A stretch of 64,000 nucleotides of DNA. Source: Accumulibacter sp. (GTDB lineage: Bacteria; Pseudomonadota; Gammaproteobacteria; Burkholderiales; Rhodocyclaceae). The notes beneath the pieces are model-generated. The model was not told the DNA's origin. It saw only the letters and a list, made by a program, of their open reading frames with translations, and did not search any database. Of this stretch, positions 1 to 64,000 are shown piece by piece. The stretch spans positions 38,421-102,420 of the forward strand of contig NZ_JAMTDQ010000042.1 of assembly GCF_023806635.1 (NCBI RefSeq), given 5' to 3'. Made by a program: the position numbers and the translations under genes. Positions within the stretch are counted from its first letter, which is position 1; each line of letters opens with the position of its first letter.

Positions 1-322
1 CGCCATGAATCAGCGCGACGGTCGGCAGCGGACAGTCGCCGACCGCCTTTAGTGCGGCTCCGGCCTGCGCGTGATAGGCCATTGCCCGGTCGACGGTGTC
101 CCGCTGGCTGCTGAACTCCTCGATGTCGCCGCCGGCGGCAAAAGCCTGCTCGCCTTCGCCTCGCAGCACGAGGCAACGCAGCTCGGGGTCGGCAGCCAGC
201 CCGCTGACCAGCTGCGCCAGCTGCTGCCACATGGCGGAGTCGACGGCGTTGAGTTTGGCCTGATTCGAAAGGGTGACGGTCGCCACCTCGTGATCGCGGG
301 TGCAGTCGATGCGGCCGCTCAT
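1..322 (-). CDS. Enoyl-CoA hydratase/isomerase (crotonase) family protein, partial
   Basis: The first 107 codons of a minus-strand gene run off the left edge of the window. The N-terminus reads like a crotonase: a beta-strand ending in a TLSN-type turn, then an alanine-rich helix, then LRCLVLRGEGEQAFAAGGDI, which forms the oxyanion-hole and CoA-binding loop (the usual form is FSAGGD). The family hydrates or isomerises acyl-CoA thioesters in the cytoplasm. The ATG overlaps the stop of the upstream GntR gene in an ATGA arrangement, so the two are almost certainly co-translated and this enzyme is a likely target of that regulator. Exact substrate cannot be told from the fragment. Confidence 0.85.
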   Translation of the reverse strand, partial: MSGRIDCTRDHEVATVTLSNQAKLNAVDSAMWQQLAQLVSGLAADPELRCLVLRGEGEQAFAAGGDIEEFSSQRDTVDRAMAYHAQAGAALKAVGDCPLPTVALIHG

Positions 323-993
323 GACGGCACTCTCGCTTCCTCGCCTGCGCCACGCACGAGCGCTTGCCGCCCGGCAAGGATGTGGTCGTGCATCATCGTC
401 TGCGCGCGCAGCGCGTCGCCAGTCCTGATCGCCTCGAGGATGCCCACGTGCTCATCCAGCGACTGCTGCAGTCGCCCATCGATGCTCAGTGAGAAGAGCC
501 GGGTCAGCTTGAGCACCTTGCGCAGATCCTGGATCATCTGCCGCAGCCAGCGGTTGCCGGACATCTCCTGGATGCGCAGGTGGAACTCCTGGTTGACCTC
601 GAAGAAGCGCCCGATCTGATTGCTGGCGGCAAAGCGCTGCAACTGCCGATGCAGTGCCTCAAGCCTGGCGATCTGCTCCGGGCTGGCCCTTCTGGTGGCT
701 TCGAGGGCGCAGCGTCCTTCGAGCATCGCCATCAGCGGAAAGATCTCGTCGAGATCCTGATCGGAGATCTCGGTGACGAAAGCGCCGCGGCGTGGACGCA
801 GGGTGACCAGTCCCTCGGCGGCGAGCACCTTCAGTGCCTCCCGCAGCGGTGTCCGGCTGATGCCGTATTCGACGGCCAACTGTTGTTCGTCGATGCGGAT
901 TCCGGGCAGCAGCTCGTGCGCGAAGATCCTCTGTCGCAGCCGCTCGGCGACCTCCTGGTAGAGAGCGGTCTGCGCTATCCGACCGGGTGCCAT
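319..993 (-). CDS. GntR family (FadR/FCD subfamily) transcriptional regulator
   Basis: 224 residues. An N-terminal winged helix (about residues 10-74) contains the recognition segment [20 protein letters not shown] and the wing RPRRGAFVT. An FCD ligand-binding domain follows, with the metal-site pattern N134-x3-H138, H182 and H204; Asn replaces the common Asp at the first position. FCD regulators usually sense small carboxylates or acyl-CoA intermediates. The gene overlaps the crotonase downstream by 4 nt and diverges from methylmalonyl-CoA mutase, with a palindromic AT-rich element between them (1042-1063). I infer that it controls the propionate module and itself. The ligand is unknown; methylcitrate, methylmalonate or an acyl-CoA are possible. 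Confidence 0.88.
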
Positions 994-1033
994 GACTGGC
1001 CCTTCCTGCCCAGCGAATCGGAGTCCTGGAAAC

Positions 1034-1063
1034 TTGCTTTCATAATTATGGATACAGTATTAT
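1034..1063 (+). promoter_or_regulatory. Candidate sigma70 promoter with embedded GntR operator upstream of methylmalonyl-CoA mutase
   Basis: TTGCTT (1034-1039) and TATTAT (1058-1063) are separated by 18 nt and resemble -35 and -10 boxes. The stretch 1042-1063 is strikingly AT-rich in a GC-rich region and begins ATAAT and ends ATTAT. Inside it lies a perfect short inverted repeat, ATAC-A-GTAT (1052-1060), of the size bound by FadR-subfamily GntR dimers. It lies between the divergent gntR and mutase genes, about 130 nt before the mutase start. Position and symmetry are seen; promoter and operator function are inferred. Confidence 0.5.
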
Positions 1064-1194
1064 TCGCTGGGCGGGGTGTCAAGAGCTGGAAAAGGCTGCG
1101 CCAGGGTGCGCGTCTCCCGCCACGAATACCATGGCTGCGGCCTCGCCATGTGGCCTGCCCGCCCCAATCCACAGATTTCCTGAAAGGTTCCGTC

Positions 1195-3369
1195 ATGTCC
1201 AACGAGAACAAGCCTGATCTGCCGAATTCCGCCAATCTCGACGCCTGGAAGAAGGCCGCCAGCAAGTCCGCCCCGGGTGGCAACGTCGACGCCCTGAACT
1301 GGGTGACGCCCGAGGGCATCGTCGTCAAGCCGCTGTATACGAAGAAGGATGTCGAGGATCTGGAGTACACCGACACCCTGCCCGGCCTGGCGCCGTTCGT
1401 CCGTGGCCCGCAGGCGACGATGTACGCCGTGCGGCCGTGGACCATCCGCCAGTACGCCGGCTTTTCAACCGCCGAGGCGTCGAACGCCTTCTACCGCAAG
1501 GCGCTGGCCGCCGGCGGCCAGGGTGTCTCGGTTGCCTTCGACCTGGCGACGCACCGCGGCTACGATTCCGACCATCCGCGGGTCACCGGCGACGTTGGCA
1601 AGGCGGGCGTGGCGATCGATTCCGTCGAGGACATGAAGATCCTGTTCAACGGTATCCCGCTGGAGAAGATCTCGGTGTCGATGACGATGAACGGCGCCGT
1701 GCTGCCGATCCTGGCCGGCTACATCGTCGCTGCCGAAGAGCAGGGCGTGCCGCAGGACAAGTTGTCGGGGACGATCCAGAACGACATCCTCAAGGAGTTC
1801 ATGGTCCGCAATACCTATATCTACCCGCCGAAGCCGTCGATGCGGATCATCTCGGACATCATCGGCTACACGGCTCACCACATGCCGAAGTTCAATTCGA
1901 TCTCGATCTCCGGTTACCACATGCAGGAAGCCGGCGCGACACAGGCACTCGAACTCGCGTTCACCATCGCCGACGGGCGCGAGTACGTGAAGACGGCACT
2001 CGCCTCGGGTCTCGACGTTGACGAGTTTGCCGGCCGGCTGTCGTTCTTTTTTGCCATCGGCATGAACTTCTACCTCGAGGTCGCCAAGCTGCGGGCTGCG
2101 CGCCTGCTGTGGTGGCGGGTCATGCGCGAGTTCTCGCCGAAGAGCCCGAAGTCGATGATGCTGCGCACCCACTGCCAGACCTCCGGCTGGTCGCTGACCG
2201 AGCAGGATCCCTACAACAACGTCGTCCGCACGACGATCGAGGCGATGGCCGCCGTTTTCGGCGGCACGCAGTCGCTGCACACGAACGCCCTCGACGAGGC
2301 GATCGCCCTGCCGACCGAGTTCTCCGCGCGCATCGCCCGCAACACGCAGCTGATCGTCCAGGAGGAGACGCACATCACCAACGTCATCGACCCGTGGGCG
2401 GGTTCGTACATGATGGAGAAGCTGACGCAGGACCTGGTCGACGAGGCGTGGAAGCTGATCGAGGAGGTCGAGAGCATGGGCGGCATGACGCATGCCGTCG
2501 AATCCGGTTGGGCGAAGATGAAGATCGAAGGCTGCGCCGCCGACAAGCAGGCGCGAATCGACTCGGGCAAGGACGTCATCGTCGGCGTGAACAAGTACAA
2601 GCTGGCGAAGGAGGACGCGATCGACATCCTCGACATCGACAACAACGCCGTGCGCGAGGCGCAGGTGGCGCGCCTGAAGTCGGTTCGTGCCGGCCGCGAC
2701 AGCGCCAGGGTCGATGCGGCGCTTGCCGACCTGACCCGTTGCGCAGAGACCGGTGAGGGCAACCTGCTCGACATGGCGGTGCGTGCGATGCGGCTGCGGG
2801 CCACCGTTGGCGAAGTGTCGGACGCCATGGAGAAGGTTTTCGGGCGCTTCCGTGCGACACAACAGACCGTTTCCGGCGTCTATGGCGCGGTCGTCGACGG
2901 CCTGGCGAGTTGGGAGACGCTGAAGGCCGAGATCCTCAAGTTCAACGAGGAAGAGGGCCGTCGGCCACGGATCATGATCGCCAAGCTCGGGCAGGATGGC
3001 CACGACCGCGGCGCCAAGGTGGTTGCCACCGCCTTCGCCGACCTCGGTTTCGACATCGACGTCGGACCGCTTTTCCAGACGCCCGAAGAGGCTGCGCGGC
3101 TGGCGATCGAGAACGACGTCCACGCCGTCGGCGTGTCCTCGCTCGCCGCCGGCCACAAGACCTTGCTGCCGGCTCTCGTGCGCGCGCTCAAGGAGCAGGG
3201 AGCCGATGACATCATCGTTTTCGCCGGCGGCGTCATCCCGGCACAGGACTATGACTTCCTGTTCCAGGCCGGCGCGAAAGCCATTTTTGGCCCCGGCACA
3301 CGCATCGAAGATTCGGCAATGACGGTTCTGGCGGAGATTCGCAAGGCACGCGCACACGCCCCCGCCTGA
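1195..3369 (+). CDS. scpA: Methylmalonyl-CoA mutase, adenosylcobalamin-dependent (single-chain)
   Basis: 724 residues, the usual size of the catalytic chain. It isomerises (R)-methylmalonyl-CoA and succinyl-CoA. The N-terminal TIM-barrel substrate domain includes [20 protein letters not shown] and GYHMQEAGA. The C-terminal Rossmann domain has the base-off cobalamin motif D601-x-H603-x-x-G606 followed by VGVSSLAAG and FAGGVIP. The start at 1195 is chosen because it has a GAAAGG ribosome site just upstream and gives the normal N-terminus; the open frame extends back to 580, but that part overlaps gntR and lacks family similarity. It heads a plus-strand operon with meaB, pccB and pccA. Confidence 0.97.
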
Positions 3370-3403
3370 GCGGTTTCCTTGCCCGCGAGCAGGAAGCGTG
3401 GAT

Positions 3404-4402
3404 ATGACCAGTACGACTGCCGGCAGCCTTACGGCTGCCGACCAGCACCTCGTCGATGGCGTTCTCGCCGGTCGCAGACGGGCGCTGGCGAAGACCATCA
3501 CCCTCGTCGAGTCGACCCATGGTGAGCACCAGCGGCGCGCTCGCCACGTACTCGCAGCATTGCTGCCGCACACCGGGCGGACGATCCGTGTCGGTATCTC
3601 GGGGGCTCCCGGCGCCGGCAAGTCGACCTTCATCGAATCGCTCGGGCTCCACCTCATCGAGTCCGGGCGCCGGGTTGCCGTGCTCGCCGTCGACCCGTCG
3701 TCGTCGGTTTCCGGCGGCTCCATCCTTGGCGACAAGACGCGCATGGAACTGCTCTGCCAGCGCGACGAGGCCTTCATCCGACCGAGTCCATCGGCCGGTT
3801 CGCTCGGCGGCGTCGCCGACAAGACGCGCGAGGCGATGCTGGTCTGCGAGGCGGCGGGTTTCGATGTCATCATCGTCGAGACGGTCGGTGTCGGGCAGTC
3901 GGAGACCACCGTCGCCGGCATGGTCGATGCCTTCGTCCTGCTGCAGTTGCCGAACGCCGGCGACGACCTGCAGGCGATCAAGAAGGGCATCGTCGAGATT
4001 GCCGACCTGATCGTGTTCAACAAGGCCGACATCGACGAGCGGGCGGCGGCCTTTGCCCGCAACCAGATGCGCGCCGCCCTGACCATGCTGCGCAGCACGA
4101 GCCCGAACTGGCGGCCGCCGGTGCTGACGATGAGCGCCCTTGCCAAGCGCGGCATCGCGGAGTTCTGGGCCGAGGTGGAGCGCTATCGGACGACGATGCT
4201 GGCCAGCGGCGAGTTCGACGACAAGCGGCGCCGTCAGGCCGTCGACTGGATGTGGAATCTGATCGACTCGGGCCTGCGGCAGTATTTTCGTTCGCATGCG
4301 ACGGTGCGCTCCGCGCTCCCGGTGCTTACCGGCGATGTCGCCGAGGGCCGCACGACGCCCGGTGCTGCGGCGTCGCGCCTGCTCGCGTACCTGAAACACT
4401 GA
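3404..4402 (+). CDS. meaB: MeaB/ArgK-type P-loop GTPase, methylmalonyl-CoA mutase chaperone
   Basis: 332 residues. This G3E-type GTPase protects and reloads cobalamin-dependent methylmalonyl-CoA mutase. The Walker A motif GAPGAGKS is at residues 67-74, followed by a VDPSSS segment, the DKTRM region, the VETVGVGQSE switch segment, and the guanine-specificity motif NKAD. The start at 3404 is chosen over an in-frame GTG at 3398 because AGGAAG at 3391-3396 is 7 nt from the ATG but only 1 nt from the GTG. It follows the mutase by 34 nt, the usual partnership. The older name ArgK (arginine kinase) is a misnomer for this family. Confidence 0.95.
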   Translation: MTSTTAGSLTAADQHLVDGVLAGRRRALAKTITLVESTHGEHQRRARHVLAALLPHTGRTIRVGISGAPGAGKSTFIESLGLHLIESGRRVAVLAVDPSSSVSGGSILGDKTRMELLCQRDEAFIRPSPSAGSLGGVADKTREAMLVCEAAGFDVIIVETVGVGQSETTVAGMVDAFVLLQLPNAGDDLQAIKKGIVEIADLIVFNKADIDERAAAFARNQMRAALTMLRSTSPNWRPPVLTMSALAKRGIAEFWAEVERYRTTMLASGEFDDKRRRQAVDWMWNLIDSGLRQYFRSHATVRSALPVLTGDVAEGRTTPGAAASRLLAYLKH

Positions 4403-4504
4403 AAAAGACAGAAGAAAAGGAACCCGATTGCCGGGGGTTTTCAAGCGAGATCTCCGACCTGTTTGAGTAGTCCTGATTGACGCGACCGTTAGGGAGTAGA
4501 ACTT

Positions 4505-6037
4505 ATGCACGACATCATTCGCCAGCTTGCAGAAAAGCGCGCGGCGGCCTGTCTTGGTGGTGGGCAGAAACGCATCGACAGCCAGCACAGCAAGGGGAAA
4601 CTGGCAGCCCGCGAAAGGATCGAGCTGCTGCTCGACAGCGGCTCGTTTGAAGAGTGGGACATGTTCATGGAACACCGTTGCACCGACTTCGGCATGGCCG
4701 AACAGTCGGTGCCCGGTGATGGCGTGGTCATCGGCTGCGGTACCATCAACGGCCGCCTGATGTTCGTCTTCTCGCAGGACTTCACGGTTTTTGGCGGTTC
4801 GCTGTCGGAAGCACACGCCGAGAAGATCTGCAAGGTGATGGACCACGCGATGAAGGTCGGCGCACCGGTGATCGGCCTCAACGACTCGGGCGGCGCGCGC
4901 ATCCAGGAAGGTGTCGCCTCGCTCGCCGGTTACGCCGAGGTCTTCCAGCGCAATGTCCTGGCTTCCGGGGTCGTGCCGCAGATCTCCCTGATCATGGGCC
5001 CGTGCGCCGGCGGCGCCGTCTACAGCCCGTCGATGACCGACTTCATCTTCATGGTCAAGGACTCCTCGTACATGTTCGTCACCGGCCCGGAGGTGGTGAA
5101 GACGGTCACGCACGAGGATGTCACGGCGGAGGAACTCGGCGGCGCGATCACCCATACCAGCAAGTCAGGCGTTGCCGACCTCGCGTTCGAGAATGACGTC
5201 GAGGCACTGATGATGCTGCGCCGCTTCATCAGCTTCCTGCCGTCGAACAACCGCGAGAAGCCGCCGCGCGTGCCATCGCAGGATCCGGCGGACCGCCTCG
5301 ACTTCTCGCTCGACACGCTGGTTCCCGACAACCCGAACAAGCCGTACAACATCAAGGAACTGATCATCAAGGTATCCGACGATGGCGACTTCTTCGAACT
5401 GCAACGCGAGTACGCCAAGAATATCGTCATCGGCTTCGCCCGCATGGACGGTTCGACGGTCGGTATCGTTGCCAACCAGCCGCTGGTGCTCGCTGGCTGC
5501 CTCGACATCAAGAGTTCGATCAAGGCTGCCCGGTTCGTCCGCTACTGCGATGCCTTCAACATCCCGGTGGTCACCTTCGTCGACGTGCCGGGTTTCATGC
5601 CGGGCACCGCGCAGGAATATGGGGGCATCATCAAGCACGGCGCCAAGCTGCTCTACGCCTACGCCGAGTGCACGGTGCCGAAGATCACCGTCATCACGCG
5701 CAAGGCGTATGGTGGAGCGTACGACGTCATGGCGTCGAAGCACCTGCGTGGCGACGTCAACTTCGCCTGGCCGTCGGCGGAAATCGCGGTCATGGGGCCG
5801 AAGGGTGCGGTCGAGATCATCTTCCGCGAGGAGAAGAACGACCCCGCCAAGCTGGCTGCGCGCGAGGCCGAGTACAAGGCAAAGTTCGCCAACCCCTTCG
5901 TTGCTGGTGCACGTGGCTTCATCGACGACGTGATCATGCCGAACGAGACGCGCAAGCGCATCTGCCGCTCGCTGGCGATGTTGCGCAACAAGAAGTTGGA
6001 AAACCCGTGGCGCAAGCACGGCAACATTCCGCTCTGA
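4505..6037 (+). CDS. pccB: Propionyl-CoA carboxylase beta chain (carboxyltransferase)
   Basis: 510 residues, full length. It transfers the carboxyl group from carboxybiotin to propionyl-CoA, giving methylmalonyl-CoA. Two crotonase-like halves are visible: the first with [15 protein letters not shown] and [17 protein letters not shown], the second with the oxyanion-loop stretch [20 protein letters not shown] and [16 protein letters not shown]-like pairs of glycines mark the CoA pockets. A GGGAG ribosome site lies upstream (about 4492). It sits 102 nt after meaB and 19 nt before pccA. Residues fit a propionyl-CoA rather than an acetyl-CoA enzyme, and the mutase context supports that. Confidence 0.95.
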
Positions 6038-6056
6038 TACCCGGGGAGAAATAGTG

Positions 6057-8045
6057 ATGTTCAAGAAGATTCTGATCGCCAACCGGGGCGAAATCGCCTG
6101 CCGGGTGATGAAGACCGCCAAGCAGATGGGCATCAAGACGGTGGCCGTCTACTCCGAAGCGGACAAGGATTCGATGCATGTACTGATGGCCGATGAAGCC
6201 GTCTGCATTGGTCCGCCCCCGTCGAAGGAGTCGTATCTGGTCATCGACAAGATCATCGACGCCTGCAAGCGGACCGGCGCCGAGGCCGTGCATCCGGGCT
6301 ACGGCTTCCTGTCGGAGAACGAGGAGTTCTCGCGTCGCCTCGAGGAGAGCGGTATCGTCTTCATCGGTCCAAAGCATTACTCGGTGGCGGCGATGGGTGA
6401 CAAGATCGCCTCGAAGAAGCTGGCGATGGAGGCGGGGGTCAACACCATCCCCGGTTACAACGCCGAGATCGCCGACGCCGCACAGGCGGTGTCGATTGCC
6501 AGTGGCATCGGTTACCCGGTGATGATCAAGGCTTCCGCTGGCGGCGGCGGCAAGGGCCTGCGAGTCGCCTTCAACGACAAGGAAGCGGCCGAGGGATTCG
6601 ATGCCTGTCGCAACGAGGCCCGCAACAGCTTCGGTGACGACCGCGTCTTCATCGAGAAGTTCGTCGAGGGCCCGCACCACATCGAGATCCAGATCATCGC
6701 CGACTCCTTTGGCAACACCGCTTACCTCTTCGAACGCGAATGCTCGATCCAGCGTCGCCACCAGAAAGTCCTCGAAGAAGCCCCGTCGCCGTTCATCGAC
6801 GAAAGGATCCGCAAGGCGATGGGCGAACAGGCGGTGGCGCTGGCGAAGGCGGTGAAGTACCAGAGTGCGGGAACGGTCGAGTTTGTCGTCGGTTCCGACA
6901 AGTCGTTCTACTTCCTGGAGATGAACACCCGTCTGCAGGTCGAGCATCCGGTGACCGAGATGATCACGGGGCTGGACCTCGTCGAGCTGATGATCCGCGT
7001 CGCCGCCGGGGAGAAGCTGCCCTTTGCCCAAGAGGATCTGAAGATCAATGGCTGGGCCATCGAGTGCCGGATCAATGCCGAGGATCCGTTCCGCGGCTTC
7101 CTGCCGTCGGTCGGGCGTCTCGTCAAGTACCGTCCGCCCGAGGTCATCGAAGGACAGGTGCGGGTGGACACCGGTGTCTTCGAGGGCGGCGAGATCTCGA
7201 TGTACTACGATTCGATGATCGCCAAGCTGATCTGCCACGGCGGCACCCGCGACCAGGCGGTCAGCCGCGTGCGTGACGCGCTCAACGCGTTCGTCATCCG
7301 CGGCATCGACTCGAATATCCCGTTCCAGGCAGCGTTGATGCAGAATCAGCGCTTCCTCTCGGGCGTGTTTACCACCTCGTTCATCGCCGAGGAGTTTCCG
7401 AACGGCTTCGACGAGTCCTGCGTGGTGCATCAGGATCCGGGTCTGCTCGCCGCGCTTGCCGCCTTTGGTCGTCGTCGTTACATCGATCGTGCCGTCCAGA
7501 TCAGCGACCAGATGCCTGGGCATCAGCGCAAGGTCGGCAAGGACTGGGTCGTCCAGATGGAAGGCAAGGACTACCCGATTTCGCTCGCGCCGATCCCGGG
7601 TGGCTACTCGGCAACCCACGGTGGCGACAAGTACGATCTCGTTTCCAACTGGATGTTCGGTGAACTCGTCTTTCGCGGCACATGCAACGGAGCGCCGATC
7701 TGCCTGCAACTCGAGCGCATCGGTCTGCTCTATCGCGTGGTCCATTTCGGCAAGCAGGTCAAGGCGACGGTGATGACCGCCAATGCGGCGCGCATGCTCG
7801 CGCTGATGCCGAAGAAGGTGCCGCCGGATCTGTCGAAGTTCCTGCTCTCGCCGATGCCGGGGCTGCTGCGCGAGGTAGCCGTCGCGAACGGGCAGGACGT
7901 GGCTGCTGGCGAGAAGTTGGCAGTGATCGAAGCGATGAAGATGGAGAACGTTCTCAAGGCCGAACGCGACTGCAAGGTCAAGAAGGTCGTTGCCTCTCCG
8001 GGCGAGAGCCTGTCGGTCGATCAGGTCATCATCGAGTTCGAGTGA
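6057..8045 (+). CDS. pccA: Propionyl-CoA carboxylase alpha chain (biotin carboxylase plus biotin carrier)
   Basis: 662 residues. The domains run: biotin carboxylase N-domain (KILIANRGEIACRV), ATP-grasp with the glycine-rich loop KASAGGGGKGLRVAF, the biotin carboxylase C-domain with the EMNTRLQVEHPVTE signature, a linker (BT) domain, and a C-terminal biotinyl domain with EAMKMEN, in which K628 is the biotinylated lysine. It carboxylates biotin with ATP and bicarbonate and forms a complex with PccB. The ATG at 6057 is preferred over the GTG at 6054 because the GGGGAGAA site is better spaced. It is the last gene of the operon and is followed by a hairpin terminator. Confidence 0.96.
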   Translation: MFKKILIANRGEIACRVMKTAKQMGIKTVAVYSEADKDSMHVLMADEAVCIGPPPSKESYLVIDKIIDACKRTGAEAVHPGYGFLSENEEFSRRLEESGIVFIGPKHYSVAAMGDKIASKKLAMEAGVNTIPGYNAEIADAAQAVSIASGIGYPVMIKASAGGGGKGLRVAFNDKEAAEGFDACRNEARNSFGDDRVFIEKFVEGPHHIEIQIIADSFGNTAYLFERECSIQRRHQKVLEEAPSPFIDERIRKAMGEQAVALAKAVKYQSAGTVEFVVGSDKSFYFLEMNTRLQVEHPVTEMITGLDLVELMIRVAAGEKLPFAQEDLKINGWAIECRINAEDPFRGFLPSVGRLVKYRPPEVIEGQVRVDTGVFEGGEISMYYDSMIAKLICHGGTRDQAVSRVRDALNAFVIRGIDSNIPFQAALMQNQRFLSGVFTTSFIAEEFPNGFDESCVVHQDPGLLAALAAFGRRRYIDRAVQISDQMPGHQRKVGKDWVVQMEGKDYPISLAPIPGGYSATHGGDKYDLVSNWMFGELVFRGTCNGAPICLQLERIGLLYRVVHFGKQVKATVMTANAARMLALMPKKVPPDLSKFLLSPMPGLLREVAVANGQDVAAGEKLAVIEAMKMENVLKAERDCKVKKVVASPGESLSVDQVIIEFE

Positions 8046-8077
8046 ACCGCCGCTGTCGCTGGCCCGACCGCAACCAG

Positions 8078-8102
8078 AGCCCGCCACCCGGCGGGCTTTC
8101 TT
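8078..8102 (+). terminator. Rho-independent terminator after pccA
   Basis: A perfect 8-bp stem, AGCCCGCC (8078-8085) with GGCGGGCT (8090-8097), a 4-nt loop and a T-rich tail TTTCTT. It starts 33 nt after the pccA stop and closes the propionate operon. Confidence 0.85.
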
Positions 8103-8478
8103 CGTGCCGGTTATGCTCCGGCCGTCAGCAGCGCGGGCGGCCGGTCCGTCAGAGCAATCACCGTGCTGGACAGATGCGGATGTGGTCTTGACGGTTGGCT
8201 GACATGCGCGATCGTCGGGCTGCAATCCGTTCTGTGTTCCGGGCAACCCTGATGAGTACTACGAACGCTGTGGGGCGTTGAGAGCCTGCTCGAAGACGGC
8301 GTGCGGACGACTGTCGGCGGGCTTCCGCCAGCCCGTGGAGCTACCCCTCGAGGCAAGCGCTCAGGTCAGCAGTCGCGCGACATCGCCCCGCGACCGATGC
8401 GCGAGCCTCGCATCGCCTGATGGACCGTGAAGTCCGGGAACCTCGACTCGATCGATCGCCACTTCGCTGACGCTGTGA
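8103..8478. other. 376-nt stretch with no supported gene
   Basis: This lies between the pccA terminator and the 3' end of the adenylate cyclase gene. Short frames exist on both strands, but none has a ribosome site, recognisable family sequence or a coherent composition. I see no clear repeat or RNA structure. Confidence 0.5.
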
Positions 8479-9828
8479 TCAGCGGCCAGAACCCGTCTGA
8501 TCACGGTGCCTGATGTCGCTGGAGTCGCCCATGAACGCGGCGCATCGGATCGCCGTTGCGGTTCCGGAGTTTCCGGCCTGGTCAGCGGTTGGCTGGCCTC
8601 GCTCGCAGCCCCCAGCCAGCCGTTCCTTGAGCAGGAAGACGCGCATCGTGCCCTTGCCCTTGACCGGAATCTCGCCCCTCTCTTCGCAGACGAAGTCCGC
8701 CGTGAGCAGGGAGCGTGTCGCTTCGCTGATCTGAATCTCGCCGGCGATCCCCTGTGACTCCATGCGCGAAGCGATGTTGACCGTGTCACCCCAGAGGTCG
8801 TAAATGAACCGCTTCTTGCCGATCACGCCGGCGACGACGGGGCCCGAGTTGATGCCAATGCGAATCTCGAGTCCCGGGAACTCCCTGATCGCAGCCTGCA
8901 GTCGCAGCGCCAGGTCGGCGACCGCCACGGCGTGATCGGCTCGTGCCTCCGGGATTCCTGCGGCCACCATGTAGGCATCACCGATCGTCTTGATCTTCTC
9001 CAGACCGCCCTGCTCGGTGAGGTCGTCAAAGCTCGAGAATATCGCGTCAAGGAGGCCAACGACGTTGGGGACCGACTCCGATAGCGATGTGTAACCGACG
9101 ATGTCGGCGAAGAGCACGCTGCAGTCGCTGAAGGCGTCGGCAAAGGTCCGCCCCTCACGACGCAGACGCCGGCTGATCGACGCCGGCAGCATGTTTTCGA
9201 GCAACTCCTCGAGTCGCCCGCTGGCAGCCGCAAGCTGCTTTTCGGCTTCTGCCAGATCCGCCAGAAAGAGATGGGCCACGTACGTCAGCGACAAGACGCC
9301 GGCAAAGAACAGGATCCAGCGACCGCCCGCCTGCGCCTCGCGAGAGTAGGGAAGACCGGCGGCCGGCAACGACAGCAACCCGAGTTCGACGGCAACGAAG
9401 ATCAGAAGACAGACCAGGGCGTACAGTTCACGGGCGCGGCTGCCGTGCTCGAAGAACAGAAGGTACGCGCCGATCGTTAGTGGCAGCAGGTGATAGTGGC
9501 TCATGCTGTGAAACGGTGCGGCGACTCCTTCGAGTGCGATCAGGCTGGCGACCACTGGGATCACCACCCAGAAGTAGCTGTGGCTGGCAAGCCCGAGTTG
9601 TTCACGCGACAGGCAGGAGCACACCCACGCCGCACCGCAGAGCGAGACAGCCTGGAGCAGGAGCGTCGGCAGATCGTCACGGATCAACGCGACGAAGCTC
9701 CAGGCGAGGGCATAGGCGACGAGTAGACCGATTCCCGTCCGCAACAGGCGCTCGGCCCGTCGCCGCCGGTATTGGCGAAACGCCACGTCGGTGAAGACGA
9801 ACTCGCGCGCGTTGCCTGCACTGCTCAC
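8479..9828 (-). CDS. Membrane-anchored class III adenylate cyclase
   Basis: 449 residues. Six hydrophobic segments (about 31-50, 55-75, 83-102, 112-126, 135-153, 170-190) form a membrane domain. A short signalling helix follows (about 191-215), then a class III cyclase domain to about 405. Metal-binding D242 and D284, adenine-selecting K280 and D344, and transition-state N351 and R355 are all present, so I call it an adenylate rather than a guanylate cyclase. It makes cAMP from ATP at the inner membrane. The last 40 or so residues are a low-similarity tail. It stands alone on the minus strand with no obvious partner gene. Confidence 0.9.
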   Translation of the reverse strand: MSSAGNAREFVFTDVAFRQYRRRRAERLLRTGIGLLVAYALAWSFVALIRDDLPTLLLQAVSLCGAAWVCSCLSREQLGLASHSYFWVVIPVVASLIALEGVAAPFHSMSHYHLLPLTIGAYLLFFEHGSRARELYALVCLLIFVAVELGLLSLPAAGLPYSREAQAGGRWILFFAGVLSLTYVAHLFLADLAEAEKQLAAASGRLEELLENMLPASISRRLRREGRTFADAFSDCSVLFADIVGYTSLSESVPNVVGLLDAIFSSFDDLTEQGGLEKIKTIGDAYMVAAGIPEARADHAVAVADLALRLQAAIREFPGLEIRIGINSGPVVAGVIGKKRFIYDLWGDTVNIASRMESQGIAGEIQISEATRSLLTADFVCEERGEIPVKGKGTMRVFLLKERLAGGCERGQPTADQAGNSGTATAIRCAAFMGDSSDIRHRDQTGSGR

Positions 9829-10194
9829 GGTCGATTTATCCGTTACAGCCCGAAAGCACGGGCGGGGCGCGGAGTATGCGTCCTTGGGCGCCGGCAGTCA
9901 AACGGCCGCCGCCTTGAGGCAGGCCTGCCGGTTGTTGCAGCAGATGACGGCGGAGACGCATTGGTGGAGGGTACCGGTCGCCGATCGCTGCGTCGGCAGT
10001 GTCGCGACGCGGCGCATGCGATGCCGGCCCCTGCCGCCGAGGCGCGCAGCGATGAGATGTGTGGCGCGCCTACGATACAATGAGTGCGACGGGGCGCGCT
10101 CCGAGCACTTGCTCGATGTCTCCGCCTCGCCGATTGGCAGAAGGTCCCTCACGCCTTGCGGGTGCGAGGGGCTGCATCGCTGGAGGAACCCTCG
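9829..10194. other. 366-nt divergent intergenic region without a supported gene
   Basis: This separates the divergent adenylate cyclase and DUF1622 genes. Open frames on both strands cross it but look like GC-driven shadows. ATACAAT at about 10075-10081 could be a -10 element for the plus-strand gene; I find no convincing -35 box. Confidence 0.45.
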
Positions 10195-10563
10195 ATGTCA
10201 TCGTTCAATGAAGTTGCCGAGACCGTCGGCCTGTTCTTCGACGGCCTCGGCGTTCTCGTCATCGTCCTCGGTACGCTGGTCGCCGCCGCCCGTCAGTTCG
10301 TCGTGCGCACGGGCAGCGGCGATCGCTATCGGCAGTTCCGGCAGGACATCGGGCGCGGAATCCTCCTTGGCCTCGAGTTTCTCGTCGCTGCCGACATCAT
10401 CCGCACGGTGGCCGTCGCACCGACGCTCGACGGCGTCCTGGTGCTCGGCCTGATCGTCTTCATCCGGACCGTTCTCAGTACGGCTTTGCAGGTCGAACTC
10501 GAGGGTCGCTGGCCCTGGCAGCGGGCGAGTGAGGGCGCGGTTGGCCCGCACGAGTCTCGCTGA
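10195..10563 (+). CDS. DUF1622 family small membrane protein
   Basis: 122 residues. Three hydrophobic stretches are visible: FFDGLGVLVIVLGTLVAAAR near the N-terminus, a central segment around GILLGLEFLVAADIIRTVA, and LDGVLVLGLIVFIRTVLSTAL. The R-x(n)-R-x-x-GRGILLGLEFLVAADII pattern is characteristic of DUF1622, a family of inner-membrane proteins of unknown function. The start at 10195 is set by a GGAGG ribosome site 9 nt upstream; an earlier in-frame start at 10084 lacks one. The gene converges on the aldo/keto reductase and is probably monocistronic. Confidence 0.8.
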   Translation: MSSFNEVAETVGLFFDGLGVLVIVLGTLVAAARQFVVRTGSGDRYRQFRQDIGRGILLGLEFLVAADIIRTVAVAPTLDGVLVLGLIVFIRTVLSTALQVELEGRWPWQRASEGAVGPHESR

Positions 10564-10656
10564 ACCAGGGTTTGCGCGCTCGCTGTCGAGTTTGCGGACG
10601 CCTCAGCGCGCCTCTGGAGCACGGCTGCGTCGTTGGACGGGCTGCCCCGCGGTGCC

Positions 10657-11616
10657 TCAGGGTAGTCCGAAGCTGCGCCGGATGGCCTGCAGGCTTTCGT
10701 CGCTCAGCGTCTTGTCCACGGCCGCGACAATCTCGCGCAGATTGGCAGCCCGGGTCGTTCCGACGACACAGGATGCGATCCCGCAATTCGCGAGAACGTA
10801 GGCGATGGCCGCCTGTGCGGGGGACATTTCCCTGATTGCCGCGAGTGTTTCGCGCAGGCTCGCGGACAGCTTCCACAGTTGCCGGCCGCTCGGCCGCAGC
10901 CACGCTCGCGCCAGATACCAGAGGTCGGCTGGACTCCTGAGTCTGCCGATCTTCCCCTTGACGAGATGTCCCTGTCCAAGCACCGTTCCGGCGACGACTC
11001 CCGTTCCAGCCTCCGCCAGCCGACGGATTACGGGTTCGCGGTCGAGCTGCGCGACGTTGTAGTCAATCAGCGTCATGTCGAAGAGTCCGGGGTGGCTGGC
11101 AACGAAGGACATGTCGGGCTCGCTGTGGGTATTGATGCCGAGGTAACGATACATCCCCCGTACCCGCATCGCATCGAGGCGCTCGAGCAGCGGCTCGCTG
11201 ATTTCTGCAGGCGTGATGCCGTGCAGTTGCAGTATGTCCAGATAGCCGCAGCGAAGGTTGGCGATCGACTGCGCACAGGACCACTCGATGTGGTCGGGGG
11301 AAAAGTCCTTGACCCTGCCACCGGGGCGGCGGAAGAGCGAACCGGCTGGGACGATGGTTCCCGCTTTCGACGAAACGACCAGGCGCGCCCGGTCGTGTTT
11401 GAGGACCGTGCCCAGCAGTCGTCCGAGACGTGGCTCGGCATTGAAGCCCGAGTAGTTGTGCCCGGTATCGAAAAAGTTGATTCCGTTCTCGACTGCCTCG
11501 ACAACCACCGCTGCCGCCTGTTTCTCGGGGAACGTCCGGTCACCCCAGTAACCGGAGCAGCCAAGCGCGATCGCGGAGACTTCGAGGCGGGTCCTGCCAA
11601 GCTGCCGGTACTTCAT
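10657..11616 (-). CDS. Aldo/keto reductase family oxidoreductase
   Basis: 319 residues forming a TIM barrel typical of NADPH-dependent aldo/keto reductases. The catalytic tetrad is complete: D50 and Y55 (FFDTGHNY), K84 (SSKAG) and H132 (LQLHG). The C-terminal part carries the cofactor-binding segment SCVVGTTRAANLREIV. It is the most downstream gene of the minus-strand polysaccharide block, 105 nt beyond the last glycosyltransferase. It may reduce a sugar or carbonyl intermediate of that locus or may simply be a neighbour; the sequence does not decide. Confidence 0.88.
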   Translation of the reverse strand: MKYRQLGRTRLEVSAIALGCSGYWGDRTFPEKQAAAVVVEAVENGINFFDTGHNYSGFNAEPRLGRLLGTVLKHDRARLVVSSKAGTIVPAGSLFRRPGGRVKDFSPDHIEWSCAQSIANLRCGYLDILQLHGITPAEISEPLLERLDAMRVRGMYRYLGINTHSEPDMSFVASHPGLFDMTLIDYNVAQLDREPVIRRLAEAGTGVVAGTVLGQGHLVKGKIGRLRSPADLWYLARAWLRPSGRQLWKLSASLRETLAAIREMSPAQAAIAYVLANCGIASCVVGTTRAANLREIVAAVDKTLSDESLQAIRRSFGLP

Positions 11617-11721
11617 GCTTCACCCTTCGCCGTCAGTGCCCGCAGGGTCGCCGACGGCCGTTGCCGCGGCCGCATCATGGGCGCATGCCGATGCCCACAA
11701 CCACACGTCGCCATCCGCGGC

Positions 11722-12987
11722 CTACCGCACCCCATCGGCAGCCGCATTGCCGGCTCGCGTTGTCCCGGCAACCGCGCGCAGGATCCCTTCCATCTTCGCG
11801 CGCATCATTTCCGCCGAGAAGTGGGATTGGACGTAGGCGAGGCCGTTGGCACCCAGACGGTCGCAGCGCCGGGGGTCAGCGAGCAACTCGCGGATCAATC
11901 CCGCCAGTTGCCGGTCGTCATCCGGGTTGAAGCCCAATCCCGCCTGCGCCGAGTCGAGAATCCGCCGTGCCTCGCCGCGAATGCCACACAGAACCGGCCG
12001 CGCACAGGCCATGTAGTCGATCAGTTTAGTCGGGATCGCGCCGTCGAAGAGGGGGATGTCCTTCAGCGTGACGAGGCAGAGGTCGGCGGCGCTGAGATAG
12101 ACCCGCGCCAGGTCCTTGGCGACGGGCTGGAGAATCGAGACGTTGGTGAGTCCGCCGTCTGCGACCTCCTGTTCGATTGCCGTCCGCCGCAGGCCGTCGC
12201 CAACGAGCACGAAGAGAACGTCGCTGCGCTCGCGCAGTGAGCGCGCCGCGCGCAGGATGACCGGGATGTTGTTCGCTTCGCCGAGGGCGCCGAAGTACAG
12301 GACGATCTTCCGTTCTTCCCAGCCGAGAGTCCGTCGCGTCCGTGCCGCTCCCTGCGGATCCGGGTAGAGCCGTCCGAAATCGACGCCGCAGGTGACCACC
12401 TCGAGCTTCTCCTCCGGCCAGCCGCGCGCGCGAATGTCGTCGCGAATTCCCTCAGTCAGGGCAACGATGCGTGCCGACTGGTCGTAGATCTGCCTCTCCA
12501 TCCACGCCATGATGCGGATGAGCGCAGGATTTCTGAGGATTCCCATCTGCACGGCGGATTCGGGCCAGAGGTCGCGGACTTCGATCACCAGCGGCACTCG
12601 CCGCAGCCGGCAGACGAGGGCAGCGGCGAACATCGGGAAGATGGGCGGCGTGGAAGCGAGAACCAGATCGACCTTGTCGATGCCGACCAGCCCGGCTGCG
12701 CCCGACAGCGAGAAGGACGCGAAACTCAGCAGGCGCCCGAGGTAGCTGCGATGAAGTTCGGAATAGGTGAAGGTGCGCAGCACCCTCACCGGTCCATCCC
12801 GCTCCTCCCGCCGCAGGCGGCGGTACCATGGCAGGGTCGGCGTGTCGCGCTGCATGTACCCGGTTTCGCCGCTGACGACGGTCACCTCGTGACCACGGCC
12901 GGCGAGGAATTGCGCCAGCTCGTAGATCAGCGAATGGCCCGGCGACCCGGTCCCCTGGTAGTACTGATAAACGATCGCGATCTTCAT
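11722..12987 (-). CDS. Glycosyltransferase family 4 (WbuB-like)
   Basis: 421 residues with a GT-B fold. The N-domain begins MKIAIVYQYYQGTGSPGHSL, followed by GHEVTVVSGE and the EVRDLWPESAVQMG segment shared with WbuB-type transferases. The C-domain has LYFGALGEANN, LVGDG and the donor-binding stretch FDGAIPTKLIDYMACARPVL. It transfers a sugar from a nucleotide donor to a growing glycan on the cytoplasmic face. The ATG at 12987 overlaps the stop of the upstream glycosyltransferase by 4 nt, so the two are coupled. A GSPGHS loop near the N-terminus fits an acceptor site. Sugar specificity is not readable. Confidence 0.9.
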   Translation of the reverse strand: MKIAIVYQYYQGTGSPGHSLIYELAQFLAGRGHEVTVVSGETGYMQRDTPTLPWYRRLRREERDGPVRVLRTFTYSELHRSYLGRLLSFASFSLSGAAGLVGIDKVDLVLASTPPIFPMFAAALVCRLRRVPLVIEVRDLWPESAVQMGILRNPALIRIMAWMERQIYDQSARIVALTEGIRDDIRARGWPEEKLEVVTCGVDFGRLYPDPQGAARTRRTLGWEERKIVLYFGALGEANNIPVILRAARSLRERSDVLFVLVGDGLRRTAIEQEVADGGLTNVSILQPVAKDLARVYLSAADLCLVTLKDIPLFDGAIPTKLIDYMACARPVLCGIRGEARRILDSAQAGLGFNPDDDRQLAGLIRELLADPRRCDRLGANGLAYVQSHFSAEMMRAKMEGILRAVAGTTRAGNAAADGVR

Positions 12988-14228
12988 CGCAGGGCCTCGT
13001 AGATGGCGATGAGCTTTCCTTCCTCCGCCTCCCAGCAGACCGTCCTGCGCACCTGCTGCAGATTGTCCCGCCACGCCGAGAGGCGCGCCTCGTCGGCGAA
13101 CAGGTCGTCGATCAGGCTGGCCGTTGCCCGGGGACTGCTCATGTCGCCGACGAGTCCAATGCCGCGCCCGGTGATCATGCTGCGGATTTCCGGTAGATCG
13201 CTGCCGAGTATCGGAATGCCGGCGGCGATGAACTCGAACAGCTTGTTTGGCGTGCAAAAGTGATTGTTGAGACAGGTTGCCTGGTACGGAATCACGCCTG
13301 CGTCGGCCGCGCCGGTATGGGCGAGCAACTCGCACTGCGGCACCGCGGGATGAAAGAAGACTCGTTGGGCGCCCGGCAGTGATCGGGCGTCGCGCATCAG
13401 TCTCTGCTGCAGCGCGCCGTCGCCGAGGATCACCAGGGCGACGTCCGGGTTCGTCACATGACGCATGCCTTGAACCAGCACCTGAAGGTTCCTGTTTTCC
13501 GAGAGCCCGCCCTGGAAGAGCAGCAATTTGCAAGTCGCGGGCAGACCGAACCGTTGATGGAAGCGTCGCGACCTTGGTGGCGCGCCGGTTGCCCGCTCGG
13601 CATTGCTGATGACATGCACCCGGTGGAGCGCATGGCGACAGCGGAGTTCATGGGCGATCGACTCGTTGATGGTCATCACCGCGTCGCAATGGCCAATGTA
13701 GCGGGCCTCGATCTCTGCCCAGCGCTTCCTCTCGCGAGCGGAGAACTCCTGCTCGCTGTAGAGTTCGTGGCTGTCGTAGACCAGGCGCGCTGCGCAGGCG
13801 CGCGCGACTTGGCTGGCGACCGGCAGCATCGGCAGATCGTGCGCTACGACGACCTGCGGCGTGAAACGCGAGGCCGCGTCGCTGTACAGTCTGGCGTGAA
13901 AGGTCTCCTGATCGACGACGAACCGCCAGGCGAGCCGCTTCAGCGTGCGCATCACCGAGCCGTTCATCGGCAGCCACCCGGCGAGCCGGCGGTAGCCATC
14001 TGCCACCCGCTCTTCGAGCCCGCCGCTGCCGCCGCCGCTGACACGCACCACCCTCGAATCGTCCCGGCGGCCGGTGTCGTCGTCCTTCATCGCCAGAATC
14101 GTCACCCGCCAGCCGGCCTTCCCGAGGCTGTCGGCCTGCAGGAGGATTCGCCTGTCGATCTGCCGGTCCGCCGTCAACATCAGGATCGAGTCCGATTCGC
14201 GGCCCTGGCGCGCGGCTGCAGCCAGCAT
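12984..14228 (-). CDS. Glycosyltransferase family 4
   Basis: 414 residues with a GT-B fold. The N-domain starts SILMLTADRQIDRRILLQAD and includes VVAHDLPMLPVA and YDSHELYSEQEF. The C-domain has LLFQGGLSENRN, LVILGDGALQQRL and the nucleotide-sugar motif NKLFEFIAAGIPILGSDLPEI. The start at 14228 is preferred to the in-frame 14258 because AGAGG lies 8 nt upstream and it leaves only a 4-nt gap from the preceding gene rather than a 26-nt overlap. It overlaps the next glycosyltransferase by 4 nt. Confidence 0.88.
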   Translation of the reverse strand: MLAAAARQGRESDSILMLTADRQIDRRILLQADSLGKAGWRVTILAMKDDDTGRRDDSRVVRVSGGGSGGLEERVADGYRRLAGWLPMNGSVMRTLKRLAWRFVVDQETFHARLYSDAASRFTPQVVVAHDLPMLPVASQVARACAARLVYDSHELYSEQEFSARERKRWAEIEARYIGHCDAVMTINESIAHELRCRHALHRVHVISNAERATGAPPRSRRFHQRFGLPATCKLLLFQGGLSENRNLQVLVQGMRHVTNPDVALVILGDGALQQRLMRDARSLPGAQRVFFHPAVPQCELLAHTGAADAGVIPYQATCLNNHFCTPNKLFEFIAAGIPILGSDLPEIRSMITGRGIGLVGDMSSPRATASLIDDLFADEARLSAWRDNLQQVRRTVCWEAEEGKLIAIYEALR

Positions 14229-14232
14229 GGCT

Positions 14233-15528
14233 CTATCCTCTGAGCTTCGACCAGACACCTCTGGCCAGCCGTGAGACCGTCGGCGAGCGATCGACGAAGC
14301 GGCTCAGCGTGCGCCTGAACGACTGTCGGCGCCAGTGCTTCCGGTACGTCGGCTGCATGTCCTCCTGATAACGACGGATGGTCCGTTGCACGGCGTCGGG
14401 ATCGGGCGCCGTGGCCTTCCTGGCCCGGTGGGACTCGATCAGCCCGATGACGGTCGCCGCCTGGTGCCCGTAGTGCAGCTCCTTGCTGCCGAGGATCGTC
14501 TCGCGACAGTTCCGGACCAGCCGCGCCACGAGCTGGCGGTCGCGCAGCGCCTCCAGCACCTGCGGAAAATCGGTGGCATCGCTGCGGATCGGAATGTAGT
14601 GCTCCCATGGTCTGACGATGCCGCTGTAGTCACCCTCCACCAGGATCTGACAGCTGCCCAGCAAGCCCGCTTCCAGGACGCGCGGCGAAATGGCGGTGAA
14701 AGCGTAGCGTCCGTCCAGGCCGGGAAAGCAGTTTGCCTCGACCTCCTCGAAAGGGGCACCCGGATGGCTCCGCAGGTAAGCCCGCACAGCGGCCTGAATC
14801 TCCCCGCGCGGGTCGAGCAGGCTGCTGCCGCTGTTGGCACCCAGGGTGAAACGGCAATCACCGAGGAAATCGAGCCACTGCGGTCCAAGCAAGGTCCCCT
14901 GGTCTCCGAGAACGATGTCGGTGGTCAGGCCGGCACGCCTGGCGAGTGGTTCCACCAGTTCACCAATTGCCCATTTCGTCACGCCAATCCTGCCGAAATA
15001 CGGCGGCAGCCTGCGCGCCCGGTAGCCAATATCGATGCGCCTGGACGAGAGCGGCCTTGCCTCCCTGGCGAGCAGGGTTTGGTCAACGTAGCCCGTATAG
15101 CCCAGACGGATCGAACCCTGGCGATGGTAGCGGGGATACAGGACTTGCCAATGCGAGGAGATCACCGAAAACACCACGTCGACCTGCCAGTCGCACAGCC
15201 AGTCGTCGAGGAGTTCGTTGCAGTCGTACTCGTCCTGCGGGAAGGCAAGCTTCAGTGCGCCGCTGTTGCCGACGAAGCTGTAGGTCTCCCTGATGTTCTG
15301 GAACGTGGCCGCAGGCAGCCAGCGAATGCAGAGGAAAGTGACATCGAGAACGATGGCATCGAAAGCGACATCCCGCACATAGTCGGGCAGCGGCAGTTCC
15401 GTATCGTGATAGAGGTAGTTGTGCTCGGGAAAAGCGTCGCGCAGCGCGAATACATGGTGACACAGGAAGCTGGGGGCCAGACGAGGGTTCCCCAGTCGAT
15501 GCAACACCAGAATGTTCAGGCGGCTCAT
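14233..15528 (-). CDS. Putative glycosyltransferase of a poorly described, CgeB-like family
   Basis: 431 residues. I do not recognise a named family with certainty. The C-terminal half has ISPRVLEAGLLGSCQILVEG followed by YSGIVRPWEHYIPIRSD and a helical tail, which resembles the donor-binding half of CgeB/Glyco_trans_1_2 GT-B enzymes. The N-terminal half has FPQDEYD at about residues 95-105, and the middle has IGYRARRLPPYFGRIG and FTLGANSGSSLLDPRGE. The same landmarks in the same order occur in the C-terminal half of the protein at 19517-22159. It lies between glycosyltransferases and an asparagine-synthase gene, which supports a role in glycan assembly. Confidence 0.7.
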   Translation of the reverse strand: MSRLNILVLHRLGNPRLAPSFLCHHVFALRDAFPEHNYLYHDTELPLPDYVRDVAFDAIVLDVTFLCIRWLPAATFQNIRETYSFVGNSGALKLAFPQDEYDCNELLDDWLCDWQVDVVFSVISSHWQVLYPRYHRQGSIRLGYTGYVDQTLLAREARPLSSRRIDIGYRARRLPPYFGRIGVTKWAIGELVEPLARRAGLTTDIVLGDQGTLLGPQWLDFLGDCRFTLGANSGSSLLDPRGEIQAAVRAYLRSHPGAPFEEVEANCFPGLDGRYAFTAISPRVLEAGLLGSCQILVEGDYSGIVRPWEHYIPIRSDATDFPQVLEALRDRQLVARLVRNCRETILGSKELHYGHQAATVIGLIESHRARKATAPDPDAVQRTIRRYQEDMQPTYRKHWRRQSFRRTLSRFVDRSPTVSRLARGVWSKLRG

Positions 15529-15535
15529 TCCCGTT

Positions 15536-17431
15536 TCAATCGATGAACTGCTGGTGCCATAGCTCCAGGCTTAACAGGGCCCACAGGTTCCGGCCATAGG
15601 TGCTTTGTGAATCGAGCACGGCATCGATCGACAGCGGCCCGTTCAGATAGGGACGCGACCGGGCTGCCTGTGTACCGAAGATGTCGCCGATCAGGTCGCG
15701 TGTCGGTCCGCGGCGCCTGAGCCACTGATTGAGCGGAACCGGGAAGCCCATCTTGTCCCTCCGTTCGCGAATCGCGACGGGCAGATGATCGGCGAAGACG
15801 GCCTTGAGCAATCGCTTGAGTTCACCATTGCGGAACTTGATGTCCGCCGGGATGGTGGCGGCAAACTCGACCAGCGGATGGTCGAGGAACGGGACTCTTG
15901 CCTCGACCCCGTGCGCCATGCTCATGCGGTCCTCGACCTGCAGCAGTGCCGGCAGCAAGGTCTTGAAATCAAAGTGGGTCATCGAATCGAAGTACGACTC
16001 CTTGCCGACATTGCTGCCCCAGAAGATGCTCCTGAACTCGTCGAAGGTCGCGCGCTGGTCGAGAACCTCGGGCGCAATGATCGTCCCGAAGGTATTGGCG
16101 CGGTTTACCAGACGCCAGTAGCGCTCGTCGCGTTCGCCAAAGACGCCACTTGCCCAGAACTCCCGCAGCATCGGCTTGTACTGCCGCAGAGTCTCCAGGT
16201 TGGGAATGATCGACTCATAGGTGACGAGGAAATTGCCGCTGTGCAGCGTTCCCTCGATCGCCCCCTTGATGCACTGCTCGAAGTAGGCCACGAGGTAACG
16301 GGCGTAACCGCCAAAGATCTCGTCGCCGCCCTGTCCCCCAAGCACGACCTTGATGTGCCTGCCGACCTCCTTCGACACCATGTACTGCGGAAACGACCCT
16401 GGGCCAGCTGCCGGCTGATCAAGGTGCCAGATGACCTTGGCAATGTGGTCGACGAAGTCCTGTTCACCGATGTCGGCAACAAAGAGTTCCATGTTTCGTT
16501 CATCGGCCAGGGACCTGGCGTAGCCCGACTCATCGAAGTCCACACCATCCAGGAAGCGCCCGTTGAACGCCTTGAACGGGCCATCCGGCCTGGCTTCGCG
16601 AGCGAGCGCTGCCAGCAGGCTCGAGTCAACGCCGCCGCTCACGTAACTGCCGACCTCGACGTCAGCCCGCAGGTGCATCGCAACCGAGTCGTACAGCAGC
16701 TCGATCAGGCGGTTGGTAAACCAGCGCTCGGTATGATCGTAATCGATGTCGTAGTGGACTTCCCAGTAGCGACGAACGATCTGTTCCTGCCCGGGCGAGA
16801 GAAACGCGCAATGCGCGGCTGGCAGTTGCCAGACGCCTTCCATGAGCGTCTTGTCGCCAAGGCAGAACTGAAACGTGAAATAGTCCGAAAGTGCCGCCTG
16901 GCTGGCACTGCGTCGCCCGAGAAACGGCAGCAGCGCCTTGACTTCGGAAGCGAAATAGAATCCTTCCGGGGTCCGGGCCCAGTACAGGGGCTTGATGCCG
17001 AAGCGGTCGCGGGCCAGGAAGAGCCTCTGTTCACAAGCATCCCAGATGGCCAGAGCGAACATGCCGCGCAGGCGCTTGACGCACTCGACCCCCCAGCGCT
17101 GAAAGGCACGGAGCACGACTTCCGTATCGGACCGCGTGCGAAAGGATTCCTCGTCGAGTTCCGCACGGAGTTCCAGATAATTGTATATCTCGCCGTTGTA
17201 GATGATCGTGAAACGTCCATCGTCGCTGTGCATCGGCTGCGCCCCGGATTCGAGGTCGATGATTGCCAGCCGGACGTGTCCAAGGCCGACCTGACCGTCC
17301 GGGGACACCCAGCTGCCTGAACCATCCGGCCCACGGTGCCGAATTCGCTCCATCCCCAGCCGGAGCTCTTCAACTGCCAACCTGGACGAGCTTGCTGGCA
17401 CATCCCTTACGAACCCGAAAATACCGCACAT
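15536..17431 (-). CDS. asnB: Asparagine synthase (glutamine-hydrolysing)-type amidotransferase, copy 1
   Basis: 631 residues. The N-terminal class II glutaminase begins MCGIFGFV with nucleophile Cys2, RHRGPDGSGSW and YNGEIYNYLELR. The C-terminal synthetase has the PP-loop SGGVDSS and the later GGQGGDEIFGGYARY segment. The family hydrolyses glutamine and passes ammonia to an AMP-activated carboxylate. One of three such genes in this locus, it lies among glycosyltransferases, so I infer that it amidates a uronic acid (as in WbpS-type enzymes) rather than free aspartate. It is 7 nt from the next gene and probably co-transcribed. Confidence 0.9.
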   Translation of the reverse strand: MCGIFGFVRDVPASSSRLAVEELRLGMERIRHRGPDGSGSWVSPDGQVGLGHVRLAIIDLESGAQPMHSDDGRFTIIYNGEIYNYLELRAELDEESFRTRSDTEVVLRAFQRWGVECVKRLRGMFALAIWDACEQRLFLARDRFGIKPLYWARTPEGFYFASEVKALLPFLGRRSASQAALSDYFTFQFCLGDKTLMEGVWQLPAAHCAFLSPGQEQIVRRYWEVHYDIDYDHTERWFTNRLIELLYDSVAMHLRADVEVGSYVSGGVDSSLLAALAREARPDGPFKAFNGRFLDGVDFDESGYARSLADERNMELFVADIGEQDFVDHIAKVIWHLDQPAAGPGSFPQYMVSKEVGRHIKVVLGGQGGDEIFGGYARYLVAYFEQCIKGAIEGTLHSGNFLVTYESIIPNLETLRQYKPMLREFWASGVFGERDERYWRLVNRANTFGTIIAPEVLDQRATFDEFRSIFWGSNVGKESYFDSMTHFDFKTLLPALLQVEDRMSMAHGVEARVPFLDHPLVEFAATIPADIKFRNGELKRLLKAVFADHLPVAIRERRDKMGFPVPLNQWLRRRGPTRDLIGDIFGTQAARSRPYLNGPLSIDAVLDSQSTYGRNLWALLSLELWHQQFID

Positions 17432-17447
17432 ACGCTTTCGCCCAAAA

Positions 17448-19349
17448 TCAGTTCAAAGGAGGATGACTGACGAAGCCGCCTCGCCAATTCCCGGCCCGAT
17501 AGATCGCCTTCCACTCCGCAAGACTGATCCACCGCCACAGCGCCCATGAGTGGTTCGCGACGCCATCCTGATGCTCCTGCCAAAGCGACTCGACCGCCCC
17601 GAGCTCATATCCAGGGACGGCACGAAGTGAGCTGTCGAAAACCCTTTCGCGTCCCCATTCCAAAAGATCGGCCCGAAGCCAGTGATCCAGAGGCGCCGCG
17701 TAACCGACCTTGTCCGCCCGCCAGCGAATCGACTTCGGAATTGACTTGCCTGCCGCCATCCGGAGAACCCACTTTTGCCAGCCGTTCCTCACGTAGTAGT
17801 GATCCGGAAGGCTGATGCAGAAATCCACCAGGTCGTAATCCAGAAACGGCAGCCTCACCTCACGCGAGAACGCCATCGAATTCCGGTCCGCATAACGCAA
17901 CAGCATTGGCAAGCTGTTGTACAACAACGCTTCGGACAAGGTTCGCCGCAATCGGAAACACGGCTTGGCAAGAGATACGCCCACATCGTATTCGCCATGG
18001 AAGACCGTCTCCAGAGGCTTTCCCATGTTTCGCAACTCCTGCTCAGAGTACGCGACGGAAGCATTGAACCGGCGTTGCGCGCCCGCGTACTGTTCGCTGG
18101 CAACCCGCAGCCGCCGATTGAACTTGGCGGACTCGCGCAATGCCAGCGAGGTACGCCCGGCATCCAGCATGTCCAGTTGCCGTTGACGGAAGTAGAACTG
18201 ATAGCCCGCTAGGAGTTCGTCGGCGCCCTGCCCGTCCAGCAGGACGGTGGTGCTGTGTTGCCGTGCCAGCCTCGCCACGCACCACTGGAGATAGATCGAA
18301 GCCGAAAGGAACGGCTCTTCCTGATGCCAATGCAGAAGTCTCGATTCCTCGATCAGCCTCAAGGGGTCCGGGCTGACCCGGTAGGAGGCCACCCCGGTGT
18401 GCGTGACCACCGCATCGATCTCCTTGTCCTCGGACATTGTCGGGTCGGCCGGAAATACCGCAGAAAAAGTGTTCTGCGTAAAGCTGGAATCGCTTCGTTC
18501 TCGCCCGAGATAGCCAACGATTACCGAGGAGTCCAGGCCACCGGACAAACTTGACCCGACCGGAACGTCGGCACGCAGCCGCATGCTCACGCTGCGCCGC
18601 ATCAGATCGGCGAATCTCTCGACGGCGTGGCGAGGACTCAAGCCATCATCTATCCGGGTATAGTCAGGCGTCCAGTAACGCCACCGCCGCTCTTCCGACC
18701 CGTCCTCGCGAAACCAGGCTGCATGAGCAGGTGGAAAACGCTCGATATTTTCGAAGAAGGTCGTGCGGTCGTCTTCATACCATGTGCCGGTGCCGAAGCG
18801 CTGGAGCGCAACGGGATCTACGGAACACGCCATCAATGGATGAGCGAGTATCGCCTTCATTTCCGAAGCAACGACAACCGTACTCAGTCGCCCGCGGCCG
18901 ACGAAGAGCGGCTTTTCCCCGAAGCGATCCCGCGCCACCATCATTCTGCGCGAAAGCTCGTCCCACAGCGCGAACGCAAACATGCCGTTCAAACGGAGCA
19001 AGGCGGATTCACCCCATTCCTGCAGTGCCGCCAACAGCACCTCCGTATCACTGCGCGTGTGAAACGTGTGACCGAGGCGAATTAGTTCGTCCCGGAGTTC
19101 GACGTAATTATAGATCTCCCCGTTGAACGCTATGCACAGGCGGCCGCTGCCGCGCTGCATCGGTTGGTCCGCTGCATGGGTCGTATCGATGATCGACAGC
19201 CTGCGATGGGCAAGACCCACCCTGCCGCCGGAACGAAACCAGTTGGCACCATGATCCGGGCCGCGATGGCGCAACCGGTCACGCATGGCAGACAACAAGT
19301 CATCGCGAACCGGGAGCGCAGGCGATATCACCCCAACGATGCCGCACAT
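17448..19349 (-). CDS. asnB: Asparagine synthase-type amidotransferase, copy 2
   Basis: 633 residues. Cys2 starts MCGIVGVISP; RLRHRGPDHGANW and FNGEIYNYVELRDE complete the glutaminase, and SGGLDSS is the PP-loop of the synthetase domain. It differs from copy 1 throughout, so it is not a recent duplicate, and DGQGADELLAGYQF replaces the usual GGDEIFGG element. It is 16 nt upstream of copy 1. Its product is presumably another amide on the exported glycan; the acceptor is not known. The local DNA looks somewhat less GC-rich than the flanks. Confidence 0.88.
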   Translation of the reverse strand: MCGIVGVISPALPVRDDLLSAMRDRLRHRGPDHGANWFRSGGRVGLAHRRLSIIDTTHAADQPMQRGSGRLCIAFNGEIYNYVELRDELIRLGHTFHTRSDTEVLLAALQEWGESALLRLNGMFAFALWDELSRRMMVARDRFGEKPLFVGRGRLSTVVVASEMKAILAHPLMACSVDPVALQRFGTGTWYEDDRTTFFENIERFPPAHAAWFREDGSEERRWRYWTPDYTRIDDGLSPRHAVERFADLMRRSVSMRLRADVPVGSSLSGGLDSSVIVGYLGRERSDSSFTQNTFSAVFPADPTMSEDKEIDAVVTHTGVASYRVSPDPLRLIEESRLLHWHQEEPFLSASIYLQWCVARLARQHSTTVLLDGQGADELLAGYQFYFRQRQLDMLDAGRTSLALRESAKFNRRLRVASEQYAGAQRRFNASVAYSEQELRNMGKPLETVFHGEYDVGVSLAKPCFRLRRTLSEALLYNSLPMLLRYADRNSMAFSREVRLPFLDYDLVDFCISLPDHYYVRNGWQKWVLRMAAGKSIPKSIRWRADKVGYAAPLDHWLRADLLEWGRERVFDSSLRAVPGYELGAVESLWQEHQDGVANHSWALWRWISLAEWKAIYRAGNWRGGFVSHPPLN

Positions 19350-19516
19350 CTCAACGACACTCCTCGATCAGAACATGGCTCGCATCAATACCCGTGCGGA
19401 CAAGTGCTGCAGCCAATCCATGAAAATCCATCTTGACGTCGAGTCCGCTCAGTTACTCCCATCGGCAACAACCTGACTGACCTTGGCGAATGCGCTGCGC
19501 CGCAAGAGCTTTCGCG

Positions 19517-22159
19517 TTACCCGGGGAACACCCTCTTTCTCACCTTCAACCGGATTCTCTCTGGCAATTGACGATACAGCCAGCGCGTCGCCTCGCTCAT
19601 TTTCGGATGGCGTTGCACAGCTTTGTGAAGTGCCCTTGCTGCGGGAATTCCTGCTCGTATAATCAGACGCCGAATCACCGCCCCTTGTTTCTCGGCAGTG
19701 CCGGCGTAGCCTGAGGTGGAGCCACGGGCGCTGGAGGCCGCGACTTGGCCAGACACTGGATCAAAAAGCTCGTGCAATCGTTTGAGCGGCTCGCGGTTAT
19801 CCAGGACGTCAGCAGAACATGGCAGCGCCAAGGGAATCACCGGCAGGCATTGTCGGGCGAGACCGTCGTCGTCCATTACATAAACGGTACCGTACATCAG
19901 CCTCCTTTTCCTGCGACGCGGGCATCGCTCCTGGATATCCCTGTCGACGCCGTCAACGAAGCTCCGATAGGAATATGTCCCGGAAGCAATCACGTCACTG
20001 AACGCACGCTCGGTCATCTGGCCGATCAGATTGTCGTCCATGACCTTGGCAACCACATCCTCGAAATTCGAGAAATCCTTCTTCAGAGGGATAAAGTGGA
20101 TGTCCGGCCGGACCACACCGGAATACTCGCCCTCAAAGAGAACCAGTGCCGTCCGCAGGCGGATCGCCTCAAAGATCTTCGGTGAAATCTGATTCATGCG
20201 GACATGGCCTTCGTGCGGCTTGAGAAGGCGCTCCCAGATCTCGTCGAAGGACATCTCGGGGCGTTTCCTTTTCAGGCGTTCGATCTCCGCCACCAACGAT
20301 CCGTCGAAATCGAAGACGTTTGAGCCGCTCTCCGTCCCAAGCGTGGCCCGTCCGGAAGCAAGGAAACGATACCAGTCATCTCCATAGATTCGACACTCGG
20401 CGTCCCACGCAATGTCCACCGGGACTCCCATCGCCTCGGCGCGGCGACGCGCTTCAACACCGATCATCAGTTTCTCGTGTCCAAGTCGCCCGTAGATCGG
20501 GTGCAATTCCCTCCCCCTGTAGACGAAGGCCAGCCGTCTTTCACCCAAGGGCCTGACAAAGCGATCGATGTTGGCTGATTCCGGAACGTACCCGGTCAGC
20601 GTCGGCAGGAAATCGGTCGCGGGGTAGCGCGAGGACGGGTACACCTTGTCGCTTTCATCCAGTGGAACGCAAGTGTAAACCAGGTCAAACTGGATGCGAT
20701 CCATCCATTGCCTGGTGCATTCAACAGAGTCATATTCATCCTGTATGAAAAGCACCTTGAGGCCATTGAACTGATCGAGTGCAACAGCGAAATCTTCCGC
20801 CAGATGCGACTGAAGGGAAATCCGGATAGAATAGTGAACAACGACCGCATCAAACAGCGACAAATCAATCGGGCTGCGTTCAGCGTTGGCCCGCAGGACT
20901 CTCCCGCCAGCAACGGCCGGGACGAAGGTGTACGTATGCCTGGAGTGACGCCGAAACGCCTCGAGATGCTCGCGAACAGTCCCGACATGACTGGACGCGG
21001 GGTCATACAGCAGCGCGACATTGAGCGGCTCCGCACTTCGACGTCGGGCATCCGCATTGGCGACAATAGCCGCCACAACGCCCTCGAAGCGAGCATCGTA
21101 GGAACTCAAGCGCGCCAACTGCTCGCCGCGTGCAACGCGCTCCGGTTCGTTCCGGACTTTCGCCAGCGCACGTATCGAGGCCGCGAACTCGTCCGCAGTC
21201 GTTGCAAAGCGAATGATGTCGTCTTCATGTCCATACTTCTCGAGCGCCTGGATGGGAATGGACACGACCGGCAATCCACAGGCTACATACTCGAAGACCT
21301 TCAGTGGCAGGGAGTTCCAGATCAGTTCATTCTGCAGGAAGGGCACGATCCCGACCATCCCCTTCAGCATCTCCTCACCAAAAGTTTCGGGGGAGACCGA
21401 ACCGTACAGACGCAAATTGCGAAAGCTGCGCAGATGCTGCACGCCTTCGGATTCGACGATCTGGCCGAAGAACCTGAATTCGAACTCCGGCAGCTTCCGG
21501 ACAAGTGAAACGATCAGGTCATAGTCAAGACGGCTGTTGACGCCACCCTGATAGATGACAGTCGGTTTTTCAGCGTCCGCAGCCTTCTCGCGGCCGATCT
21601 TCAACCGTTCAAAGAATTGAAAATCGCATCCATTCTCTGCGACGATCGATGCGCCACGATAGCCGCCGTCAACGCAGATGTTCTGCAGCACGCGTTCGGT
21701 AACGGCAACGACCAGATCCGTCTCCACCAACAAGCGCTGCAACTGGTCACGTAGGAAGAGGTGTCCGTCGCCTGTCTCGGACTCCATGCGGAAATAATCC
21801 TCAGTGGCGTGGTAGACGCGAAAATGATTCGGCAGCCGATCAAGTAGCGGCCAATAATTCACAGAATCGTAGATCCAGATCAGCGGTCGCTTGAAGCCAC
21901 GGTAGCGGATGAGCGTCTTCAGATCCCTTGTCTGGTCCGGGAGGAGAGGCGCAGAAACATCGACGACATCGAGATTCGGGATGCCACTTCCGGTGACACG
22001 AATTCCGCCGTCAGCCGAACGTTGATTCTGGACAAAAAGCACGGGGAGGTGTCTGGCAAAACGGGTCGCGTAATGGTAACGGTTGCTGCGCGGTTCGGTC
22101 GCCCAGTCCGACCAGGTCAGCATGACTACGGCGTCGAAGTGCTTGCACAACTCGATCAT
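19517..22159 (-). CDS. Two-domain glycosyltransferase: GT-B family 1 fused to the CgeB-like module
   Basis: 880 residues. Residues about 1-375 form a GT-B glycosyltransferase: VMLTWSDWATEPRSNRYHYA, YHATEDYFRMESE, VIYQGGVNSRLDYDL and the donor motif LKVFEYVACGLPVVSIPIQAL. Residues about 390-790 repeat the landmarks of the protein at 14233-15528: FIQDEYD, LTGYVP, FVYRGRELHPIYGRLGHEK, ATLGTESGSNVFDFDGS, ISPKIFEAIRLRTALVLFEG and YSGVVRPDIHFIPL. A helical basic tail ends the chain. A start at GTG 22171 is also possible; ATG 22159 is chosen, with a GGTGGAG stretch just upstream. It probably transfers two linked sugars. Confidence 0.8.
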   Translation of the reverse strand: MIELCKHFDAVVMLTWSDWATEPRSNRYHYATRFARHLPVLFVQNQRSADGGIRVTGSGIPNLDVVDVSAPLLPDQTRDLKTLIRYRGFKRPLIWIYDSVNYWPLLDRLPNHFRVYHATEDYFRMESETGDGHLFLRDQLQRLLVETDLVVAVTERVLQNICVDGGYRGASIVAENGCDFQFFERLKIGREKAADAEKPTVIYQGGVNSRLDYDLIVSLVRKLPEFEFRFFGQIVESEGVQHLRSFRNLRLYGSVSPETFGEEMLKGMVGIVPFLQNELIWNSLPLKVFEYVACGLPVVSIPIQALEKYGHEDDIIRFATTADEFAASIRALAKVRNEPERVARGEQLARLSSYDARFEGVVAAIVANADARRRSAEPLNVALLYDPASSHVGTVREHLEAFRRHSRHTYTFVPAVAGGRVLRANAERSPIDLSLFDAVVVHYSIRISLQSHLAEDFAVALDQFNGLKVLFIQDEYDSVECTRQWMDRIQFDLVYTCVPLDESDKVYPSSRYPATDFLPTLTGYVPESANIDRFVRPLGERRLAFVYRGRELHPIYGRLGHEKLMIGVEARRRAEAMGVPVDIAWDAECRIYGDDWYRFLASGRATLGTESGSNVFDFDGSLVAEIERLKRKRPEMSFDEIWERLLKPHEGHVRMNQISPKIFEAIRLRTALVLFEGEYSGVVRPDIHFIPLKKDFSNFEDVVAKVMDDNLIGQMTERAFSDVIASGTYSYRSFVDGVDRDIQERCPRRRKRRLMYGTVYVMDDDGLARQCLPVIPLALPCSADVLDNREPLKRLHELFDPVSGQVAASSARGSTSGYAGTAEKQGAVIRRLIIRAGIPAARALHKAVQRHPKMSEATRWLYRQLPERIRLKVRKRVFPG

Positions 22160-22219
22160 GACTCCACCCACCCTCTTTCGTGAAGGTTCTCGAGACGCGA
22201 CCGTTCGGGAAGTACAGCT

Positions 22220-23005
22220 TCACATCGCCGCATCGAAAGCCCCCTTCGCCCGACGAAACGCACGCAGGCCAAAATGAAATATCACTGCCGACAGTAAAGT
22301 GACATAGCCGAGGCCGAGCACATCCGGTACCCGATTCTCAAGCAGAGTCGCGCGATAGCCCTCCGCAATCTGGTAGAACGGATTTGCAACCGATACCTTC
22401 TGGATGATCGCCGGCATCGACTCGAATGGGTAAAAAATCGGTGTCATGAACATGAGGGCCGTGAGCAACGTGGGCAGGATCTGCACCACATCCCTGATGA
22501 AGACTGCGATGGCCGACAACCACATGCCGAGGGCTGCCGCAAATGCAAACTGCAGGATCACCACCACCGGCAGCAAGAGAACATGCCAGGAAATCGTGCT
22601 TCCTGACCAGATCAGGAGCACGAAGAGAAAAACGAGACTCACCGCGAGATTGATCAGGCCGACCAGGGTTCCGGCAATCGGCAGGAGTTCAGTCTTGAAC
22701 GCCATGTTCTTGACCAGACCGGAAGCGCCGATCACCGAGTTCGTCGCGCCCGTGATGGCTTCCGTCATCGCGATCCATGGCCCATAACCACTGATCAGCC
22801 AGATCACGTAGGCCAGCGTCGTTTCCGAGCCCGGCAGGCGGACCTTGAAGACAAAGCCGAACACGTAGGTGAAAAGCGCAAGCATGAAGAGCGGATTGGT
22901 TATCGCCCAGAAGCTGCCCAGCGATGACCCGAGATAGCGGTCGCGCACGGTCATCCTGAACAGATTGACCATCAACCTGCAATCGAATCGGTTGAAACCG
23001 TACAA
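22220..23005 (-). CDS. wzm: ABC-2 type polysaccharide exporter permease (Wzm-like)
   Basis: 261 residues with about six hydrophobic segments. The N-terminal FRMTVRDRYLGSSLGSFWAI and the Wzm/TagG-type core including LISGYGPWIAMTEAITGATN are typical of O-antigen and capsule exporters. It forms the membrane channel that moves lipid-linked glycan across the inner membrane. The start is TTG at 23005, supported by AGGAG at 23015-23019 nine nt upstream; the first ATG would remove 11 residues of the conserved N-terminus. It is the only permease here and lies next to two Wzt-like ATPase genes. Confidence 0.9.
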   Translation of the reverse strand: MYGFNRFDCRLMVNLFRMTVRDRYLGSSLGSFWAITNPLFMLALFTYVFGFVFKVRLPGSETTLAYVIWLISGYGPWIAMTEAITGATNSVIGASGLVKNMAFKTELLPIAGTLVGLINLAVSLVFLFVLLIWSGSTISWHVLLLPVVVILQFAFAAALGMWLSAIAVFIRDVVQILPTLLTALMFMTPIFYPFESMPAIIQKVSVANPFYQIAEGYRATLLENRVPDVLGLGYVTLLSAVIFHFGLRAFRRAKGAFDAAM

Positions 23006-23017
23006 AATGCGCTTCTC

Positions 23018-24238
23018 CTAAGCTGCACTGGCCGCCGTGGCCGCAACAGGGTAATAGAGCATCGGCTTCCCGCCCACGGGCGGAGTCAATGTGTAAACCT
23101 CGAATACCGTCGACGAATCCGCGATCGTTTCCCCTGCGCTGCCTCGACCATCGATGAACAGGACGTCGAGACGGTAGATCGCCGCGCCCAGCACCAGCGG
23201 AGCGAACTCGATCTCGATGCCGATCTCGCCAGCCTCGTCTGCAAAATCGCCAAGTCGAAAATCCTGCTCGAACACGAGCAGCTCATCCAGCCGGAAAGTT
23301 CGCAGACGGCACAACCCGTCATCCAGCCAGGCCCCGGCCCGACCGGTCACCTGGATGCGCAAGCGCTCGCGCGCCTCCACCCGTACCGATGCCTCCCGGT
23401 TGTTTCCGGAGAGCAGGGCAACCCGCCGAATTTCGCTGCCCGCCCGATACGAGCGCTTGCCGACATGCGCGGCAAACCGTCCCATCAGGGCGGCCTCGTC
23501 CTCGCCGCGAACCTCGTCTATATAGGCCCTGGTCACGTCCTCCGGAGACCCGTCCAGCACGACCTGCCCATCCCTGAGATAGATGCAGCGGTTGCAGATG
23601 TCGCGGATCGACTGCATGCCATGGGAAACCAGGATCACGATCTTGCCGCGGGCGCAGATTTCAAGGATGCGGGCGGTGGCCTTTGCCGAAAACGAAGCAT
23701 CACCCACCGAGAGAGCCTCGTCGATGATCAGGATTTCCGGGTCGATGTGGGTGATCATCGAAAATGCCAGTCGCGCCTTCATCCCCGTGGAATACGTGCG
23801 TACGGGATAATCGATGAACTTGCCCAGTTCGGAAAACTCGATGACCTGACCGATCACCTCGTCTACTTCGGCTCGCGACCTGCCCTGGATCTCGCCATCG
23901 ACGTAGATGTTCTCGCGTCCGCTCAAGTCATCGCGCAAGCCCACGCCCAGGGTCATGATCGAGGTCACCCTTCCCTTGATCCGGATGGTTCCGGCGGTCG
24001 GCTCGGCGATGCCGGCAATCATGTGCAGGAGGGTCGACTTGCCGGCGCCATTGCGGCCGATGATGCCGAGGCGCTCTCCTTCGGCGATCCTCAGGCTGAG
24101 CCGGTCCACCGCGACCTTGCCGCCGGGAACACTGTCGTGCTCGGCGTCGCGCGCCATGGCCGCGACCAGCTCGCCGGTCGCCGAGCTGGCGACGGGGAAT
24201 ACCTTGGACACTTGCTGCAACTCGACGTATAGGCTCAC
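23018..24238 (-). CDS. wzt: ABC exporter ATPase with Wzt-type C-terminal domain, copy 1
   Basis: 406 residues. The nucleotide-binding domain (about 1-245) has Walker A GRNGAGKST, signature YSTGMKARLAFSM, Walker B ILIIDEALSVGD and the H-loop VSHGMQSI. A C-terminal beta-rich domain of about 150 residues resembles the carbohydrate-binding part of Wzt, which selects finished glycans. Translation starts at GTG 24238, overlapping the stop of the upstream ATPase (GTGA), with GGAGG just upstream. It ends 13 nt before the permease start. It energises export of the glycan made by this locus. Confidence 0.9.
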   Translation of the reverse strand: MSLYVELQQVSKVFPVASSATGELVAAMARDAEHDSVPGGKVAVDRLSLRIAEGERLGIIGRNGAGKSTLLHMIAGIAEPTAGTIRIKGRVTSIMTLGVGLRDDLSGRENIYVDGEIQGRSRAEVDEVIGQVIEFSELGKFIDYPVRTYSTGMKARLAFSMITHIDPEILIIDEALSVGDASFSAKATARILEICARGKIVILVSHGMQSIRDICNRCIYLRDGQVVLDGSPEDVTRAYIDEVRGEDEAALMGRFAAHVGKRSYRAGSEIRRVALLSGNNREASVRVEARERLRIQVTGRAGAWLDDGLCRLRTFRLDELLVFEQDFRLGDFADEAGEIGIEIEFAPLVLGAAIYRLDVLFIDGRGSAGETIADSSTVFEVYTLTPPVGGKPMLYYPVAATAASAA

Positions 24239-25410
24239 GCAACCTCCGCCGGAATGGCCTGCACCCTGAAAGGCAGAGTGACCGCGGCTGGGAGTGGTCT
24301 GCCTTCGATACGCAAGGCCAAGCCGTTGCCATAGGTCCAGGATCGGCAATCAAGACCGACCCTGTGGCGTTGTCCTGGCAATGCGCGCCGAGCCAGGAAC
24401 AGGTTCAGGGAATACCTGCCCGGAGCCAGCGGCAATGCCGGGATTGTGAACACTACCGTGTAGCGTCCGGCCTTGTCACCTACCGCGTGGTACTCGGAAA
24501 GGATGACGATCTCCCAACCAATGCCGATGCGCAACATCTCTACCGATATGGCGAGCTCGACCGGCAGATCTTCCAGAACCTCGACCGGTACTGTGACGGA
24601 CGAGTCTTCACCGGATTCCAGGACGAACTCTTGCGGGATCGTGTCCGGAAATCGTGCAGCTCTGGCTTCAGGCACCGGCAGGTCAAGATAGCGCACGACC
24701 GCGAGGTCACTGGACCCGACAAACGAGAAGCGGCCCTCATCGATGACGCAGGCCTGCTCGCAGAGCTTGACGATGGCTGTCCAGTCGTGCGTGACGAGAA
24801 CACCGGAGGCGCCGTTCAGCAAGCGCTCGCGCATCCTGCGCCAGCACTTGGCCTGGAAGTGTTCGTCGCCAACCGACAGCAACTCGTCGATGAGGTAGAT
24901 CTCGTGCTGGCAAGCAGTGGCCACGGCAAAGTAAAGCCGCGCCGCCATTCCCGACGAATAGGTGCGAATTCGTTGATCGAAGGCACCGCCGAGCTCCGAG
25001 AAGTCGGCGATATCGTCCAGAACGGTGGCGACTGAAGCGCCGGGGACGCCCATGAACTGCAGGTAGCGGATGGCGTACTCGCGACCGGTGAGGTTCGGAT
25101 TTCCCATGCCGCCCAGTTCGAAAAGGCCGGCAATCTGCCCGTTGATCTCGATGCTACCGGTGGTCGGCGTGTAGACCTGGCCGAGAAGGCGGAGCAGGGT
25201 ACTCTTTCCCGCACCGTTGCGGCCGATGACCCCAACGATCTTCCCGCGTGGAACAGTGAGGGAGATATCCCGCAGAGCCTCAACCACCGGCCCCTTGCGG
25301 TGAGTCTCCATGCCGAGGAGCAGGCGCCAGACGCGCTGCTCGCGGTGCACGGCAAAGCTCTTGCCGAGATGGACACAGCGCAAGGCAAAGTCGCGGCAGG
25401 GCTGCTGCAT
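24235..25410 (-). CDS. ABC exporter ATPase with Wzt-type C-terminal domain, copy 2
   Basis: 391 residues. Walker A GRNGAGKST, signature YSSGMAARLYFAV, Walker B IYLIDELLSVGD and the H-loop LVTHDWTAIV are all intact. The C-terminal beta-rich domain (about 265-391) differs from that of copy 1. The ATG at 25410 is chosen because the preceding gene stops 8 nt before it; the in-frame extension to 25545 lies inside that gene. It overlaps copy 1 by 4 nt, so two different ATPases are translated together with a single permease. Either a heterodimeric exporter or a regulator of export is possible. Confidence 0.85.
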   Translation of the reverse strand: MQQPCRDFALRCVHLGKSFAVHREQRVWRLLLGMETHRKGPVVEALRDISLTVPRGKIVGVIGRNGAGKSTLLRLLGQVYTPTTGSIEINGQIAGLFELGGMGNPNLTGREYAIRYLQFMGVPGASVATVLDDIADFSELGGAFDQRIRTYSSGMAARLYFAVATACQHEIYLIDELLSVGDEHFQAKCWRRMRERLLNGASGVLVTHDWTAIVKLCEQACVIDEGRFSFVGSSDLAVVRYLDLPVPEARAARFPDTIPQEFVLESGEDSSVTVPVEVLEDLPVELAISVEMLRIGIGWEIVILSEYHAVGDKAGRYTVVFTIPALPLAPGRYSLNLFLARRALPGQRHRVGLDCRSWTYGNGLALRIEGRPLPAAVTLPFRVQAIPAEVA

Positions 25411-25417
25411 CTTGTGC

Positions 25418-27103
25418 TCAGTGCCTTTCTCGCACGAGGGAATCGCCTGCGAGCAGCGCACGGTAAATCTGGTCCATGCGCGTTGCACCTGCCGCGGCGG
25501 AATGCCATTTGACGGCAAAATCCCTGCTGCGCCGACCGATCTCACGCCGCTTGCCGGGGTCGGCGATGAGCTCGCGCAGCACGGCCTCCACCGTGTTCGG
25601 GGTGGCGCTGATGATCGGCAGCTCTTCGGCGTACTCGGGGAGTTCCTCGCGGACGCTCTCGAGCCATTCGGGACGGATGAAGCAGATGACCGGTTTGGCC
25701 AGCATCATCGCTTCACGGACATTGGCGCCGAACCAGCCAAAGGTCAGCATGTCCAGGAAGATGTCGGCCTGCGCCTGCAGGAAACGGACTTCCTTGTTGG
25801 GAATGCCGGTTGGCTCGATCAGCTCGAGCATCATACCCTCGCCACGCAGGCGCTCGAGCAGGGGAAGATAAACGTGGGTGGACTTGATGTTGACTCCATC
25901 GCTGCGGGTCCGCTCGTCCCGGTGCCCGACCGCGTGATAAAGACGCACGCCGCCATCCGGCAGTGGTGGCAGGAGGTACTGCTCCGGAATCTCGATCTCC
26001 GGATGCCAGAATCCGGGATCGAGGCAATAGAATTCCGGGACCTCATGGACCCTGGGATCGTCGTTGCAATCAACCCGGTTGCCGCCCAGAGTGCACTGAT
26101 AATCGGCTACGGAGTTCCTGAACCACCCCCAGGCGAGGTTGCGATCGTCACTGCACACGGTCGGCTCATGCTGCCAGCGACAGATGGAGCAGACTGGCTC
26201 CGGCCCCCATCTGGAAAAGGCTGTTTGCGAAACACCGTCCAGGCAGCCGTTGTGCGAATAGACCAGCTTCTTGCCGAGTGCCTTGAGAAGATGGATTTCT
26301 CCGTTCTCTCCCAGGCGCCGCGCTGCAGCCGACTGGACATTCCAGCCGAAGGCAATGCCGTGGGCGTTGGCAAAATGGAAGACGTCGTAGCCATACAGGG
26401 CGGAAAGGTAGAAATCCAGTTCCCCTTCGAGACTCAACGCGATATTGCCGCCGAGGTGGAAATCCTCGCCGTGGTAGTAAATCCAGTTGGTCGGGTTGGT
26501 GTCCCAGTTATAGACGTCGGCCTTCCACCCGAGCGGACGCAGGGCTCGCGAGAGATACCACACGTTGTAGTAGGACTGGCCGCAGAAAAGCACTCGGCAG
26601 GATGCCAGCGCAGCGAACGCCGGCCTGAGTGCGTGCGCAGTGCTGTGGAGAAAGGCAAGTTCCGCCAGCAAGTCGTTCGCTGCGGGGGGGGCCGGCGGAT
26701 CGGCCGTCAGGCCGGCACTTGAGCGGACCACGCGGCGAAGTTCGCGGGCATGGCGATCTGCGCCCGGGACGTTCGCTGATCCCTTGGCGCCAACCGCGAC
26801 GCGGAAGGCCTCGACGCGACGCGGAAGATCGTGCAGAAAGCCCACGAACGCCAGCAGTTCCGCCTTCAGTCCGGTCTTCAGTTCAGCCTCCAGCTCGGTC
26901 TTCAGCTGGGCCTTCAGCTCGGACTCGAGTTCGGCCTTCAGCTCGGCCTTGAGCTGGGCCCGGATCTCGAGTTCGAGTTCGGCCTTGATGTCCGGCTTCA
27001 ACGACGCGCTCAGCCTGTTCTTCAGCGCTTCCTTGACTTCATCGGGAACGAGGCCGACGCCGGCACGCGCGGCGCGTCTGACGAGGCGATGGTACGGACT
27101 CAA
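25418..27103 (-). CDS. Putative glycosyltransferase with N-terminal Glu/Lys/Leu/Ala four-residue repeat helix
   Basis: 561 residues. Residues 39-84 are nearly pure E-L-K-A-type repeats with a 4-residue period, predicted to form one long charged helix. The rest is a GT-like fold: SCRVLFCGQSYYNVWYLSRA, YHGEDFHLGGNIALSLEGE, YSHNGCLDGVSQTAFSRWG and the donor-side MMLAKPVICFIRPEWLESV. A cysteine cluster, CSIC plus a later Cys, in the middle could bind metal. It sits between the ATPases and the WbqC gene. The GT assignment rests on the C-terminal half; the helix may place it at a complex or membrane. Confidence 0.68.
   Translation of the reverse strand: MSPYHRLVRRAARAGVGLVPDEVKEALKNRLSASLKPDIKAELELEIRAQLKAELKAELESELKAQLKTELEAELKTGLKAELLAFVGFLHDLPRRVEAFRVAVGAKGSANVPGADRHARELRRVVRSSAGLTADPPAPPAANDLLAELAFLHSTAHALRPAFAALASCRVLFCGQSYYNVWYLSRALRPLGWKADVYNWDTNPTNWIYYHGEDFHLGGNIALSLEGELDFYLSALYGYDVFHFANAHGIAFGWNVQSAAARRLGENGEIHLLKALGKKLVYSHNGCLDGVSQTAFSRWGPEPVCSICRWQHEPTVCSDDRNLAWGWFRNSVADYQCTLGGNRVDCNDDPRVHEVPEFYCLDPGFWHPEIEIPEQYLLPPLPDGGVRLYHAVGHRDERTRSDGVNIKSTHVYLPLLERLRGEGMMLELIEPTGIPNKEVRFLQAQADIFLDMLTFGWFGANVREAMMLAKPVICFIRPEWLESVREELPEYAEELPIISATPNTVEAVLRELIADPGKRREIGRRSRDFAVKWHSAAAGATRMDQIYRALLAGDSLVRERH
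26852..26989 (-). repeat. 12-bp-period tandem coding repeat (four-residue helix repeat)
   Basis: Read on the minus strand, GAG-CTG-AAG-GCC-like units recur imperfectly about ten times and encode ELKA, ELES, QLKT, ELEA and GLKA variants. The unit is in frame, so copy-number change by slippage would lengthen or shorten the helix without breaking the gene. Confidence 0.8.
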
Positions 27104-27127
27104 GCAGTCTTCCTTCCGATCAATCGA

Positions 27128-27832
27128 TCATCTTACCGCGAGCAGCGTGCCGACTCCAGCCTTGCCGACATTCGCCAACGAATCAACGATGGAAAGACCC
27201 GGCACGAAGTCCTCCGCTCCCTTTTGTCGATATACTGGGTGTTGGTAGCGTTGGTAGGCAAGCGAGATGCCGGCCCGCGCGAACGCCTGATCGTCCTGAT
27301 AGCCGGAGGCCCCCCCGCCGCACAGGTAGCAACTGCCATCGAGCCTGCGTGTCAGGCTGATAAGCAGATCGCTTGCCTGCCCGTCGCAGCCAAGCGCCGA
27401 CGACGGCACGCAGTGGTCGTGCCGCAGTCCAACCTGGTCAGCTATCGCCCTGATCACCGCCATGTTGTACCGCGCCAGGTTGTTCTCCGGCGAGAGTATC
27501 AGCGGTGCAAGCCAGTCCATGGTTTCGCTGTAGAACGGCGCCCTCGAGTAGTTTGCGGCCAACGTCTTCAGGAGCCTGCTGCGCCACGGCTGCTCGTCGG
27601 CCCACTCGATTTCGTTGATCGGCGCAACGCCATGGAATGCGCGGCGGATGGGCGCCGTGACCCAGCGCGCCTCGCCGGCCACGAGCATCTGCACGCGATT
27701 GCACCATACGCCGCCCTTCTTGGGGAACTGGACGTGATCGAGAAACACGAACACATCACTTCGTGCCATCTTGTCGAAATAGCCGAGCCAGGGGAAGAAG
27801 TTGGGCTGGTGGATGGCAATGGTTCTGCTCAT
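27128..27832 (-). CDS. WbqC family protein
   Basis: 234 residues. The N-terminus IAIHQPNFFPWLGYFDKMARSD is the hallmark of WbqC, followed by VFLDHVQFPKKGGVWCNRVQ and, later, ANYSRAPFYSETM and LCGGGASGYQD. WbqC proteins are found in O-antigen and capsule loci; their biochemical role is not settled, though transfer of a small group to an amino sugar has been suggested. The stop of the formyltransferase-GNAT gene lies 4 nt beyond its start (overlap at 27829-27832), so this protein is tightly coupled to the fused formyl/acetyl-transferase. Confidence 0.88.
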   Translation of the reverse strand: MSRTIAIHQPNFFPWLGYFDKMARSDVFVFLDHVQFPKKGGVWCNRVQMLVAGEARWVTAPIRRAFHGVAPINEIEWADEQPWRSRLLKTLAANYSRAPFYSETMDWLAPLILSPENNLARYNMAVIRAIADQVGLRHDHCVPSSALGCDGQASDLLISLTRRLDGSCYLCGGGASGYQDDQAFARAGISLAYQRYQHPVYRQKGAEDFVPGLSIVDSLANVGKAGVGTLLAVR

Positions 27833-29154
27833 CTGTGGTCCCCGACCAGTCCCAACACCACAACGTTCAGCGAAGTACCATTGGCGACCGCGGCTTCCTC
27901 GAAGGACCCTTCACGGACAAAGCCGGTCTTTTCGCACGCACGGATGATTGACCCGTCGTTCTCGCACGCGTGCACGAAGACTCGACGCAGTTTCAGGTCC
28001 TCGAAGCCGAAGTGGCTCAGGAGCGTGAGCGTCTCGGCAAGGGTGCCGTCGGGCGCAAAGCGGTCAGAGTGGACCCGGACCCGCAGCTCGGCGTTACGGT
28101 TCTGCCAGTCGATGTTCAGCAACTGGCAGGTGCCGGCTGCCGTATTGCCTGGCAGCTCTTCAATCACGAACAGCAGCAGATCCGCGCACCCGGGCCGCGT
28201 CGATTCGGTAGACACCCCGGGGCTCATCTGCGGCGGGTGGCACAACGGCGTCGTCCGGACCGCTGATTGGCGACGCGTGAACGGTTCTCCAGCCAGCGCC
28301 GAATCGGCATGGCTCAGGGGACGGAGCCGAACCGTATCGCTCTCCAGTACGCACTTCCCCAACGTTCCATATTTCAACGCCGCCACCTCGGCTGGGGTCA
28401 GGTGGCGATCCATGCTGATCCGCTGGCCGTTGCCGTCGAGATAGAAGGCTGGCGGTAGCGGTGGCAGCAGGGCCCTGATACGGTTGTAAATCGAGATCAC
28501 CGGCTGTCTCCAGTCGAACAGCCCATCATCGGGCGTTCGCCGGCGGCAGTAGTTGGCTGCCCGTTCGTCCTGCTTCTCGGCCGTCCACCTGCCAGCGAGA
28601 ATCTTCGGCAGGTTCGCCGCGATCAGGTCGTCAGCCGCTCGCGCCATGCGCTCGGCGAGTGTCTGCGAGGTATCCGCAAAGAAAAGCGGTACCCGACGCT
28701 GGTCTATGATGGGGCCTTCGTCGATACCCGGCGTCAGTTCGTGCAGGGTCACGCCAGTCTCGACATCGCCGTTGATGATCGCCCACTGGACTGGGTTACA
28801 GCCGCGATTCCGGGGCAAGAGCGCGCCGTGGACATTGATGCCGCCGATGCGCGGCAGACTCAGAACGTCTTCCCGCACGATCATGCTGTAGGAGTTGACC
28901 CAGATCAGATCGGGAATCAGCGCAGCGACGGCAGACCTGAAACGGGGATAGTCGGTGCTACCCCATTGCGGCTGGACAAGGAACGGCACGGTCATGCGTG
29001 TGGCAAGCGCATGCAGGTCGCCGAGATACTGCGGTCTGATTGCCGCACCCACCAGCCCTGCGACGTGGCACGCCGGCAGATGGCGAAGCAGCTGGGCAAC
29101 ACCCGGGAAGTCGCCGAAAACAACGATTCGCAACACGTTCCTGATTTGCTCCAA
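27829..29154 (-). CDS. Formyltransferase-GNAT acetyltransferase fusion
   Basis: 441 residues. The N-terminal formyltransferase domain (about 1-200) has the catalytic triad pattern INVHGALLPRNRG (Asn, His) and GIDEGPII (Asp), as in N10-formyl-tetrahydrofolate-dependent sugar formyltransferases. The C-terminal GNAT domain (about 265-441) contains the LSHFGFEDLKLRRVFVHACEN and ACEKTGFVREG segments typical of acetyl-CoA-dependent N-acyltransferases. Together they could formylate one amine and acetylate another on a nucleotide amino sugar. No ATG lies near the start; TTG 29154, GTG 29136 and TTG 29133 are all possible. The C-terminus overlaps the WbqC gene by 4 nt. Confidence 0.8.
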   Translation of the reverse strand: MEQIRNVLRIVVFGDFPGVAQLLRHLPACHVAGLVGAAIRPQYLGDLHALATRMTVPFLVQPQWGSTDYPRFRSAVAALIPDLIWVNSYSMIVREDVLSLPRIGGINVHGALLPRNRGCNPVQWAIINGDVETGVTLHELTPGIDEGPIIDQRRVPLFFADTSQTLAERMARAADDLIAANLPKILAGRWTAEKQDERAANYCRRRTPDDGLFDWRQPVISIYNRIRALLPPLPPAFYLDGNGQRISMDRHLTPAEVAALKYGTLGKCVLESDTVRLRPLSHADSALAGEPFTRRQSAVRTTPLCHPPQMSPGVSTESTRPGCADLLLFVIEELPGNTAAGTCQLLNIDWQNRNAELRVRVHSDRFAPDGTLAETLTLLSHFGFEDLKLRRVFVHACENDGSIIRACEKTGFVREGSFEEAAVANGTSLNVVVLGLVGDHR

Positions 29155-29202
29155 GTGTTCGCCGGCAGTCGCGAGCGAGGCTGCACGACTTCAATCGTGC
29201 TT

Positions 29203-30621
29203 CTACGGCCGCCGCTGCCGTCGCGGTCCCTGACTTGAGGTTCTCTCTCCCAGTGCCTCCCCCGAAATGAATCCTTCCAGGTACGTCCTGAGGTCCTCCA
29301 AACTGCCACGAGCCGTCGCGGCGGGTTCCCCGCCATCGTGCGCCGCCCGGTCTTCCCCGCTGTGCCGGGTCGGCGTGACATCGGATGGAGCACTGACGGC
29401 TTCGCGAAGCCCCAGGCCGTCAAAGCCGATCGACTCCCGCCGGCCCCACGCGGCGAGCGACTCGACTCGACGACACAGCTCGACGCAACCCGCCTCGAGT
29501 GCGTCGTCGGCTGGCGCTGGCAAGCCGTGTGCCAACCGGTAGCGGACCATCGACCACTTCCGGCGCATCTCGTCGTCCTCCGGCTCCGCCTGCAGCCAGC
29601 TCTTGCCGCCCACACTTTCGAACACCCTCAAGACGTCAAGCTCGACGCCGACGTGATCGAGAAGTGCGCTCACTTCTGCGGCCGGTAGCCGCCATTGGCG
29701 GCCCAGTATGGCCTCGCAGATCCGCCACAGCTGTGTCTCGTGGAGGCGCGAAAGCTCGAGGAACAGGCTCGCGAAGCGCCTCCCGTTCCACAGGTAATCG
29801 AGCGTCTCGAAGGTCTTGAAGTCGATTGATCGCAGGAACCTGATCGACGTCGCCGTGCCGGCGAAGTTCTCGCGGTCCCACTGCTCGAGCGCGTCGTCGT
29901 AGAGCCGCATCGTCGCCCGGGCCCGGCCAAAGGCGCAGCGGAAGACGCGCTGACGCGGCGGCATGGCGCGTGACTGCCACCATCCTGGATGCGTCAGGAT
30001 CTGCAGACACGGATCGCTGGCATCGTTCAGCACCTCGGCCAGGCGACGAAAGCGCCAGTATCCATTGGAGTCGGAACAGTACGGCACCTCGGTCTTGAAC
30101 CGCCTCGAGTAGCAGTTGACCAGACCGCCGTACCGGTCGGACTCACAGCTGAGATGAAACGCAGTCGGATTGTGAAAGCTGAAGGCAGCTGGACGCCTGC
30201 CGAGGAAGTGCTCGAGCAGCCCGGCCTCGCGGTCGACCTGATCATGCAACTCCTCCTCCGAGCGCGTCGAATGGAAGGCTGCGTCGAAGTGCAGGCCAAC
30301 GTCGTGACCGAACGCGAGCAGCCGATTCAGGATCTCGATCTGGCCACGTTCGAGCAGATTGTAGAACTCGCTGTGCAGGTTCACGAAGAAGGTCGACCGC
30401 AGCCCTTCCTCGTGCTCGGCCCGGCCAACTGCGAGCGCCCGATTCAAGGAATAGTCGCAGTCGTGGCGCCAGAGGACGAAGCGTTCGCCCCACGGAATGC
30501 AGCCGTAACTGGCAGGGGAGTACGACGACAGGCAAAGCCGCAGGAGATCACGATAAGCCTCGACCGTGAAATCCTCGTTGCGCGGGACGGCATGCACCGG
30601 CCGGTTATCCACCGATATCAT
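29203..30621 (-). CDS. Polysaccharide deacetylase-like (NodB-fold) protein
   Basis: 472 residues. LWRHDCDYSLNRAL supplies the Asp pair of the NodB metal site, and GHDVGLHFDAAFH a following His; later ILTHPGWWQ gives another His. The order H-D-D, H, H is that of carbohydrate deacetylases, but the sequence is divergent and the usual HTxxH is not clear. About 200 further residues with no assigned domain and a charged, low-complexity C-terminus follow. It lies next to the formyltransferase-GNAT fusion and may unmask an amine for those enzymes; this is inferred. Confidence 0.65.
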   Translation of the reverse strand: MISVDNRPVHAVPRNEDFTVEAYRDLLRLCLSSYSPASYGCIPWGERFVLWRHDCDYSLNRALAVGRAEHEEGLRSTFFVNLHSEFYNLLERGQIEILNRLLAFGHDVGLHFDAAFHSTRSEEELHDQVDREAGLLEHFLGRRPAAFSFHNPTAFHLSCESDRYGGLVNCYSRRFKTEVPYCSDSNGYWRFRRLAEVLNDASDPCLQILTHPGWWQSRAMPPRQRVFRCAFGRARATMRLYDDALEQWDRENFAGTATSIRFLRSIDFKTFETLDYLWNGRRFASLFLELSRLHETQLWRICEAILGRQWRLPAAEVSALLDHVGVELDVLRVFESVGGKSWLQAEPEDDEMRRKWSMVRYRLAHGLPAPADDALEAGCVELCRRVESLAAWGRRESIGFDGLGLREAVSAPSDVTPTRHSGEDRAAHDGGEPAATARGSLEDLRTYLEGFISGEALGERTSSQGPRRQRRP

Positions 30622-30675
30622 GCGGCTCCCTTCATTCCCGGAACGACAACGCAGCCACGACGTGTAGAATGGTCG

Positions 30676-31848
30676 TCAGTCATCTCGGGAAACCGCCTTG
30701 AAACCATTGTCGGAAATGGCATAGATATCGGCTGCGACACCGCGCGCCCGCAGTCGGCCAATCACGGTCGGATGATACTGCTGACTCAGGGTGAGTATTA
30801 TCGAACTCGCGCCTTGCAGGACCTTGTCGTCGGGCCGACCGATTGCCAGCGGTGTATTCGGCATCAGACGCCCCTGAATGACGACGTTGTCGTCAACGAT
30901 CGATAAGCGGTCATACCATTCGGCCCGAAACTCGGACCAATACAGCAGGGCGGTCGCAGACAAACCGGCGCCATACAGAACCACTCGATCGCTTCTGTCA
31001 GCGATGAACGCACAGACTTGCGAGATCACTCGCCTGAGGTTGCCGATCCTCGCCAGAGGGTCGTAGGTATTGTCTGTGCCGTGGGCAAACGCACAGATCA
31101 GGCTCGGCTCGCCGGCGCCGTTGAGAAACCGGATCTCGAAGCCGCGACTCGATATCATCGCCGCCAGCGACCTGCGACAGAAGTAGTGCGGGTGTTCGTG
31201 CGCGAACATGTTCAAGACACCCAGATGCAGAAAGTGCTGCGCATTCGGCACCTGCACGATCGCGATGCCGTTGCCCTTGAGGTTGTGCTGCAGTTGCTCG
31301 AAGAAGGCATCGATGTCGACGATGTGCTCCAGGTTGAAGCGCGAAATGATGCGATCGAAATCTCCCTCAACCACGGTAAGACCATAGTACCCGTCGATGA
31401 AATGGACATCGCCGCAGTCCTCCGCACCCGGATTGATCGCCGTACAGCGATATCCCTGGTCCAGGAAGTAGCGCATTTGCTGCACATCGTCACAGCCGAT
31501 CTCCAGGAGACTGTGGCTGCCGGGTTGGCAGAAAACCCGCAAGACCTCGTCGAACGGCTCGCGATAGAAAACGTTCAACGTCTCCAGCGTGCGGAAGGGA
31601 TAAAGATTGTAATAATCCGCGTACAGCCTCGCGGAAAAATCCGGGTCGATCTGCGTCAGGAACACGTGCTGACACTCCGAGCAGGCTGCCGCCCGGATTG
31701 CCCGTGCCGGAACATCGGCTGCGCGAGCGCTCTCGACCGGGAACAGGATCGCCGGCAACACGTCACCGGAGGGAATCTCGATGATTTCCGAGGAGCCGCA
31801 GGCGGGACAGGCGTTCCTGCTGATCGGATCGGGGCCGCAACTAGCCAT
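30676..31848 (-). CDS. SAM-dependent methyltransferase with N-terminal zinc site (C-methyltransferase type)
   Basis: 390 residues. A four-cysteine putative zinc site (C14-x2-C17 and C56-x2-C59) precedes a Rossmann methyltransferase domain, then a C-terminal Rossmann-like domain with VVLYGAGLSATALLYWSEF. This architecture is shared with sugar C-methyltransferases such as TylC3/NovU relatives. Motif I reads EIGCDDVQQ, so the usual third glycine is lost, which may weaken SAM binding. The start overlaps the ATP-grasp gene by 8 nt (31841-31848). Methyl transfer to a sugar or its acyl group is inferred from context. Confidence 0.8.
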   Translation of the reverse strand: MASCGPDPISRNACPACGSSEIIEIPSGDVLPAILFPVESARAADVPARAIRAAACSECQHVFLTQIDPDFSARLYADYYNLYPFRTLETLNVFYREPFDEVLRVFCQPGSHSLLEIGCDDVQQMRYFLDQGYRCTAINPGAEDCGDVHFIDGYYGLTVVEGDFDRIISRFNLEHIVDIDAFFEQLQHNLKGNGIAIVQVPNAQHFLHLGVLNMFAHEHPHYFCRRSLAAMISSRGFEIRFLNGAGEPSLICAFAHGTDNTYDPLARIGNLRRVISQVCAFIADRSDRVVLYGAGLSATALLYWSEFRAEWYDRLSIVDDNVVIQGRLMPNTPLAIGRPDDKVLQGASSIILTLSQQYHPTVIGRLRARGVAADIYAISDNGFKAVSRDD

Positions 31849-32893
31849 AATAATGCTCGGTCAGGTTTCTCAGGATAAGCCCCCTGCCGTAGGGGAAGCC
31901 TGCTTCCAGCTTCTGGTGCAGCAGATGCCTGCGTATCAGGAGGTCCGGCTCGTTGTATCCAACCATCGCCCGCAGGGAGGTCGTTCCCGAGAATCTCGGG
32001 TTGATCTCGAACACCTTCACCACACCCTTCACCAGCCGGCACTGTATGTTCAGGGGGCCTCTTGCACCGATCGCCCGGGCGATCGCGCTGCACTGTTCGG
32101 AAACCTCGGGGAAGCGGTCGATCTCTCCCTGGCTGATTCCCGAACTGATGATCAGGCGTGGCCCGAGTTCTCCTCTTCCGGTCGAATTCGGGACGCTCGT
32201 GCGTATGCTCAGTTGCCCGGTCAACGCCCGCCGGACAGCAATCGAATTGACGTACTCGCCATCCATGTCATGCAGGACACCGACGGTGTACTCCGCATCG
32301 GGAGTGCCGACGTATTCCTGGATGAAGAACCTGATGTCGTTGGCGCCCAGGTTGAGGAACTGGGCCAAGCCGCAGAGTTCTCGCGGGTTCTGCGCGATGT
32401 AAACGTTGGCCGAACCGCCGCCGCCCAACGATGGCTTGACGACGACGGGAAACCAGTCGATCGATGCCAGATCCGCCGTTCCTTCCACGACCGCGAAGCG
32501 GGGCGGCGCGAAGCCGAGCTCGAGAAGGCGCCTGTTGGTCTTTTCCTTGTCCATGCAGAGGTCTATGACAGGCGTCGGATTGACCGGGAGGAAGACGCCG
32601 CGCCGTTCGATCTCGTCGCGATTTCTGGCGAAGAGCCTGAGCTCGGGCTCACAGCCATGGAACAGGGCCCGTATGCGGTGCCGTTCGATGAGGGCAAGAA
32701 GCTCATCGAGATAGCGCGGGGAACTGGCAAGCGGCAGCACGGCGCGCTGGTCCACCATGTCGAACTGCGGGCACTTCGGATTGGCATCGGCCCCGACAAT
32801 CCAGTAGAGCCCATTGCCGGCGAGACGCAGGGCCTTGAGGATCTGTTCGCCGTGACCGCCACCACCCATCGCTGTAACCAGAATCCTGATCAT
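31841..32893 (-). CDS. ATP-grasp superfamily ligase (carbamoyl-phosphate-synthase-like fold)
   Basis: 350 residues. The preATP-grasp domain begins ILVTAMGGGGHGEQILKAL; the ATP-grasp domain has VVVKPSLGGGGSANVYIA, the metal-binding FEINPRFSGTT, and the peptide/amine acceptor region after it. These enzymes join a carboxylate to an amine or thiol with ATP. The gene overlaps the metallophosphoesterase by 4 nt at its start and the methyltransferase by 8 nt at its end. It may attach an acyl group to an amino sugar or amidate a uronate; the substrate is unknown. Related genes are common in surface-glycan loci. Confidence 0.85.
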   Translation of the reverse strand: MIRILVTAMGGGGHGEQILKALRLAGNGLYWIVGADANPKCPQFDMVDQRAVLPLASSPRYLDELLALIERHRIRALFHGCEPELRLFARNRDEIERRGVFLPVNPTPVIDLCMDKEKTNRRLLELGFAPPRFAVVEGTADLASIDWFPVVVKPSLGGGGSANVYIAQNPRELCGLAQFLNLGANDIRFFIQEYVGTPDAEYTVGVLHDMDGEYVNSIAVRRALTGQLSIRTSVPNSTGRGELGPRLIISSGISQGEIDRFPEVSEQCSAIARAIGARGPLNIQCRLVKGVVKVFEINPRFSGTTSLRAMVGYNEPDLLIRRHLLHQKLEAGFPYGRGLILRNLTEHYYG

Positions 32894-33612
32894 CGGGTGT
32901 TGCCTCTCTCGGCTTCCATGACCGTGCCTACCAGTGAAGCCGCCCTGCGGGCGAACAGACGGATGACCGAGGAGTGTACCAGATTCCGGGAATCCTCAGC
33001 CAGCGAGGCAAGCGATCCGCCAATGTCGAAGCGATACAGCCTGGCCATCTGGACTGTGGGATCGAAGGTCGCGAAAGAGCCGTAACGTCCGTCATCCCGC
33101 GGCAGACCACAGCTGCCGACGTTGACAAAAGTGGTTCCGCCCACCGCACGGATGAACGGGTAGTGACTGTGTCCCATGAAGACAAAACTCTCGCTGAGAA
33201 CGAATCGGCCGAGATCGCTGTCTGGGTAAAGATACTCGTTCGTGAAATCGGCCGGGCTTCCGTGTACGAACAGCAGTTCCACTGCGCCATGAGAGCGTCG
33301 ACAGTGTGTCGGCCAGGATCCTATGAAGGCTGACTGCTTTCCGCTCAACCGGCTGCGGATCAGCTGATGCTGGTATGCCGCCTCGCGCTGTGGATCCGTG
33401 GTGCCGCTCAGCAGCAGGCTCTCATGGTTGCCGAGAATACAGGTAACCGTCGTTCCCATCCGCTCCAGGTCGTCGACTACCTCGACAGCTGGAATGTATC
33501 CAAGGGCATCGCCGAGAAAGTAGAACTGTTGCGCGCCGAGCCTCCCGAGATGATCGATGGCTGCACGAAAGGCCGCGGTGTTGCCGTGTGCATCCGAGAG
33601 AATGCCGATCAC
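32890..33612 (-). CDS. Calcineurin-like metallophosphoesterase
   Basis: 240 residues with all five blocks: ILSDAHGN, FLGDALGYIP, LGNHES, FVHGSP and MGHSHYP, and the later NVGSCGLPRDD. It hydrolyses a phosphomono- or diester. The start at GTG 33612 is chosen because it gives the family's usual first residues (IGILSDAHGN) and a GTGA overlap with the preceding asparagine-synthase stop; an in-frame GTG at 33630 would overlap that gene more. A 4-nt overlap also joins it to the ATP-grasp gene, so the three are one translated block. Its substrate could be a sugar phosphate or nucleotide by-product. Confidence 0.88.
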   Translation of the reverse strand: MIGILSDAHGNTAAFRAAIDHLGRLGAQQFYFLGDALGYIPAVEVVDDLERMGTTVTCILGNHESLLLSGTTDPQREAAYQHQLIRSRLSGKQSAFIGSWPTHCRRSHGAVELLFVHGSPADFTNEYLYPDSDLGRFVLSESFVFMGHSHYPFIRAVGGTTFVNVGSCGLPRDDGRYGSFATFDPTVQMARLYRFDIGGSLASLAEDSRNLVHSSVIRLFARRAASLVGTVMEAERGNTR

Positions 33613-35486
33613 AGGTACGCCTTCATCCACGCTTCGACATTGAGCAACGACCAGATCAACAAGCGCTGATTCGCTTCGCCGCGCATGTGCTGCTCCACCA
33701 GTGGCAACAGCGCTTTGCGGTCGAGAACTTCGTAGATGCGGGCATTTCTGTCCAGCAGGCTGCGCTTCACGAAATCTATGCTCTCACCTTTGAACCAACT
33801 GGCGTCCGGTCCGGAGAAACCCTGCTTCAGGGCGCTGGTGACGGACTCAGGAAGGTGTCTGGCCATCACGTCCCTGAGAATCTGTTTGCCATCCCGCGTC
33901 CGTTCGAAATACCTGGACGACTTGGACCCGGGCTCGTTTTCGTTCATGCGCACGACTTGCGCGAGGTTGTTCAGCTTCAATGAGACCGGGCAGCGCATGG
34001 CAAAGTCCACCAGGTCGTTGTCGAGAAACGGTACCCGACTCTCAAGTCCGTGCGCCATGCTGAGCTTGTCCTCGACGAGCAGCAGCCCGTGGAGAAACGT
34101 CTTGGCCTCGAAGTACAGCGAGTGGTTGATGTAGTCGACCGGGGAATAGAGACTGTCGGAGTGATGCCGGAAGACATCACGGAAGATGTCACGTGTCCAC
34201 ACGTGCCGCACCTCACCCCAGACCGGCGCGAAGACCTCGCGCAGGCGCTGATTCGGCATCAGTCGCTGCCAGAACTGGTAGTACTTGTCGATGTATCGCT
34301 CGAAGTCGTCGTTGACCACGGCCCGATAGTAGCGCCAGGGGTAACCGCCGAAGATTTCGTCACCGCCCGCTCCGGAGAGGACCACCTTGACGAATTTCGA
34401 CGCGAGATGGGCCGCGTAATAGTTCGGGTAGCTCTGTCCGACACGGGGTTCTTCAAGATGCCAGGCGAGCTTGGGCAGGATGCGCTCCATGTCGCCTGCC
34501 TTCAGCACCATCTCGTAGTGCTCAGTCTTGAAGCAATACGACATGTACTCGGCGTTGCTGCGCTCGTCGAACGCAAGCTCCAGACCGGACGCCGAATTGA
34601 GATCGAAGCCGCAGGTGAAGGTCTTGATGTACGGGTACGACCGGGCAGCGATGGCGGTGATGGATCCGGAGTCCATGCCGCCGCTGAGGTAACTGCCCAG
34701 TTCGACATCCGTCACCAGCTGGCGATTGACAGCCTGTCGGAAGAGGCGATCGAGCTCGCCCTCGTAGGCCAGCTTGTCCACCTTGCCGGAGGGGTCGCGA
34801 AAAGCGAAATCCCAGTACTGAAAGAACTTCAGTCCGGGAGCGCTGCAGGCGGGATCCAGGAGTGCGTAGTGGCCAGCCGGGCACAACCGGACCTCCTGCA
34901 GGAGGGTCCGGTCGGTAAAGATGTTCTGGAAGGTGAAATACTCGAACAAGGCCTCCTTGTCGAGCTGTCGTGGAAATCCCGGCTGGGCGATGATGCCCTT
35001 CTGTTCCGATGCGAAGGCCAAGGTGTTTCCGACCAGCGCATAGTAGAGGGGCTTCACCCCATAGCGATCGCGCGCCAGCATCAGCTGGCGTTGGTGCCGG
35101 TCCCACAAGGCGAAGGCGAACATGCCGTTGAGGCGGGCCAACGCGCCGGATCCCCAGGCGGCCAGCGCGTTGAGGACGACCTCCGTGTCCGACTGCGAGC
35201 GGAATTGGAGCCCCTCGGCTTCGAGTTCGGCGCGCAACTCGCGGTAGTTGTATATCTCTCCGTTATAGGCGATGACGTAACGATGGTCGGCGGAGAGCAT
35301 CGGCTGATGCGCAGCGGCGGTGAGATCAATGACCGCCAGGCGGCGGTGTCCGAATCCGACGCAGCCATCGACCCACTGCCCTTCGCCATCCGGTCCGCGA
35401 TGCGCGATGGCATCGGTCATGCACTTCAGGATGGCAGGTGAGGCCGGCCGTCCATCAAGATTCACGAGGCCGGCGATGCCGCACAT
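33609..35486 (-). CDS. asnB: Asparagine synthase-type amidotransferase, copy 3
   Basis: 625 residues. Cys2 (MCGIAGLVN), HRGPDGEGQWV and YNGEIYNYRELRAE form the glutaminase; SGGMDSG is the PP-loop and SGAGGDEIFGGYPW follows. It is the most canonical of the three copies here. The gene ends in a 4-nt overlap with the phosphoesterase and begins 3 nt after a sugar aminotransferase, so it belongs to the same translated block. Free asparagine synthesis is possible, but the context favours amidation of a nucleotide uronic acid or a glycan carboxylate. Confidence 0.88.
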   Translation of the reverse strand: MCGIAGLVNLDGRPASPAILKCMTDAIAHRGPDGEGQWVDGCVGFGHRRLAVIDLTAAAHQPMLSADHRYVIAYNGEIYNYRELRAELEAEGLQFRSQSDTEVVLNALAAWGSGALARLNGMFAFALWDRHQRQLMLARDRYGVKPLYYALVGNTLAFASEQKGIIAQPGFPRQLDKEALFEYFTFQNIFTDRTLLQEVRLCPAGHYALLDPACSAPGLKFFQYWDFAFRDPSGKVDKLAYEGELDRLFRQAVNRQLVTDVELGSYLSGGMDSGSITAIAARSYPYIKTFTCGFDLNSASGLELAFDERSNAEYMSYCFKTEHYEMVLKAGDMERILPKLAWHLEEPRVGQSYPNYYAAHLASKFVKVVLSGAGGDEIFGGYPWRYYRAVVNDDFERYIDKYYQFWQRLMPNQRLREVFAPVWGEVRHVWTRDIFRDVFRHHSDSLYSPVDYINHSLYFEAKTFLHGLLLVEDKLSMAHGLESRVPFLDNDLVDFAMRCPVSLKLNNLAQVVRMNENEPGSKSSRYFERTRDGKQILRDVMARHLPESVTSALKQGFSGPDASWFKGESIDFVKRSLLDRNARIYEVLDRKALLPLVEQHMRGEANQRLLIWSLLNVEAWMKAYL

Positions 35487-35489
35487 GGA

Positions 35490-36635
35490 TCAGCCGATCC
35501 GGTGCAGCGACTCGACGACATGAGCGTAGTCGGCTTCCGTCATCCGGTTGTGAAGCGGGATGGCCATCGTCTGGTCATTGCAGTCCCGAGCGGCCGGGAA
35601 GTCTCCGGGGCGCAGGCCAAAGCGGCCGGCGTAGTAGCCAAGCATGTGAACGGCATGCGTGCCCGGTCGAGTGGCGACGCCGGCGGTCTGCAGGCGCTCC
35701 ATGATCTCGTTGCGCGGCGCTGGCGCCATGGCGGGGTCGACGTAGAGGACGTAGGCTTGCCAGGCGTGCTGGCCCTGAGACGGTGTCACCGGCGGTTGCA
35801 GCCATTCGATGTCGGCCAGCGACCGGCTGTAATAGGCGGCCCGAGCGGCACGTTCGGCGATGAAGCGATCAAGCTTCGCCAGCTGCACCAGCCCGACTGC
35901 CCCCTGCAGATCGGTCATCCGGTAGTTGTAGCCGAGCAGGTTGAACTCCGGCAGGAGATAGGGGCGCGGACCGTTGTGGCGCTGTTCTTCGGAGATGCTC
36001 GCGCCATGGTTGCGCAGCATGTTGGCGGTCGCAGCCAGTACCGCGTCGTTGGTGGTCACCATCCCGCCCTCGCCGGTGGTGATGGACTTCCGCGGATGAA
36101 AGGAGAATGCTGCTGCCAAACCGAGCGAGCCTGCCGGCTTGCCGTTGTAGCTGGCCCCGGCGGCACAGGCCGCGTCCTCGATGATCGGGACATGCGCGGG
36201 CAGTGCCGCGCGCAAGCGGTCGATGTCCGCACACAACCCGAACAGGTGCACCGCAACGACGGCCTTTGTCCGCGGTGTGAGCCGTTGCACGACATCGCCG
36301 ACATCGAGGTTGTAGGTCCTACGGTCGACGTCGGCAAATATGGGCGTTGCTCCACAGTAGACGACGACGTTGGCGGTTGCCACCCAGGTGAACGCCGGGA
36401 CGATCACTTCATCGCCCGGACCGATGCCCATCGCCGCCAGGATCAGGTGGAGCCCGGTTGTACAGCTGGTGGTGGCCAAGGCGTGTGCAACCGCATGCCG
36501 CACGGCAAACGCCTGTTCAAAAGCGGCGACTTGCGGCCCTTGAGTCAGCCAACCGGTCAGCAGCGGCTCGCGCGTTGCCTGCCACTCTTCGTCGCCGGTA
36601 CACGGAAGCGAGATGGCGATCGATCGCGTGACCAT
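35490..36635 (-). CDS. DegT/DnrJ/EryC1/StrS family nucleotide-sugar aminotransferase
   Basis: 381 residues. PLP-dependent aminotransferase fold: TTSCTTGLHLIL at the cofactor phosphate site, IEDAACAAGASY (Asp contacting the pyridine nitrogen) and FSFHPRKSITTGEGGM with K183 as the Schiff-base lysine. It aminates a keto-sugar nucleotide. The ATG at 36635 is chosen over a TTG at 36641 because it overlaps the stop of the epimerase upstream by one base (TGATG). Its location beside the epimerases suggests it makes an amino sugar different from that of the WbpE homologue at 41766. Confidence 0.9.
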   Translation of the reverse strand: MVTRSIAISLPCTGDEEWQATREPLLTGWLTQGPQVAAFEQAFAVRHAVAHALATTSCTTGLHLILAAMGIGPGDEVIVPAFTWVATANVVVYCGATPIFADVDRRTYNLDVGDVVQRLTPRTKAVVAVHLFGLCADIDRLRAALPAHVPIIEDAACAAGASYNGKPAGSLGLAAAFSFHPRKSITTGEGGMVTTNDAVLAATANMLRNHGASISEEQRHNGPRPYLLPEFNLLGYNYRMTDLQGAVGLVQLAKLDRFIAERAARAAYYSRSLADIEWLQPPVTPSQGQHAWQAYVLYVDPAMAPAPRNEIMERLQTAGVATRPGTHAVHMLGYYAGRFGLRPGDFPAARDCNDQTMAIPLHNRMTEADYAHVVESLHRIG

Positions 36636-37615
36636 CAGCAACTGTCCCTGTTGGCGTCGCGCCAGGCGATGAGCTTCTCGAGTCCTTCACGCAGTCCGTA
36701 GCGGTACCTGAAACCGAGGTCGGCCTCGGCTTTCGCCGGACAACCGATGCGATTCTGGACCAGCCGTCGAGCGTCATCGGCGCTGTACGGCTTGTAGGTG
36801 ACCTCCAGGCTGGAGCCCTTCAGTTCGAGGATGAGGTCGCACAACTGCTTGATGCTGGTCTGCACGCCGGAACCGACGTTGTAGAACTGATCGGTGGCCT
36901 CGGCCTGCAGCGCCAGGACGTTGCAGCGGGCAACATCTTCAACGTCGATGAAATCATAGGCCTGCGAGCCGTCGCCGTTGATCACCGGCGCTTCATTGGC
37001 GTCGATCTTGTTCAGCATGATCGGGATCACGCCCGTATAGGCAGCCGTCTGGTCCTGATGTGGTCCATAGACGTTCATGTAGCGCAGTCCGACGTAGGAA
37101 AGTCCGTAGCGGTCGTGAAACGCCCGGCACATGGCTTCGCCGGCTATCTTCGAGGCACCGTAGAAGTTCCGGTTGGCGAAGGGATGCGCCTCCGTCATCG
37201 GCACCTCGACCGCATCTCCATAAACCGATGCGGATGACGAGTAGACCAGGCGCTTCACGTTGTTCCGGACGCACGCCTCGAGAACGTTGAAGGTGCCTTC
37301 GATGTTGACGTGAAAGGCCGTGCGCGGGAAGTCCTTGCAATGCAGCAGCCACATCGCCGCCAGGTGAATGACGTAGTCACAGCCGTGCATGGCGTCGTCG
37401 AGGAGATCGACCTCGCGGATGTCAGCGCCGTTCTGGTAAAGGCGACACCTGCAATCCGGAAAGTGCGGGGCGAGATGGTTTCGCTTGCCGCGCGCAAAGT
37501 TGTCGTAGATCAGTACTTCGCCGACGTCGGTCTTGAGCAACTCTCCCACCACATGGCTGCCGATGAAACCGGCACCCCCGATCACCAGCACGCGCGCATC
37601 GTTCAACGGATTCAT
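36635..37615 (-). CDS. NAD-dependent epimerase/dehydratase (extended SDR), first of four
   Basis: 326 residues. Cofactor motif GGAGFIGSHV, active-site YSSSASVYG and YGASK (YxxxK), and the C-terminal SDVEDVAR-type FIDVEDVARCN region are intact. It resembles UDP-glucose/UDP-GlcNAc 4-epimerases, but UDP-GlcNAc-type dehydratases are not excluded. It is 60 nt downstream of the next SDR gene and overlaps the aminotransferase by one base, which suggests that the two act in sequence, for example 4-epimerisation or dehydration followed by amination. Confidence 0.87.
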   Translation of the reverse strand: MNPLNDARVLVIGGAGFIGSHVVGELLKTDVGEVLIYDNFARGKRNHLAPHFPDCRCRLYQNGADIREVDLLDDAMHGCDYVIHLAAMWLLHCKDFPRTAFHVNIEGTFNVLEACVRNNVKRLVYSSSASVYGDAVEVPMTEAHPFANRNFYGASKIAGEAMCRAFHDRYGLSYVGLRYMNVYGPHQDQTAAYTGVIPIMLNKIDANEAPVINGDGSQAYDFIDVEDVARCNVLALQAEATDQFYNVGSGVQTSIKQLCDLILELKGSSLEVTYKPYSADDARRLVQNRIGCPAKAEADLGFRYRYGLREGLEKLIAWRDANRDSC

Positions 37616-37675
37616 CTACCGGTTCCCTGTTCTTTCTGGTCCGAAGGCGGGCAAGAACTCATCGGCACTGGCGCG

Positions 37676-38737
37676 TCACGCACCCGCCTGCGTCATCAGC
37701 TTGTCGTGCCTCGCAATGCTGCGGCCGATCAGTTCCCGATTGGCCCTGGTCCAATCGACGGTGCGGCGCAGCCCGTCGCGGATGTCCACCTGCGCGCCGA
37801 AGCCCAGCTCACGGGCAGCCTTCTCGGTGGAGGCGAAGCGCTTGCCGGAACGATCCCAGTCGCGGGCGGGCCGCAGGTCGAGCGGGGTGGTGTTGCCCGT
37901 GTACTCGTTGATGATGGTTGCCAGTTCCAGAATGCTCGTTTCGCAGCCGGTGGCCAGGTTGTAGACCTCGCCGGCGCATCCGCGCAGCGCGCAGGCCATC
38001 AATCCACGCGCCATGTCCTCGACGAAAATGAAGTCGCGGCTGGCGTTGCCGCCATTGTCGAGTGGCAGCGCCTCGCCGTGCAGGGAACGCCAGATGAAGG
38101 TGGGGGTCACGTTGCGCCAGACGGTGTGCACGGTACCACGCCATCGCCCGGCACCGAGAATCTCTCGCGGACCGTAGACGTTCGAGAATCGGGCCTTGAC
38201 GAAGGGCAGACCATGCCGCTGGAAATAGTAGTTGCCGTACAGTTCGCCAATGATCTTCGAGATCGAGTAGGGGCTGTCGTGGTAGAGCGTTACTGGCTGA
38301 TCCTCGGTCGTTGCCGTTGGAGCATCGTACGTCTTCTCGGCGACTGCACAGGCCGCCGCCGCGTAAACGACCTTCTGCAGTCCCGTGATGTCCTTCAGGC
38401 GGTCGAAGAGTTTGAGTGAGGTGTAGGTGTTGTTGTCGTGGTCGGCAAACGGGTCGGCAATCGACGACTGGTTGCCGTGGTAGCAGGCGAGGTGGAAGAC
38501 GTAGTCCAGGTCGTCGTCCAGGCCGGCCAGGATGCGGTCGTCGGTGATCGAGCCAAAGACGAAACGCACGCGCGCATCGGCGGGAATGTTGGCCACGTCC
38601 GAAGACAACAGGTTGTCGACGATGACGATCTCGGCGGGCTCCTGGTCGAGGATCTGATGCACGAGGTTGCTGCCGACGAAACCGGCACCGCCGACCACCA
38701 GTACCCGGGAACCGCAGAAGCTTGCACTACTTGTCAT
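37676..38737 (-). CDS. NAD-dependent epimerase/dehydratase (extended SDR), second of four
   Basis: 353 residues. GGAGFVGSNL and YSISK are present. The usual serine-containing strand (SSxxVYG) reads YAAAACAVAEKTY, so the catalytic Ser/Thr region is altered and the mechanism may differ from that of an ordinary epimerase. C-terminal IFVEDMARGL and LATGCETSI fit the extended SDR fold. It lies between two other SDR genes, all on the minus strand with short gaps. Confidence 0.82.
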   Translation of the reverse strand: MTSSASFCGSRVLVVGGAGFVGSNLVHQILDQEPAEIVIVDNLLSSDVANIPADARVRFVFGSITDDRILAGLDDDLDYVFHLACYHGNQSSIADPFADHDNNTYTSLKLFDRLKDITGLQKVVYAAAACAVAEKTYDAPTATTEDQPVTLYHDSPYSISKIIGELYGNYYFQRHGLPFVKARFSNVYGPREILGAGRWRGTVHTVWRNVTPTFIWRSLHGEALPLDNGGNASRDFIFVEDMARGLMACALRGCAGEVYNLATGCETSILELATIINEYTGNTTPLDLRPARDWDRSGKRFASTEKAARELGFGAQVDIRDGLRRTVDWTRANRELIGRSIARHDKLMTQAGA

Positions 38738-38749
38738 GCTGAACCTCTT

Positions 38750-39685
38750 TCACTGATCCTGTCCGCTGGCCTTGAGATGCGAGAAGACGTCGCTGACGCC
38801 GTAGTGGTCGTACCATGCCAACTGGCGCCGGATCGTATCGGCAAAGCCGACCCCTGCACGCCATCCGAAAACCTCCAGGGCGGCACCGGGATCGAGGGAA
38901 ACGACCGGTACATCGTCCGCCGCCGGTGGCACCACCGGAACCTCGATGACGCCGAGGCCAAGGTGCTCGGCGACGAGATCGAAGATCTCTTTGATCGCGT
39001 GCGCTTCGCCGGTCGAGAGGTTGTAGATGCCGCTTGCCGCGTTCTCTGTGATCGCCCGATCCATGAAGTCGAGAAAGTCGGCCATGTCGAGGAAGTCGCG
39101 CGAGGTGTCGGAACAGAAGCAACTCTGCCCCGCTCGCAGGCGCTTGTAGAAGGTCGGTATCGGCCCGATGGCAAGCCGCGGCCCCGTGACGTTGGCGATG
39201 CGCAGAGACAGCGTGGGCACGCCGGAGAGCAGCATGAACTGCTCACCCGCCGTCTTGGTGATACCGTAACTGGTGAACGGCGCCGTCGGGTGACTCTCCG
39301 GGATCGGCAGCTGCTGCGGTCGGCCGTAACACAGGGCAGTCTGGAAATTCACGAGGCGCTTGACTTTGAACGCCTGCGCGGACCGGGCGACGACGATACT
39401 GCCGATGACGTTGGTGTTGGAATCCTCGAGCCAATCGTCAGGATCCTTGTAGGCAGCCGCGGCGTGAATGACGACCTCCGGCCGGAAGCGGGAAAAGCAG
39501 TCGTCGACGAGCCGCGCGTCGGCAACGCTGCCCTCCCGGACGGTCAGTCCGGGAACCGGCGGGACGACCTCACGCTTGCCGGTGGCAAAATTGTCGAGGA
39601 CGAGGATTTCGTGGCCGCGTGGCAACCAGTGTTCGACGAGGTTGGATCCGAGGCAGCCGGCGCCACCAGTGATCAGGATGCGCAT
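38750..39685 (-). CDS. NAD-dependent epimerase (extended SDR), third of four; paralogue of the fourth
   Basis: 311 residues. GGAGCLGSNLVEHWL at the N-terminus, AAAYKDPDDW, NFQTALCYG in place of the standard serine motif and SYGITK (YxxxK). The stretches YKDPDDW, FQTALCYG and a following R-ANV-GPR segment also occur in the same order in the SDR at 39698-40636, so these two are clear paralogues. Their features recall the Bordetella WbmF/WbmG/WbmH epimerases, which act on diacetamido-uronate nucleotides; that link is an inference from recall. Confidence 0.82.
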   Translation of the reverse strand: MRILITGGAGCLGSNLVEHWLPRGHEILVLDNFATGKREVVPPVPGLTVREGSVADARLVDDCFSRFRPEVVIHAAAAYKDPDDWLEDSNTNVIGSIVVARSAQAFKVKRLVNFQTALCYGRPQQLPIPESHPTAPFTSYGITKTAGEQFMLLSGVPTLSLRIANVTGPRLAIGPIPTFYKRLRAGQSCFCSDTSRDFLDMADFLDFMDRAITENAASGIYNLSTGEAHAIKEIFDLVAEHLGLGVIEVPVVPPAADDVPVVSLDPGAALEVFGWRAGVGFADTIRRQLAWYDHYGVSDVFSHLKASGQDQ

Positions 39686-39697
39686 GGTCCGTCCCCT

Positions 39698-40636
39698 CTA
39701 CCCCTTCTCCTGCAGGCGCAGGTGGGTGTACTCACCCAGCGTGCCGTGCCTGCGGTAGTAGTCCATGGCAGCGCCGACCGTTTCCTGCAGCGGCGTGAAG
39801 CTGATCTCGCCAAAGTCCTCAAAGGTGCGGCCGGGGTCGAGGAGAATCGAGAAGACGTCGTCCGGCCCGAGTTCCTTGACTTCGGCCTGTGGTCTGCCCG
39901 GAACATCGAGAGCGGTGACCACCGCGTCGTACAGTTCCTGAATGGCCACGTCCTTGCCCGAGGAGAAATGGTAGGCGCCATGCCCCGTTCCGTCGATGGC
40001 CTTGAGAACGACGCGCGCGAGATCCTTGACGAAGACGAAGTCGCGCCGCGCCCGCGTGACGAAACACTGCTTGCCGTCCTTCAGCCGCTGGTAGAAGATC
40101 GGCAGCGGGCCGGCAACGTTTCGCGGTCCGACCACGTTGGCCAGACGGAAGGTCACGTAGTCGACACCGGAGAGTTCGAGGTAATACTCGTTGGTGGTCT
40201 TCGAGATGGCGTAGCTGCTGCCGACCGGGTTGCGCGGATGGTCCAGGCGGATCGGCTGCTGCAAGGGCCGCAGGCCGTAGCAGAGTGCTGTCTGGAAGTA
40301 GATGAACCGGCTGACGCCGAACTTCTTCGCCGCGTCGACCATGTTTGCGCCGCCGACGCAGTTGGTCAGGGTGTCGTTGTACCAGTCGTCCGGATCCTTG
40401 TACGAGGCCGCGGTATGAACGATGGCCTCCGGTCTGAAATCGCCGACCAACTGGTCGACCAGCGCCTTGTTGGCGATCGACTCGATGGCGATCGTCAGTG
40501 CCGGATGCTCGGCGAGATGTTCCCTGCGTCCGGTTGCGAGGTTATCGATGGTGACGACCTGGTCGCCCCGCGCGAGCAGCATCTCGATGATATGTGAGCC
40601 TATCTGCCCGAGTCCGCCGCTGACAAAGACCTTCAT
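39698..40636 (-). CDS. NAD-dependent epimerase (extended SDR), fourth; WbmG/H-like
   Basis: 312 residues. GGLGQIGSHI, AASYKDPDDWYNDT, YFQTALCYG and SYAISK are present. It is similar along its length to the third SDR and 12 nt from it. The gene overlaps the WbpI-like 2-epimerase by 4 nt at its start, tying it to the diacetamido-uronate pathway. A C4 epimerisation of UDP-GlcNAc3NAcA or UDP-ManNAc3NAcA, giving the galacto form, is a reasonable prediction that sequence alone cannot prove. Confidence 0.82.
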   Translation of the reverse strand: MKVFVSGGLGQIGSHIIEMLLARGDQVVTIDNLATGRREHLAEHPALTIAIESIANKALVDQLVGDFRPEAIVHTAASYKDPDDWYNDTLTNCVGGANMVDAAKKFGVSRFIYFQTALCYGLRPLQQPIRLDHPRNPVGSSYAISKTTNEYYLELSGVDYVTFRLANVVGPRNVAGPLPIFYQRLKDGKQCFVTRARRDFVFVKDLARVVLKAIDGTGHGAYHFSSGKDVAIQELYDAVVTALDVPGRPQAEVKELGPDDVFSILLDPGRTFEDFGEISFTPLQETVGAAMDYYRRHGTLGEYTHLRLQEKG

Positions 40637-41769
40637 GATGCTTTCCCTGTTGATGGTGAAACGTTCGTATCGATGTCCGGCCGCCCGGGCTGGAGCAAGC
40701 AGGAGACGATCGCTCTCGCGGCCCTGCCGTCGCCGTACGGGTTCCCCTCCTCCGTTCCGGTGCGACCGTCAAGTGTCTCGCTGACGGCGGCGACGATCGT
40801 CGGAAAGGATGCGCCCACCAGCCGATTCCAGCCGGCCTCGACGGTCTCCACCCATTCGGTCTCATCGCGCATCGTGATGCACGGGACGCGGTAGAAGAAC
40901 GCCTCCTTCTGTACCCCGCCGGAATCCGTCAGGATCAGCCGTGCCGCCTGTTCGAGTGCCAGCATGTCGAGGAAAGGCAATGGTTCGACGATCGTCAGCG
41001 CGTCCAGATGATGCAGCAGACCATGCTTGTCGGCAAGCTTGCGCGTCCGCGGGTGGAGGGGCAGGACCACGGGCAACTCCTCCGCAACCCGCGCCAGCGC
41101 CGACAGGATGCCTCCAAGTCGTTGCGGATCGTCCGTGTTCTCGGCGCGGTGACACGTCGCGAGGGCGAAACCCGCAGCCGTCAGCTGCAGGCGCTGCAGC
41201 ACCGTGCTGTCCAGCCGGGCCCGGTCACGATGGTAGAGGGCGACGTCGTACATCACGTCGCCGACGTTGACGACACCCTCGACGATGCCTTCCGCCTGCA
41301 GGTTTCTGACCGCCGTTTCCGTCGGGCAGAAGAGGAGGCTGGAGACGCGGTCGGCGAGAATGCGGTTGATCTCTTCCGGCATGTGCATGTTGAACGAGCG
41401 CAGGCCGGCCTCGACGTGTGCCACCGGCACATGCAGCTTGGCGGCGGCCAGCGCGCCTGCGAGTGTCGAGTTGGTGTCGCCATAGATCAGTACCCAGTCG
41501 GGCCTCTCCCGCAACAGCACCTCTTCGATCGCCTCGAGCATGCGACCCGTCATGGCACCGTGCTGGCCACCGGAAATCTCGAGGTTGTACAGCGGCTGCG
41601 GAATGTCCAGTTCGTCGAAGAAAACGCGGGACATGTTCTCGTCGAAGTGTTGACCCGTGTGCACGAGGATCTCGTCGATGTCTGCCGAGAAGTCCTCTCG
41701 TATCGCACGCGAGACGGCAGCGGCCTTGATGAACTGGGGCCGGGCGCCGACGATGGTCAATAGCTTCAT
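40633..41769 (-). CDS. wbpI: WbpI-like UDP-GlcNAc3NAcA 2-epimerase
   Basis: 378 residues. The start MKLLTIVGARPQFIKAAAVSR carries GARPQFIKA, which is typical of WbpI; WecB-type enzymes usually have GTRPEAIK. Catalytic-type segments HTGQHFD, GDTNSTLAGALAA, HVEAGLRSF, ATCHRAENTDD and LTDSGGVQKEAF are present. It inverts C2 of a diacetamido uronic acid nucleotide. The ATG at 41769 makes an ATGA overlap with the WbpE homologue, and its stop overlaps the fourth SDR. Presence of WbpB, D and E in the same operon supports this over plain UDP-GlcNAc 2-epimerase. Confidence 0.87.
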   Translation of the reverse strand: MKLLTIVGARPQFIKAAAVSRAIREDFSADIDEILVHTGQHFDENMSRVFFDELDIPQPLYNLEISGGQHGAMTGRMLEAIEEVLLRERPDWVLIYGDTNSTLAGALAAAKLHVPVAHVEAGLRSFNMHMPEEINRILADRVSSLLFCPTETAVRNLQAEGIVEGVVNVGDVMYDVALYHRDRARLDSTVLQRLQLTAAGFALATCHRAENTDDPQRLGGILSALARVAEELPVVLPLHPRTRKLADKHGLLHHLDALTIVEPLPFLDMLALEQAARLILTDSGGVQKEAFFYRVPCITMRDETEWVETVEAGWNRLVGASFPTIVAAVSETLDGRTGTEEGNPYGDGRAARAIVSCLLQPGRPDIDTNVSPSTGKAS

Positions 41770-42872
41770 GCCGTCGCCTGCGCCAGCGCGGCAACGATCG
41801 CTTCCTGGGTCTGCTGTTCGAGGTAGGGATGCATCGGCAGGCTGAGGACGCGCGCCGCCACCGCGTCGGCGTGCGCCAGGCTGCCCGCGATGCGGCAGCT
41901 TGCGGCGTACGCCGGCTGCCGGTGCAAGGGCACCGGATAATGGACGGCGGTCGGAATGCCGGCCGCGGCAAGCTGCTGGAGAACGTGCTCGCGCTTGTCT
42001 ACCTGTACGGTAAACTGACCCCAGACGCAACTGCGATCCGGACGAACGGCCAGTCGTTGCACGTTCGGCAGCTCTCGCAGCATTTCCAGATAGCGGGCAC
42101 CGACGGCGATTCGTTCTTCGATTTCCTGGTCGAACTGCTCCAGCTTGGCGAGGACGATCGCGCACTGGAGCGTGTCCATGCGACCGCCGACTCCGACGCG
42201 TGTGTGGAAATAGCGCCGCTCCTGGCCATGCACGCGAATCTCGCGCATGGTTTTGGCGAGACCGTCGTCGTTGGTGAATATTGCGCCGCCATCCCCGTAA
42301 CAACCGAGTGGCTTGCTGGGAAAGAAGCTCGTGCAGCCGATGCTCGAGAGGTTGCAGCTCCGCGTCCCGCGGTAGGTTGCGCCGAAGCTCTGCGCTGCAT
42401 CCTCGATGACGGGAATGTCCCCGTGACGGCGGGCGATGGAGCCGATCTCTTCCATGTCGGCGACCTGGCCATAGAGCGAGACCGGCATGATCGCTCGGGT
42501 TCGTGCCGTGATTGCCGCGGCAATCAGCTTTGCGTCGATGTTGCAGGTGTCGGGCTCGACGTCGACGAAGACCGGTGTGGCACCTGCCAATGCGATCACT
42601 TCCGCCGTCGCGACGAAGGTAAACGGCGTCGTGATCACCTCGTCCCCCGGCCCGACCCCGAGGGCCATCAAAGAGATCAGCAGGGCTTCGGTTCCCGACG
42701 CAGCGGTGATGCAGTGCGAACAACCCGTGTAGTTCTCCAGCCGCTGTTCCAGTTCCCGGACCTCCGGGCCCATGATGTACTGGCCGTGATCGAGCACGCG
42801 CTGCATGCGCTCATGGATCGGGCCGCGAAGGGAGGCGTATTGTGCCTTGAGGTCAATGAACTGGATGCTCAT
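41766..42872 (-). CDS. wbpE: WbpE-like aminotransferase
   Basis: 368 residues. IQFIDLKAQYASLRGPIHER is the N-terminal hallmark of WbpE. AASGTEALLISLMAL, VIEDAAQSFGATY and SFFPSKPLGCYGDGGA follow, with K187 as the PLP lysine. It aminates C3 of UDP-3-keto-GlcNAcA, which is made by the WbpB-like dehydrogenase two genes upstream. It overlaps WbpI by 4 nt. Together with the WbpD homologue it makes UDP-GlcNAc3NAcA from UDP-GlcNAcA. Confidence 0.92.
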   Translation of the reverse strand: MSIQFIDLKAQYASLRGPIHERMQRVLDHGQYIMGPEVRELEQRLENYTGCSHCITAASGTEALLISLMALGVGPGDEVITTPFTFVATAEVIALAGATPVFVDVEPDTCNIDAKLIAAAITARTRAIMPVSLYGQVADMEEIGSIARRHGDIPVIEDAAQSFGATYRGTRSCNLSSIGCTSFFPSKPLGCYGDGGAIFTNDDGLAKTMREIRVHGQERRYFHTRVGVGGRMDTLQCAIVLAKLEQFDQEIEERIAVGARYLEMLRELPNVQRLAVRPDRSCVWGQFTVQVDKREHVLQQLAAAGIPTAVHYPVPLHRQPAYAASCRIAGSLAHADAVAARVLSLPMHPYLEQQTQEAIVAALAQATA

Positions 42873-42941
42873 GCGTAGCCTGCTGCCTGATGGTTGAAGC
42901 GGGTGCCTGCCGCTGGTCGTCGGGAGGCTGTCGGTCGGATG

Positions 42942-43574
42942 TCAGTGCCCATGCTGCCCGGCGGCTGACGGTGCCTGCGGGTTGCCCTCGATGTCCTGCA
43001 GGCAGCTGACCTGCCCTTCCCGGAGCCGATACCGCACCGCTGTCGCCGGGCAGCATGCTTCTCCTTCCCCGCTGAGCGGCAGATCGAGGCGTTCTCCGTG
43101 CTGGCTGATCCAGCCGATCTGTCGCGCGGGAACGCCCGCCATCAGTGCGTAGGCGGGTACGTCCCGGTTGACCACCGCGCCGGCAGCGACAAAGGCGTAC
43201 TCGCCGATCGTCACGCCGCAGACGATGGTGCAGTTGGCGCCGAGGGTGGCGCCCCGTCTCACCAGCGTGTCGCGGTACTCATGCTTGCGCGATACATGGC
43301 TGCGCGGGTTGTAGACGTTGGTGAAGACCATGCTCGGTCCGCAGAAGACATCGTCCTCGAGCGTCACGTTGTCATAGACCGAAACGTTGTTCTGGATCTT
43401 CACGTTGTTGCCGATGATCACCCTGTTGCCTATGAAGACATTCTGGCCCAGCGAGCAATCGCTGCCGATGCGTGCCTGAGCACAGATATGTACCCATTGC
43501 CAAATGCGAGTATTGTCGCCCACTACCGCACCGCTGTCGATGATCGCCGTGGAATCTGCCGTAAAACCGTTCAT
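42942..43574 (-). CDS. wbpD: WbpD-like left-handed beta-helix acetyltransferase
   Basis: 210 residues. Hexapeptide repeats run through the first 150 residues ([39 protein letters not shown] and so on), with the long insertion loop [21 protein letters not shown]-acetylation of UDP-GlcNAc3NA on C3 is the known reaction of this subfamily. A C-terminal extension of about 55 residues after the helix (ending GQHGH) is longer than in typical members. It is 70 nt upstream of the WbpE homologue and 13 nt after the FAD enzyme. Confidence 0.9.
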
Positions 43575-43587
43575 GACCCTCCCGGAT

Positions 43588-44655
43588 TCAGTGAATGTGG
43601 TCGGAAACCCTTCTCGCCAGCGCCTGAGCGGTTGTCCACTTGCCGCCGAAAACGCTGATCAGCGCGCCGTCGCGGTGCAAGGCGTACTCACGTGTCGCCT
43701 GCGCCGGATTGCTGGCCGAGTGAAGCAGCGGACGGACACCTGCAAAGACCTCGAGCACCCGGTCGGGACCGCTGGCAGACGGGAAATAATGGCCGATGAC
43801 CGTCAGCAGGTAATCCTGCTCGCTCGGATCGCAGACTGCCGGGGCGTCAAGCGCCTGCCGAACCTCCGTCGTGCCGACCAGCGTTCGTCCCTGCCAGGGA
43901 AGGACGAAAACGATTCTCGGCTCGCAAGGAACCTCGAGCACATAGGCCTGCGGACAGGGAAGATCAAGGACCAGGTGACTGCCCCGCACGAGATCGAGGC
44001 GGTACGGGGAAGCGATTCCGCTCTGCTCGAGCAGGCGCTCGGCCCAAGGCCCGCAGACATTGATCAGGCGCTCATGGCGAGCCGACGTACCGTCGGCGAA
44101 CTCAACCCGGCCGCTGCGATCGACCCGTCGTACCTCGCAATGCTCGCGCAGCACAGCGCCCGCTGCCTGCGCCTGCTCGGCGACCCACAACCCCAGTGCC
44201 CGATCGTCCATCTGGCCATCGGAGAAGCTGTAGCCGCCGAGCAGTCCCTCGCGACGCAGTTGCGGATCGGCCTGCAGGATCTGCCCGGCCGTGCGCCAGG
44301 TCGCGGGCGGCAGTTCGCTTCTGCCTGCCAGCGAGTCGTAGAGGAACAGCCCGGCGCGAATCAGCCAGCGTGAACGACGACCGCCGCGGTAGACCGGCAT
44401 CAGCAGCCGCAGCGGCCGGGTCAGGCTGGGCACCCGTGCGAGCCAGCCGTCGCGCTCGCGCAACGCCTCGCGCACCAGCCGGAACTCGAGGTTCTCGAGA
44501 TAGCGCAGCCCGCCGTGCAGCAGCTTGGATGAGCGCGAGCTGGTCTCCGCCATCAGTCGGTTCCGCTCGTACAGGCGCACTGCGTGACCCAGCTGCTGCA
44601 ACTGCCAGGCACAACACAGACCGTTGATGCCACCACCAACGACGCCGATGTCCAT
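43588..44655 (-). CDS. GlpD-like FAD-dependent oxidoreductase, short form
   Basis: 355 residues. FAD-binding [16 protein letters not shown] at the N-terminus, [20 protein letters not shown] and the later [10 protein letters not shown] identify the glycerol-3-phosphate dehydrogenase (GlpD) family. The C-terminal helical domain of standard GlpD (about 500 residues) is absent. [15 protein letters not shown] ends the chain. The start at 44655 lies 7 nt after the WbpB stop. It sits between two genes of the diacetamido-uronate pathway, where a GlpD is unexpected; it might oxidise a sugar or polyol phosphate of the glycan, or supply a glycerol-derived decoration. Confidence 0.78.
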
Positions 44656-44662
44656 CAACGGG

Positions 44663-45715
44663 TCAATATTCGAGTGGCAAGGCGATCTCGCGCCCATCGC
44701 GGGCCGACAGGTAGGCCGCGATCAGGACTTCAAGCGACTTCAGGCCTTCGCGCCCATCGACCTCGGGTTCGGCATCGCCGCGCAGGACGTCGACGACGTT
44801 GCGGTAGTACAGCGGGTGACCGAATCCGTACACCGAAGTGGTCTCGTAGTTGGCAGCCTTGATGTCGGCATCGTAGTCACGCTGATCGGCGAAGTCCCAG
44901 ACCTGGATGTCGTTGACCGCGACGCCGCCGATACGGACGGTTCCCTTCTCACCGAGAATGGTGATCGAGCCCTCGAGGTTCCTGGGATAGGTGAGCATGG
45001 TCACACTCATCGAGCCGAGGGCCCCGCTGCGCCAGCGAATATTGAGCACACCGGTATCCTCGACCTGGATGTCCCGTGCCAGGGTCGCCGTCATCGCGGT
45101 GACGCTGGCGACCGGGCCGACCAGCCAGTCGACGAGGTCCACGTAGTGGCTGGCCTGGTTCATGAAGGCTCCGCCGTCGAGTTCCCAGGTGCCGCGCCAC
45201 TTGGCGGAATCGTAGTACTCCTGTGGGCGTGACCAGAAGACGTTGATGCTGACCATATAGACCTTGCCGAAGCGCTTTTCGTCGAATGCCCGCTTGAGCA
45301 TCTGCAGGGTCGAGTTGCGGCGATTCTGCTTGACGACCAGTAGTCGCACGTTCGCTTGGTCGCAGGCGCGGACCATGCGGACACCGTCCTGCCAGCGAGT
45401 CGCCATCGGTTTTTCCGTGACCACGTTGACACCGTGAGCTGCAGCCAGCACAGCCTGGTCGGGATGCAGTCCGCTTGGCGTACACAGCGCGACGACGTCG
45501 AGCGACTCGTCGCGCAGCATGTCTCCCATGCGCGCGTAGCCCCTGACCGAGTACTTCCCGACGTGAGCGTCGAGAACGGAGCGGTCATTGTCGCAGACGG
45601 CAGCCAACTCGAGGTCATTGCCGTGGGTCTCGATCGAACCGAAGTGGTTTTTCGAGATACGACCACATCCCACTACCCCGACGCGGATGCGGCGTCCCTG
45701 AATCGTCTTGAACAT
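44663..45715 (-). CDS. wbpB: WbpB-like NAD-dependent dehydrogenase (Gfo/Idh/MocA family)
   Basis: 350 residues. RVGVVGCGRISKNHFGSIE is the NAD-binding start shared with WbpB, followed by CTPSGLHPDQAVLAA and VVTEKPMATRW (EKP motif). GAFMNQASHYVDLVDWLVG carries the conserved His region. It oxidises UDP-GlcNAcA at C3 to the 3-keto form, the substrate of WbpE. The start at 45715 has a GGGAG site 9 nt upstream; the open frame runs further back without similarity. It is the most upstream of the diacetamido-uronate genes in the window. Confidence 0.92.
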   Translation of the reverse strand: MFKTIQGRRIRVGVVGCGRISKNHFGSIETHGNDLELAAVCDNDRSVLDAHVGKYSVRGYARMGDMLRDESLDVVALCTPSGLHPDQAVLAAAHGVNVVTEKPMATRWQDGVRMVRACDQANVRLLVVKQNRRNSTLQMLKRAFDEKRFGKVYMVSINVFWSRPQEYYDSAKWRGTWELDGGAFMNQASHYVDLVDWLVGPVASVTAMTATLARDIQVEDTGVLNIRWRSGALGSMSVTMLTYPRNLEGSITILGEKGTVRIGGVAVNDIQVWDFADQRDYDADIKAANYETTSVYGFGHPLYYRNVVDVLRGDAEPEVDGREGLKSLEVLIAAYLSARDGREIALPLEY

Positions 45716-45905
45716 CGGTTGGACTCCCTGTTGGCAGGCGACCCGGAGTCCTGCAGCCGTCTCTCGGCTGGTGAGCAACCGGGTATCGCGCAAAGGCACG
45801 CATGATACCGGCAGGGGGGTGGCTCTTCAAGAACGCGGTGCCAACCATGCCAACCAGGAGGGCGCCTTGCGACGAGCACGACTCGCGGCCCGCGCGCGGG
45901 TACTC

Positions 45906-46784
45906 TCAGAATGGCCTTTCCCGCAGCAGCGCAAGCAGGTACTTGCCGTAGCCGCTCTTGGTCAAGGGCTGCGCCAGCGACTCGAGTTGTTCGGCGGTGA
46001 TCCAGTCGTTACGGAAGGCGATCTCCTCGGGGCAAGCCACTTTCAGTCCCTGCCGGTGCTCGATCGTCGCGATGAACTGCCCCGCACCGAGGAGGCTTTC
46101 ATGCGTTCCCGTATCGAGCCAGGCATAGCCGCGGCCCATCAGCTCGACGTTGAGCTGCCCCTGCGCCAGGTAGGAACGCGTCAGATCGATGATCTCCAGC
46201 TCGCCGCGCGCCGACGGCTTGAGGCCTCTGGCCAGTTGGGTCACCTGGTTGTCACAGAAATAGAGGCCGGTGACCGCGTAGTTCGACTTCGGTGCCTGCG
46301 GCTTTTCCTCCAGGCTCAGTACCCTGCCGTCGCTGTCGAACTCCGCCACGCCGTAGCGTTCCGGATCATGTACGTGGTAGGCGAATATCGTGCTGCCGGT
46401 CGCACGTTCGCCTGCCCGGGCGAGCAACCTCTGGAAGCTGTGACCGTAGAAGATGTTGTCACCAAGGACCAGCGCCGACGGATCATCCCCGAGAAAGTCC
46501 GCGCCGATGATGAATGCCTGCGGCAGCCCGTCCGGGCTGTGTTGCACCGCGTAACTCAGGGAGAGTCCCCAGCGAGAGCCGTCGCCGAGCAACTGGGCGA
46601 AGCGCGGCGTGTCCTGTGGTGTCGAAATGACCAGAATCTCGCGGATACCCGCCAGCATCAGCGTGCTCAGCGGATAGTAGATCATCGGCTTGTCGAATAC
46701 CGGCAGCAGCTGTTTGCTGATGGCCAGGGTGGCCGGGTGAAGGCGAGTGCCGGAGCCCCCGGCAAGGATGATCCCTTTGCGCAT
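45906..46784 (-). CDS. rmlA: Glucose-1-phosphate thymidylyltransferase
   Basis: 292 residues. [19 protein letters not shown] is the classical RmlA start, with [30 protein letters not shown]-like [30 protein letters not shown] and [17 protein letters not shown]. It makes dTDP-glucose from glucose-1-phosphate and dTTP. The start at 46784 gives the standard N-terminus; an in-frame extension to 47246 overlaps the divergent methyltransferase. It is the first gene of the minus-strand block. RmlB, RmlC and RmlD are not seen nearby, so its product may feed other dTDP sugars. Confidence 0.95.
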
Positions 46785-46974
46785 CGTGAACAGCCCTTCG
46801 GTTGAGGGAAAAGGGCGAGTGTAAGGCTTTTCCCGGCGGGGTTGCTCGTCGCCGGAATCAGTGGCAGTCGTTCGCCGACGACGATCGGCACTGCCCAGCG
46901 TCAGGAAAGGTGAGGTAACATCGAGCCCCGTTGGCATTTTGCGCCGGCGCACGGCGAAGGTGATGGGCGCGCAG

Positions 46975-47736
46975 ATGAGCTGGAATCCGGGGCAGTATCT
47001 CAGGTTCGCCGACGCCCGGCTGCGACCGGCGCTCGATCTGCTGGCCAGGCTGGGCGATTCCCAGCCCCGGCGCATCGTCGATCTCGGCTGCGGTGCCGGC
47101 AACGTCACCCGGCTGCTTGCCGAGCGCTGGCCGGCGGCGGCGGTCATCGGCCTGGACAGTGATGTGGCGATGCTCGCCAGAGCCGCCAGCACACCGTCCG
47201 CCATACGATGGCAGCAGGCTGACATCGCCGGCTGGCGGGCCGACACCAGCCCCGACCTGCTGTTCTCGAATGCGGTCCTGCACTGGTTGCCCGGTCATCG
47301 CTCGCTGCTTCCCGAACTGCTCGGCCAGCTTTCTCCGCATGGGATCCTGGCGGTTCAGATGCCGGCCAACTTTGACGAGCCGGCCCACCATATCCTTCGC
47401 CAGCTCGCTGCCGAGGCTGGCTGGCGCGCTGCGTTGGGCAGCGCTCGCATGGGCAGCATCCTGTCCCCTACCGAATACGAGCGGCTGCTGCGGCCGCTCT
47501 GCAGTCAGCTGGAGCTGTGGGAGACCACCTACTGGCATGTCTTGAGCGGCGAGGACCCGATCATCGAATGGATGAAGGGGACGACCCTGTTGCCCTTCAT
47601 GCAGCGGCTCGACGAGTCCGCCGCCAACCGCTTCCTCGCCGCCTATCGCGAGCGGCTGGCTGCCGTCCATCGGCCCGCTGCGGACGGCACGACGCTCTTC
47701 CCTTTCAAGCGCCTGTTCTTCGTCGCCCGGCGCTGA
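46975..47736 (+). CDS. tam: Trans-aconitate 2-methyltransferase-like
   Basis: 253 residues. [20 protein letters not shown] matches the Tam N-terminus; motif I is [11 protein letters not shown] and the later [12 protein letters not shown] and [12 protein letters not shown] are typical. It methylates trans-aconitate, a side-product of the citrate cycle, in the cytoplasm. The start may instead be ATG 46963 (with GAAGG nearby); 46975 is chosen for homology with the usual N-terminus. It diverges from rmlA and is 6 nt from the TSUP permease gene. Confidence 0.88.
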
Positions 47737-47742
47737 AGCCGC

Positions 47743-48516
47743 ATGTACGGACTCGATGCCCTGCCGCTGGTGGGGCTTGCGGTCGCAGCCCTGTTTGCCG
47801 GCTTCATCGATGCCGTCGTCGGCGGCGGCGGCCTGATCCAGATCCCCGCACTGTTCCAGACGCTGCCACGCGAGCTGCCGGCAACGCTGTTCGGGACGAA
47901 CAAGTTTTCCAGCATTTTCGGGACGAGCAGCGCCGCCTGGCGCTATGCCCGGCGTGTCGAGATGCCGTGGCGCACGACGCTGCCGGCGGCGGCGGCCGCG
48001 CTGGCGTGTTCCTATCTCGGTGCGATGGCGGTGGCCTGGCTGCCGCCGGCGGTGCTGCGGCCGCTGATCCTGCTGCTGTTGATCGGCGCCGCCGCCTATA
48101 CCTTCGCGCGCAGCGACTTCGGCAGCACTCATCGCCCACAGCATGCCGGGCGGCGCGAGTTTGCCTACGCACTGCTGCTGGGCGGGGTCATCGGCTTCTA
48201 TGACGGCTTCTTTGGCCCGGGCACCGGCAGTTTCCTGATCTTCCTTTTCATCCGTTTCTTTGGCTTCGACTTTCTGCACGCCTCGGCGGCAGCGAAAGTC
48301 GTCAATGTGGCGACCAATCTGGCGGCGCTCGGCTTCTTCATCCCGCACGGCCATCTGATGCCGTTGCTGGCGGTGATGATGGCGGCGTGCAATGTCGTCG
48401 GCTCGTTCGTCGGCACACATCTCGCACTGCGGCATGGCAGTACCTTCGTCAGGCGGGCTTTCCTCGCCGTCGTCAGCGTGTTCATCCTCAAGTTCGCCTA
48501 CGACACCTTCCATTAG
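47743..48516 (+). CDS. TSUP (TauE/SafE/YfcA) family membrane permease
   Basis: 257 residues with about eight hydrophobic segments and the internal twofold repeat of the family: AGFIDAVVGGGGLIQIPALF near the N-terminus and IGFYDGFFGPGTGSFLIF in the middle. Members export or import sulfite, sulfonates or other organic anions. It is closest in appearance to YfcA. It follows tam by 6 nt and may be co-transcribed. Substrate unknown. Confidence 0.9.
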   Translation: MYGLDALPLVGLAVAALFAGFIDAVVGGGGLIQIPALFQTLPRELPATLFGTNKFSSIFGTSSAAWRYARRVEMPWRTTLPAAAAALACSYLGAMAVAWLPPAVLRPLILLLLIGAAAYTFARSDFGSTHRPQHAGRREFAYALLLGGVIGFYDGFFGPGTGSFLIFLFIRFFGFDFLHASAAAKVVNVATNLAALGFFIPHGHLMPLLAVMMAACNVVGSFVGTHLALRHGSTFVRRAFLAVVSVFILKFAYDTFH

Positions 48517-48608
48517 ACTTGTCTCGCGCTGCCCGCGGCCGCACAATGGTTACCTGCTGCCGTGCACTCGCCGGCTGCAGGAAGTTCAGGCAACTTACGG
48601 GAGGACGC

Positions 48609-49763
48609 ATGAGAATCAAGCTGCTGCTGGCCAGTCTGCTGGCCTTGCTGGGAATCGTTCCCGCTGCCGGTGTGCGTGCCGAGATCAACGTCGGCGTGAC
48701 GCTGTCGGCAACCGGTCCGGCTGCTTCGCTGGGGATTCCGGAGAAGAACACCTTCTCCCTCTTGCCGACGACGATCGCTGGCCAGAAGATCAACTACATC
48801 ATCCTCGACGACGCTTCCGACACGACGACGGCAGTCAAGAACACGCGCAAGCTGATCTCCGAGAACAAGGTCGATGTGGTGATCGGTTCCACGACCACTC
48901 CCAACTCGCTGGCGATGATCGACGTCGTTGCCGAGGGCGAGACGCCGATGATCTCGATGGCGGCTTCGGCGCGGATCATCGATCCGATGGATGGCAAGCG
49001 CGCCTGGGTCTTCAAGACACCGCAGAACGATGCCCAGATGGCGACGGCGATCGTCCAGCACATGCTCGACAACCAGGTCCGGACGGTGGCCTACATCGGT
49101 TTCGCCGACGCCTACGGCGAGGGCTGGTGGAACGAGTTCTCGAGGATCGCCGAGGCGCGCAAGATCCAGATCGTCGGCAACGAGCGCTTCAATCGGGCCG
49201 ACACGTCGGTGACCGGGCAGGTACTGAAGATCCTTGCCGCCAAGCCGGACGCGGTTCTCGTGGGTGGCGCCGGGACACCGGCCGCCCTGCCACAGAAGTC
49301 GCTCAAGGAAAAGGGCTACAAGGGGCTGATGTACCAGACGCACGGGGTGGCCAACGCCGACTTCCTGCGTGTCTGCGGCAAGGACTGCGAAGGCACCTTC
49401 CTGCCTGCCGGTCCCGTCCTGGTGGCCGCCCAGCTGCCCAACAGCAATCCGATCAAGAAGGTGGCGCTCGAGTATGTCACGAAGTACGAGGCGATGAACG
49501 GCAAGGGAACGGTCTCGACCTTCGGCGCGCATGCCTGGGACGCCAGCCTGTTGCTGGCCCATGCCGTGCCGGAAGCACTGAAGAAGGCGCAGCCGGGAAC
49601 GCCCGAGTTTCGCAAGGCGTTGCGCCAGGCTCTGGAGAAGACGACGAATCTCACGGCTGCGCACGGAGTGTTCAACATGAGCCCGCAGGACCATCTCGGA
49701 TTCGATCAGCGGGCGCGGGTGATGGTGCGCATCGACAACGGGACCTGGAAGCTCGTCGAATAG
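48609..49763 (+). CDS. livK: Branched-chain-amino-acid-type ABC transporter substrate-binding protein
   Basis: 384 residues. A signal peptide (about 1-24, ending VRA before EINVGV) exports it to the periplasm. The type I periplasmic-binding fold has [40 protein letters not shown] and [18 protein letters not shown] ribosome site precedes the start at 48609; an upstream extension overlaps the permease gene. It feeds the LivH/LivMG/LivF complex downstream. The real ligand (branched-chain amino acid, urea, amide or aromatic acid) is not fixed by the sequence. Confidence 0.92.
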
Positions 49764-49842
49764 TGCCTGCGGGACCCGTGATCGCCAGAGGCGCCGCCCG
49801 CAGGCTGCCGCCATCGGCAGCCGCAGCGACTGGATGGTGTTG

Positions 49843-50877
49843 ATGGATTTGCAGATTGCATTGCTGCTGGGCCAGGATGGGGTCACCAACGGCGCCATCT
49901 ACGCCCTGCTGGCGCTGGCGCTGGTTCTCGTTTTCGCAGTGACGCGGGTGATCTTCATCCCGCAGGGCGAGTTCGTCGCCTTTGGCGCCTTGACGCTGGC
50001 CAGCCTGCAGGCAGGCAAGCTGCCGGGTACGGTCTGGCTGCTGCTCGCGATGGGGACAGCGATCGGCCTCATCGAGTGCACGACGGCAGTGCGCGCGCGC
50101 CGCTTCCACCGCCTGCCGCTCATCATCCTGATCAATTGTGGCGCACCGCTGCTCCTGGCAGCCAGCCTGCTGGCGGTCTCGCCCGCAAGCCTGCCCCTCC
50201 TGGTGCAGGTCCTGCTGACCCTGATGCTGGTTGTCCCGCTCGGACCGATGCTCTACCGCCTGGCCTATCAGCCCGTTGCCGAGGCATCGGTGCTGGCGCT
50301 GCTGATCGTTTCGGTCGCTGTGCATGTGACGCTGACCGGCATCGGGCTGCTGTTCTTCGGCGCCGAGGGTTCACGGACGCCGGCGTTCACCGATGCAAAC
50401 TTCGCGGTCGGCGATGTCGTGCTGCAGGGGCAGACACTCCTGGTCATCGTCGCCAGCGCCCTGCTGATCGTTGCGCTCTATCTCTTCTTCGAACGGACGT
50501 TGTACGGCAAGGCCCTGCGGGCGACGGCGATGAACCGCACGGGTGCCCGCCTGATGGGTATCTCCGGGGACCTCGCGGGACTGCTTTCCTTCACCCTGGC
50601 CGGCGCCATCGGCGCCTTTTCCGGCGTGCTGATCTCACCGATCACCACCGTCTACTACGATTCGGGTTTCCTCATCGGCCTCAAGGGCTTCGTAGGTGCG
50701 ATCATCGGCGGGCTTGCCAGCTATCCGGCGGCGGCTGCCGGTGCCGTTCTGGTCGGCCTGCTCGAAGCCTACTCCTCATACTGGGCGAGCGCCTTCAAGG
50801 AGGTGATCGTGTTCACCCTGATCATCCCGGTGCTGCTCTGGCGATCGCTGAAGACGCGTCACGTGGAGGAGGCATGA
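49843..50877 (+). CDS. livH: ABC importer permease LivH-like
   Basis: 344 residues with about eight membrane segments. [21 protein letters not shown] begins the LivH fold and a later [20 protein letters not shown] fits the core. The start at 49843 follows a GGATGG sequence; ATG 49834 in frame is equally possible. It ends in a 4-nt overlap with the LivM-LivG fusion. It is one half of the transmembrane channel. Confidence 0.92.
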
Positions 50878-52646
50878 AGCGCAGTCTGCACGCGACGGTT
50901 CTCCTGCCGATCTTCGTCGTCTTACTGCTGGTGGCGCCAGCGCTGCTGCCGGAGTTCCATGTCACGCTGCTGAACTACATCGGCCTCTACGCCATCGTCA
51001 CCCTCGGGCTGGTGATGCTGACCGGTGTCGGTGGCCTCACCTCCTTCGGGCAGGCGGCCTTTGCCGGCCTCGGAGCCTACACGACCGCCTATCTGACGAC
51101 GGTGCACGGGGTGTCGCCGTGGCTGACGCTGCCTGCGGGCTTGCTGGTCACGGCGATCGTTGCCCTGTCGCTGGGTCTCGTGACCCTGCGGCTGTCCGGC
51201 CACTTCCTTCCCCTCGGCACGATCGCCTGGGGTATCAGCCTGTATTACCTTTTTGGCAACCTGGCGGCACTCGGTGGTCACACCGGCATCACCGGCGTGC
51301 CACCACTGCACATCCTCGACTTCGAACTGCGCTCCGGTCGCGATTTCTACTACCTGATCTGGGCGATCCTGCTGGCGCTGATACTGGCGACGCGCAACCT
51401 GCTCGACTCACGCGAAGGGCGCGCGATACGTGCCCTCAAGGGTGGCTCGGTGATGGCCGAGGCGATGGGGGTCAACACGCCCCGCTCGAAGATCGTCGTC
51501 TTTGCCGTCGCCGCCCTCTATGCCGCCGTTTCGGGATGGCTCTATGCCCACCTGCAGCGCTTCGTCAATCCGACGCCGTTTTCCCTGACGCAGGGAATCG
51601 AATACCTGTTCATGGCCGTCGTGGGCGGGGTCTCGCACGTCTGGGGCGCGATTCTCGGCGCCGGCCTGATCACCGTCCTCAAGCAGTGGCTGCAGGACTG
51701 GTTGCCCCGCCTGCTGGGGCAGAGCGGCAACTTCGAGATGATCGTCTTCGGATTGCTGATGATCGTCGTCCTGCATCGGGCGCGCGACGGCGTATGGCCG
51801 ATGCTGCAGCGCTTCTGGCCACAGGAGGTGCGCCGCACGCCAACCGAAGGAGTGCCGCGCCTGGCGAGACGATCGCTTCCGGAACCTGGCGCCGTACTGC
51901 TCGAGGTGAGCGATGCGAGCAAGTGCTTCGGTGGCCTGGTGGCCAATGACCGTGTCAGCTTCCGCGTTCGCGCCGGCGAGATCATGGCCCTGATCGGTCC
52001 GAACGGGGCCGGCAAGAGCACGATGTTCAACGGCATCTCAGGTGTGGACCCGCTGACTTCCGGCCGCGTCAGTTTTCGTGGGCAGCGTGTCGAGTCGCTG
52101 CCGGCACGTCGGATCGCTCGCCTGGGAATGAGCCGCACCTTTCAGCATGTCCGCCTGCTGCCGGCGATGAGCGTCATCGAGAATGTCGCCATTGGTGCCC
52201 ACCTGCGTGGTCGCAAGAGCTTCATTGCCGCCGCCTGCCGTGCCGATCGTGACGAGGATGCGCGCCTGCTGCACGAAGCGGCCGTGCAGATCGAGCGCTG
52301 CGGCCTGCGCGACCAGATGTACGAAGCTGCTGGGACGCTGCCTCTCGGCAGGCAGCGATTGGTCGAGATTGCCCGGGCTCTGGCCGCCGACCCCTGCCTG
52401 TTGCTCCTCGACGAACCGGCCGCTGGTCTGCGCTACGGCGAGAAGCAGGCACTGGCCGAACTGTTGCGCCGATTGCGTGCGGAAGGAATCGGCATCCTGC
52501 TGGTCGAGCACGACATGGAGTTCGTCATGGGCCTGGCCGACCGGGTGGTCGTCATGGAGTTCGGCCGCAAGCTGGCGGCGGGCTTGCCGGAAGAGATCCA
52601 GCGCAATCCGGCAGTGGTCGAGGCCTATCTCGGGGGGGTCGAATGA
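50874..52646 (+). CDS. LivM-LivG fusion: permease joined to ABC ATPase
   Basis: 590 residues. The N-terminal part (about 1-310) is a LivM-type permease with [20 protein letters not shown] and [15 protein letters not shown]. After a short linker the C-terminal part (about 340-590) is a LivG-type ATPase with Walker [10 protein letters not shown], Walker [12 protein letters not shown] and VEHDMEFVM. The ABC signature reads [15 protein letters not shown] in place of the usual LSGGQ-type, so the SGG element is replaced by PLG. ATGA overlaps join it to LivH upstream and LivF downstream. Fusion puts channel and motor in a fixed ratio. Confidence 0.92.
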
Positions 52647-53401
52647 GTGCCGCGCCGGCGGCCGAAGAGCGCAGCGTGGTGCTCGAGGTCGGCGACCTGG
52701 CGGTCAGTTACGGCAAGGTCGAAGCCCTGCACGGCCTGTCGCTGCGCGTCCATCGGGGCGAGATCGTGACCGTCATCGGCCCCAACGGTGCGGGCAAGAC
52801 CACATTGCTGGCGGCGCTGATCGGTCTCTTGCCGTTGCGTGGCGATCTGGTCTATCTCGGTGAGCGGCAGAGCGTCGGGCGCAGCGTCGAGCAACTGGTG
52901 CGGCAGGGGATGACGCTGGTGCCGGAGAAGCGCGAACTGTTCGCGGAAATGAGCGTCACCGACAATCTGCTGCTGGGCGCCTTCGATCGGTACCGTGCCG
53001 GCCATCGTGATGAACTGGAAACGATCGACCATGTCTTCGACATCTTCCCGCGACTGATGGAGCGCCGTCAGCAGCTGGCCGGCACCCTTTCGGGCGGCGA
53101 GCGGCAGATGCTGGCGATGGGCCGGGCGCTGATGGCGAAACCACGGTTGCTGCTGCTCGACGAGCCGAGCCTCGGCTTGGCGCCGCTGGTCATCAAGGAA
53201 ATCTTCCGCACCATCACAGGGCTCAGGAGCACGGGTGTCGCAATCCTCCTGGTCGAACAGAACGCGCGCGCCGCGCTGCAGGTGGCAGATTACGCCTACG
53301 TGCTGGAAACCGGCAGCATCTCGCTGGAAGGGCCAAGCGCAACCCTCGCCAGCGATACGCGCGTCATCGAAAGCTACCTCGGACTGGGCGGCCGGCACTG
53401 A
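52643..53401 (+). CDS. livF: ABC importer ATPase LivF-like
   Basis: 252 residues. Walker A GPNGAGKTT, signature LSGGERQMLAMGRAL, Walker B LLLLDEPSLGLAPL and LLVEQNARAAL are complete, and LVPEKRELFAEMSVTDNLLLG is a LivF hallmark. Because the signature of its LivG partner is degenerate, this subunit's canonical signature may form the main catalytic site. Last gene of the transporter operon; it converges on the TerB-like gene. Confidence 0.94.
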   Translation: MSAAPAAEERSVVLEVGDLAVSYGKVEALHGLSLRVHRGEIVTVIGPNGAGKTTLLAALIGLLPLRGDLVYLGERQSVGRSVEQLVRQGMTLVPEKRELFAEMSVTDNLLLGAFDRYRAGHRDELETIDHVFDIFPRLMERRQQLAGTLSGGERQMLAMGRALMAKPRLLLLDEPSLGLAPLVIKEIFRTITGLRSTGVAILLVEQNARAALQVADYAYVLETGSISLEGPSATLASDTRVIESYLGLGGRH

Positions 53402-53459
53402 GCGTTGTCTGTCCCGGTGGCGAAGTGGTTTCCGGAACAGGCAACGGCCTGGTGCCGCA

Positions 53460-53927
53460 TCATGCCAGCCAGCCCTGAACGATCGGCGGCGCGGATGACG
53501 AGGGCTGCGCTGGCCGGACCAGCGTGTGGGTCACCCGCTGCAGTTCCAGTCCCCAGAGGCTCATCGCTTCGGAGATGACGATTGCCTCGCCGCCATTGAG
53601 ACAGCCGTCGGCATTGACGATATCGACGATCGCTCCGAGGGCCTGCTGCTGCAGTTGCGGTGAGCGGATGTCGTCGAGCAGATGATCGACGAGTTCCCGG
53701 TCGAGCTCGATCTGCCCGACATTCGGCGCCCGCGCGCATTGCAGCAGGTCATCGCAGAACTCGTGAATCACGCGATCGAAGGTCGCCGGGGCGATCTGCA
53801 GGCGATCGAAGATTCCATGCCTCGACAGCGACTCGACTTCCCGGTGGTCAAGCGCACCATCGGCGAGCAGGGCGAGGGCAACGACTCGTGACATGGCTTC
53901 GGCGCTGTCGGTGGTGTAGTGACGCAT
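53460..53927 (-). CDS. TerB-like domain protein
   Basis: 155 residues. An all-helical TerB-like fold is suggested by SRVVALALLADGALDHREVE and, later, VDIVNADGCLNGGEAIVISE, which give two acidic loops (D-G-x-L-D and D-G-x-L-N) that could bind a metal ion. The family was first seen in tellurite resistance, but most members have no known role. The start at 53927 has AGGAG about 6 nt upstream. It diverges from the LysR regulator, whose operator may also control it. Confidence 0.7.
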   Translation of the reverse strand: MRHYTTDSAEAMSRVVALALLADGALDHREVESLSRHGIFDRLQIAPATFDRVIHEFCDDLLQCARAPNVGQIELDRELVDHLLDDIRSPQLQQQALGAIVDIVNADGCLNGGEAIVISEAMSLWGLELQRVTHTLVRPAQPSSSAPPIVQGWLA

Positions 53928-54007
53928 TTGCTTCTCCTTGATTGACTGGTTCGACTGACATCCGCGGCACGGCCGCGGACAAGGCAGACTATGGGGTCGA
54001 GCATGCA

Positions 54008-54028
54008 TAAAGTCCAATAAGATATAAT
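54008..54028 (+). promoter_or_regulatory. -10 box with overlapping LysR-type (TNA-N7-TNA) operator
   Basis: TATAAT, a perfect -10 box, lies at 54023-54028, 28 nt before the LysR start. Just upstream is TAA-N7-TAA (54008-54020), the TNA-N7-TNA pattern bound by CbbR-type LysR proteins. Overlap with the promoter fits autoregulation. No good -35 box is seen. Confidence 0.5.
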
Positions 54029-54056
54029 CGAGTGACCGATTTGTTCCGACTGATAC

Positions 54057-54980
54057 ATGCCGCGCCGCAGAATCACCCTTCGCCAACTTGAGAGCTTTAC
54101 CGCCGTCGCTCGCCATCGCAGCTTCTCGAAGGCTGCTGCGGAGCTTCACCTGACGCAGCCGGCGGTGTCCCTGCAGGTGGGACAGATTGCCGACACCCTC
54201 GGCCTGCCGCTCTTCGAGCAGGTCGGTCGCACGCTGGTACTGACCGAGGCCGGCGAGGAGACGCTGCAGATGGCGCGCGCGCTGGACGACCTCTGGACCA
54301 GCTTCGAGGCCACCATTGCCGATCTCAAGGGCCTCAAGCGTGGCCGCCTGCGGGTCGCCCTGGTGACGACGGCGAAGTACTTCCTGCCGCGCCTGGTGGG
54401 TGACTTCTCTCGCCGCCACCCGGACGTCCATGTCGAGCTCGCGGTGGCCGATCGCGAGCACATCGTTGCCCGCATGCGGGCCAACCAGGACGACCTCTAC
54501 GTCCTGCTCTATCCGCCGGAAGACGTGCAGGTGGAAGCCCATCCGCTGGTCGACAACGAGCTCGTGGTCATCGCGCCGCTCGCGCATTGGGCCGTGGGGC
54601 GACGGGTCGAGCTGGCCGAGCTGTGCGGCGAGCGCTTCATCCTGCGCGAAACGGGCTCCGGTTCACGGCGGACGATCGACTCCCACCTGGCGAAGCTGGC
54701 AATCAAGCTCGACGTCAAGCTGACGGTCAGCAGCAATGAGGCCATCCGCGAGCTGGTCGCCAGTGGCGCCGGACTGGCCATCCTGTCGCGGCAGGCAATG
54801 GGCACGGATCCGCGCCAGCAGGAAGTGTGCATTCTGGACGTCGGCGGATTTCCGCTGCGCCAGCCGTGGCTGCTCATGCATCGCCGTTGCAAGCTCCTGT
54901 CGCTGCCGGCGCGAGCCTTTCTCGAGGAAATGCGGGGACGGTGGCAGCCGCCTGTGGACAGCAACCAGACCGCCACTTGA
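54057..54980 (+). CDS. LysR family regulator, CbbR-like
   Basis: 307 residues. The N-terminal helix-turn-helix is RQLESFTAVARHRSFSKAAA with LHLTQPAVSLQVGQIADTLG. The effector domain has RVALVTTAKYFLPRLVGDFS and ANQDDLYVLLYPPEDV, segments typical of CbbR, the activator of Calvin-cycle operons. No RuBisCO genes are in the window, so it may regulate distant genes or only the adjacent TerB-like gene. A DNA element with CbbR-type spacing lies just upstream. Confidence 0.85.
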   Translation: MPRRRITLRQLESFTAVARHRSFSKAAAELHLTQPAVSLQVGQIADTLGLPLFEQVGRTLVLTEAGEETLQMARALDDLWTSFEATIADLKGLKRGRLRVALVTTAKYFLPRLVGDFSRRHPDVHVELAVADREHIVARMRANQDDLYVLLYPPEDVQVEAHPLVDNELVVIAPLAHWAVGRRVELAELCGERFILRETGSGSRRTIDSHLAKLAIKLDVKLTVSSNEAIRELVASGAGLAILSRQAMGTDPRQQEVCILDVGGFPLRQPWLLMHRRCKLLSLPARAFLEEMRGRWQPPVDSNQTAT

Positions 54981-54994
54981 CGCCAGAGGGCATC

Positions 54995-55037
54995 GCGCCA
55001 AAGGGGGTCGTTCCGCTGACCCTTGGCGCCCCTCTTT
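54995..55037. terminator. Candidate bidirectional terminator between convergent genes
   Basis: GCGCCAA (54995-55001) and GGGTC (55005-55009) pair with GACCC (55018-55022) and TTGGCGC (55023-55029), a 12-bp stem with a 3-nt bulge and an 8-nt loop. CCCCTCTTT follows. It lies in the 62-nt gap between the convergent LysR and receiver-TPR genes. The bulge and weak tail limit confidence. Confidence 0.4.
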
Positions 55038-55042
55038 GCCGG

Positions 55043-56764
55043 CTACGTTGTTGGCCGCCCGCCGGCAGTCACGACGCCTGATGCCGGCACCAGGGCCACT
55101 CCGTACTTGCGCGCGACGCGCTGGTACAGTTCACGTGCCGAGATCACCCGCACATTGCGCATGTCCTTCGCTTGCGCCAACTGCAGGTAACGCATTCCGC
55201 GCCGCGCAAGGTCGGCGTCCCAGCCCTTGCGGTCGAGGAGGGTGAAGATCGCTTTCGTCGCGTTGACCAGGAATTGCAGATTGGGCACCCGCTCCGCGGC
55301 CTCCATCAGCAATCTGACCGAACCTTCGACGTCACCGTTGCGTGCGGCCAGAACGCCGCGGTTGTTCAGTTCGACGATCTCCTTGCCGACTTCGGCCAGC
55401 AGCGCCTGCCCGTCGGCCTCCCGGCCCGCCTTGCTGTAGATGCCCTGCACCTTGGCAATCATGTTGCGATCCTCATGATTCTCGGCAGCCACCCGGCGGA
55501 AGATGTCCCGCGCCTCCTCCTCCTTGCCGGTCGCCAGGCATGCCTGGGCCAGGTCGAGGGTGAGCGCGTGTGACAGCGGTGAGCCCTTGCCCGGTTCGTG
55601 CAGGGACGTGCTCAACTGCAGCGCCTGCTCGATCATTTCGCGGGCTTTGGCCGGGTTGCCTTCCTGGTTGGCGCAGAGCGTCTCCATGACCAGTGCCGCC
55701 AGTTCGCCCTGCCTGCTGCCCCGCCAGTCGCGCCGCAGCTGTGCGGTGATCCTGTGGGCGCCGTCGGTCTGGCCGCGGTCGAGCAGGACTCGGGAGAGGT
55801 TCGTATAGTCGTCGACATTGCTCAGGGTCGAACCGCGCCGACGATCCAGCACCTTGCCATAGGCTTTCTCGGCGGTTGGCAGGTCATTGTTGCGCACCGC
55901 CAGATCACCGACCAGCCGCTGTCTTGATGCATTGTTTGGCGACTTCGCCGCCGCCTGCAGCAACACCGCCTGGGCTTCCGCCAGCTTGCCCATTTCTTCG
56001 CGGACTCCGGCGAGGAGATCGTAGGCGGCGGTGAACTCCGGAAAGTCCTCGACCAGCGACTGCCCCAGGGCTTCGGCGTCAGCCAACTGTTGCTGGTTGC
56101 GGCAGGCGACCGCCAGGCCCATTCGCGCCCAGGGAAGGACCCGCTGCGCAAGCACCTGCTGGTACACCGCCTGCGCTTCTGCAGGACGTCCGAGCACGTT
56201 CAGAATCTCCCCCTTGCAGCGCAGCAGATCCATGAGGAAACCGCTGTCCTGCCCCAGGAGGCGGTCGCAGGCGAGCAGCGCCTGCGCGTAGGCGCCGTTG
56301 TCGAGGTGATCGAAGACGGCGGCCAGGAACTGCTTCTTGTTGATTGCGCGCAGCAAGCGGCCACGCAGTTCGTCCGCCGTAAACGGCTTGATCAGATAAT
56401 CGTCCGGAGCCAGCTCAGCCACCGAAACGACGTTGTGGTAGGTGCGCTCGCTGGTGACGATGATGAAAACGGTGGCCAGTTTCACCAGGTGCTGTTGCCG
56501 CAGTTCGTCCAGCAACTGCTGACCGTCACGTCCATCCTCGAGCCGGTAGTCGGAGAGAATGATGTCGAAACTGTTGGCCTTGACCTGTCGCAGGACCTCC
56601 GCTGATGTGCCGGCGGCATGCACGGTCGTGACGCCGATCGTCGACAGCATCGCCCGCAGCGTGCTGCGTGCATTGGGGTAACGGTCGATCAGCAGCGCAC
56701 GTTTGCGCGCCAGATCCTTGCCCAGCTTGTGCAGTAGCTCAGCGATGGCGTCGGATGGGTTCAT
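55043..56764 (-). CDS. Response regulator with C-terminal TPR domain
   Basis: 573 residues. The N-terminal receiver domain (about 20-140) has phospho-acceptor D72 (DIILSDYRLEDG), T104 and K126 (IKPFTA); only one acidic residue (D28) of the usual pair is seen. From about 150 onward a series of TPR-like helical pairs follows (YAQALLACDRLLG, AEAQAVYQQVLAQ, AEAQAVLLQAAAKSPNN, AKAREMIEQALQL). Such proteins couple a histidine kinase to protein-protein contacts. ATG 56764 is chosen over GTG 56770 because of AAGG at good spacing. No kinase gene is adjacent. Confidence 0.88.
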   Translation of the reverse strand: MNPSDAIAELLHKLGKDLARKRALLIDRYPNARSTLRAMLSTIGVTTVHAAGTSAEVLRQVKANSFDIILSDYRLEDGRDGQQLLDELRQQHLVKLATVFIIVTSERTYHNVVSVAELAPDDYLIKPFTADELRGRLLRAINKKQFLAAVFDHLDNGAYAQALLACDRLLGQDSGFLMDLLRCKGEILNVLGRPAEAQAVYQQVLAQRVLPWARMGLAVACRNQQQLADAEALGQSLVEDFPEFTAAYDLLAGVREEMGKLAEAQAVLLQAAAKSPNNASRQRLVGDLAVRNNDLPTAEKAYGKVLDRRRGSTLSNVDDYTNLSRVLLDRGQTDGAHRITAQLRRDWRGSRQGELAALVMETLCANQEGNPAKAREMIEQALQLSTSLHEPGKGSPLSHALTLDLAQACLATGKEEEARDIFRRVAAENHEDRNMIAKVQGIYSKAGREADGQALLAEVGKEIVELNNRGVLAARNGDVEGSVRLLMEAAERVPNLQFLVNATKAIFTLLDRKGWDADLARRGMRYLQLAQAKDMRNVRVISARELYQRVARKYGVALVPASGVVTAGGRPTT

Positions 56765-56979
56765 GGCCACACCTTACCGGAGACTCCGAGGTGCATCAAG
56801 CACTGCCGGAACTCGGCGCGCGAGCGCATCGGCTGCCTCCCGGCGATTGGCGGAGAGCGGCTCCGGGCCCGCCGACCAGCCGTGTCGCGGCGGTAGATGA
56901 TAAGATACCGCGCTGCACAATTGGTGGTGCGCGGTTCGTATCCCGCTCGCCGCAGGATCGACGGGTCTACAGGAAGGCA

Positions 56980-57759
56980 ATGACCGAACAACAGGCGGAC
57001 AAAGGCTCAATACAGGTCATCGAGCGAATGATGGCGCTGCTCGAAGTTCTGGCCAACCTGCCGGAACCAGCGAGCCTGAAGGCGCTGGCACAGGCCACCG
57101 GCCTACACCCTTCGACCGCGCACCGCATCCTGGCGGCAATGATCGGTTCGGCTCTTGTCGAGCGTCACGACAGCGGCACCTACACGCTAGGAATCCGGCT
57201 GCTCGAACTGGGAAACATCGTCAAGTCGCGCATCAGCATCCGGCAGGTGGCTCTGCCCTGCATGCAGCAACTGCACGAGTCGATCGGCGAGGCGGTCAAC
57301 CTGGGGGTTCGCCACGAGGACGAGATCATCTACGTCGAAAGGACTTCGAGCGGCCGCTCGCTCCTGCGTGTGGTCTATCTGGTTGGCGGGCGTGCTCCCC
57401 TGCACCTGACCTCGGTCGGCAAGCTGTTCCTCGCTGCCGACAGTCCGGCTGACGTGCGCGCGTATGCCCGCCGGACCGGTTTGCCCGGAAAGACCCCGCA
57501 TTCACTGACCCGCCTCGATGCGCTCGAGAGGGAGCTCGACTGGATTCGCCGGCACGGCTTCGCCACCGACAACGAGGAAGCCGAGATCGGCTTGCGCTGC
57601 ATCGCCGCGCCCATCCGCAATGACGAGGGCCACCTCGCCGCCGGACTTTCGGTCTCGGCACCGAGCGAGCGCCACGATCCGGAGTGGGTGGCGCCGATCA
57701 AGGCTACGGCAAGCCGGATCGAACAGGCACTCGGTTATCGTCAGCCGCTGCCGCTGTGA
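56980..57759 (+). CDS. IclR family transcriptional regulator
   Basis: 259 residues. An N-terminal winged helix (SLKALAQATGLHPSTAHRIL and SALVERHDSGTYTLGIRLLELG) is followed by the IclR effector domain with GEAVNLGVRHEDEIIYVERT, LHLTSVGKLFLA and EIGLRCIAAPIRNDEGHL. It binds a small metabolite and usually represses a catabolic operon. The start at 56980 has AGGAAGG just upstream; the open frame extends back to 56668, overlapping the receiver-TPR gene. Its target genes are not evident. Confidence 0.92.
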   Translation: MTEQQADKGSIQVIERMMALLEVLANLPEPASLKALAQATGLHPSTAHRILAAMIGSALVERHDSGTYTLGIRLLELGNIVKSRISIRQVALPCMQQLHESIGEAVNLGVRHEDEIIYVERTSSGRSLLRVVYLVGGRAPLHLTSVGKLFLAADSPADVRAYARRTGLPGKTPHSLTRLDALERELDWIRRHGFATDNEEAEIGLRCIAAPIRNDEGHLAAGLSVSAPSERHDPEWVAPIKATASRIEQALGYRQPLPL

Positions 57760-57887
57760 GCGGACGACGTCCTTCCGGAAGCAGGAGCGGGTGTACGCCG
57801 GCGGCCAGTGAGCTCTCGCAAGGCGCAGGCGATCGAGCTTGGGGCGACGCCTGCTACACTCCTGCCAGGCTGCAATGAGCCCATGCC

Positions 57888-58751
57888 ATGCGCCCCGTAC
57901 CCTCGATGCTGCCCCTTCTTTTCGTCTTCCTCTGGAGCACCGGTTTCATCGGCGCCAAGTTCGGTCTGCCCTACGCGGAACCGTTGAGCTTCCTGCTCGT
58001 CCGCTACCTGCTCGTGCTCGCCCTGATGACCATCCTGGCACTCGTTTCCGGCGCCCCGTGGCCGAGCGGTGGCCGCCAGCTGCTGCATCTCGGCGTTTCC
58101 GGCCTGCTGCTGCACGCGCTCTACCTGGGCGGCGTGTTCATGGCGATCAAGAATGGACTGCCGGCTGGTGTGACGGCCCTGGTCGTCGGCCTGCAACCGC
58201 TGTTGACCGCCGCCGGCGCCGGCTTTCTGCTCGGCGAGCGGGTCGCGCCACGGCAGTGGCTGGGACTGGTCATCGGCCTGGCCGGAGTGGCGCTGGTGGT
58301 GGCGAACAGGATCGGCGATCTGCCGCTGGTCGCGATGCTCCTGCCTGCGATTGCGGCGCTGTTCGGAATCACTGCCGGCACGCTGTATCAGAAGCGCTTC
58401 TGTGCCCACTTCGATCTGCGCAGCGGATCGGTCGTCCAGTTCCTGCCGACGGCGGTCTGCACTGCCGTGGTCGCGTGGTGGACCGAAAGCATGCACATCG
58501 AGTGGACGGCGGAGTTCGTTTTCGCCCTTCTCTGGCTCGTCCTGGTGCTTTCCGTTGGTGCGATCAGCCTCCTCAATCTACTGATTCGCAGCGGTAGCGC
58601 CGTCAATGTCGCCAGTCTTTTCTACCTGACGCCGCCGAGCACGGCGCTGATCGCCTGGCTGGTCTTCGGCGAGACCCTCGGTGCCGTGGCCATCGCGGGC
58701 ATGTTGCTGGCCGTACTCGGGGTGTATCTGGCGCGCTTGCCACCACGATGA
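57888..58751 (+). CDS. EamA (DMT superfamily) transporter
   Basis: 287 residues with about ten membrane segments in two EamA repeats: [20 protein letters not shown] starts the first and [20 protein letters not shown] the second. Members export amino acids or other metabolites. The stop overlaps ruvC by 4 nt (ATGA), which makes it the first gene of the ruv operon here. Substrate unknown. Confidence 0.92.
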
Positions 58752-59332
58752 GCGAGACCGGGCTGCCTGCGTTGCGCATCCTGGGCGTGGACCCCGGGTT
58801 GCGCGTCACCGGGTTCGGCGTGATCGAGAAGGTCGGCAGCCGTTTGCGCTACCTCGCCAGCGGCTGCATCCGGACCACGGTCGGCGATTCGCTGCCCACC
58901 CGCCTGGGAACGATCCACACCGGATTGCGCGAGCTGGTGGCGCAGCATCGACCCGACGAGGCAGCGACCGAAATCGTCTTCGTCAACGTCAATCCACAAT
59001 CCACCCTGCTTCTCGGGCAGGCGCGCGGGGCGGCGATCAGCGCCCTGGTCACCAGCGGACTGGCCGTTGCCGAGTACACCGCCCTGCAGGTGAAGCAGGC
59101 GGTGGTCGGCAACGGTCACGCCGACAAGGTGCAGGTGCAACACATGGTGCGTCACCTGTTATCCTTGTCGTCGATGCCGGCTGCCGATGCCGCCGATGCG
59201 CTCGCCTGTGCCATCGCGCACGCGCACGGCGGACACGGACTCGGGCGTCTGGCGGCTGGCAGCCTGCAGGTGCGTGGCGGCCGGTTGATCCTCAGGAAGG
59301 TCGTCGGCAAGAAGGAGGGGGGTGAGCGATGA
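58748..59332 (+). CDS. ruvC: Holliday junction resolvase RuvC
   Basis: 194 residues. [17 protein letters not shown] gives catalytic D15; [20 protein letters not shown] supplies the catalytic Glu, and a C-terminal [14 protein letters not shown] the last acidic pair. It cuts Holliday junctions with RuvAB. It overlaps the EamA gene and ruvA by 4 nt each. The C-terminal tail past the domain is about 30 residues longer and more basic than in short homologues. Confidence 0.97.
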
Positions 59333-59904
59333 TCGGCCGGCTGACCGGCGTCTTGTTGGAGAAGAATCCGCCGCAGGTGGTACTCGACGTGCAGGGTGTC
59401 GGCTACGAACTCGACGTGCCGATGAGCACCTTCTACAATCTGCCGGCGAACGGTGACCGGCTGAGCCTGCTGACCCACTTCGTCGTGCGCGAGGACGGGC
59501 ATTTTCTCTACGGGTTTGCCAGTGAAGGCGAGCGACATGCGTTTCGCCAGTTGCTGAAGATTTCGGGCATCGGCGCCCGCCTTGCATTGTCGGTTCTCTC
59601 GGGTCTCTCGGTGGGCGAACTGGCAGCGGCGGTGGCGCAGCAGCAGGTTGGCCGCCTGACGAAGATCCCGGGCATCGGCACCAAGACCGCCGAGCGCCTC
59701 CTGCTCGAGCTGAAGGGCAAGCTCGCCGACGCGCTGCCGAGCAGTACGACCGCGACGGTCGATGCGCATGACGACGTGCTCAATGCCCTGCTGGCTCTGG
59801 GCTACAATGAGCGCGAAGCGGCGGCGGCACTGAAGCAGTTGGCACCCGGCCTCACGACCGCGGATGGCATTCGACAGGCGCTGAAGATGTTGTCAAAGGT
59901 CTGA
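59329..59904 (+). CDS. ruvA: Holliday junction DNA helicase subunit RuvA
   Basis: 191 residues. An N-terminal OB-fold ([20 protein letters not shown]), two helix-hairpin-helix motifs ([18 protein letters not shown] and [20 protein letters not shown]) and a C-terminal RuvB-binding domain ([20 protein letters not shown]) are seen. It binds four-way junctions as a tetramer and loads RuvB. ATGA joins it to ruvC; the next gene begins 7 nt later. Confidence 0.97.
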
Positions 59905-59911
59905 ATCGACG

Positions 59912-60991
59912 ATGAATCCGAGCCACAAGCAGCTTCTGCAGATCGCCCTCGTCGCCTTGCTGCTGACCGGCTGCATCGCCGTGCTCCTGCCCTTCACCGG
60001 CACGCTGCTCTTCGCCGTCGTCATCTGCATCGTCACCCTGCCAATTCGCAACCGGCTCCTGTGGCTTTGTCGCGGACGCAGCAATCTGGCGGCGCTGCTG
60101 GTCTCGATCCTGCTCCTGCTGCTCCTCGTCGCGCCGGTCGCACTGCTCTCCGGGTCGATTGCCGACGGCATCGAACTTGCCATCCGCTATCTCAAACCGC
60201 TGCTGGAGAATGGCCTGCCGGTGGAACCACCGAGCTGGCTGGCGACGCTGCCCCTCGTCGGGCGCGATGCCGCCGACTACTGGCAGAAGCTGGTGGCCAG
60301 CCGTGAGGAGATGAACAATCTCCTGCACCAGTTCGTCGAGCCGACCCGCAACCTGGCCCTGGCGACCGCGGCACTGCTGGCACAGGGACTGCTTCAGTTG
60401 CTGCTGGTCATCTTCTTCGTCTTCTTCATCTTCCGCGATGCACACATCTACGCCGACGCGCTGCATGTCGGCAGCCGGACACTTGCCGGCGACCTCGGCG
60501 AGCGCATGCTGGCGCTGGTCGAGGGAACGGTGACGGGAGTCATGGTCGGTATCGTCGGCACCGCCGCAGCGCAGGCGGTGGTGGCGATGATCGGCTTCCT
60601 CATTGCCGGCGTTCCCGGTGTCCTGATCCTGACGGTCGCCATGTTCTTCCTGTCGATGGTGCCGGTGATCGGCGGCACCCTGATCTGGATGGGCGCCGCC
60701 ATCTGGCTCTACAGCGAGGGGCAGACTGGCTGGGCGGTGTTCATGGTATTGTGGGGGATGTTCGGGATCAGCGGCGTCGACAACTTCATCAAACCCATCC
60801 TCATTTCGCGCAGTTCGAGCCTGCCATTGCTGCTGATCGTCGTCGGGGTGTTTGGTGGTGTGCTGGTCTTCGGCTTCATCGGGTTGTTTCTCGGTCCGAC
60901 CCTGCTGGCGCTTGGTCAGGTCCTGATCCGTGAATGGCTGGCACACGCCGCTGCGCGATCGGTTGCGGCGGATCAGGGTCTGCCGCAATGA
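59912..60991 (+). CDS. AI-2E family transporter (PerM-like)
   Basis: 359 residues with about eight membrane segments. An N-terminal pair, a soluble segment ([20 protein letters not shown]), and the C-terminal cluster [40 protein letters not shown] and [19 protein letters not shown] are those of the AI-2E/PerM family. It sits between ruvA and ruvB and overlaps ruvB by 4 nt. Role unknown; some members export small molecules or ions. Confidence 0.9.
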
Positions 60992-62052
60992 TCGAGACCG
61001 AAGACCTCTCGGCGCTTCCGCTGGCACGACTGGTGTCCGCCGCCTCGACCTCGTCCCAGGAAGAGGCCATCGAGCGCGCGCTGCGTCCGCGACGCCTGGC
61101 CGACTACGTCGGCCAGGCGAAGATCCGCGAGCAACTGACGATCTTCATCGAGGCGGCGAAGAAACGCAGCGACACGCTCGATCACGTCCTGCTCTTCGGC
61201 CCACCGGGCCTCGGCAAGACGACGCTGGCACACATCATCGCCGCCGAAATGGGCGTCAACCTGCGCTCGACCTCCGGCCCGGTGCTCGAACGAGCCGGGG
61301 ATCTCGCGGCCATCCTGACCAACCTCGAGCCGCGCGATGTCCTGTTCATCGACGAGATCCACCGCCTGTCGCCGGTCGTCGAGGAGATCCTCTACCCCGC
61401 CCTGGAGGACTTCCAGATCGACATCATGATCGGCGAGGGCCCTGCGGCGCGCTCGGTCAAGCTCGACCTGCCGCCGTTCACGCTGGTTGGCGCGACGACG
61501 CGCGCCGGCATGCTGACCAACCCCCTGCGTGACCGTTTCGGCATCGTCGCCCGACTGGAGTTCTACACCCCCGAGGAGCTGAGCCTGATCGTCGCCCGCT
61601 CGTCGCAGCTGCTCAAGGTTCCTGCCGACGCAGCGGGTGCGCTGGAAATCGCCCGCCGCTCGCGCGGCACACCACGGATCGCCAACCGCCTGTTGCGGCG
61701 GGTACGCGATTTCGCCGAGGTGCGGGCATCCGGCCACATCACGCTGGAGGTGGCCGACGCGGCGCTGCTGCTCCTCGAAGTGGACCACGGTGGTCTCGAT
61801 GTGATGGACCGCAAGCTGCTGTCGGCAGTCATCGACAAGTTCGCCGGCGGGCCGGTGGGGGTCGACAACCTGGCGGCGGCAATCGGCGAAGCGCGCGACA
61901 CGATCGAGGATGTGCTCGAACCGTTCCTGATCCAGCAGGGCTTCCTGCAGCGCACGCCGCGGGGCCGCGTCGCCACGCCGGCGGTCTACCGGCATCTCGG
62001 CCTGACCATCCCGGGCGAGCAGCGGCAGGGCGCACTCTGGCAGGTACCCTGA
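60988..62052 (+). CDS. ruvB: Holliday junction DNA helicase RuvB
   Basis: 354 residues. AAA+ ATPase: [19 protein letters not shown], Walker [10 protein letters not shown], Walker [11 protein letters not shown], sensor GATTRAG, arginine-finger region [13 protein letters not shown] and the winged C-domain ending [15 protein letters not shown]. It forms the hexameric motor of branch migration. The ATG at 60988 overlaps the AI-2E transporter stop; the open frame extends back to 60934 with no homology. Confidence 0.97.
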
Positions 62053-62121
62053 GCGTGGGCTGATGCGGTCACAATCACTTACACTCGCCCACAGGGTGCT
62101 ACCGTAGAATCGCGGCCGGCC

Positions 62122-62562
62122 ATGGACCACGAGCGGAAACCGACTTTTACCTGCGCGGTGCGCATCTACTACGAAGACACCGATGCCGGCGGGCTGGTGT
62201 ACTACGCCAATTACCTGAAGTATCTGGAGCGCTGCCGTACCGAATGGCTGCGCGCGGCCGGTTACCGGCAAGCCGACCTGCTGCGCGACCCGGGCATCGC
62301 CTTCGTCGTCCGCAAGCTCACGGTCGAGTATCTCAGGCCGGCACGGTTGGACGACGAGTTGATCGTCGGCCTCGAAGTGGAGCGGATCAGTCGGGCCCAA
62401 GTCTTCTTTCGGCAGCACATCCGGCGCGCCGGGGAAGGTGGCGACCGATCCTCGCTGGATCTGATCCACGCCGCCGTGCACATCGTCTGTGTGCATGCGG
62501 GCCGGATGAGAGCGGTATCGATCCCTGCAATTCTGCGCAACAAGATGGAAGCACTGCAATGA
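62122..62562 (+). CDS. ybgC: Tol-Pal-associated acyl-CoA thioesterase YbgC
   Basis: 146 residues. Hotdog-fold thioesterase with YYEDTDAGGLVYYANYLKYL; the Asp of the DTDAGG segment is the catalytic residue. RCRTEWLRAAGY and VEYLRPARLDDELIVG follow. It hydrolyses acyl-CoAs and is regularly found ahead of tolQ. The stop overlaps the tolQ start by 4 nt. A 69-nt gap separates it from ruvB. Confidence 0.94.
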   Translation: MDHERKPTFTCAVRIYYEDTDAGGLVYYANYLKYLERCRTEWLRAAGYRQADLLRDPGIAFVVRKLTVEYLRPARLDDELIVGLEVERISRAQVFFRQHIRRAGEGGDRSSLDLIHAAVHIVCVHAGRMRAVSIPAILRNKMEALQ

Positions 62563-63236
62563 ATGTCTCGCAAGACCTGTCGATCCTGCACCTGATCCTC
62601 AACGCCAGCGCTGTCGTGCAGGCCGTGATGCTGCTGCTCGCCGGCGTCTCGTTCATGTCGTGGTACTACATCTTCCGCAAGTGGTTCACCGTCAAGGCTG
62701 CGCGCGCACAGACCGAGCAGTTCGAGCGCGACTTCTGGAGTGGTGGCGACCTCAACAGTCTCTACCAGAGCGCGATCAACGATCGCCACAGCACGGGCAG
62801 CATGGAGCGCATCTTCGAATCCGGCTTTCGTGAGTTCACCAAATTGCGCAGCCAGAAGAACCTCGATCCGAAGGACGTCATCGACGGCTCGCGACGCGCC
62901 ATGCGCGCCACGTATCAGCGCGAGATGGACAGCATCGACTCGCATCTCGCCTTCCTCGCCTCGGTCGGTTCGGTCAGTCCGTATGTCGGCCTGTTCGGCA
63001 CCGTCTGGGGCATCATGCACTCGTTCCGCGGTCTGTCGAACGTTGGCCAGGCGACGCTGGCAGCGGTGGCACCGGGGATCGCCGAGGCGCTGGTGGCGAC
63101 GGCCATCGGCCTCTTCGCAGCGATTCCGGCAGTCGTTGCCTACAACCGCTTTGCGCACGAGATCGACCGCCTGTCGTCGCGCTTCGAGTCGTTCATGGAA
63201 GAGTTCTCGAACATCCTGCAGCGGCAGATGAGGTAG
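62559..63236 (+). CDS. tolQ: Tol-Pal system inner-membrane protein TolQ
   Basis: 225 residues with three membrane segments (about 14-36, 130-155 and 168-195). GVSFMSWYYIFRKWF, FLASVGSVSPYVGLFGTVWG and ALVATAIGLFAAIPAVVAYN are diagnostic of TolQ. It forms the proton-driven motor with TolR that energises TolA and maintains the outer membrane during division. The ATG at 62559 overlaps ybgC, and tolR begins 4 nt after its stop. Confidence 0.96.
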   Translation: MNVSQDLSILHLILNASAVVQAVMLLLAGVSFMSWYYIFRKWFTVKAARAQTEQFERDFWSGGDLNSLYQSAINDRHSTGSMERIFESGFREFTKLRSQKNLDPKDVIDGSRRAMRATYQREMDSIDSHLAFLASVGSVSPYVGLFGTVWGIMHSFRGLSNVGQATLAAVAPGIAEALVATAIGLFAAIPAVVAYNRFAHEIDRLSSRFESFMEEFSNILQRQMR

Positions 63237-63240
63237 AGCC

Positions 63241-63645
63241 ATGCGTTCCCGTCGCCTGAAGAACGAGATCAACGTCGTCCCCTACATCGACGTCATGCTG
63301 GTGCTGCTGGTCATCTTCATGGTGACGGCACCGATGATGACCACCGCCAGCATCGACGTGCCGTCCGTCGGCAAGGCTGCACAACCGCCGGTCGAGGCGC
63401 TGCAGGTGATCGTCCGCGCCGACCGGACGCTGGCGCTGCTGGCTCCCGGCAAGAGCGAACGACCGCTGAGCCGGAGCGAACTGGTGCAGGAGATCGCCAG
63501 CGCGCAGCGCCGGAATCCGGAGCAGGCGGTGCTCATCGCCGGTGACAGGAACGTCCGCTACCAGGCGGTCCTTGAAGTGATGGACGATCTCCAGCGGCAG
63601 CAGGTCAAACGCATCGGCCTCCTCGTGCAGCCCTCCGACAGGTGA
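63241..63645 (+). CDS. tolR: Tol-Pal system protein TolR
   Basis: 134 residues. One N-terminal membrane segment, NVVPYIDVMLVLLVIFMVTA, carries D17, the essential proton-conducting Asp, and is followed by the periplasmic ExbD/TolR domain (VEALQVIVRADRTLALL, ending RIGLLVQPSDR). It pairs with TolQ. A tolA start follows 11 nt downstream. Confidence 0.96.
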   Translation: MRSRRLKNEINVVPYIDVMLVLLVIFMVTAPMMTTASIDVPSVGKAAQPPVEALQVIVRADRTLALLAPGKSERPLSRSELVQEIASAQRRNPEQAVLIAGDRNVRYQAVLEVMDDLQRQQVKRIGLLVQPSDR

Positions 63646-63656
63646 GTCGCTGAGCT

Positions 63657-64000
63657 GTGGAAGCGGTTCAGACCTTGCCGCGGATGCCGCCGGATGAGCC
63701 GGCGAAGTGGCCGTCCCTCGCCCTTTCCGCGGCCGTCCACCTGTTGCTCCTGGGTGCGCTGTTCCTCGGCGTGCAGTGGAAGAGCAAGGTGCCGGCGACG
63801 GTCGAAGTCGAGGTCTGGCGTGCCGCACCGGCGCCCCCGTTGAGCGCGCAGCCCGAGCCGAGGCCGGAACCCAGGCCGGCAACACCGAAGGCCGAAGCCA
63901 AACCCGAGCCCAGACCCGAGCCGAAGCCGCCAGCGAAGCCTGAGCCGAAGCCTGAGCCGAAGCCTGAGCCGAAGCCTGAGCCGAAGCCTGAGCCGAAGCC
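63657..64000 (+). CDS. tolA: TolA, partial (cut by the right edge)
   Basis: The first 114 codons are in the window. After a short cytoplasmic segment, [20 protein letters not shown] is the single membrane helix, and the rest is a Pro/Lys/Glu-rich start of the periplasmic domain. The start is GTG 63657 (a stop lies 6 nt before it in frame); ATG 63684 is also possible but lacks a ribosome site. It follows tolR by 11 nt in the standard order. The chain continues past the window in a KPEP repeat. Confidence 0.85.
63935..64000 (+). repeat. 12-bp tandem repeat in tolA (KPEP units)
   Basis: Five identical copies of GAAGCCTGAGCC and half a sixth run to the window edge, encoding KPEP repeats. The identity of the units suggests recent slippage-driven expansion; the total number is not visible. 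Confidence 0.9.

What the first reader, a model, noticed from the sequence alone, without database searches (positions are those of the whole stretch)
27128..36635. Translationally coupled glycan-modification cassette, possibly making an end cap
Aminotransferase, AsnB, phosphoesterase, ATP-grasp ligase, methyltransferase, deacetylase-like, formyltransferase-GNAT and WbqC genes run in one direction. AsnB-phosphoesterase-ATP-grasp-methyltransferase overlap by 4, 4 and 8 nt, and formyltransferase-GNAT overlaps WbqC by 4 nt. Bordetella O antigens are uronamide polymers whose ends carry formylated, acylated and methoxylated amino sugars, and are exported by an ABC transporter. By analogy this cassette may build a terminal cap with amide, formyl, acetyl and methyl groups.
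Basis: inference. Interest (0 to 1): 0.75.

Follow-up and report, generated by a model that had tools for sequence, protein, structure and literature searches.

The report
Bordetella-type O-antigen cluster with acylation module
A wastewater bacterium (very probably Candidatus Accumulibacter) carries a gene cluster like the one Bordetella uses to build and export an amide-rich surface sugar chain, plus a conserved but uncharacterised pair of genes that probably attaches an unusual chemical group to an amino sugar, perhaps at the chain's end.

Summary
The genes and overlaps are as described. The locus is homologous, not merely analogous, to the Bordetella wbm O-antigen locus: three of the four genes directly upstream are WbmH, WbmG and WbmF relatives (60-72% identity). 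One of the two export ATPases has a C-terminal domain related to the cap-binding domain of Aquifex Wzt.

The 'eight-gene cassette' is modular. An SDR/DegT core, often with AsnB, recurs without the rest. A phosphoesterase lies directly before the ATP-grasp ligase in 34 of 42 loci from many phyla; all eight classes occur together in 2 of 42.

Amide and formyl are supported as predictions. Formylation varies: the formyltransferase half is broken or truncated in two of the four Accumulibacter cassettes read (window, L048, L049, L136). Methyl is the weakest prediction.

Best account: the cassette makes and decorates a 4-amino uronamide sugar of this O antigen, likely a terminal cap. The phosphoesterase/ATP-grasp pair is the new element, probably an amide-forming acylation module of unknown substrate. 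New variant of a known kind.

The parts
44663..45799 (-). GFO/IDH/MocA oxidoreductase, WlbA-like (UDP-GlcNAcA 3-dehydrogenase role inferred)
   Evidence: Pfam GFO_IDH_MocA; NCBIfam models far below cut-off; next to hexapeptide and DegT genes in related loci
42942..43574 (-). hexapeptide N-acetyltransferase, WlbB/WbpD-like (role inferred)
   Evidence: Pfam Hexapep; neighbourhood
41766..42872 (-). DegT aminotransferase 2, WlbC/WbpE-like (role inferred from neighbourhood only)
   Evidence: Pfam DegT; neighbourhood
40633..41769 (-). UDP-GlcNAc 2-epimerase family, WlbD-like (role inferred)
   Evidence: TIGR00236 (wecB) above cut-off; Pfam Epimerase_2
39698..40636 (-). WbmH relative (SDR)
   Evidence: PDB 2q1w E 3.7e-156; 71.5% of 309 aligned columns identical
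38750..39685 (-). WbmG relative (SDR)
   Evidence: PDB 2pzk E 1.9e-142; 68.1% of 307 columns
37676..38737 (-). WbmF relative (SDR)
   Evidence: PDB 2pzj E 6.6e-138; 60.2% of 347 columns
36635..37615 (-). SDR1, 4-epimerase-like; proposed to make the 4-keto sugar
   Evidence: best PDB relatives 6dnt and UDP-sugar 4-epimerases; a relative in 30 of 42 ATP-grasp loci
35490..36635 (-). DegT1, C4-aminotransferase-like
   Evidence: perosamine synthetase 266 bits and ArnB 256 bits against the C3-enzyme WbpE 155 bits; a relative in 31 of 42 loci
33609..35486 (-). AsnB1 amidotransferase, proposed uronamide-forming
   Evidence: Pfam and NCBIfam Asn synthase; close relatives (50-91%) in 17 of 42 loci
32890..33612 (-). 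metallophosphoesterase (MPE), GTG start at 33612
   Evidence: Pfam Metallophos_2; metal-site motif residues invariant in 33 sequences; immediately upstream of ATP-grasp in 34 of 42 loci
31841..32893 (-). ATP-grasp ligase (NF009402 family)
30676..31848 (-). class I methyltransferase-like protein with atypical SAM loop
   Evidence: Methyltransf_23 E 2.4e-13; EIGCDDV loop
29203..30621 (-). CE4/NodB-fold deacetylase-like domain (about 1-250) plus a helical, low-confidence C-terminal extension
28360..29154 (-). formyltransferase half of the fusion (split point chosen by me)
   Evidence: PF00551; ArnA best in PDB
27829..28356 (-). GNAT acetyltransferase half of the fusion
   Evidence: PF13302; stand-alone in L049
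27128..27832 (-). WbqC-like protein
   Evidence: PF08889 E 1.2e-59; 3 copies in the genome
25418..27103 (-). glycosyltransferase-like protein
   Evidence: weak GT hits; a relative in 7 of 42 loci, among them all 5 with ABC1 and ABCm
24235..25545 (-). Wzt-like ATPase 1 with C-terminal cap-binding-type domain (ORF; true start probably internal)
   Evidence: Wzt_C E 4e-4; Aquifex Wzt CBD 8dky/6o14 E 0.0014/0.0017, full-length 8dku E 4.3e-6
23018..24349 (-). Wzt-like ATPase 2 with unassigned C-terminal domain (ORF; true start probably internal)
   Evidence: ABC_tran; no Pfam hit for its C-terminal 159 aa
22220..23005 (-). Wzm-like ABC-2 permease
   Evidence: PF01061 E 7e-17
17448..19349 (-). second AsnB paralogue
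   Evidence: Pfam and NCBIfam Asn synthase
15536..17431 (-). third AsnB paralogue; relative sits beside WbmHGF in Trinickia

Best explanation
This is an ABC-exported O-antigen (or similar surface glycan) cluster of the Bordetella wbm type. WlbA-D-like enzymes and WbmH/G/F relatives supply UDP-2,3-diacetamido-L-galacturonate for the chain (WbmH/G/F homology shown; roles taken from the Bordetella work). The cassette makes and decorates a further amino sugar. SDR1 and DegT1 put an amino group on C4. AsnB1 turns the carboxyl into an amide. The deacetylase frees an N-acetylated position. The formyltransferase-GNAT acylates amines with formyl or acetyl. The ATP-grasp ligase joins a carboxylic acid to an amine through an acyl phosphate, and the phosphoesterase removes a phosphate from the acid, the product or a nucleotide by-product. 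A methyltransferase-like protein may add a methyl group. The sugar is most likely placed at the non-reducing end, where a Wzt ATPase reads it with its C-terminal domain before export by Wzm. Gene families, order, homology and co-occurrence are shown; all substrates, the order of steps and the terminal position are inferred.
For: WbmH/G/F relatives upstream at 60-72% identity (chain mapping from PMC2279256, passages and Table 2). Same synteny through the ABC genes in L048, L049, L059 and L136-L137; Trinickia has WbmHGF-type genes about 3.5 kb after the ABC genes. Wzt C-terminal domain related to the cap-binding Aquifex Wzt domain (cap reading by that domain in PMC9445017, passages). DegT1 nearest to C4-aminotransferases. 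ArnA-type formyltransferase. ATP-grasp fold with PylC among the nearest. Phosphoesterase metal motifs invariant in 33 sequences. Phosphoesterase immediately before ATP-grasp in 34 of 42 loci. WbmS-like proteins in 19 of 42 ATP-grasp loci; three were checked as PF22537 and one, L050, matches Bordetella WbmS 3hft at E 2.3e-69. PMC3849452 (passages) says mid-locus wbm genes are predicted to modify the terminal sugar, and its O1-type variable region wbmO-wbmZ includes wbmS by name. An ATP-grasp protein of another Pfam family is needed for a terminal peptidylamido sugar in C. difficile (PMC5207246, passages).
Against: No chemistry is known for this glycan. The core recurs in loci with no such ABC genes: relatives of ABC1 and ABCm are seen in only 5 of 42 loci, so the cassette is not a cap maker by nature. 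Three AsnB paralogues leave open which one serves the repeat and which the end. The second ATPase's C-terminal domain has no Pfam match (not searched further). The Wzt_C match is below Pfam's cut-off (20.8 against 30.4 bits). The SAM loop of the methyltransferase is atypical. PylC is tied in Z with biotin carboxylases, so the fold does not single out an amide ligase. The Bordetella wbm cap-gene sequences could not be fetched, so cassette-to-cap-gene homology was tested only through WbmS and WbmF/G/H.
Confidence: 0.6

Rival explanations
1. The cassette decorates the repeating unit, or an in-chain second sugar, rather than the chain end: amide, formyl and the ATP-grasp acyl group occur all along the polymer.
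For: The SDR1-DegT1-phosphoesterase-ATP-grasp core, with or without AsnB, occurs in clusters without these ABC genes in Chloroflexi, Bacteroidota and others. Three AsnB genes in the window.
Against: In the Accumulibacter, Sedimenticola, Trinickia and Cupriavidus loci the cassette is joined to Wzt genes whose first ATPase has a cap-binding-type domain. The formyltransferase half has been lost in two Accumulibacter cassettes while the compared neighbours stay open, which fits a variable end group but does not prove it.
Confidence: 0.27
2. The modified amino sugar is a linker, either between core and O antigen or to a protein, as with the N-seryl uronamide of the Wbp/Vim pathway.
For: P. gingivalis and T. 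forsythia use a Wbp-derived sugar with amino acyl (and in P. gingivalis an amide), with AsnB-like WbpS and deacetylase-like VimE, as a linking sugar (PMC7468200, passages). Bordetella has a linker region to which wbmA-C are predicted to contribute (PMC3849452, passages).
Against: No sortase-type family was hit by the window proteins scanned; not every window gene was scanned and the genome was not searched for sortases. VimA is FemAB/acetyltransferase-like in that paper, not ATP-grasp.
Confidence: 0.08
3. An ordinary operon of unrelated sugar enzymes whose phosphoesterase is housekeeping (dinucleotide or nucleotide clean-up) and plays no part in acylation.
For: Nearest solved relatives of the phosphoesterase are a metallophosphoesterase and an uncharacterised protein (3rqz, 3qfm).
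Against: 34 of 42 immediate adjacencies across phyla; the 42 loci form 33 clusters at 80% ATP-grasp identity.
Confidence: 0.05

Closest known systems
Bordetella wbm O-antigen locus (WbmF/G/H backbone pathway, WbmS in the variable region, ABC export)
   Same: WbmH, WbmG, WbmF relatives in a row; ABC export; annotated wbm loci of one serotype group with formyltransferase, aminotransferase, methyltransferase and asparagine synthase genes (PMC12243275, passages); WbmS-like proteins in related ATP-grasp loci.
   Different: No WbmS-family gene detected in this genome, a different CE4-like protein instead, and the phosphoesterase/ATP-grasp pair. Whether Bordetella has that pair could not be tested.
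Capped O-antigen ABC transporters (Wzm/Wzt with carbohydrate-binding domain; Aquifex solved, E. coli O9a recalled)
   Same: Wzm plus Wzt with a C-terminal domain related to the cap-binding domain.
   Different: Two different Wzt-like ATPases, each with its own C-terminal domain; the second is unassigned.
Wbp/Vim linking-sugar pathway (P. gingivalis, T. forsythia)
   Same: Wbp-type 2,3-diamino uronic acid, AsnB-type amidation, deacetylase-like enzyme, further N-acylation (PMC7468200, passages).
   Different: Acylation there assigned to VimA; here ATP-grasp, GNAT and formyltransferase candidates; no link to protein anchoring seen.
C. difficile type B flagellin terminal sugar genes
   Same: An ATP-grasp protein is required for an amide-bearing terminal sugar (PMC5207246, passages).
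   Different: Different ATP-grasp Pfam family; no phosphoesterase named in the passages read; protein-linked glycan.
PylC and carbamoyl-phosphate-synthase-like ATP-grasp proteins (2pn1)

Membership tests
Bordetella wbm-type O-antigen cluster | adjacent WbmF, WbmG and WbmH genes | tested here: met
Bordetella wbm-type O-antigen cluster | supply of UDP-ManNAc3NAcA by WlbA-D-type enzymes | tested here: inconclusive
   Families present; identity to WlbA-D themselves not tested; four matches to the UDP-sugar dehydrogenase family elsewhere in the genome
Bordetella wbm-type O-antigen cluster | ABC (Wzm/Wzt) export genes in the locus | tested here: met
Bordetella wbm-type O-antigen cluster | polymer of 2,3-diacetamido-2,3-dideoxy-L-galacturonic acid or its amide | not testable with these tools
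   needs glycan analysis
WbmS-like proteins (PF22537) | match above Pfam cut-off by the window's deacetylase-like protein or elsewhere in the genome | tested here: not met
   (no PF22537 hit at E up to 5 for residues 1-250); none in the own genome, while the same model found 7 of 349 genomes
CE4/NodB-fold deacetylases | fold and conserved Asp/His metal-site candidates | tested here: met
ABC exporters of capped O antigen | Wzt C-terminal carbohydrate-binding domain | tested here: met
   first ATPase: CBD-only chains 8dky, 6o14 at E 0.0014 and 0.0017 with a 6-sequence profile; below Pfam cut-off
ABC exporters of capped O antigen | recognition of a terminal cap | not testable with these tools
   needs binding assay
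ATP-grasp superfamily | ATP-grasp fold with conserved ATP/Mg residue candidates | tested here: met
   K153, E296, N298, R300 and others invariant in 40 sequences; fold
ATP-grasp carboxylate-amine ligases | amide-forming activity | not testable with these tools
   needs enzyme assay; fold does not separate PylC from biotin carboxylase
calcineurin-like metallophosphoesterases | DxH, GD, GNH, H, H metal motifs | tested here: met
   D7 H9 G34 D35 G61 N62 H63 H117 H150 invariant in 33 sequences
sugar N-formyltransferases | Formyl_trans_N domain and best solved match a sugar formyltransferase | tested here: met
SAM-dependent sugar methyltransferases | canonical glycine-rich SAM loop | tested here: not met
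   EIGCDDV in the window protein; glycine-rich loops (EIGCGTG-like) in 7 of the 12 aligned. The Methyltransf_23 domain itself is above Pfam cut-off
Wbp/Vim linking-sugar pathway | VimA-type aminoacyl transferase and use as a protein-linking sugar | not tested
   no VimA query was run

The most novel reading that the evidence does not exclude
The phosphoesterase/ATP-grasp pair is an undescribed, horizontally spread two-enzyme acylation module that swaps with sugar N-formyltransferases on 4-amino uronamide sugars: the ligase joins a phosphorylated acid (for example phosphoglycerate or phospholactate) or an amino acid to the amine, and the phosphoesterase then removes the phosphate, giving a glyceroyl-, lactoyl- or aminoacyl-type group. 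In the window it works beside, not instead of, a formyltransferase, so one cap sugar may carry both groups.
Probability: 0.25. Interest if true: 0.68.

Novelty: new variant of a known kind. Interest (0 to 1): 0.5.

Why it matters
If right, the genes behind end-capping of uronamide O antigens can be recognised well outside Bordetella, in wastewater bacteria and other phyla, and a recurrent but uncharacterised ligase/phosphatase pair gets a testable job. It would link sequence to the rare N-acyl groups known from surface-glycan chemistry, for which (as I recall) many attaching enzymes are unassigned. For Accumulibacter, whose matrix glycans matter to phosphorus-removing sludge, it adds a specific prediction (a 2,3-diacetamido uronamide chain with a variable cap) to a recent survey that already listed UDP-ManNAc3NAcA as an accessory sugar (PMC12925313, passages).

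Tried and rejected
Rejected: the eight genes as one obligate unit. All eight classes occur in 2 of 42 loci (L048, L059; in L059 with another methyltransferase and an unfused formyltransferase), and the 13 loci reached through the deacetylase, WbmS and DegT1 anchors have no phosphoesterase or ATP-grasp relative in the stretch read.

Rejected: the deacetylase-like protein as a WbmS-family member, although the fold is shared.

Led nowhere: search for the Bordetella wbm locus itself. WbmH was sought in three families of the order (1 of 145, 0 of 120 and 1 of 200 genomes). The first hit (G812) lies at the end of a contig and its neighbourhood was not read; the last (G981) is the Trinickia contig already held as L061 (same 230,160-base length) and does carry the phosphoesterase/ATP-grasp pair. 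Two papers on Bordetella structures are not held.

Led nowhere: class-wide ATP-grasp search. 95 of 274 genomes match at E up to 0.001, but most matches lie in reading frames of about 950-1,450 aa, the size of carbamoyl-phosphate synthase. Outside the window's genome 5 places in 4 genomes fall below 1e-8, one of them (G260) in such a long frame; their neighbourhoods were not read.

Considered: whether the pair is already described. One search returned no paper; of the 6 papers listed none holds both ATP-grasp and metallophosphoesterase; of 466 papers only 12 were listed, none with either word; one search listed 25 of 148 and led to the C. difficile paper. The library lacks most subscription papers, so this is weak. 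PMC4000134 (passages) lists an ATP-grasp 'amino acyl ligase' in other sugar loci.

Not resolved: the C-terminal half of the deacetylase-like protein; the model there is of low confidence and it was not folded alone.

Weak: Fmt versus ATP-grasp exclusivity. Fmt occurs in 4 of 42 ATP-grasp loci, against 5 of 12 loci without ATP-grasp (p 0.019), 5 of 13 with the 3.4-kb contig kept (p 0.026), and 4 of 33 clusters against 5 of 12 (p 0.043). One search tried narrower sets first: 4/42 against 4/7 (p 0.009), 2/19 against 4/7 (p 0.028), 4/42 against 5/10 (p 0.008; G352, G547 and G589 left out). The two groups were sampled differently and labelled by different programs (phmmer at 1e-6, blastp at 1e-8).

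Rows dropped: from the phosphoesterase alignment L053, L054, L060, L077 (called too long; 32 of 36 kept plus the window); from the ATP-grasp alignment L063, L064 (too long) and L088 (fragment; 39 of 42 kept plus the window). Three further deacetylase-like matches in the own genome (contig C41) were not counted among the 13 loci.


Full report
WHAT WAS CHECKED. The eight genes of the finding are present on the - strand at the stated places, with the stated families (the deacetylase only by a weak Pfam hit and by fold). The overlaps are as read: 4, 4 and 8 nt in the first block, provided the phosphoesterase starts at GTG 33612 (sequence; the longest ORF starts at 33630), and 4 nt between formyltransferase-GNAT and WbqC. 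Gaps of 54 and 48 nt separate the deacetylase-like gene from its neighbours. Overlaps of this size are ordinary in operons.

WHERE IT IS. The closest named relatives are Candidatus Accumulibacter adjunctus (L048) and Ca. A. conexus (L049), with the ATP-grasp at 87 and 85% identity and the same gene order from DegT2 to the glycosyltransferase after the permease. Within the window's own genus 4 of 28 genomes carry this ATP-grasp at E up to 1e-80, own genome included, so it is an accessory trait. A recent survey lists UDP-ManNAc3NAcA among accessory nucleotide sugars of Ca. Accumulibacter (PMC12925313, passages).

THE NEIGHBOURHOOD IS BORDETELLA-LIKE BY HOMOLOGY. Before SDR1 and the cassette lie three SDR genes that match the solved Bordetella proteins WbmH (2q1w, E 3.7e-156), WbmG (2pzk, 1.9e-142) and WbmF (2pzj, 6.6e-138), with 71.5, 68.1 and 60.2% identity over the printed alignments. 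The PDB-to-protein key and the proposed conversion of UDP-ManNAc3NAcA to UDP-L-GalNAc3NAcA are from PMC2279256 (passages). Further upstream lie GFO/IDH, hexapeptide, DegT and 2-epimerase genes of the WlbA-D kind (that assignment is by family and order only). Downstream lie a glycosyltransferase-like gene, two Wzt-like ATPases and a permease.

A CAP-READING TRANSPORTER. The C-terminal domain of the first ATPase matches Wzt_C weakly (E 4e-4, below Pfam's cut-off). A six-sequence profile of it finds Aquifex Wzt best: full-length chains at E about 4e-6 and the isolated carbohydrate-binding domain at E 0.0014 and 0.0017. [quoted passage not shown] The second ATPase's C-terminal domain has no Pfam match. 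This is the main sequence evidence for an end cap.

MODULARITY. A scan of genome contigs with the window ATP-grasp gave 42 loci from many phyla; the scan uses patterns from one sequence and so favours its closer relatives. Genes were called on the match strand only and labelled by best phmmer hit at E up to 1e-6 against reference proteins, so a label means a relative, not an orthologue. Counts, all of 42: phosphoesterase immediately upstream 34, within the stretch 36. Of the 6 misses, two loci begin within 91 nt of the ATP-grasp (L072, L088) and four have about 9.9 kb of upstream sequence without it (L068, L069, L074, L089; L089 has a phosphoesterase relative on the other strand). SDR1 30, DegT1 31, AsnB of any kind 20 (close AsnB1, 50-91% identity, in 17), methyltransferase-like 28 (diverse proteins), WbmS-like 19, a second SDR type 22, deacetylase-like N-domain 9, formyltransferase 4, WbqC 5, ABC1 5, permease 5. 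All eight classes of the finding occur together in 2 (L048, L059). At 80% ATP-grasp identity the 42 loci form 33 clusters. The stretches are 4 to 21 kb, so absences are not proof.

REVERSE TESTS. Loci were sought through the deacetylase-like protein (2 of 150 and 3 of 299 genomes, own included in each), through PF22537 (7 of 349 genomes) and through DegT1 (9 of 398 genomes, own included). Together these give 13 distinct loci in 12 other genomes; none has a phosphoesterase or ATP-grasp relative in the stretch read. Of the 8 DegT1 loci outside the own genome, 7 have SDR1 and 5 have AsnB1 near it. SDR1-DegT1, often with AsnB1 and WlbB/C-like genes, is therefore a wider core, and the phosphoesterase/ATP-grasp pair is an option added to it. 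The WbmH anchor behaves differently: of its two hits one (G981, Trinickia) has the pair and the other was not read. Five of the 12 loci with enough sequence have a formyltransferase, against 4 of 42 ATP-grasp loci (p 0.019; 0.043 against 33 clusters). The groups were sampled and labelled differently, so the idea that the two modules replace each other is only a lead, and the window itself has both.

FORMYLATION VARIES WITHIN THE GENUS. The formyltransferase-GNAT fusion is intact in the window and in L048. In L049 the formyltransferase half is present only as fragments in different frames, two of them with a stop. In L136 (a single-contig genome of the same genus) its middle part (query residues 84-176) has no match. 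In both, the GNAT half is open, and the neighbouring cassette genes align over nearly their whole length. In Sedimenticola (L059) a separate formyltransferase ORF sits at the same place. So the N-formyl group is predicted for this species but is dispensable in its kin, as one expects of a variable end group.

MECHANISM PROPOSED. Shown: gene content, order, homology, transporter domain, recurrence. Inferred: SDR1/DegT1 make a 4-amino uronic sugar (DegT1 is nearer to C4- than C3-aminotransferases: perosamine synthetase 266 and ArnB 256 bits, WbpE 155); AsnB1 amidates C6; the CE4 enzyme frees an amine; the formyltransferase (best match ArnA), GNAT and ATP-grasp/phosphoesterase add N-acyl groups; the finished sugar ends the chain and licenses export.

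VERDICT. The overall kind is known. The phosphoesterase/ATP-grasp pair is the part worth bench work.

Noticed in passing
43588-44697 (-): A glycerol-3-phosphate dehydrogenase-like FAD protein (PRK12266 model 288 bits, below its 360-bit cut-off) sits inside the sugar-nucleotide operon. Its role there is unexplained; it could bear on a phospho-acid donor.
   Followed up: no
L049:13867-14325 and L136:13777-14235: Broken or internally deleted formyltransferase halves in front of open GNAT halves in two Accumulibacter relatives.
   Followed up: yes
45906-46955 (-): A glucose-1-phosphate thymidylyltransferase (RmlA, above cut-off) directly upstream of the UDP-sugar genes, although the other genes point to UDP sugars.
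   Followed up: no
L039 (G000:C41:113000-131296): Three partial relatives of the deacetylase-like N-domain, two in long open frames (943 and 1007 aa), close together in another locus of the same genome.
   Followed up: no
24235-25545 and 23018-24349 (-): Two Wzt-like ATPases with different C-terminal domains beside one permease; the arrangement is conserved in L048, L049, L059, L061 and L087.
   Followed up: partly
L061 and L087: Trinickia mobilis and a Cupriavidus MAG share ATP-grasp proteins at 90% identity or more and the same gene order from SDR1 to the permease.
   Followed up: no
46858-49898 (-): Two long ORFs upstream of RmlA without Pfam matches; possibly not genes.
   Followed up: no
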